A stretch of 21,461 nt of DNA, from positions 1-21,461 of IMG/VR virus record IMGVR_UViG_3300010883_000598; one strand, given 5' to 3'. This DNA comes from a virus. Positions 1-21,461 of the stretch are shown here, piece by piece (positions within the stretch are counted from its first letter, which is position 1; each line of letters opens with the position of its first letter). The notes under the pieces were generated by a model. It searched no databases. It was given only the letters and a program-made list of their open reading frames with translations, and had not been told where the DNA came from. Position numbers and translations under genes: made by a program.

Positions 1-616
1 ATAGATTAGCAGAATCAACTAACTCACCGTCAGTTCCTGCATATACTATTCTTGTAGGAGTTAAATCTTCAACATTTAATGAACCAACTTCTGCCTGACC
101 TGTAACATCTATACCTTGTAAGAATGCACCGTTGGCAGCAGTGAATAATCCGTTTATTGTTAGTACGGTAAGACCTTCGATCTCTGTTGTTGTTTCGCCT
201 AATGTAAGAGATGTTGTACCGAGTGTAATATCAGCAGAGGAAATAGTAGAAGAATTTGCGGTAAAGTTTAAAGGATTAAACTGAGTATTTTGAAATAATG
301 TTACGTGGCCAAATTCATCAAGACCAATATTTCGAGGAAAGGATAGATTACCATTTACTGTACTAACTTCAGAGGATGTGTTAGCGTGACCTATTACAAC
401 GTTTGCGGCTTGATCATAAACCGATTGTGTAATGACAATACCATTAGCACTTTCTATTTGCTGAACATAATTGCCTATCGTGTCTATACCAAGAACGACG
501 GAATCTGGAACAATTTGCGGTTTTCGTTCTGCTGGAGCTACAATTGAAGTAGTTGACCCTTCCTTTGGAACGGCCTTAATAGATCGACCGCCGCCGACCT
601 TAACCTTTATTGACAC
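1..616 (-). CDS. Putative virion structural / fibre protein, 5' part only (runs off left edge)
   Basis: The frame is open from a GTG at 614-616 to the window edge, about 205 codons. The GTG follows directly on the TAA (617-619) of the upstream gene in the same frame, so no earlier start exists. It is preceded by a strong Shine-Dalgarno GGAGGT with a 7-nt spacer. The protein begins VSIKVKVGGGRSIKAV (initiator V read as Met). It continues with beta-rich, Thr/Ser/Asn-rich segments such as 'SADITLGTTSLTLGE' and 'LFTAANGAFLQGIDVTG', the composition seen in phage fibre and baseplate-decorating proteins. I recognise no catalytic motif. Position at the end of a fibre gene cluster and the composition suggest another tail-associated structural protein. 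The function is inferred and the C-terminus is not visible. Confidence 0.75.
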   Translation of the reverse strand, partial: MSIKVKVGGGRSIKAVPKEGSTTSIVAPAERKPQIVPDSVVLGIDTIGNYVQQIESANGIVITQSVYDQAANVVIGHANTSSEVSTVNGNLSFPRNIGLDEFGHVTLFQNTQFNPLNFTANSSTISSADITLGTTSLTLGETTTEIEGLTVLTINGLFTAANGAFLQGIDVTGQAEVGSLNVEDLTPTRIVYAGTDGELVDSANL

Positions 617-958
617 TTACGAAACCTCCGTAACAGTATCGACTACGAATGCTAAGCCTTCAACTATTTTAGATCTCTCTCCTGTTTGTTTTTGCATGAT
701 TACATCATATTGGTATTTTCCAGGCTTTATCGAGTCTGTCTGCGTATCAGTTAAAACAAGAGTAATATCGTTGTTAGAAGTTTCAATAGTAAAGTTTACG
801 ATACTCGTCGAGTCAGAATACACCTTTTTGATGCCTGAATAGAAGTTGTACACAGCGATTTCAGAAGCAGAATAATCAGTACCAACCTCATTGAAAAGTT
901 CAATGGTGGTTCTAAAATCACAGCCTTTATCGATGTATATATTTGCTCTTGATGCCAT
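617..958 (-). CDS. Conserved phage structural-type protein, 113 aa (Ig/BppU-N-like by eye)
   Basis: ATG at 956-958, TAA at 617-619. The protein begins MASRANIYIDKGCDFRTTIE and has alternating beta-strand patterns, including 'TLVLTDTQTDSIKPGKYQYDV' and a closing 'IVEGLAFVVD'. I know the same plan (short 'RANIYIDKG' start, a 'PGKYxYDV' turn, an 'EG' strand near the end) from small hypothetical proteins in the tail modules of T4-like cyanophages. It also resembles the N-terminal beta-sandwich domains that plug baseplate or fibre proteins together. An AAGG sits 10 nt before the start, and a late-promoter-like 11-mer lies 38 nt upstream. The next gene starts directly after its stop codon. The fold and role are inferred; the reading frame is secure. 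Confidence 0.8.
   Translation of the reverse strand: MASRANIYIDKGCDFRTTIELFNEVGTDYSASEIAVYNFYSGIKKVYSDSTSIVNFTIETSNNDITLVLTDTQTDSIKPGKYQYDVIMQKQTGERSKIVEGLAFVVDTVTEVS
624..629 (-). promoter_or_regulatory. Strong Shine-Dalgarno for GTG-started gene
   Basis: On the minus strand GGAGGT lies 7 nt upstream of the GTG at 614-616, inside the last codons of the 113-aa gene. It is one of the best ribosome binding sites in the window. It supports GTG as the true start and independent initiation, rather than simple readthrough from the preceding gene. Confidence 0.75.
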
Positions 959-996
959 TAGAGATAAACCTTTATTTTAATATCTTACATTATCTA

Positions 997-1007
997 TATT
1001 ATTTATT
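997..1007 (-). promoter_or_regulatory. Candidate T4-type late promoter (AATAAATAATA)
   Basis: The 56-nt gap between the 149-aa and 113-aa genes reads GCGAATAAATAATATAGATAA on the minus strand. It contains AATAAATA, one base from the T4 late core TATAAATA. The same 11-mer recurs in the other two sizeable gaps of the window (7143-7153 and 18839-18849). It lies 38 nt upstream of the 113-aa start codon. It is a candidate only, because the gap is AT-rich and near-matches occur inside genes. Confidence 0.5.
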
Positions 1008-1014
1008 CGCTTTA

Positions 1015-1464
1015 TTACCAGTCCGTTTCCAATATAATAACTTCTGGAGTCTGATTTAGCGCTCTTGCCATAGATAGACGAGTATTTCCTGCAACAAGTT
1101 GATATTCATTCCCTGTCTGATCAGGAGAATGTAATATTATAGGACATTCAACTCTTCCATTAAAACCGTTAATCATACCTTCGCCTATAAACTGATTAGC
1201 AATTCTACTTATGTTTCGTCTTACACCATCTCTTCTTAAATTTCTAAAGATGCTATCTACTGTTTTTACTTCCCAACTGCTAGTATTTTGCAGGTTTCTC
1301 CACATTGAGTCTCTAAGCTTTTGCGGCCGAGCATTATAAAATAAACCTTCTAAATATCTTAACTGATCTTGTACAGCTTGTGGGTCATTACCTACAAATT
1401 GTCTTGTTATGCGCTCAAACTCAGTGCGCTCATCTCTGAACTCGCCCTTATAATATCTAACCAC
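1015..1464 (-). CDS. 149-aa protein with ParB-like C-terminal motif, downstream of collagen-like fibre
   Basis: The start is GTG at 1462-1464. A stop (1483-1485) lies just upstream in frame and no other start codon falls between them. GGAAG precedes the GTG by about 6 nt. Only one nucleotide separates it from the stop of the 1882-aa fibre gene, so translation is probably coupled. The N-terminal two thirds is charged and helical (many Arg/Glu). The C-terminus reads 'CPIILHSPDQTGNEYQLVAGNTRLSMARAL...VIILETDW'. The 'YxLVAGNTRLxxARAL' stretch resembles the G-x-R-R/L-x-x-A segment of ParB-like (ParB/Srx fold) domains, which occur as small phage proteins. The usual upstream part of a ParB N-terminal domain is not obvious. 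Position alone, directly after a fibre gene as T4 gp38 follows gp37, would suggest a fibre assembly factor, but the sequence does not look like gp38. The function is uncertain. Confidence 0.75.
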   Translation of the reverse strand: MVRYYKGEFRDERTEFERITRQFVGNDPQAVQDQLRYLEGLFYNARPQKLRDSMWRNLQNTSSWEVKTVDSIFRNLRRDGVRRNISRIANQFIGEGMINGFNGRVECPIILHSPDQTGNEYQLVAGNTRLSMARALNQTPEVIILETDW

Positions 1465-1465
1465 A

Positions 1466-4400
1466 TTATTCTTCCAGTAAGTTTAATCTAGATTCAATAT
1501 CATTAATTAAGCCTAGTAACTCAGTAGCTCCACCAGCTTCAATAGGAGCATGTGATATTTCTTGCAGCGCTTCGATCTGTCGTTGTTGCTCTTTAATTGC
1601 TTCGATTAATGTACCAACTATGTTACCATATTGAACATGCTTAATACCTTCATTATTTTCTGTAACAACATGAGGAAGAACAGTTTCAATTTCTTGTGCT
1701 ATTACACCAGTGCCTGGTTGACTATTTTCTTTCCAATTAAAGTTAACACCACGCATGTTAATAACTTTAGAAAGTGCATTTTCAATTGTTTCTACATTTT
1801 CTTTAAGTGACTCATCAGACGTTGAGTTAAAGTTAACAGCATCAACATCTTGGGAGCAAACAATATAGTCACTAGTAGTTAACCAACCTGATATAGCAAC
1901 ACCACCTGGGGTCCAATTCATAACATTCCAAGTTGATCCTGACCACTCAGAACTTAATCTACCAATAGGTACACCAGCAGCCGTGCCACCTGTCATATAA
2001 GATTTTATACCACTTGCTACGGAGCCTGTATTAATCCATGACGCTGCGGTACCATCACCACCAAATGTACCATCACCACCAACTTTTAATTCATCACTAC
2101 TAGGATTGAAGGTTAGCCCATTGGATGCATCAGCCTGAAGTGCCGTGCCACCAGTATGGAAGACCAGCTGTAAGTCAGCATTAGTACCAACAGCAGTAAT
2201 TGTAGAGTATCCACCACCACCACCGCCAGATGAGTTAATTGTAACACTGTCAGTCGTAGTATCAGTAGTAATTGTTACATTGGAACCAGCAACTAATGTT
2301 AATGTATCAGTTGTAGTATCAGCTGCAACAGTTGATTGGCCACTAACAGCTACATTACTAAATGTGTTCTGGTTAGCATCACCACCGCCACCAATTGTAA
2401 TTGTTTTAGTAGCGCTTGTTCCAGATGCTACAACACCCGCACCAACAAAGTTAATAGTTGAGGCCGCTGTTGCTAATGATGAGCCTTCATCTTGTACAGT
2501 AATAGCACTACCACCTGAAGGCCATGACGTAATTGTCGAGCCATTAAGTGTAGCTGAACCATCAATCTTAAGATTTTCTAATGTTAACTCGTCATCGTTA
2601 GCTGTATAGAAGAAGTTCTGTTCACCACCTGGGTTTGGAGAAGTTGTACCATATAAAGGACGTACTCCACTACCACCTTGTACCATGGTGATAAACATTG
2701 CAGTACCCTGTAGACCAGATGTGTGTAAACTTGCAATATCTAGTCCAGTACTACCGCCTGCAGTACCTTGAACACCTTGTGGACCAAATGGTCCTTGTGC
2801 ACCGTTATTACCACCAGTACCCTGCAATCCTTGAATACCAACACCACTACCACCAATAGTACCTTGAGGACCAGCATTACCTAATGAACCCTGGAATCCT
2901 GCAGAACCCTGCGGACCAACTTCAGAACCAGCCGGACCTTGAGGACCAGATGGCCCTTGACCACCAGCTCCAACTAATCCTTGAGAACCTCTAGGACCTT
3001 GAACACCTTCACCTGTAACTCCTGTTCCACCTTGGAAACCGCCTGGCCCTTGAATACCATCCGCGCCCTGGAAACCTGATCCACCAGTTCCGCCGTCTAA
3101 ACCTTGCGGTCCTTGAGTACCTAAGTTACCTTGAATACCTTGGAAACCACCGCCTCCGTCAAATCCTTGAGTACCTTGGTTACCCTGAATACCAGTATCA
3201 CCCTGTGCAGATGTTGAACCGATTGTACCTTGGAAACCGAATGGGCCTTGAGTACCTTGAATACCTAAGTCACCTTGCGGTCCTTGAGGTCCTGCGCTTC
3301 CTGCTCCTTCATTTCCTTGAGCACCTTGGAAACCTAATGGACCCTGTACACCAAGACCAGTTATACCTTGTAAACCTTGAGTACCGAGTGTGCCTTGGAT
3401 ACCTTGTAAACCTTGAGTACCAACACCAACTACACCAGACACACCTTGCGGGCCTTGAAGTCCTTGGATACCATCTCCAGTTGTTCCTTGAGGGCCGTCG
3501 TTACCAGTTGATCCTTGAACACCCTGAGTACCTTGCGGGCCTGAACCACCAAGTCCTTGAGAACCTGTTAAACCTTGAGGTCCCTGTGTGCCTTGTCCAG
3601 AAGAACCTTGAAAACCAAAGCCATCAGCACCTTGAGGTCCTTGTATACCTTGAGTACCAGAACCGGTTGTTCCTTGTATACCTTGAGAACCAGGTCCGCC
3701 TGGTTGGCCTTCGCCACCATCACCACCTTGTAAACCCTGAGGGCCGTCAGATCCTTGAACACCTTGGATACCCTGTGTACCTTGTCCACCAATACCGCCT
3801 GCTCCAGCAATACCTTGTATACCTTGAGCACCGATACCATCAGCACCTTGAGTACCAGAACCTGTTGTTCCTTGCACACCCTGAGTACCTTGAACACCTT
3901 GAGCACCGCTAGTACCTTGAGCACCATCTGCTCCAGCACCCGTGAGACCTTGTGTACCTTGAATACCTAAGTTACCTTGAACACCTTGTAAACCTTGAAT
4001 ACCCTGAACACCATCTGCTCCAACACCAAGTGAACCTTGTAAACCTTGAACACCCTGTGATCCAGTACTACCTGTTGAGCCCTGAGCACCAGCACCTGTA
4101 AGGCCTTGCAAGCCTTGGAAACCTTGAGTTCCCTGAGGTCCTTGTGTACCTTGAGCACCAGTTGAACCGGTTGAACCAGCATCACCTGTTCTTGCAAAAG
4201 TAATCGTTATATCGTCATCATTAGCAAGAGCACCATTACCATCAACATGAGCACAACCTACGTTATAATATCCTCCGCCTATCGCTACAGCCGAACTAAT
4301 AGTATATAAGTGGAATATCTCAGCTGAACCAACCTTAGTAATTTTAAAGTGGCCTTTAATTGGGCTTGTTGAATCATCAATAGTTGATAAGAACGTGGCG

Positions 4401-7114
4401 ATATCAATGAAGTTATCGTCTCGGTTATCAATGTACATTGCAGTACCAGATGATAACGTAGCGTTATTAATTCTTAATTTACCAGTACCTGGGTCACTAT
4501 TTAATGTTGAACTATCGTAAGTATAATCAAAGGTTACACCACCGAATGAACCAGATGTTCCTTGTAAACCTAAAGTACCTTGTGGTCCTTGGATACCTTG
4601 AGTACCAGCACCTGTTAAACCTTGTAAGCCTTGAATACCCTGTGTGCCTTGAGCACCCTGAATACCTGCTGGGCCACGAGGAACGAATGTAATTAGAGTA
4701 GTTGGTCCGTGTACCGCGTTAACAGAAGTCTGCCAGTTAGTAACGTTACCATCAACATAATTAACATCCCAGTAACCGTAATTCTTTGAACCGCTGTCCC
4801 ATGTCCAACCAGTAATTTCGTATATTAACCAATGATGTCCAGCCGGGCCAGAACCATCGTCGTAATTACCTTCTTGTATTTTTAGATAACCTTTAACTGT
4901 ACCTGGTTGACCAGCAATAAAATCAAAGAAATCGTCTACTTGTTCTGCGAACTGATCAACAGGAATATCATCAATTGTAATTAATGTTGCAGCTGTTGGG
5001 TTAGCATTATTGAATTTGAAATTGTTTGTGCCAGGGTCAGTACCACCAAGTGTGTTATTAACAAAGTTCCATGGGAATGTTAATCCACCATATTGTCCTT
5101 GTTCGCCTTGTAAGCCTTGCAACCCTTGAATACCAGTTGTTCCTTGAACACCCTGAGTACCTTGTCCACCAGTACCACCCTGTAATCCCTGAATACCCTG
5201 TAGTCCTTGAGAACCTGTTATCCCTTGGGTACCTTGAGTACCTTGAATTGATTCGCCTTGAACACCCTGTAAACCCTGAAGGCCTTGGAATCCTTGGATA
5301 CCTTTTTCGCCTTGAATACCCTGAGTACCTTGGAAACCTAGTTGGCCTTGAACACCTTGAACACCCTGGATACCTTGTAATCCACGATCGCCATTTCTTG
5401 AGAATGTGACTCTTAAATTTGTAGAATTAGAAAATGCAGTTGCACCATTTAAACGTGTAACATCACATTGCCAATAACCAGTTTTATCTGTGATAAGATC
5501 AATTCTGAAAAGTGCTTGTTCAGCATAATTAGCAGAATTAACTACTCTAATATAACCTTTAGGTGAGCCTGTTAGAGCATCTAATTCAGTAAGTAAGCCA
5601 TCCATAACATTGACAGCGTTTGCTTCTTCGTCATCAATCCATAGTTTTAAGTTAGCAGATGAGAAGTTTGTAGAACTGAACCTTAAGTTACCAGAGCCTG
5701 GATCTGCATCATCAGTAGCAATACCGTAAGTATATTCGTATGAAATACCACCGAAGTCACCAGCTGAACCTTGTAAACCTTGTGGTCCTTGTAGGCCTTG
5801 AACACCCTGAGGTCCAACTTGACCTTGTGTACCTTGAACTCCTTGTAGGCCTTGAACACCCTGTATACCAGTTGTGCCTTGAACACCCTGTGGTCCTACA
5901 CGACCTTGAACACCTTGAGTACCTTGTAAGCCTTGAGGTCCTTGTGGTCCTTGAAGGCCTTGAACACCTCGATCACCAGAAACATCGAAAGCAACTATCA
6001 ATGGGTAACTAATAAAGGTACCTGGATTACCAGAATCTTCTATAACAAAATGTTCTTTAGTAGCAGAACCAGATAAGAATGTTACATCTAATTCCCAATA
6101 AGTACCACCAATATCTTCAACAATATTTTGTACTGAGAAAATTGCGTATCGTGATGGCTCATCGCGCTTTGTTACTTTAACATAAGCTTTATTAACAGAT
6201 GATGAACTAGCAATATATTGATATAGACCATCTAAGTTATTATTAAACGTGTCATCATCATTAATCCAAATCTTAGTAACACCAGTAAATGTTGTGTTTG
6301 TTGCTGGTGAATTAAAGGACATAAACCCGCCCGATGGAGCAGGAGATTCAGTTATTTGATTACCAAGTGAGTATTGAACTATTGCGCCAGAGTCATCACC
6401 ATTAAAGCCCTGCATTCCTTGAATACCAGTATCGCCCTGGATACCAGTTGTGCCTTGAATACCTTGAGGTCCTGCACGACCTTGCAAACCTTGAATACCA
6501 GTTTCGCCTTGAACACCTTGCACACCCTGTGGGCCACGATATCCTTGGATACCTTGAATACCTAAGTTACCTTGAACACCTTGTAAACCCTGAATACCTT
6601 TTGGACCTTGGAAACCACGATATCCTCGTTCGCCCTGGATACCTTCGTTACCAATTGTTCCTTGAACACCCTGAGGACCATTAGATCCTTGTAAACCTTG
6701 AACACCTCTAAATGATCCAATATTTACCCAAGTCGTGCCGTCGTAAATCCAAAGCTCGTCATCAGCGTCATCAATAACACCATCACCAACTGTAGCAGAT
6801 GGGAATGCGGTATTAAGAGTCGCTTGAGGATCGCCACCACTATCAACATCAGCAACTGCACCGATTATTGTAAAGCCGGGACCATAGTCGCCTTGAACAC
6901 CTTGGCCGCCTTGAATACCAGTTGTACCTTGAAGACCTTGAGGTCCAGTTCCTAACGCAAGCCAGTTTGTGCCGTCGGAGTATCTTAGCTCTCCATTATC
7001 AGCATAAACCACAGAACCTTCGAATGGTACTGGATCAAGAGTAATAGGAAAGGCTTGCGGTACGCCATGGCCGATTAATAGATTCTTTCCTGTGAGTGTT
7101 CCAAATTTGGACAT
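1466..7114 (-). CDS. Giant collagen-like tail fibre with four globular inserts and C-terminal S74 chaperone, 1882 aa
   Basis: ATG at 7112-7114 with GGAG 11 nt upstream; TAA at 1466-1468. Domain order by residue: 1-56 N-terminal cap, including 'LRYSDGTNWLALG', a likely virion attachment part. 57-75 is a short Gly-X-Y run. 76-136 is a small insert with 'LWIYDGTTWVNIG'. Collagen-like Gly-X-Y runs occupy 137-240, 381-453, 577-674, 814-856 and a long 977-1455. Four related globular domains lie between them (about 241-380, 454-576, 675-812, 857-976). 1456-1760 is a beta-rich, Gly/Ser/Thr-rich stalk. 1766-1882 is a peptidase S74 / intramolecular chaperone domain beginning SDESLKENV, with Ser1766 and Lys1771 as the expected self-cleavage pair. 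Triplets are mostly G-[I/L/V/T/P]-Q, that is Gln rather than Pro in the third position. In S74 proteins the chaperone trimerises the fibre and is then released. The protein is probably a long trimeric receptor-binding fibre. Confidence 0.9.
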   Translation of the reverse strand: MSKFGTLTGKNLLIGHGVPQAFPITLDPVPFEGSVVYADNGELRYSDGTNWLALGTGPQGLQGTTGIQGGQGVQGDYGPGFTIIGAVADVDSGGDPQATLNTAFPSATVGDGVIDDADDELWIYDGTTWVNIGSFRGVQGLQGSNGPQGVQGTIGNEGIQGERGYRGFQGPKGIQGLQGVQGNLGIQGIQGYRGPQGVQGVQGETGIQGLQGRAGPQGIQGTTGIQGDTGIQGMQGFNGDDSGAIVQYSLGNQITESPAPSGGFMSFNSPATNTTFTGVTKIWINDDDTFNNNLDGLYQYIASSSSVNKAYVKVTKRDEPSRYAIFSVQNIVEDIGGTYWELDVTFLSGSATKEHFVIEDSGNPGTFISYPLIVAFDVSGDRGVQGLQGPQGPQGLQGTQGVQGRVGPQGVQGTTGIQGVQGLQGVQGTQGQVGPQGVQGLQGPQGLQGSAGDFGGISYEYTYGIATDDADPGSGNLRFSSTNFSSANLKLWIDDEEANAVNVMDGLLTELDALTGSPKGYIRVVNSANYAEQALFRIDLITDKTGYWQCDVTRLNGATAFSNSTNLRVTFSRNGDRGLQGIQGVQGVQGQLGFQGTQGIQGEKGIQGFQGLQGLQGVQGESIQGTQGTQGITGSQGLQGIQGLQGGTGGQGTQGVQGTTGIQGLQGLQGEQGQYGGLTFPWNFVNNTLGGTDPGTNNFKFNNANPTAATLITIDDIPVDQFAEQVDDFFDFIAGQPGTVKGYLKIQEGNYDDGSGPAGHHWLIYEITGWTWDSGSKNYGYWDVNYVDGNVTNWQTSVNAVHGPTTLITFVPRGPAGIQGAQGTQGIQGLQGLTGAGTQGIQGPQGTLGLQGTSGSFGGVTFDYTYDSSTLNSDPGTGKLRINNATLSSGTAMYIDNRDDNFIDIATFLSTIDDSTSPIKGHFKITKVGSAEIFHLYTISSAVAIGGGYYNVGCAHVDGNGALANDDDITITFARTGDAGSTGSTGAQGTQGPQGTQGFQGLQGLTGAGAQGSTGSTGSQGVQGLQGSLGVGADGVQGIQGLQGVQGNLGIQGTQGLTGAGADGAQGTSGAQGVQGTQGVQGTTGSGTQGADGIGAQGIQGIAGAGGIGGQGTQGIQGVQGSDGPQGLQGGDGGEGQPGGPGSQGIQGTTGSGTQGIQGPQGADGFGFQGSSGQGTQGPQGLTGSQGLGGSGPQGTQGVQGSTGNDGPQGTTGDGIQGLQGPQGVSGVVGVGTQGLQGIQGTLGTQGLQGITGLGVQGPLGFQGAQGNEGAGSAGPQGPQGDLGIQGTQGPFGFQGTIGSTSAQGDTGIQGNQGTQGFDGGGGFQGIQGNLGTQGPQGLDGGTGGSGFQGADGIQGPGGFQGGTGVTGEGVQGPRGSQGLVGAGGQGPSGPQGPAGSEVGPQGSAGFQGSLGNAGPQGTIGGSGVGIQGLQGTGGNNGAQGPFGPQGVQGTAGGSTGLDIASLHTSGLQGTAMFITMVQGGSGVRPLYGTTSPNPGGEQNFFYTANDDELTLENLKIDGSATLNGSTITSWPSGGSAITVQDEGSSLATAASTINFVGAGVVASGTSATKTITIGGGGDANQNTFSNVAVSGQSTVAADTTTDTLTLVAGSNVTITTDTTTDSVTINSSGGGGGGYSTITAVGTNADLQLVFHTGGTALQADASNGLTFNPSSDELKVGGDGTFGGDGTAASWINTGSVASGIKSYMTGGTAAGVPIGRLSSEWSGSTWNVMNWTPGGVAISGWLTTSDYIVCSQDVDAVNFNSTSDESLKENVETIENALSKVINMRGVNFNWKENSQPGTGVIAQEIETVLPHVVTENNEGIKHVQYGNIVGTLIEAIKEQQRQIEALQEISHAPIEAGGATELLGLINDIESRLNLLEE
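1469..1819 (-). other. S74 intramolecular chaperone domain of the collagen-like fibre (predicted cleavage before Ser1766)
   Basis: The last 117 residues begin S-D-E-S-L-K. Known S74/ICA domains (phage endosialidase, MYRF) use a Ser and a Lys five residues later as the catalytic dyad and cut just before the Ser; this spacing is kept exactly. Downstream 'GVIAQEIETVLPHVV' matches the family core motif. A C-terminal heptad-like helix ('IVGTLIEAIKEQQRQIEALQEI') fits the trimeric coiled coil of the chaperone. Confidence 0.85.
2750..4186 (-). repeat. Long collagen-like Gly-X-Y segment (about 480 residues) with frequent Gly-X-Gly breaks
   Basis: This part of the fibre gene encodes residues 977-1455. 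At DNA level it is a dense array of degenerate 9-nt units (plus strand 'ccttg[a/t]...acc'). At protein level it is mostly G-x-Q triplets. Roughly every 15-40 residues the phase is broken by a Gly-X-Gly step (for example 'GTTGSGTQG', 'GADGFGFQG', 'GITGLGVQG'). The shorter collagen runs nearer the N-terminus have almost no such breaks. The array explains the many spurious open frames on the opposite strand. Confidence 0.9.
4187..6394 (-). repeat. Four paralogous globular domains separated by collagen-like spacers
   Basis: The domains are at 5975-6394, 5387-5755, 4679-5092 and 4187-4546 (120-140 residues each). Three begin with a 'GGxxxxYxY' or 'GGLTFPW' strand, then 'DPGxxxxxx[F/I]', then '[L/M/I]xI[D/N]D'. 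Next comes a helix ('LLTELDALTG', 'VDDFFDFIAG', 'IATFLSTIDD'), 'xxKGY[I/L]+[I/V]', an '[L/I]F/Y.I' strand, a 'GYW/Y..[D/G]V' strand and a closing 'ITFxRxGDxG' that leads straight into collagen triplets. The first copy is more divergent ('KIWINDD', 'GTYWELDVTFLSG'). They look like duplicated beta-rich knobs. I know similar domains from marine phage collagen-like proteins, but have no name for the family. Confidence 0.8.
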
Positions 7115-7142
7115 TTTACTTTAGTCTCCGTTGATCATATTA

Positions 7143-7153
7143 TATTATTTATT
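7143..7153 (-). promoter_or_regulatory. Candidate T4-type late promoter (AATAAATAATA)
   Basis: The 43-nt gap before the 1882-aa fibre gene reads GACAATAAATAATATAATATG on the minus strand, 28 nt upstream of the ATG. The 11-mer is identical to those at 997-1007 and 18839-18849. Its AATAAATA core differs by one base from the T4 late promoter TATAAATA. Confidence 0.5.
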
Positions 7154-7157
7154 GTCT

Positions 7158-7583
7158 TTAGACAACGTCATCTTCCTCAGATTGGCCTAATGTGAACGAT
7201 AATGTAGCATGAATTGCTAAGTCCGTATCACCTATTACTTCTAGAGTGTCTCCACTCTTTAAGAACTGGCCGTTTAGCGGGATTGCAGTGGTTTCGTAAG
7301 CTGGTATTGGCATGTTTCTGATAACATAAAATTCAGCATTAAGATCTTCGCGGTGAAATCTCACGTCGACTCTTGCTGTAGATGCTGTTGTGTTACAGAA
7401 TATTAATGGCGAAATTATTTCACCAACGCCTGGTTCAACAGTTGTACTACCACCAAATACTAATTCCGGAACCTCGTATTGAGGTACTTCAACAAGTACT
7501 TGCCAGTTGGTAGATACGACCTTTTGAATCGCTACCGGTTTTGCGTCCGGTGCCTGCGATGTTGTGATTGTAGTGATTGGCAT
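7158..7583 (-). CDS. Probable virion structural protein, 141 aa
   Basis: ATG at 7581-7583, preceded by AGGA with a 7-nt spacer; TAA at 7158-7160. The gap from the stop of the 3739-aa gene is 13 nt, too short for its own promoter, so the two are probably co-transcribed. The protein begins MPITTITTSQAPDAKPVAIQ and is nearly all predicted beta strand. Visible segments are 'VLVEVPQYEVPELVFG', 'ISPLIFCNTTASTARVDVRF', 'MPIPAYETTAIPLNGQFLKSGDTLEV' and 'AIHATLSFTLGQSEED'. The pattern of a short Ig-like or jelly-roll sandwich with 'LNGQFLxSGDxLEV' is familiar to me from hypothetical structural proteins in marine T4-like phages. It may decorate or attach the neighbouring fibre. No enzymatic motif is seen. 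Confidence 0.8.
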   Translation of the reverse strand: MPITTITTSQAPDAKPVAIQKVVSTNWQVLVEVPQYEVPELVFGGSTTVEPGVGEIISPLIFCNTTASTARVDVRFHREDLNAEFYVIRNMPIPAYETTAIPLNGQFLKSGDTLEVIGDTDLAIHATLSFTLGQSEEDDVV

Positions 7584-7596
7584 ATCTTTATCCTAT

Positions 7597-10500
7597 TTAA
7601 ATTGATGCTCTACTATTAGAAGCTCTTCTTGCGAGTTTTCTAACAGAAGATGTAAATGGTCTACCTTCAATCCTTCCGGTTCGACCGTTAATTCTTAATC
7701 CTCTTGCGAAGTACTGGTTATTCAATTCATCAGCACCTGACCATCGGATTCTACCACCGTCTTCATTAAGTACCGAAGCGATTGCTGATATAGCAGAACC
7801 AAGGTTTCTAAAGTTAAGCGGTAACGCGTTTCTATTAACACCAGCCGATGCACCGTTGAACTGATGGGCAATGGATTCAACCAACGAACCGAATATCAAT
7901 GTATTAGGACGTAGTATGTTATCTTTAACACAGTCATTAAATAACCCTTCGATCATTAATGAGTGCTGTGAGTTAGGTGAGTAAGTAGCAACAATGTAAT
8001 CTCTCATCTTATCCCAAGCACCAGTAAATGCATCCAGAAGATCAGTATTGTTCGCACCATCAGATACCCAAGTTGTGCCATTCCAGTAATATATATTACC
8101 AGCGTAATAGTTGGTAGCGTAATTAGTAGCAACTATATATGAATGATTAAGTTTCATTCCGGTGATCGCTGATAGATCTGATAATTGAGTAACTGAACCT
8201 TGATACTTCAAGTCTTGTTTTGTTGGATTAAACACTGGGAATACATGACTACCTTTGAAGTCAAAGAATGCAGCAGTATATGTCATTGTTGCATTCGAAC
8301 TACCAAAGTCTGCGTATGTTGGAGCAGCAACATCAGGGTCATACTTCTGATATTTAAAGTCATTACTAACCGCTGTTAATAAGTTTTTAGCATCACGTCT
8401 TGTTAAGTTAAGATCGATAAACTTGTATGTCTTTCCAACATAACTAACTGTCTGGAATTGTAAAGACTCTCTTTGTTGGCCTAAGATGTTTTTAGCATCT
8501 GTAAACACAGCATTTAGATAAGTTGGCTCTTCAAGTAATGGCAATTGCTTAGTATCATTGTACAATTGAGTCTTGTAGAAGATATTTGCTAATCCTTCAA
8601 CCTTAACACTCTCAATAGTTGTTGCAACCTCTCCATTCTGAACCTGGCCAGCGTATTCACCAATTACTATATCTTTACAGATTTTTCCAAGATGTCTGTA
8701 AGACTTGGCAGTTGGTATTCTTTGATCTTCAGGTAATCTATATACTTGGTTCCAGAAGTAGAAATCCGCGTTCCATCTTGAAGCAGAGTTACCGCCGAAG
8801 TTCAAGTCATAACTGAATGCATCAAGTAAGAATCCTGTGTCTCTCTTACACTTAGCTTTGTTATAATCAAGTACATCAAAGTTATTATTTATGAAGGTTG
8901 TTACATCACTTGCAAGCTCTTCAGTACTATCGTCGATTGTTACGGCAGCTGTTGTTAGTTCAGCGTCGATCCATCCAGTATTACCTGGCTCAATCGCCGG
9001 TAATTCATCAGTATCATCAGCTCTTATAACTCCTTCGATATAAGCAATTAAATCGTGAGCTCTAGTGCCTTCTGTTGCTGTTGCAGCAGTACCCAAAGTA
9101 TTCTGAGGAGTGATTGTGTATAGTGTATTTGAAACATCAGTTTCTTGTACTACTCCATCAACAAGTGTACCAAGAATATTCAATATATCTGAATATTGGT
9201 TTCTTGTGTCAACTGGTAATACTGAAACACCGTTTTCGAAGTAGATACCAGCAGCTTGTCTTGTTGCGAAGTTTCCGCCATACTGAACATCGTGTGATAT
9301 AGCATCTACAATATATCCAATATCTCTTCTGCATTTAGCTGCAGGGAAACTCAATCCACTGTGTACACTGCTTAGATATGTAATTACTGCTTCAGCTATT
9401 GTATCTCTTTGATTATCAACTAAGTCTTTAGCTACTTTATAGTTATCTGCTACCCAAGCTTCTGATGGGAATATCATCTCTGGTATTGTTGATACGATTT
9501 CAATATTATCATCAACAGCGTTAGCAACTATTTGAACAAGGTCTCTTGCAGTTTTACATGTATTTGGATTAGCTCCAATTACTGCTTTGTTCTGTACTTG
9601 AGTTGTTTGATATGATTCAACACCACTCCAGTAGTCATACTGAGTTAGAATATCGCCCGTGTAGAATACTGCTTCTTTAGGGAATTCAGTTGTTGTAATA
9701 TCTACTGCACCAACAACATGCTCTACTATTTTAGACATGTGTAAGAATGCATCTCTTGTACCCATTCTTTGTTCAAGTTTTAATCCAGTATTTACAGCAT
9801 TCTCAAAATACATTCCTGCAGTTTGTACTGTTGCACTGTTTCCGCCGTATTGGATATCGTGAGATACAGCATCGATAATATAACCAGTATCTCTTCTGCA
9901 CTTAGTTTCACTAAATGGTAAGACATCGTAGAATGTAGATACATACTCGATTAAGCCTTCAGCAACAGTTGTTTTAATATTATCTATTGCGTTAAATGCA
10001 GCTATTTGAGCATCACTGTATGGTGCAGCAGCATCAGGTAAGTCATATGCCGGAGCCATTAACATGCCGTTGTCTTCGATAATTTGTGCTGATATATCAA
10101 ATAAATCTTCACCAGCAGCGGCAAGTAGAACTCCACCAGATGCACCACTGAAATCTTGAGTTTCACTATTACCAGAAGACTTAAGTGCGCCTAGATTTAT
10201 GTCTTGTATAATTAAATCTGCACAATCACCAAGATGTCTGAATGCAGCATATGAAGGTTCACGCTGATTTATAGGTAATCCAACATTTACACCATTCTCA
10301 AAGTATAGTCTAATAAAGTTGAGAGTACCAAAGTTACCACCGTGTTGTAGATCAAACGATATAGCATCGATTAAGTAACCTGTATCTCTTTGACACTTAG
10401 CAGTATCATAAGTATGTGAAGGTCTGTTAGCAGTAAGCCAAGCTATCATTTCAGCCTGTAAGAATACCTTGTTATTTTGTAATTGTGATCTACCATTAAT

Positions 10501-13500
10501 TTTATTAACATTAAGTGCAGTTGAAGTATAATTAATTACATCAGCAGCACTTCGGCCCTTAGTCATAATATCTATGATTTCGTCAAATGCTTCCTCAGTC
10601 TTAGTTTGAAGCGCTTGATTAGTTACAGCAGCAACTGCTTTAGCTTTGGCGAATTCAATACCTTTAACTGTTTCTATTAATTGTTCGTTAATTACTTTAT
10701 TAGTTCCAGGTGTTTCAATTCTATATGCAAGTCCGTTATGAACCGCGTTATAGTTTGAACCGGTTAACACGTCAACTTTAACTCCGTCAAGAAGTAAAGC
10801 AACATCACGCTTACACTTATCGCCATCGAATGTGTAATAACGATCTTTAATATACCCTTGAACTTCTTCAATGATAAAGTCTCTGTTACGTTGTAATTGC
10901 TTTCTTGCTAATGTTCTGTTAGAATCAAACGAAGCTTTAACAAGTGTTGGTAATTCATCATCTTCAATATTTGTATAATCAATGAATTTAGCAACAGTGT
11001 CAATTAAGTCGTGAACTGTAGTACCTGTAGCAGTGTTAACAGCAGTACCATCAGTATTTTGATAAGGACCAGTACTGATAGCATCGGCTAGCGCTGATAT
11101 AAATGTATGTGGTTGTTGACCTGAGCCACCATTTCCAACATTCATCGTAATTGTGTTTGCACCGACTTCAGTAATTGTTACTGGTTCACTATAATATGGA
11201 TGATGTTTCTGCGGTGAAGTATGACTTTGTACACCAGCTCCCATATCACAACTGAATGTAAATCCTTCAGGTGCTAACCAAATCTTATCTTTAACTTTAA
11301 GTGTGTGAGTACCGATCGTTGCAGTAAATACTCCAGTCGCTGGATTATATAAAGCGTTAGTTGGAGTAAATTTAGTATAAGTTGTTGTGTGAGCAACTTC
11401 TTTAACTACAGTTTCAGCAACGTCTGCAAGTCGTTTGAATGCAGCTTGTATTGGTTCACGTTGTTCACGAGGAAGAACATTAATCTTTTCTCTTAAACCA
11501 GATACGTTAGCAGTATCTTCGTAATCGGATAGTGTTTTAAACTGACCTCTTACTTTAATTGGCAATACGTTAGTTGATCGCTGTTGCTCGTAATCAGCAC
11601 TTTCAGAAGTAAATCTCTTAAAGTAATAATCGATAGCTTCTAATGTATTTTCGTTTCCGCCGTATTCAATATCACGAGATACAGCGTCTAGAATAATTCC
11701 AACATCACGAGTACATTTTTCTCTAACAATTGGTAATCCGTTATGCTCATCTCTTAGATATTCGATAACAGACTCTGTTAGATTTTCTGTTAAGCCGTCG
11801 ATTGCATTAACTGCAGGTTCCATAGCAACTTCAACTGAACCTTCGTTATGGTGCGGAAGATTATCTAAATTGTTATCTCTAATAATTTGAGTAGTTACAT
11901 TAACACCAGCTCTTGCAGCTTCACCAACTTCAACACCAGCATCTGTTAGTGTAACATCTTGAGAAACAGCGTTACCAGTTGTAGGAGTAACTGCTTGGTC
12001 TCTTACTATCTTGTAACAAACATTTGCAAGGTGCTCCCAAGTCTTAGCAGTAGGTAATTTCTGATCTTCAGGCAATGTACTGATTGCATTTTCGTAATAA
12101 AGTCTTGAGAAGTTAACAGAAGCAGCATTTGAGCCGTACTTAACATCCCATACTAGAGCATCAATCATGTAGCCTGTGTCTCTTTCGCACTTAGCAACAC
12201 TATAATTTAACGATGGGAATTGATCAGCAACGTAAGCAGTAACTTCAGCTTGTAAGAATGCTCTATTGTTAATTAATGCAGAAGCTCCAGTTGTATGGTT
12301 AACACTTACTGCAGCATCATCACCGTAAGTAAGAGCGTTAGCATTACCAGAACCGTTTGACATGATATCAACAATTTCATCGAATGAAGCATTAGCTCTT
12401 GTAAGTGCAGTTCCTGTTACTGAAGGATCAGCCGCAACTTTTGCTTTTAGATAGTTGATCGCTCCAACTGTTTGTGTAAGTTGATCGTAGATAACTTTAT
12501 TAGCACCGACAGTTCCAATCCTATATCCTAATCCCATAAACACTGCGTGGTAATTAGAATTAGTAGCAAGGTCTCGTCTAACTGCGTCTAAGATAAATCC
12601 TGAATCTCTTGAACACTTAGCACCATTAAATACAAAGTATTGTGTATCTAGATACGCTTGAACATCAGCCGCAAGGAATGCTTTGTTATTCTGTAGTTGT
12701 TCTCTTGCATATTGACCTTGACCGTTCGTAGATACATGAGTTACTGCATGCTTTTCACAAGATACAAATGTGTGAGTACCACCCGAACTAGCACCTAAAT
12801 TAACAGTAAATGTGTTTGTTGTAACTGCAGTAATCTGGAATGGTTTTCTATAAGTAACATCACCTTTTCTTGGGTATGAATGCTGTGTTGCATCGCCGTC
12901 AAGTGAACAAGTATACGTGAAACTGTATGGTGCAAACTCAACCCAATCGTCTGTTGTTAAACCGTGATTTGGAATAGTTACTACGCTCTCACCAGTACTA
13001 GGTACAAATGTTGCAGTGGTAGGTGTGAAGTGTTTAATCTGTGCAGCAGGGTCAGTAAATACTAGGGCGTCTGAATCAATTGCTCCAACGTCTGCTCTAA
13101 CAAATGTATGAGTTCCACCAACAGCAGGTCCTACATTCATTGATATTGAGTCAGAAGTTACCGAGTCAATTTCAATTGGAGTCATGTAAGTTTTAGTGTG
13201 GTGAGCTTCAGGAATTGCATGTTCAGTAGCGTTTCCGTCAAGAGCACATGTAAATACAATAGAGCCAGTTTTAATTTGTACGTAATCACCAGCTTCTAAA
13301 TTATGTCTGCCGATTGTTGCAACAAATACACCAGTGCCACCATCGTATGTAGCGTTTGTTGGTGTGTATGTTGAAATGTATTTAGCAGTCTTAATATTAT
13401 CTGTAGTAGCTGATATAAATGTATGTGGTGATAGATCAGAAGATGTACCAACATTAACAGTAATAGTTGTTCCAGTTGTTGAAGCAATTACTACAGGTTT

Positions 13501-16500
13501 CTTATATGCAGGATGCTGTCTTTCGCCTTGTATTGCATTTGGAAGAGCAGATACAAAGGTGTGTGCTCCACCGCCATTTGCACTAACACCAACGTTAGCT
13601 GTAATGGTTGTAGAATCAACTGCAGTCAATGTAATCTTTTTCTTCCAGAAAGTATGGTGTGCTTCAGGTACCGGATGATTTGTTGCATTACCGTCTATAG
13701 CACAAGTAAATACGATACTCTCTGGTGCAACTTCAATCTGATCACCAGCTTTCAGTTTATGAGCACCGATAGTTGCCGTGAATACACCTGTTGCTGGGTC
13801 GTAGGTAGCATTAGTAGGTGTGAAATTAGTAATCGTTGTTGCTGGATATGTATAATTAGTTACGTTGCCATCAGTATCACAAGTAAATGTCATGCTGTTA
13901 GCAGCAATATTAATTTTATCGCCAGGTTGTAAATCATGAGCACCAACTGTTATAACTGTTAAACCAGTGCCTGGGTTATAAGTAGCGTTAGTTGTTGTAT
14001 ATGTTTTACCACTGCTCTGTAGAATACTTGTAATCTTATCGATAGCTTCGTTACTTCTAAATCCTGAAGCATTATCGTCGATACTTACCATGTGAGTAAT
14101 TGAGTTATCTAAAGCAGATACAAATGTATGAGGATAAGCAGCACTGTAACCAACAAACATTGTAATAGTTGTTGATGTTACTGACTCAACAGAACATGGG
14201 TGGTTATAGAATGCGTGATGAGCCATTGGGACAGCATCGTTCTGTACTCCACTTCCTGTATCACAACTGAATGTTATACCACCTGATAAGAACTTAACAT
14301 AGTCACCAGGGTGTAATCCGTGCTTACCGATAGTCGCTGAGAACATTCCGCTTTCAGGATTGTAAGTAGCAGTTGTTGGTGTAAAGCTTAGACCAACTCC
14401 TTTAGCAGGAACAATTGCGTTTGCTACGGCTGATACGAAGGTGTGCGGATATTGACCTGAGCCACCATCTCCAACATTCATTGTAATTGTTGTATCAGTT
14501 ACACCAGTAATTGGGCAAGGTGTTTGCCAATATGGGTGATGTGATTGTGGAGAAGTATGATTAACTTCACCAGCGCCCATATCACAACTCATTGTAATAC
14601 CGTTATCAGCAAGCATTATATAATCACCAACTGCCATACCGTGATTACCGATTGTTGCTGTGAATACACCTGTTGCTGGATCGTAGACAACGTCGGTTAC
14701 AGTAAATCCAGATTCAACATTATTTAAATTAATTCTTGATTTGATTTCATTCATTGCACCGATAGTTTCTACTAACTGATCGTTAATAACATTATCTGCA
14801 AGAGTAGTACCTGAACGATAAGCAATACCAGTTTGGATTGCATTATAGTTAGAACCAGTTAAGATATCTCTTTCAACTGCTGGTAATATGTATTTTTGTG
14901 TATCTCTACGACATTTCTTAGAGTCATATCTGAAATATGTTTCATCAATATAACCTTCAACATAATCTGCCAAGAATGTTTTATTAGCTTGTAGTTGTTT
15001 ACGTGCATTTTTATTATCAGCAGCAATTGAAGCATTCTCGCTCCATCTAATATCAGCACCTAAGATTGATACAGATTTTGATAAAGCTTCAACAAATCTA
15101 TGTTCATCAACTATTGCCGATACACCAACATTAATTGTAATCGATGTTTCGTTAGCACCTAATACTTCAAGAGGAGCTCCTGCAGCAGGGTCAGTCGCTC
15201 TTGGATATGCGTGTCTTGTTAAGTAATTATCTCTTGAACAAGTAAATACAAAACCGCCAGTTCTCAATAGTACTTTTCTGCCAGTACTTAAACCGTGACT
15301 TGAGCTAATCGCTTGTGGAGCAGCCGAAACAAATGTGTGAACTTGTTGACCATTAGCACCACCGTAACCAACATTCATTGTTATAACATTACCAGACACG
15401 TTAGTAATTTTAACTGGCTTGTTATAATATGGGTGATGAGCTTCAGGAACTGCGTGGTTTTGTACACCTGAACCAGCATTACAACTAAATGTAATTGACG
15501 CAGGTTTAAATCTGATATAATCACCAACTACTAATTCGTGAGTACCAATCGTTGCAGTCATTACACCGGATGCAGGGTTATAAGTAGCATTAGAAACATT
15601 AAACTTCTTGCTTGTGTTCAATGTTATAACCATCTTACCAGATGCGGCGTCGTAAGTTGCCTTAGTTGGTGTGTACGCTGTATTTTTGTTTTCGAGTATT
15701 TCTAATATTTCATCAAACGCAGCATCTGTTCTTGCAGTAGCTTCATAAGAATCACCGTCAAGTAACTCGTTAGTTTGATCTTTAAGTCTCTTATATGCAG
15801 CAACAGTTTCGTTATTTTGACTTTCAATAACAGTTTTTGCGGCAGCCATATAGTATGCTTCACCAGCAGTAACTGCGTTATAGTTTGTATCAAACAACAT
15901 GTCGTTTTTAACAGCAGGTAAGATGTAATCAGATACATCACGTCTACATGCTTTACTATCGTATGCGTAAAACTCTTCGTTATTTTCAATCCAATCAATA
16001 AGAGTATCTGTGATAAACTGTCTGTTGTCTTGTAATAATTCTCTAGCAGCAACCTGTGGTTTGGTTGTATCTTGCCAGATAATTGGATTCATGTTTTCTT
16101 CGCCGTACTTAACGACGTTGTACATCTCTTGGAAACTTGTATCTACTCTTGGAATAATTTCGTTATTAGCATTAGCAAATATAGTATTAATACGACTCTG
16201 TAGGAATACATTAGCACCTATTGTTGCTTCTAGCTGATCGCCTACAACTTTAGATGATATTGGAGATCTATAAGTAATACCTGCTAGTCTACTCCAGTAG
16301 TTAGAATCAGTTGCTACGTCATAACCGACACCGTCTATTATAATACCAGTATCACGTTCGCATTTAACTGAGTCGTAACCAGTATAACCTAAACCGCCTG
16401 AAGCGACTGAGTCTGTAAGGTATTCAGTCATGTCTGTAATAATGTCGTCAGAATTATCCATTAAGGAAGATCCGAATACAGTATTACCTACAATAGTTGC

Positions 16501-18816
16501 AGTAGTATTTTTAGGTTGGAAGAACTGTGATGTTCCTTTTGCTCTCATTGAGATATCGCCGAACTGAGTACCACTGTTGTTCAGCGTCATCTGTCCACCG
16601 TTTAGGGCATAGAATGCACATCGTACGAAGATTGATAGAGAACCGATACCGTTAATACCAGCACCATCCCTTGCAACATAACCTAAACCGTTTTGAGTAC
16701 GAGGTGTGAAACCAAAACATAAGACGTAAGTATATAGTGAGTCTGGATCAAGTACTCTTCTGTCTGCAAGTACACAACCACCGCCTCGACCAACTTCTCT
16801 GTTAGGGAAGTCATCAATACCAAGAGATTCAATTGTACCAGCACCACCAGATTCAGATGTTATTGTATCACCAATTCCGAAACCAATTCCGTTTTTCAGA
16901 TTACGAACTCTAATTGTTCGGTTAACTGCTATATCAGCAGTGTATCCTTTTGCTGTATCTAATGTATCGTCCCAAGTTAGGAAACCAACAGCACCAGATG
17001 AGAATTTAATTTCGTCATCAAGAGCCCATGCTCCTGTTAAACCAGCTGCTAATACAAACGTTTGACCAAGGTCAGCAAGTGTACCTTTAGTATTGTAAGG
17101 GTTAAGAGGTGGCTCAACATCTTGACGTAAGAAGTTAGATAACTGAGTACTATCTCTTAAGTAAGGTGAACGTAATAGTTTAGCACCAGGTCGATAAGCA
17201 ATCGCGAATCCACCTTCTGGGAAGTCAAAGTTATCAACTTTAAAGTTCTGATAACCGAATCCTTGGGCATAACAACCAGAACCAACTAAGATTCCGTTAT
17301 TGTTTTCAAATCCAGGAAGCATTTCAATAACAGTTGCGTACTGACCTGCAGTTGAAGTTATTGAACAGTCATCTGGTAATTGAAGATTACCCTTTGTATA
17401 ATAAGTACCTGGACCAACAGAAATGTGAACCGCGTTATTAATTGCGTTACGATTTAATTCACCACCTGCTTTTTCTAAACAAAGTTCAAATGCTCTTTCC
17501 AGTGTTCTTACTGGTTGCATCATTGTACCTGGGTTTGTATCATCACCAGAACCAGCGTCTACATTAACTTTAAGTGCTTGAGCTGTTTTCTTAGAAACTT
17601 CATCAAAGAGTTGGTTGAAATTAATCTGTTCAGTATCACCAGTTCTTTCGTTACGAATAGCAAAGTATGACTCGTCGTCCATTGGCGCATCGAACTCTTG
17701 CGTCAAATTCATGTCGAAGTCTACAAGATTCGTATTTGTTATTGTTCCGCCGGTAAAGGTTGAACCAGATACCGAGCCATTTTCAAAGGTTGAATTATTA
17801 GAAGATAAACCATCTGCAGAGGAGCTTCTGATTGTCATATCAGTTGCTACAACATTCTGCATTGTGCCTTGGAAAGCAGTATTGGATATTGTACCATCAG
17901 TGAAAACAGAATCATCAATAGTTGAATTTGTTAACGTTACGTTATTACCAGTACCATTGTTAAATTCAGAACTTGTAATAATTGTGTTATTAACAGTGCT
18001 GTCATTAAGCTGTGATGAAGTAATTACGAAGTTATTTGCAGTACCATTTAATAGAGCAGTATCTGTAAATATGTTATTTGCGCCAGTACCATCTGAAAAA
18101 TCTGAACCGGTTAAATCTACATTAACACCAGTTGAGTCTAGCAATGTACCAGAAGTAAATGACGAACTTGTTATAATTACATTGTTTGCAGTACTATCAG
18201 CAACCGCACCAGATGTAAACGTAGAAGAAGTCATTGTTACATTGTTTGCAGTACTATCAGTGATTGATGAATCATCAATAATAGAATTTGTTAATGTGAC
18301 ATTGTTACCTGTGCCGTTATTAAACTCAGAATTTGTTATTACGACTGCATTGGCAGTTCCGTTATTAAACTCGGAATTAGTTATGATAACATTATTGGCA
18401 GTACTATTTGTAATTGTACCATCGTCGAACGATGAATTAGCAATAGTTAGGCGTTCACCAGTAGAAGCTACTAACGAACCGTCAGTAAACGAAGATGAAG
18501 TAATGACAATATTGTTAGCATCTGAATTTGTAATAACAGTAGTATCAATAGTACCACGAATCCAATCAGTATCTTCAATATTTGAGTTATCAATTGTAAC
18601 ATTATCGAGAGTACTGTCTGACATCTCAACGCCAGAGATCGTTCCGCCTGTAATAGTGATGCGATCAAATATCTCGTACTGAATAGCTTGTACAAGTTCT
18701 TTTCTTGAGATATTCTTGGTACCATCGTCACCTTGAACAAGGTTAACAATTACAAGTAGGTCTTCCGACCTGGTATTTGCACCGGTAATGGAACCTAGTT
18801 CTGAAATCTTTGCCAT
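7597..18816 (-). CDS. Giant modular tail-fibre / adhesin-like structural protein, 3739 aa
   Basis: ATG at 18814-18816, preceded by GGGA at 10 nt; TAA at 7597-7599. Residues 1-60 form an N-terminal cap ('SELGSITGANTRSEDLLVIV', 'GTKNISRKELVQAIQYEIFD'), probably for attachment to the baseplate. About 60-365 is a Thr/Asn/Ser-rich pentapeptide-like beta-helix. About 415-805 is a second beta-helix-type region opening with 'VDAGSGDDTNPG' and containing 'ALNGGQMTLNNSGTQFGDI'. From about 815 to 3400 two module families alternate. One is beta-rich ('SATIGKHGLHPGDYVKF', 'TFSC', 'HHPYY', 'PHTFVSA'), about nine copies. The other is helical ('KCxRDxGxIxDAxxxD'), eleven copies. About 3540-3739 is a conserved-looking end ('NDCVKDNILRPNTLIFGS', 'GRIRWSGADELNNQYF') with a basic tail. 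T4 gp37 has about 1026 residues, so this is exceptionally long. Similar modules occur in marine T4-like phage structural proteins. Its role in host recognition is inferred. Confidence 0.9.
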   Translation of the reverse strand: MAKISELGSITGANTRSEDLLVIVNLVQGDDGTKNISRKELVQAIQYEIFDRITITGGTISGVEMSDSTLDNVTIDNSNIEDTDWIRGTIDTTVITNSDANNIVITSSSFTDGSLVASTGERLTIANSSFDDGTITNSTANNVIITNSEFNNGTANAVVITNSEFNNGTGNNVTLTNSIIDDSSITDSTANNVTMTSSTFTSGAVADSTANNVIITSSSFTSGTLLDSTGVNVDLTGSDFSDGTGANNIFTDTALLNGTANNFVITSSQLNDSTVNNTIITSSEFNNGTGNNVTLTNSTIDDSVFTDGTISNTAFQGTMQNVVATDMTIRSSSADGLSSNNSTFENGSVSGSTFTGGTITNTNLVDFDMNLTQEFDAPMDDESYFAIRNERTGDTEQINFNQLFDEVSKKTAQALKVNVDAGSGDDTNPGTMMQPVRTLERAFELCLEKAGGELNRNAINNAVHISVGPGTYYTKGNLQLPDDCSITSTAGQYATVIEMLPGFENNNGILVGSGCYAQGFGYQNFKVDNFDFPEGGFAIAYRPGAKLLRSPYLRDSTQLSNFLRQDVEPPLNPYNTKGTLADLGQTFVLAAGLTGAWALDDEIKFSSGAVGFLTWDDTLDTAKGYTADIAVNRTIRVRNLKNGIGFGIGDTITSESGGAGTIESLGIDDFPNREVGRGGGCVLADRRVLDPDSLYTYVLCFGFTPRTQNGLGYVARDGAGINGIGSLSIFVRCAFYALNGGQMTLNNSGTQFGDISMRAKGTSQFFQPKNTTATIVGNTVFGSSLMDNSDDIITDMTEYLTDSVASGGLGYTGYDSVKCERDTGIIIDGVGYDVATDSNYWSRLAGITYRSPISSKVVGDQLEATIGANVFLQSRINTIFANANNEIIPRVDTSFQEMYNVVKYGEENMNPIIWQDTTKPQVAARELLQDNRQFITDTLIDWIENNEEFYAYDSKACRRDVSDYILPAVKNDMLFDTNYNAVTAGEAYYMAAAKTVIESQNNETVAAYKRLKDQTNELLDGDSYEATARTDAAFDEILEILENKNTAYTPTKATYDAASGKMVITLNTSKKFNVSNATYNPASGVMTATIGTHELVVGDYIRFKPASITFSCNAGSGVQNHAVPEAHHPYYNKPVKITNVSGNVITMNVGYGGANGQQVHTFVSAAPQAISSSHGLSTGRKVLLRTGGFVFTCSRDNYLTRHAYPRATDPAAGAPLEVLGANETSITINVGVSAIVDEHRFVEALSKSVSILGADIRWSENASIAADNKNARKQLQANKTFLADYVEGYIDETYFRYDSKKCRRDTQKYILPAVERDILTGSNYNAIQTGIAYRSGTTLADNVINDQLVETIGAMNEIKSRINLNNVESGFTVTDVVYDPATGVFTATIGNHGMAVGDYIMLADNGITMSCDMGAGEVNHTSPQSHHPYWQTPCPITGVTDTTITMNVGDGGSGQYPHTFVSAVANAIVPAKGVGLSFTPTTATYNPESGMFSATIGKHGLHPGDYVKFLSGGITFSCDTGSGVQNDAVPMAHHAFYNHPCSVESVTSTTITMFVGYSAAYPHTFVSALDNSITHMVSIDDNASGFRSNEAIDKITSILQSSGKTYTTTNATYNPGTGLTVITVGAHDLQPGDKINIAANSMTFTCDTDGNVTNYTYPATTITNFTPTNATYDPATGVFTATIGAHKLKAGDQIEVAPESIVFTCAIDGNATNHPVPEAHHTFWKKKITLTAVDSTTITANVGVSANGGGAHTFVSALPNAIQGERQHPAYKKPVVIASTTGTTITVNVGTSSDLSPHTFISATTDNIKTAKYISTYTPTNATYDGGTGVFVATIGRHNLEAGDYVQIKTGSIVFTCALDGNATEHAIPEAHHTKTYMTPIEIDSVTSDSISMNVGPAVGGTHTFVRADVGAIDSDALVFTDPAAQIKHFTPTTATFVPSTGESVVTIPNHGLTTDDWVEFAPYSFTYTCSLDGDATQHSYPRKGDVTYRKPFQITAVTTNTFTVNLGASSGGTHTFVSCEKHAVTHVSTNGQGQYAREQLQNNKAFLAADVQAYLDTQYFVFNGAKCSRDSGFILDAVRRDLATNSNYHAVFMGLGYRIGTVGANKVIYDQLTQTVGAINYLKAKVAADPSVTGTALTRANASFDEIVDIMSNGSGNANALTYGDDAAVSVNHTTGASALINNRAFLQAEVTAYVADQFPSLNYSVAKCERDTGYMIDALVWDVKYGSNAASVNFSRLYYENAISTLPEDQKLPTAKTWEHLANVCYKIVRDQAVTPTTGNAVSQDVTLTDAGVEVGEAARAGVNVTTQIIRDNNLDNLPHHNEGSVEVAMEPAVNAIDGLTENLTESVIEYLRDEHNGLPIVREKCTRDVGIILDAVSRDIEYGGNENTLEAIDYYFKRFTSESADYEQQRSTNVLPIKVRGQFKTLSDYEDTANVSGLREKINVLPREQREPIQAAFKRLADVAETVVKEVAHTTTYTKFTPTNALYNPATGVFTATIGTHTLKVKDKIWLAPEGFTFSCDMGAGVQSHTSPQKHHPYYSEPVTITEVGANTITMNVGNGGSGQQPHTFISALADAISTGPYQNTDGTAVNTATGTTVHDLIDTVAKFIDYTNIEDDELPTLVKASFDSNRTLARKQLQRNRDFIIEEVQGYIKDRYYTFDGDKCKRDVALLLDGVKVDVLTGSNYNAVHNGLAYRIETPGTNKVINEQLIETVKGIEFAKAKAVAAVTNQALQTKTEEAFDEIIDIMTKGRSAADVINYTSTALNVNKINGRSQLQNNKVFLQAEMIAWLTANRPSHTYDTAKCQRDTGYLIDAISFDLQHGGNFGTLNFIRLYFENGVNVGLPINQREPSYAAFRHLGDCADLIIQDINLGALKSSGNSETQDFSGASGGVLLAAAGEDLFDISAQIIEDNGMLMAPAYDLPDAAAPYSDAQIAAFNAIDNIKTTVAEGLIEYVSTFYDVLPFSETKCRRDTGYIIDAVSHDIQYGGNSATVQTAGMYFENAVNTGLKLEQRMGTRDAFLHMSKIVEHVVGAVDITTTEFPKEAVFYTGDILTQYDYWSGVESYQTTQVQNKAVIGANPNTCKTARDLVQIVANAVDDNIEIVSTIPEMIFPSEAWVADNYKVAKDLVDNQRDTIAEAVITYLSSVHSGLSFPAAKCRRDIGYIVDAISHDVQYGGNFATRQAAGIYFENGVSVLPVDTRNQYSDILNILGTLVDGVVQETDVSNTLYTITPQNTLGTAATATEGTRAHDLIAYIEGVIRADDTDELPAIEPGNTGWIDAELTTAAVTIDDSTEELASDVTTFINNNFDVLDYNKAKCKRDTGFLLDAFSYDLNFGGNSASRWNADFYFWNQVYRLPEDQRIPTAKSYRHLGKICKDIVIGEYAGQVQNGEVATTIESVKVEGLANIFYKTQLYNDTKQLPLLEEPTYLNAVFTDAKNILGQQRESLQFQTVSYVGKTYKFIDLNLTRRDAKNLLTAVSNDFKYQKYDPDVAAPTYADFGSSNATMTYTAAFFDFKGSHVFPVFNPTKQDLKYQGSVTQLSDLSAITGMKLNHSYIVATNYATNYYAGNIYYWNGTTWVSDGANNTDLLDAFTGAWDKMRDYIVATYSPNSQHSLMIEGLFNDCVKDNILRPNTLIFGSLVESIAHQFNGASAGVNRNALPLNFRNLGSAISAIASVLNEDGGRIRWSGADELNNQYFARGLRINGRTGRIEGRPFTSSVRKLARRASNSRASI
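12740..15605 (-). repeat. Tandem beta-rich 'TATIG-GDY-TFSC-HHPYY-HTFVSA' modules in the giant protein
   Basis: Copies of about 95-100 residues run roughly at 1072-1160, 1161-1250 (divergent), 1370-1468, 1478-1572, a split copy 1606-1664 plus 1763-1808, 1665-1762, 1816-1913 and 1925-2024. One further outlying copy lies near 2480-2580 (DNA about 11080-11380). The pattern is '[FY]TPTxATYxPxTG', 'xATIGxHxLxxGDxI', 'xITF[ST]Cxx[DG]G', 'HxxPxxHHPYYxxP', 'ITxVxxxTITMNVG' and 'xHTFVSAxxxAI'. The alternating pattern predicts a beta sandwich per module. Each full copy has one Cys, and most have a His pair. Confidence 0.85.
13531..13824 (-). repeat. Complete beta-module nested inside another copy
   Basis: These 294 nt (98 codons, in frame) encode residues 1665-1762, from 'FTPTNATYDPATGVF' to 'SALPNAI', which are the normal borders of a module. 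The preceding copy stops halfway at 'NVTNYTYPATTITN'. The sequence after the insert ('QGERQHPAYKKPVVI', 'TITVNVG', 'SPHTFISATTDNI') supplies precisely the missing second half. A whole module therefore sits inside another. Confidence 0.75.
17745..18640 (-). repeat. Pentapeptide-like beta-helix repeats at the N-terminus of the giant protein
   Basis: Residues about 60-358 repeat every 5 and, more strictly, every 20 residues (60 nt), for example 'STANNVTMTSSTFTSGAVAD' followed by 'STANNVIITSSSFTSGTLLD'. A hydrophobic residue (I/L/V/M/F) recurs every fifth position among Thr, Ser, Asn, Asp and Gly. This suggests a square right-handed beta-helix of the pentapeptide-repeat type. At DNA level short direct repeats are visible, such as 'attgtttgcagtactatcag' at 18181 and again at 18241. 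Confidence 0.8.
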
Positions 18817-18838
18817 TTAATCTTATTCCCTTTTTATC

Positions 18839-18849
18839 TATTATTTATT
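18839..18849 (-). promoter_or_regulatory. Candidate T4-type late promoter (AATAAATAATA)
   Basis: The 62-nt gap before the giant gene reads CTTAATAAATAATAGATAAAA on the minus strand. The 11-mer starts within 3 nt of TAA-rich sequence and ends 22 nt before the ATG. It is the same 11-mer as at 997-1007 and 7143-7153, with one mismatch to the T4 late core TATAAATA. A 14-bp palindrome lies just upstream. Confidence 0.5.
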
Positions 18850-18854
18850 AAGTC

Positions 18855-18868
18855 AGTACTCGAGTACT
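18855..18868. other. Perfect 14-bp palindrome AGTACTCGAGTACT
   Basis: The inverted repeat AGTACTC/GAGTACT has no loop and lies between the 389-aa stop and the promoter-like element. It could form a small hairpin or be a protein binding site. It is not followed by a U-run, so it does not look like an intrinsic terminator. It may also be chance. Confidence 0.45.
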
Positions 18869-18878
18869 CATTAACAAA

Positions 18879-20048
18879 TTACGATTTTAACTGATCTTCT
18901 AAATCATTTACCTTGTCGCTTAACTCTTTAATCGACTCTATCAATAGAGGGATCAATTGGTCATAACGAACTGCTTTATATGTACCACCATTTCTTTCGT
19001 GGTCAAATACAACATTAGGAAGCACTTTTTCAACTTCCTGTGCAACAACTCCCGGAATAGTTTCACGGGGTTTATCTTTATAATTAAATGTATAACCACT
19101 AATTTCACTAATTTTTTCTAATGGTTTTTCTATAACTTTTAAATTTTCTTTTAATCTGATGTCTGAACCGCTGTAATTAGTAACAATATCACCAGTAACA
19201 GTTAATGCACCATCTACTGCTAAGTTTCCGGCTTGGGTAATATCACCAGTAACCGAAACTAAGCCAATTACTTCTAAGTCGCTTGCTGTTAATTTACCAG
19301 CTAAACCGAAGTCTCCGGTTTGGTTAATATCACCAGTAACAGTCAGTGTGCCTGTATAAGTATCGTTAGCATTACTTCTTAAAAAGGCGGTACTATCTAA
19401 ATTATCGAGTGTTTGCGCGTTTACATTACTGCCGCCGTCAAAATCTGTATCGTTAACCCAAGCTGTACCATTATATTTTAATACTTGGCCAGATGAAGCA
19501 TTTGTAATTGTAACATCTGTAAGTTCATTAACAGCAACTGATGATACAACACCCGTTAACTGAGAACCATCACCAATGAAACTAACTGCAGTAACATTTT
19601 CAATTGCTGTTAAATTAGGTACAGTAAGCATACCATTAGTTGCTAGACTAAATTTATCATCTCCAGCACCTGTGTCAATAATAAAGTTTCCATTACTATC
19701 TTTAAGACCAGCATTCCAAGTAATACTACCGTTTGTAAATTGTGCTTGTCCACCAGTACCATGAGAAACTATTAGGGCTGCCTGGGATGCACCATTAATC
19801 TTGGTGTCAGCATTTACCTGAATAGTAGCTCCACCAGTTTTTGGTCCGATACTATCAGATTGTAGTAAAGTATTAGCAACAACGTTAGTTGCTGTAAAAT
19901 TACCAGCTAAGATAGCATTGCCGTTAGTAGTATCGCCACCAGCAGTAAGAGTATCAGTCTTAATAATATTTACAATCTCATTGGTTTTATCAAACCAGTT
20001 CTGGAATGTACCAGAGGTTGCAATATTCTGTAAATTAGCCTTTGCCAT
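18879..20048 (-). CDS. Tail fibre-type protein with C-terminal S74 self-cleaving chaperone, 389 aa
   Basis: ATG at 20046-20048 overlaps the TAA of the upstream 61-aa gene by one base (TAATG), a typical coupled junction; GGAA lies 8 nt upstream. The N-terminus ('NIATSGTFQNWFDKTNEIVN') resembles the baseplate-attachment start of T4-like marine phage fibres. The middle is beta-rich, with 'SFIGDGSQLTGV', 'ELTDVTITNASSGQVLKYNG' and repeated 'LTVTGDI' strands, as in fibre shafts. From residue 295 the S74 domain starts with SDIRLKENL. Ser295 and Lys300 have the expected dyad spacing and 'GVVAQEVEKVLPNVV' is the family core. The tail 'LIPLLIESIKELSDKVNDLE' is a coiled coil. Expected products are a fibre of about 294 residues and a released 95-residue chaperone. 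Host recognition is inferred. Confidence 0.88.
   Translation of the reverse strand: MAKANLQNIATSGTFQNWFDKTNEIVNIIKTDTLTAGGDTTNGNAILAGNFTATNVVANTLLQSDSIGPKTGGATIQVNADTKINGASQAALIVSHGTGGQAQFTNGSITWNAGLKDSNGNFIIDTGAGDDKFSLATNGMLTVPNLTAIENVTAVSFIGDGSQLTGVVSSVAVNELTDVTITNASSGQVLKYNGTAWVNDTDFDGGSNVNAQTLDNLDSTAFLRSNANDTYTGTLTVTGDINQTGDFGLAGKLTASDLEVIGLVSVTGDITQAGNLAVDGALTVTGDIVTNYSGSDIRLKENLKVIEKPLEKISEISGYTFNYKDKPRETIPGVVAQEVEKVLPNVVFDHERNGGTYKAVRYDQLIPLLIESIKELSDKVNDLEDQLKS
18882..19166 (-). other. S74 intramolecular chaperone domain of the 389-aa fibre (predicted cleavage before Ser295)
   Basis: The S-D-I-R-L-K motif at residues 295-300 keeps the Ser-x4-Lys arrangement of S74 autoproteases. It is followed by the 'GVVAQEVEKVLP' core. 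This is a second, clearly divergent copy of the domain ending the 1882-aa protein. Confidence 0.85.
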
Positions 20049-20233
20049 TACTTGTTTTCCAGTTTTTCGATTCTTTCGTATATAGAGATAATACTACGTT
20101 TGATTTCTAATATATCGTCTTGTAGCCTATCTACTTTACGATAATAATTCCGCTCTACTTTATATTTATTCAGCGCGGACACATCTGTATTTACTATTGC
20201 TCCAGATGTTGAATCTCTTTTTATATTACTCAT
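20048..20233 (-). CDS. Small coiled-coil protein, 61 aa
   Basis: ATG at 20231-20233; AGGA lies 10 nt upstream and overlaps the TAG of the preceding gene. It is 12 nt downstream of that gene and overlaps the next by one base, so it is almost certainly within one operon. The second half ('ALNKYKVERNYYRKVDRLQD' onward to 'IYERIEKLENK') is a charged amphipathic helix with heptad spacing. The plan (short flexible start, 'ALNKYKVER', then coiled coil) matches small hypothetical proteins I know beside fibre genes in T4-like cyanophages. It could trimerise as a short connector or assembly helper. No function is established from sequence. Confidence 0.75.
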   Translation of the reverse strand: MSNIKRDSTSGAIVNTDVSALNKYKVERNYYRKVDRLQDDILEIKRSIISIYERIEKLENK

Positions 20234-20245
20234 TTTATTTCAATC

Positions 20246-21461
20246 CTATGTGAGCGCTATAGCTCTATAATCTCTTAGCGTAGGAGCATTGTGAATATTA
20301 GATGAAGTTAAAGCAATTTTAATCTTAAACTTCCTAAACTCATTAAATGTACCATTACTTGAGGTGTATGTATAAGCTCCACTAGGTAGACCACCAACTT
20401 TAGCAGTTGCAGGTATTCTATATTGGAACTCTCTATAATCTCTAATATTTGAATTAGATGAGAACGTACCCACTCCTTCAAACATCTCTAACTCAGTCCA
20501 GCCGATAGAATCTAAGTCTGATGAATCAAAAGCATTTTGCGCTTTAATATAGACTTTAATATCTGAATTAACCGGTCTATAACCAGTTACAAACACATTT
20601 ATATCTTCGGCGTCTAAATCACTAGCAAGTTCAACAGATTTAGAAATATAATTACTAGACTCTGCTTGGTCTGTGTCAAGTGTATATTGATAAGCGATCA
20701 ACTTAGATGCTTCAATATCAATAAACGGTGTTGAAGTTACATTACTTGCATTTTCCATATTAACAATAAAGTCAAACGATTTAGAACGAGTTGGATCATT
20801 TGATTTACTATAAACTATCGCACCGTTCTGACTAAAATGATTATTATCATTAAATGCTAGTGTAGATGTATATGTAGTATTTATAGCACTTGGTGGCACG
20901 AGTGTACCGTCTAGTGTTGTAGTAGATACTGAATCATTTGCTTTCATAATCATTGGCTGAACATAACTTAGATTGATATTATCAACCGACGTAATTATTG
21001 CAGATACTAAACTATCAAACCCTGTAACAGTTTCTGTTGAAACAAACTTTTTAGCAGCAGTAGCAGAACTTGCTTCGAGTTGGAGCGTGCCAGGTGTTCT
21101 TGTATTATAATTTGAAATATTACCTTTTACAACTGGATTAATAGAAATACTTGTTGCGTTAGCGTACGGCCATGGCGATTTAATTACAAAAGAGTTTGCA
21201 GTTGGTATATTAACAACCTCAGCTATTTGAATATTAGTTCCGCTTACGATTTTAACAAAGTCGCCGATAACATATGTTTGATCAGCCGCTACCTGTGTAA
21301 CAGTTGTAGAATTTAAAGTAGCTCCACCAAGTGGTTCTGTTGCACCTGTGCGAGGTTTGACCGAATAAACAACTTCACCAGGAATAAAGTAATTAGATGA
21401 AGCAGATGGCGTAATATTGTTTAAGGTTAAAAACTCATTATCGTTATTTGTTAATGTAACA
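20246..21461 (-). CDS. Large tail/baseplate structural protein (DUF4815-like by eye), 3' part
   Basis: TAG at 20246-20248. Codon by codon, the frame stays open from there to the right edge, giving 404 residues. The Met at 20951-20953 is therefore internal and not the start. Visible parts include 'SNYFIPGEVVYSVKPRTGAT', 'TYVIGDFVKIVSGTNI', then 'MENASNVTSTPFIDIE', 'YISKSVELASDLDAEDINVF', 'VYIKAQNAF', 'FEYRIPA'-like segments and a terminal 'APTLRDYRAIALT'. The end block, with its 'TGYRPVNSDIKVYIK' strand and closing 'LRDYRAIAL', is characteristic of a large virion protein in T4-like marine phages that is often assigned to DUF4815. I recall it near baseplate and tail genes. The family name is from memory, without a search. 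Confidence 0.8.
   Translation of the reverse strand, partial: VTLTNNDNEFLTLNNITPSASSNYFIPGEVVYSVKPRTGATEPLGGATLNSTTVTQVAADQTYVIGDFVKIVSGTNIQIAEVVNIPTANSFVIKSPWPYANATSISINPVVKGNISNYNTRTPGTLQLEASSATAAKKFVSTETVTGFDSLVSAIITSVDNINLSYVQPMIMKANDSVSTTTLDGTLVPPSAINTTYTSTLAFNDNNHFSQNGAIVYSKSNDPTRSKSFDFIVNMENASNVTSTPFIDIEASKLIAYQYTLDTDQAESSNYISKSVELASDLDAEDINVFVTGYRPVNSDIKVYIKAQNAFDSSDLDSIGWTELEMFEGVGTFSSNSNIRDYREFQYRIPATAKVGGLPSGAYTYTSSNGTFNEFRKFKIKIALTSSNIHNAPTLRDYRAIALT

Follow-up and report, generated by a model that had tools for sequence, protein, structure and literature searches.

The giant protein encoded in the virus record studied here is best read, with a probability of about 0.7, as an adhesin or side fibre borne by the virion of a T4-like marine phage, in which beta-barrels are inserted recursively into a globin-like rod of constant length. 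What is new about it is the occurrence of beta modules nested within one another together with helical modules resembling phycobiliproteins. Its size is not new, since cyanophage giants with the same modules are already known: module-bearing frames of 6376 aa in Syn33, 7124 aa in P-SSM7 and 7312 aa in P-SSM4 (a weak match in the last case, E 2.5e-4) led us to discard size as a novelty. The first-pass annotation, made from the letters alone, had placed the protein among the larger phage structural proteins, which is overstated given cyanophage frames of about 7,000 aa. Nevertheless, the giants of marine T4-like phages rank with the largest virion-type proteins, and hardly any of their domains has an annotation; their two recurring modules can now be given a predicted fold.

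An intact giant gene in a conserved tail cluster

The window, that is, the whole 21,461-base IMG/VR virus record IMGVR_UViG_3300010883_000598, contains one open reading frame at 7597-18816 on the minus strand, which starts with ATG and encodes 3739 aa (P0001) with 0 internal stops. The single intact 11.2-kb frame reported in the first pass is thus exact in its coordinates. The gene is neither split nor frameshifted nor an assembly artefact, because dozens of complete homologous frames were found on other contigs (about 42-43, of 2227-4115 aa, duplicates among them), with the same N-terminus and followed by the same downstream neighbours, a gene of 140-165 aa and then one of 1300-2100 aa. All complete relatives share the start M(A/S)KI(S/T)EL...ITG.NTR, and the N-terminus of the giant lay inside an intact long frame in 22 of the 29 records searched. 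A search of NCBIfam gave no match above the cut-off.

The clade consists of uncultured marine T4-like phages with a conserved tail-gene cassette, which surrounds the giant gene in dozens of contigs. Long contigs carrying close relatives (137-221 kb) encode a T4-type gp23 that is 62-65% identical to the gp23 of other phages, the matches being to phages of Stenotrophomonas, Sinorhizobium, Methylophilales, Pelagibacter and cyanobacteria. In a relative, G003, the genes run gp25, gp6, one for 1068 aa, gp9, one for 746 aa, gp8, one occupying the VrlC position, a fibre gene of S74 type, the giant, and then genes for a 141-aa protein, a large protein, a 112-aa protein and more large proteins. The tail or fibre neighbourhood recognised earlier is therefore borne out by S74-type fibre genes on both sides of the giant and by the gp25-gp6-gp9-gp8-VrlC baseplate genes upstream in the relative. 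PHROG matches of the giant were to tail fibre or virion structural families, with E-values down to 1e-133. Syn33 has gp6, the giant, gp9, a 1721-aa protein, gp8 and VrlC in this order, so that there the modules belong to another gene of the tail cluster.

Modules and terminal regions of the giant

Modules were called with HMMs trained on the modules of the window and its relatives. The giant contains 11 full helical modules (85-135 bits) and 1 degenerate one, as well as 7 intact beta modules (125-143 bits), all these scores being far above chance. Another 4 part-modules make up 2 further beta modules, which brings the number to 9. These counts reproduce the description of two interleaved families with about nine beta and eleven helical modules. 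The interleaving stood, while the nesting of beta modules in each other and in helical modules had been overlooked.

All features of the giant lie on the minus strand and are given here from the N-terminus onwards. The first 50 residues, MAKISELGSITGANTRSEDLLVIVNLVQGD (18667-18816), are near-identical in all complete relatives and represent a candidate virion attachment region. They are followed by a pentapeptide-like repeat region (residues 51-380, 17677-18666; Pfam PF13599, Pentapeptide_4, E 2.1e-8, below the curated cut-off) and by a region resembling a parallel beta-helix (residues 381-783, 16468-17676), in which a tail-spike-like motif, GSGDDxNPGT...TLxxA, was read from the sequence. The double beta-helix proposed for the N-terminus is thus plausible, its first part corresponding to a sub-threshold family match and its second to a motif. 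No match to the beta-helix region was found among 50,697 GenBank phage records.

Helical modules H1 (C819ERD, 16096-16467) and H2 (C957RRD, 15682-16047) come next. Then follows a split host beta module, host 1, whose segment A (15619-15696, HMM positions 5-32) is separated from segments BC (15067-15300, positions 32-110) by a full inserted beta module, inner1 (15301-15618, positions 7-111). The N-terminal part of helical module H3 (C1302RRD, 14731-15006) precedes the tandem beta modules b3 and b4 (14092-14730), which stand ahead of the last helix of H3, FRSNEAIDKITSIL (14020-14091); this helix resumes at about residue 1585 and was assigned by alignment, corresponding to helix 668-686 of the structure model. 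The second split beta module, host 2, consists of segments AB (13840-14019, positions 6-67) and segment C (13387-13524, positions 65-111) around inner2 (13528-13839, positions 7-110), and is followed by beta modules b7 and b8 (12736-13395), the latter modelled by AlphaFold2. Next are helical modules H4 (C2068SRD, 12346-12708), H5 (C2210ERD, 11923-12282) and H6 (C2368TRD, 11317-11814), the last with an internal insertion and called as two HMM pieces, 1-81 and 67-123. Beta module b9 (11071-11397) is followed by H7 (C2668KRD, 10552-10908), H8 (C2808QRD, 10126-10491), H9 (C2973RRD, 9643-9999), H10 (C3162RRD, 9061-9432), H11 (C3323KRD, 8608-8949) and the degenerate H12 (8347-8496), in which TRRD replaces CxRD.

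The C-terminal domain (7600-8346) is conserved and specific to the clade. With the last 289 residues as query, 253 IMG/VR relatives were obtained, and the 80 kept are 63-92% identical to the giant, in agreement with the conserved C-terminus noted before; among the 50,697 GenBank phage records it had no match.

Complete relatives have 11-13 helical modules each, except for 9 in L082, and their intact beta modules range from 0 (L082) to 10 (L118). On a helical module, the beta modules sit in the loops on either side of the last helix; b3 and b4 cut off FRSNEAIDKITSIL from the rest of H3. L082, a protein of 2227 aa with nine helical and zero beta modules, looks like a naked backbone.

Beta modules are nested within each other

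Both split host modules are interrupted by one intact module each, at two fixed loop positions. In host 1 (residues 1041-1250) the arrangement in HMM positions is [5-32] full [32-110], so that the part-modules meet at 32/32, and in host 2 (residues 1600-1810) it is [6-67] full [65-111], with the break near 66/66. Four relatives (L108, L026, L038 and L008) carry host 1 uninterrupted, as an empty site with a clean junction, and these modules are 64-68% identical to the rejoined host of the window and at most 41% identical to any other window module. AlphaFold2 models a beta module with ten strands at a pLDDT of about 90; the break points fall in the loops between strands 3/4 and 6/7, and for the nested fragment 3+10+7 strands are predicted, with a pLDDT of about 80 there.

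When the beta arrays were written as words of A, B and C segments, 9 of the 12 distinct arrays parsed as properly nested, covering nearly all occurrences; the collected loci overlap and are related, so the occurrences cannot be counted as separate events. A(ABC)BC and arrays containing AB(ABC)C were each seen in dozens of frames, and the chance of a proper parse for a random order of six segments is about 3.5%. The remaining three words parse imperfectly: an L120-type nest, in which a weak segment A was missed by the short HMM, and two words with extra C segments. Read from its sequence, L120 has a nest of four levels, A1(A2B2C2 A3B3(A4(A5B5C5)B4C4)C3)B1C1.

On this sequence evidence, self-nesting of the beta modules is close to certain. 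Tandem copying of modules does happen, as seen in ABCABC arrays, and the split modules could in principle be out-of-phase tandem duplications instead of nested domains. Such duplications are very improbable given that the break points are complementary and recur at the same two positions, that nesting is proper to a depth of four, and that uninterrupted hosts survive in relatives. The nearest window relative of the inner module is b9, at 60% identity, and the donor copies therefore probably came from the same gene. Recursive insertion, with six-level nesting, has been described for the SI3 domain of cyanobacterial RNA polymerase (PMC13114784). There too domains lie repeatedly inside one another, although fold and protein are unrelated, whereas the nesting of the giant varies among close relatives and empty sites survive. 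The growth rule of these giants, by which a barrel is recursively copied into the loops of barrels and empty sites are kept, amounts to a natural experiment in domain insertion.

The predicted fold of the beta module resembles an endosialidase barrel

The first-pass annotation could assign no function to either module family; in both cases a likeness had been overlooked, that of the predicted beta fold to the endosialidase/E1-FCCH barrel and that of KCxRD to the CxRD bilin site of phycobiliproteins. Among solved structures, the beta module model best matched two endosialidases, those of phi92 and K1F, and the FCCH domain found in E1 enzymes, with modest Z-scores of 7.2-8.0, and Foldseek gave a probability of 1.00 for its match to the phi92 endosialidase (4hiz). 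A hint of FCCH at the sequence level was also obtained from Pfam, below threshold. In the K1F endosialidase, S460, S468 and G504 are part of a polysialic-acid-binding beta-barrel (PMC12632334). The K1F stretch matched by the beta module, 424-509, spans all three.

Both the endosialidase barrels (EndoNF of K1F, phi92) and E1 FCCH resemble the beta module in its predicted fold and in the setting of a small barrel within a larger protein. They differ in that the giant lacks a catalytic propeller, has many copies of the barrel and has an invariant Cys and two His of its own. Neither Pfam and PHROGs nor a sequence search of the PDB revealed a catalytic sialidase propeller in the giant. Among 469 distinct beta modules, G24, C52 (100%), P64 and H99 (99.8%) are invariant or nearly so, and H33 is present in 97%. 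His33, Cys52 and His99 could possibly form a metal site. With one beta module as query, plasmids gave no match, and a single-protein scan of genome contigs found no modules in cellular genomes.

Helical modules are likely related to bilin-binding globins

In the model of the nested fragment, the first 17 structural matches of the helical part were all phycobiliproteins (Z 11.3-14.5, the next match having 8.0), although this part has a pLDDT under about 55. A model of better confidence again matched phycobiliproteins, with Z up to 9.3. A Foldseek search with a 696-residue model was set aside, having returned multi-domain chance alignments only, with a TM of about 0.1.

Sequence profiles pointed to the same family. 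A profile of 50 helical modules had 5 matches under E 10 in the PDB, of which 3 were phycobiliproteins (E 0.4-1.1), and in this alignment KCxRDxGY of the module falls on the bilin cysteine. The commonest Pfam family was Phycobilisome (PF00502), weakly matched by 5/50 helical modules with a best E of 4.4e-4. Aligned by hhalign with 34 phycocyanin-type proteins, the helical modules obtained an E of 1.2e-5 and a score of 36.9, compared with 11.9 +/- 2.1 (maximum 19.6) in 60 column shuffles and 10 for the reversed control. When a phycobiliprotein HMM was run over the phage frames, its best 40 matches were all in helical modules, and 24 forward matches but 0 reversed decoys exceeded 8 bits.

CxRD is the bilin-binding motif of phycobiliproteins, and bilin-binding globins (BBAGs, bilin biosynthesis-associated globins) also occur in non-photosynthetic bacteria (PMC10151467). 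Among 766 distinct helical modules its Cys and Asp are present in 100% and its Arg in 99.2%, compared with a mean column identity of 37% (sample of 50). In distant cyanophage modules C and D are kept and R is lost in 6/16. R93 and Y97, invariant in phycobiliproteins, are not conserved in the helical modules.

Homology of the helical module with bilin-binding globins is likely. Phycobiliproteins and BBAGs (PF00502) resemble it in predicted fold, in the register of CxRD, which agreed in both search directions, and in profile similarity. In contrast to them, the giant has about 11 fused copies interrupted by beta-barrels, its E-values are weak, and R93 and Y97 are not kept; furthermore, BBAG genes cluster with heme oxygenase and a bilin reductase, whereas those two genes, where clade genomes have them, lie tens of kb from the giant. 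No literature on phycobiliprotein-like domains in phage virions was found in a search outside which most subscription journals fell.

Heme oxygenase and bilin reductase genes lie side by side in 3 of the 9 clade records (G001, G002 and G009), tens of kb from the giant. In these gene pairs, which resemble a PcyX cassette (G001:143997-145454, G002:37854-39158, G009:4437-5689), the bilin reductase is of the ferredoxin-dependent kind; neither psbA nor CpeT was found in any of the nine clade records. Among contigs of at least 130 kb, a small and non-random sample, 4 had both bilin reductase and helical modules, 1 the reductase only and 3 modules only, with no significant association; P-SSM2 and G046 carry a reductase without modules, and G003, G004 and G049 carry modules without a reductase. 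Modules were present in 6/8 cyanophages (in one weakly) and in 0/4 T4-like phages of other hosts, a distribution that is confounded with phylogeny.

Three readings of the helical modules can be weighed against these data. The one that comes nearest to an even chance, while staying short of it, is that they descend from bilin-binding globins but today serve structure alone: nothing is bound, and it is packing that keeps Cys, Arg and Asp. This draws on the same sequence and fold evidence and is favoured by the modules in phages without bilin genes, by the loss of R in some cyanophage modules and by the beta module, which also has an invariant Cys and no obvious ligand; a Cys that is invariant in 766/766 distinct modules is, however, hard to explain through packing alone. 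Convergence, by which a generic helical bundle acquired CxRD by chance, is improbable: middling Z-scores are common for helical bundles and the PDB profile E-values are just 0.4-1.1, but independent signals (hhalign against its controls, the reverse HMM search, Pfam and two structure models) agree in register.

It is equally doubtful that the helical modules still function as bilin-binding globins, with a linear tetrapyrrole on the CxRD cysteine at about 11 sites, forming a tail chromoprotein supplied with bilins by heme oxygenase and bilin reductase of host or phage. This would be an addition to the adhesin or side-fibre reading and does not exclude it. In its favour are the alignment of the PDB profile, Pfam, hhalign and reverse HMM signals at the bilin Cys, the phycobiliproteins as top predicted-fold matches in both models, the near-invariant CxRD, the bilin genes of G001, G002 and G009 and, among the T4-like isolates tested, the restriction of modules to cyanophages. 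Against it stand the low confidence of the helical part in the model that gave Z 14.5, the weak Pfam matches, the unconserved R93 and Y97, the lack of association between reductase carriage and modules, the absence of CpeT from the nine records and the loss of an intact CxRD in 6/16 distant cyanophage modules, C and D staying. We therefore consider it unlikely that the giant binds bilin today. More doubtful still is the wider proposal that virion tails in a large group of marine T4-like phages carry bilin-loaded globin arrays (about 11 per chain) of phycobiliprotein type, which would make the particle pigmented and possibly light- or redox-responsive, so that phage bilin genes would serve the virion too and not only host photosynthesis. 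Phage bilin-synthesis genes serve a purpose that has been called enigmatic where the hosts are probably not cyanobacteria (PMC11480375) and unclear where the host is Prochlorococcus, in which standard phycobilisomes are missing (PMC2984593). If the helical modules bind bilins, this would offer a possible answer to why phages carry such genes.

Proposed role of the giant and closest known systems

In the adhesin or side-fibre reading, the N-terminus (MAKISEL...) would most likely dock the protein on the baseplate or fibre region. About 11 globin-like helical modules, distant kin of phycobiliproteins, would form a backbone of constant length, and a variable number of small beta-barrels would project from its loops and, through insertion, from the loops of other beta modules. 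The barrels would most likely touch host-surface glycans. The gene would evolve as beta modules are copied into others already present, at two loops that tolerate insertion. Presence in virions is suggested by the annotation of distant homologues (Syn9, Syn33 and P-SSM7) as virion structural, and attachment, backbone role and glycan binding are likewise put forward as predictions.

The proposal that similar modules recur in marine T4-like phages proved correct, both families being found in cyanophage proteins. The giant carries the beta and helical modules of PHROG 701/5342/18802/4527, and the cyanophage giants of these families (Syn33_092, PSSM7_090, S-MbCM7_026 and S-WAM2 gp224 among them) contain both kinds at about 26-45% identity; in the P-SSM7 giant partial beta modules also look nested. 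These proteins, annotated as virion structural or short tail fibre, differ in their N- and C-terminal domains and have fewer helical modules per protein. Also, in Syn33 and P-SSM7 the giant stands ahead of gp9, whereas here the giant is preceded by the VrlC-position protein and a fibre gene. The long tail fibre of S-CREM2, gp85, which is present in virions by mass spectrometry, was considered as a relative and rejected, having zero modules.

The T4 long tail fibre protein gp37 resembles the giant in its tail-gene neighbourhood and in the suspected fibre role of the giant, but the giant has no S74 or tip domain. The giant is presumably several times longer than gp37. In Pfam and PHROGs it matched neither the T4-type distal fibre families (gp34-37) nor an S74 or tip domain; such domains were found in its neighbours. 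Of the earlier description as a fibre protein the fibre neighbourhood holds; the giant itself is at most a putative trimeric fibre, and it carries no S74 chaperone of its own.

Neighbouring genes

The upstream neighbour of the giant (18879-20048, minus strand) encodes a 389-aa tail-fibre protein by PHROGs, whose C-terminus matches many fibre families. The next gene after the giant (7158-7583, minus strand), conserved in the cassette, encodes a 141-aa protein with a weak match to phrog_1276. The resemblance is to the N-terminal part of that family, the C-terminal part of which resembles the beta module, so that the two may be fused elsewhere. Beyond it lies a gene (1466-7114, minus strand) for a 1882-aa collagen-like fibre protein with an S74 chaperone (Pfam Collagen 3e-72, Peptidase_S74 4e-13), in which 11 collagen stretches are interspersed with non-collagen blocks. 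A 149-aa gene (1015-1464) between this fibre gene and a 113-aa gene is not at this place in most relatives, and its product had no significant family match in Pfam, PHROGs or NCBIfam. The 113-aa protein (617-958) matches phrog_3304 (L-shaped tail fibre assembly) and phrog_1084.

In G003, the 1068-aa protein (G003:125332-128538) is of the baseplate-wedge type; its C-terminal region is hydrolase-like, and it contains a short piece of phrog_701, a cyanophage giant family. The 746-aa protein of the baseplate cluster (G003:121169-123409) matches phrog_15006, a tail fibre family, and has a weak protease-family match besides. The same tail cluster holds a second giant frame (G003:75607-87459), of 3950 aa and with an S74-like end.

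Follow-up and report, generated by a model that had tools for sequence, protein, structure and literature searches.

Our study reports on a family of ~98-residue all-beta modules that both receives and supplies inserts, complete modules being lodged within loops of other modules of the same family in a giant tail protein of a marine virus. The protein, of 3739 residues, is encoded in the window (the whole stretch of 21,461 nucleotides analysed here) and is placed by profile matches to PHROGs 5342, 701 and 18802 (E 1e-133, 3e-130 and 3e-78, respectively) in a class of giant tail or baseplate proteins of T4-like cyanophages. Modules were delineated with a profile of 97 positions built from the modules of the window itself. 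The unit has nine predicted strands, and four of its loops take a whole module; these lie at profile positions ~21-27, ~55, ~72 and ~83, between strands 2-3, 5-6, 6-7 and 7-8, respectively. The window protein contains two hosts with one insert each, a single level of insertion (Table 1).

Table 1. Modules and nests of the giant open reading frame, in window coordinates.
Feature	Residues (aa)	Profile positions	Window position	Strand	Basis
Tail-fibre-like giant virion protein with modules	3739 in all		7597..18816	(-)	phrog_5342, phrog_701, phrog_18802 matches
Nest 1, host N-part	1048-1071	1-21	15604..15675	(-)	profile and relatives
Nest 1, complete inserted module	1072-1170		15307..15603	(-)	profile, relatives, tree
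Nest 1, host C-part	1171-1249	20-97	15070..15306	(-)	profile and relatives
Uninterrupted tandem module	1371-1468		14413..14706	(-)	97-position profile
Uninterrupted tandem module	1478-1573		14098..14385	(-)	97-position profile
Nest 2, host N-part	1606-1664	1-55	13825..14001	(-)	97-position profile
Nest 2, complete inserted module	1665-1762	1-97	13531..13824	(-)	97-position profile
Nest 2, host C-part	1763-1810	54-97	13387..13530	(-)	97-position profile
Uninterrupted tandem module	1817-1913		13078..13368	(-)	97-position profile
Uninterrupted tandem module	1930-2025		12742..13029	(-)	97-position profile
Uninterrupted module	2483-2580		11077..11370	(-)	97-position profile

One of these nests, nest 2, had been reported in a preliminary description as a full module that interrupts a broken copy and keeps the frame, and its residues are as claimed: aa 1606-1664 end in ...YTYPATTITN, 1665-1762 form a full module, and aa 1763-1810, which begin QGERQHPAYKKPVVI, continue in the same open frame. 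The matching portions (aa 1606-1660, 1665-1762 and 1765-1808) cover profile positions 1-55, 1-97 and 54-97; the insert scores 124 bits, and the host halves rejoined without it make one complete module of 98 bits over 105 residues. The three-piece pattern recurs in 31 of 32 proteins (the window and 31 relatives), the thirty-second, L030, ending at a contig edge, and this recurrence argues that nest 2 is not due to chance. The two halves are complementary and are found together in every relative seen, in agreement with the earlier reading of domain-in-domain nesting rather than tandem growth. Their paralogue affinities differ somewhat and point to no other subtype, and all 34 contexts of nest 2 are nested, with independent half-modules in none. 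The insertion falls between predicted strands 5 and 6, in line with the suggestion that the split point is an insertion-tolerant loop. No relative without the insert was found, the site being filled in all 34 contexts seen, and nest 2 is for this reason apparently older than nest 1. The parallel with nest 1, together with the bracket pattern described below, leads us to infer that nest 2 arose by insertion. The GC content of its insert is 0.43 and that of its host parts 0.35; the other modules have 0.38-0.43, and a compositional anomaly of the insert was rejected. The positive GC skew of window positions 13001-14000, examined module by module, gave no clear signal.

The second nest, nest 1, was overlooked in the preliminary description and spans aa 1048-1249 (window 15070-15675), its host being split at profile position ~20. 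In five close relatives (L008, L012, L014, L018 and L026) the site is empty and consists of a single uninterrupted host with the exact ends SVITLG / GHGL. In the tree, tandem modules of this protein share a clade with the insert (support 100/98), whereas the host falls in one with the intact copies from L012 and L026 (support 100/100). The existence of an empty site, and the grouping of the insert with tandem modules and not with its host, argue that modules move as units, as had been suggested from nest 2.

Nesting in the relatives is recursive. Inserts act as hosts in turn in L029, L181, L168, P-SSM3 and S-P4, and nests of four or five levels, which we refer to as dolls, are found in named cyanophages including P-SSM3, S-P4 and Syn19; a hand parse of P-SSM4 shows up to three inserts in one host. 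In a peel test on 69 proteins, intact modules were excised, broken ones rejoined and the procedure repeated, which yielded 337, 113, 54, 42, 4 and 1 modules over successive rounds; with shifted cuts, round 2 gave only 7-19 new modules. A strict form of the test recovered 109 full modules unshifted and 9-13 at shifts of 30 and 45 residues. Shifts of 15 residues still yield 86-101 'full' modules and are a poor control, because such a slip between homologous modules hardly lowers the profile score; the controls are valid only at shifts of at least 30 residues. Where a weak match passes only late, the count of rounds may exaggerate the depth; one protein reached six. P-SSM3, whose pieces correspond nearly one-to-one to those of P-SSM4, gave five rounds; P-SSM4 gave only two by the algorithm, although its pieces are balanced in the hand parse. 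In three of the 13 named phages (MED4-213, S-MbCM6 and S-WAM2) the algorithm found no nest.

A bracket test was applied to 60 representatives of 191 proteins, with splits that had nothing between them merged before counting. In this sample non-crossing pairs account for 350 of the 410 open and closed piece ends; 200 shuffles gave a mean of 199 (sd 11, maximum 222). The 60 unpaired ends count against the nested reading, as do 70 fragments left over after peeling. The loci were retrieved with nested queries, so that frequencies among them are biased; a genome scan for relatives found one only, in a metagenome bin. An assembly artefact was rejected because named phage genomes carry the nesting too, and tandem growth combined with HMM splitting because empty splits had been merged ahead of the count. 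As to recent copying, the best nucleotide identity among modules of one protein is at most 0.87, and neither a fresh event nor a junction signature was therefore recovered.

The AlphaFold2 model of a four-level doll (pLDDT 92, pTM 0.84) has strands 241-252 and 349-359 unbroken across a host/insert junction, and it speaks for stiffness. The window model, taken as a whole, has a pTM of 0.34, too low to fix the geometry of the joints in the two window nests. Residues 256-338 of the phi92 endosialidase align with 80 doll-model residues distributed across 1..420 (Z 8.2, 2.2 Å), a span that must draw on the two separated segments of the outermost host as a single barrel. The innermost doll module (249-354) matches K1F endosialidase 424-508 (Z 7.2, 2.2 Å) and E1 FCCH (Z 8.2), and the window module aa 1368-1473 matches phi92 (Z 8.2); the rmsd of the doll fold matches ranges over 2.2-2.6, and Z values of ~8 may reflect a common arrangement. 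On these models the module appears similar to the endosialidase beta-barrel of phages, with significance that is borderline. In alignment A5, PF12195 (End_beta_barrel) matches three of 41 rows (best E 0.0058) and PF16190 (E1_FCCH) five (best E 0.0012); in A1, the alignment of the window nest, PF16190 matches one of 22 rows (E 0.14) and PF12195 is not among the matches. The modules gave no clear Pfam match to either family, the first-member matches shown falling below the cut-offs. A Foldseek search of the doll against the PDB returned no match at E <= 0.001, and nothing was found in searches of solved structures by sequence or of NCBIfam.

We propose that nested self-inserting modules build stiff projecting, possibly branching, arms of the fibre or baseplate, a reading that we consider on the whole probable. 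An insert would be anchored in its host at both ends, by two strands, and each nesting step would therefore make a two-point joint, whereas tandem beads are connected by one flexible linker. A doll would then form a stiff arm whose chain leaves from and returns to the base, and hosts holding several inserts could serve as branch points. Sugar-binding-type beta-barrels are the probable nature of the modules, and the dolls may project from the tail fibre or baseplate and hold binding surfaces apart or display them to the host cell; stiff projecting arms would be their most likely role. Further levels would form by in-frame entry into a loop of a module copy drawn from the same protein family. 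Tentatively, we extend this to the possibility that marine T4-like phages grow their fibres by a context-free, bracket-like grammar, in which a four-loop beta module self-inserts to give stiff branching domain trees, and in which phages gain and lose levels and exchange them with one another to change host contacts.

The nesting might be real but neutral, the loops of a tolerant and abundant beta module gathering copies by recombination with no selection for stiff or branched arms. Such a process is consistent with the repeated gain and loss of nest 1, which is filled in 19 and empty in 22 of 41 relatives, the tree showing 6 changes, of which well-supported branches force at least 4; it is also consistent with the DNA of nested modules, which is little closer to other modules of the same protein than that of tandem ones (median best identity 0.67 versus 0.65). 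The retention of nest 2 in 34 of 34 contexts, and of four-level dolls that are kept whole in 41 sequences (mean column identity 80%) and recur up to four times within a single protein, nevertheless makes a neutral origin rather unlikely in our estimation. An origin by deletion, in which three modules of a tandem array lose one C-half and one N-half to leave an N-part, a full module and a C-part with no insertion, is very improbable. Tandem arrays do stand on either side of both nests, and the three-piece order by itself formally fits two deletions, but the sister state of nest 1 is one uninterrupted host and not three modules, its host and insert fall in separate clades, and four- and five-level dolls would require many coordinated and always balancing deletions. 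Least credible is the reuse, in any order, of the halves as independent half-modules (sub-domains): short end pieces (profile 84-98) do occur in runs, such as three at P-SSM4 aa 5218-5274, but these come after equal runs of opened modules, bracket-like (alignment A5), while the order of pieces is far better balanced than shuffled order and modules seldom rejoin under valid shifted cuts.

In abundant ocean viruses, most large structural genes bear only the label 'virion structural protein'. The bracket reading turns long apparent runs of partial repeats into whole domains and supplies correct domain borders for structure work. Sites that are empty or hold one, two or four levels form a natural series for testing the folding of nested domains and the gain and loss of insertions, and self-nesting suggests a way to make stiff, possibly branching protein arms out of one chain.

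The window protein shares its class and module family with the large tail/baseplate proteins of T4-like cyanophages (Kyanoviridae; P-SSM4 'gp7', T4-GC 969 proteins, phrog_5342, phrog_701), whose records name them simply as virion structural, tail fibre or baseplate proteins and do not mention a nested architecture; a literature search, mostly at the level of listings, found no description of nested domains in phage fibres. In its predicted single-module fold, at a borderline level and with weak profile scores, the module is like the beta-barrel of the phi92 and K1F endosialidases and like E1 FCCH. The endosialidase barrel is an insert in a propeller and E1 FCCH an insert in an adenylation domain; the known cases each involve one insertion, into a host domain of an unrelated kind, unlike the self-nesting of the phage modules, and we know of no self-nesting in either. 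The K1F beta-barrel is described as bearing a sialic-acid site and as a hotspot of host discrimination (PMC12632334).

Recursive self-insertion, known in cyanobacterial RNA polymerase, also occurs in phages of cyanobacteria. In the SI3 of the beta-prime subunit, one beta-domain family (SBHM/HABAS domains) is recursively inserted into itself (PMC11515920, PMC13114784, PMC10802570). The phage proteins are like SI3 in this recursion and in that several inserts are possible in one host, a likeness of architecture; a GD motif shared with the HABAS/SBHM domains is a lead only. Unlike SI3, which lies at one site in one enzyme, the phage nests occur at many sites in giant fibre proteins. The phage system is further set apart by its ~98-aa unit with four recurrent insertion loops, by dolls repeated within a protein, and by the coexistence of empty and filled sites among close relatives.

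The giant protein of the window (P0001) carries one all-beta module, of about 98 residues, inside another. The preliminary description had claimed that a complete module interrupts a host in frame, and a profile of 97 positions built from the window's own modules bears out this order exactly: aa 1606-1660 correspond to profile positions 1-55, aa 1665-1762 to 1-97 and aa 1765-1808 to 54-97, with no change of frame. With the insert removed, the host of this nest (nest 2) is recovered by profile search as one 105-residue module at 98 bits. Nest 2 is present in 31 of 32 proteins (the window's and those of relatives L001-L031); L030 is cut at its contig end. The motif of its C-terminal half occurs in 34 distinct contexts across the loci collected and in every one of them a complete module ends before it; the search for relatives without the insert, proposed at the outset, found no empty site in these contexts. 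Because every context is nested, nest 2 is, as judged from sequence, an old arrangement.

The window, a virus record of 21,461 bases, holds a minus-strand tail cassette. The best PHROG match named for the giant protein is phrog_5342 (E 1e-133, profile search). Among its annotated relatives, T4-like cyanophages of Synechococcus and Prochlorococcus come closest, and tblastn matched 256 phage records, all at below 60% identity. The sole relative found in the collection of bacterial and archaeal genomes (L236, NZVE01000039.1, a Rhodobacteraceae MAG) is possibly a binned phage contig. A helical motif forms a second repeat family in the giant protein, interleaved with the beta modules. Pentapeptide-like repeats occupy the N-terminus of the giant protein, where PF13599 falls slightly under the cut-off. 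The collagen-like protein contains 11 Pfam collagen stretches, and the non-collagen domains between them resemble each other.

Features of the window and of named-phage relatives
Feature	Window position	Protein position	Strand	Remarks
Giant protein (P0001)	7597-18816		minus	3739 aa; matches tail-fibre and virion-structural-protein PHROGs
Collagen-like protein	1466-7114		minus	1882 aa; C-terminal S74 chaperone domain
Smaller tail-fibre genes	within tail cassette		minus	
Nest 1	15070-15675	aa 1048-1249		host aa 1048-1068 and 1172-1249, split at profile 20; complete module 1072-1170
KCxRDxGxxxDAxxxD, seven copies	8800-12620	aa 2067-3337		spacings 142 to 440 aa
Pentapeptide-like repeats	17660-18650	aa 55-385		Asn/Ser/Thr-rich
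End piece before 3-83 piece		L193 ORF aa 3828-3933		
End piece before 3-83 piece		L196 aa 4075-4177		
End piece before 3-83 piece		L204 aa 4030-4135		
End piece before 3-83 piece		L203 aa 3486-3595		

In relatives the nesting is recursive. If lower case marks a host opened and upper case the same host closed, at loop 1 (a) or loop 2 (b), and F an intact module, aa 2824-3348 of the relative L029 read a F b a F A B A, four levels with all brackets balanced; more distant relatives have two additional insertion loops, at about positions 72 and 83 of the profile. In 60 representatives of the 191 module-bearing proteins, after splits with an empty gap had been merged, 350 of the 410 ends, open or closed, could be paired without crossing; when the order of the pieces was shuffled 200 times, the mean was 199 (sd 11, maximum 222). 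Excising intact modules and searching again, round after round, yielded 337, 113, 54, 42, 4 and 1 modules in 69 proteins and left 70 fragments, whereas with cuts displaced by 30, 45 or 60 residues the second round brought only 7 to 19 new modules. A stricter version gave 109 modules, compared with 9-13 when the cuts were moved by 30 and 45 residues; shifts of 15 residues gave 86-101 and are unusable as a control. In 185 proteins (the 191 minus six named-phage ORFs) the rounds yielded 1010, 336, 153, 113, 4 and 3 modules, with 104 four-level nested units ("dolls"), counts that are no census since the loci came from nested queries and repeat the same contigs. The ORFs L181 2672-15379 and L168 3-9797 each encode four separate dolls of four levels, every one about 413 aa long.

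Among 13 named-phage records picked from homology-search matches, modules appearing solely after peeling were found in 10, with five rounds in P-SSM3 and S-P4, four in Sf-CH3, Sf-CH1b, Syn19, S-H9-2, Syn1 and metaG-MbCM1, three in P-SSM7 and two in P-SSM4; the algorithm found none in MED4-213, S-MbCM6 and S-WAM2. Parsed by hand, P-SSM4 aa 4202-5350 closes all its modules, including one host with three inserts, and three consecutive short end pieces at aa 5218-5274 close three open modules. The pieces of P-SSM3 correspond almost one-for-one to those of P-SSM4, and the algorithm gives P-SSM3 this nested parse. This P-SSM4 protein (L192, 57144-79082; about 7300 aa), with an 11-module nested block by hand parse, is labelled 'gp7 baseplate wedge initiator'. 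An end piece (profile 81-98) lies about a dozen residues ahead of a 3-83 piece in four named phages, as if by circular permutation or as if host parts were split by unrelated domains.

The second nest of the window, nest 1, occurs in 19 of the same 32 proteins, and 12 have a single uninterrupted module at that place. In the alignment covering it, SVITLG is followed directly by GHGL in L008, L012, L014, L018 and L026; the other sequences have about 105 additional residues between the two. In a tree of 86 modules the nest 1 host falls with the L012 and L026 modules that are uninterrupted (support 100/100), and its insert joins ordinary tandem modules found in that same protein (100/98); the window's insert shares 54-61% identity with the modules at 1371, 1478 and 2483 and 29% with its own host. 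A tree of the flanking protein has 41 rows; the insert is present in 19 and absent from 22, including all 16 of one deep branch, and its distribution requires 6 changes, at least 4 of them forced by well-supported branches. A gain followed by losses or by exchange between phages fits this history best.

AlphaFold2, applied to window aa 1040-1814 (41 sequences), produced a model of mean pLDDT 77 that gives complete modules nine strands, with block means of 75-93, mostly at least 85, over nest 2; its low overall pTM (0.34) means that it gives no firm relative domain placement. The two insertion points fall between strands 2 and 3 and, for nest 2, between predicted strands 5 and 6, in line with the loop proposed for that split. 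The four-level doll L153:7031-8290 (420 aa, 41 sequences) was modelled with pLDDT 92.2 and pTM 0.84; its four modules are predicted to stand in a defined arrangement, with strands 241-252 and 349-359 continuous from host to insert and back.

This doll aligns with phi92 endosialidase residues 256-338 (80 residues over model range 1..420, Z 8.2, 2.2 A), and since no other module has residues at both model ends, the two parts of the outermost host must form a single barrel in the model. The innermost module (249-354) resembles K1F endosialidase residues 424-508 (Z 7.2) and, at Z 8.2, the FCCH domain of ubiquitin E1, and the window module aa 1368-1473 resembles phi92 (Z 8.2), although a Z near 8 may reflect a common arrangement. 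Pfam matches of the modules are weak and agree with these alignments; Foldseek on its own gave the doll no match at E <= 0.001. The K1F beta-barrel has a sialic-acid site and acts in host discrimination, according to one report (PMC12632334). Because of these structural likenesses and the K1F function, we think that the modules are probably carbohydrate-binding-type barrels. The dolls would form stiff arms of the tail; binding, branching and stiffness within the virion are all things we infer.

Recursive self-insertion is a known kind of architecture: two reports describe six levels in Prochlorococcus rpoC2 (PMC13114784) and, in a crystal structure, SBHM domains both continuous and discontinuous (PMC10802570). 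Our literature search, with most subscription papers outside its scope, found no description of it for phages. Compared with the rpoC2 precedent, the phage fibres have four insertion sites, repeated dolls, and empty and filled sites side by side, and in this form recursive self-insertion looks new.
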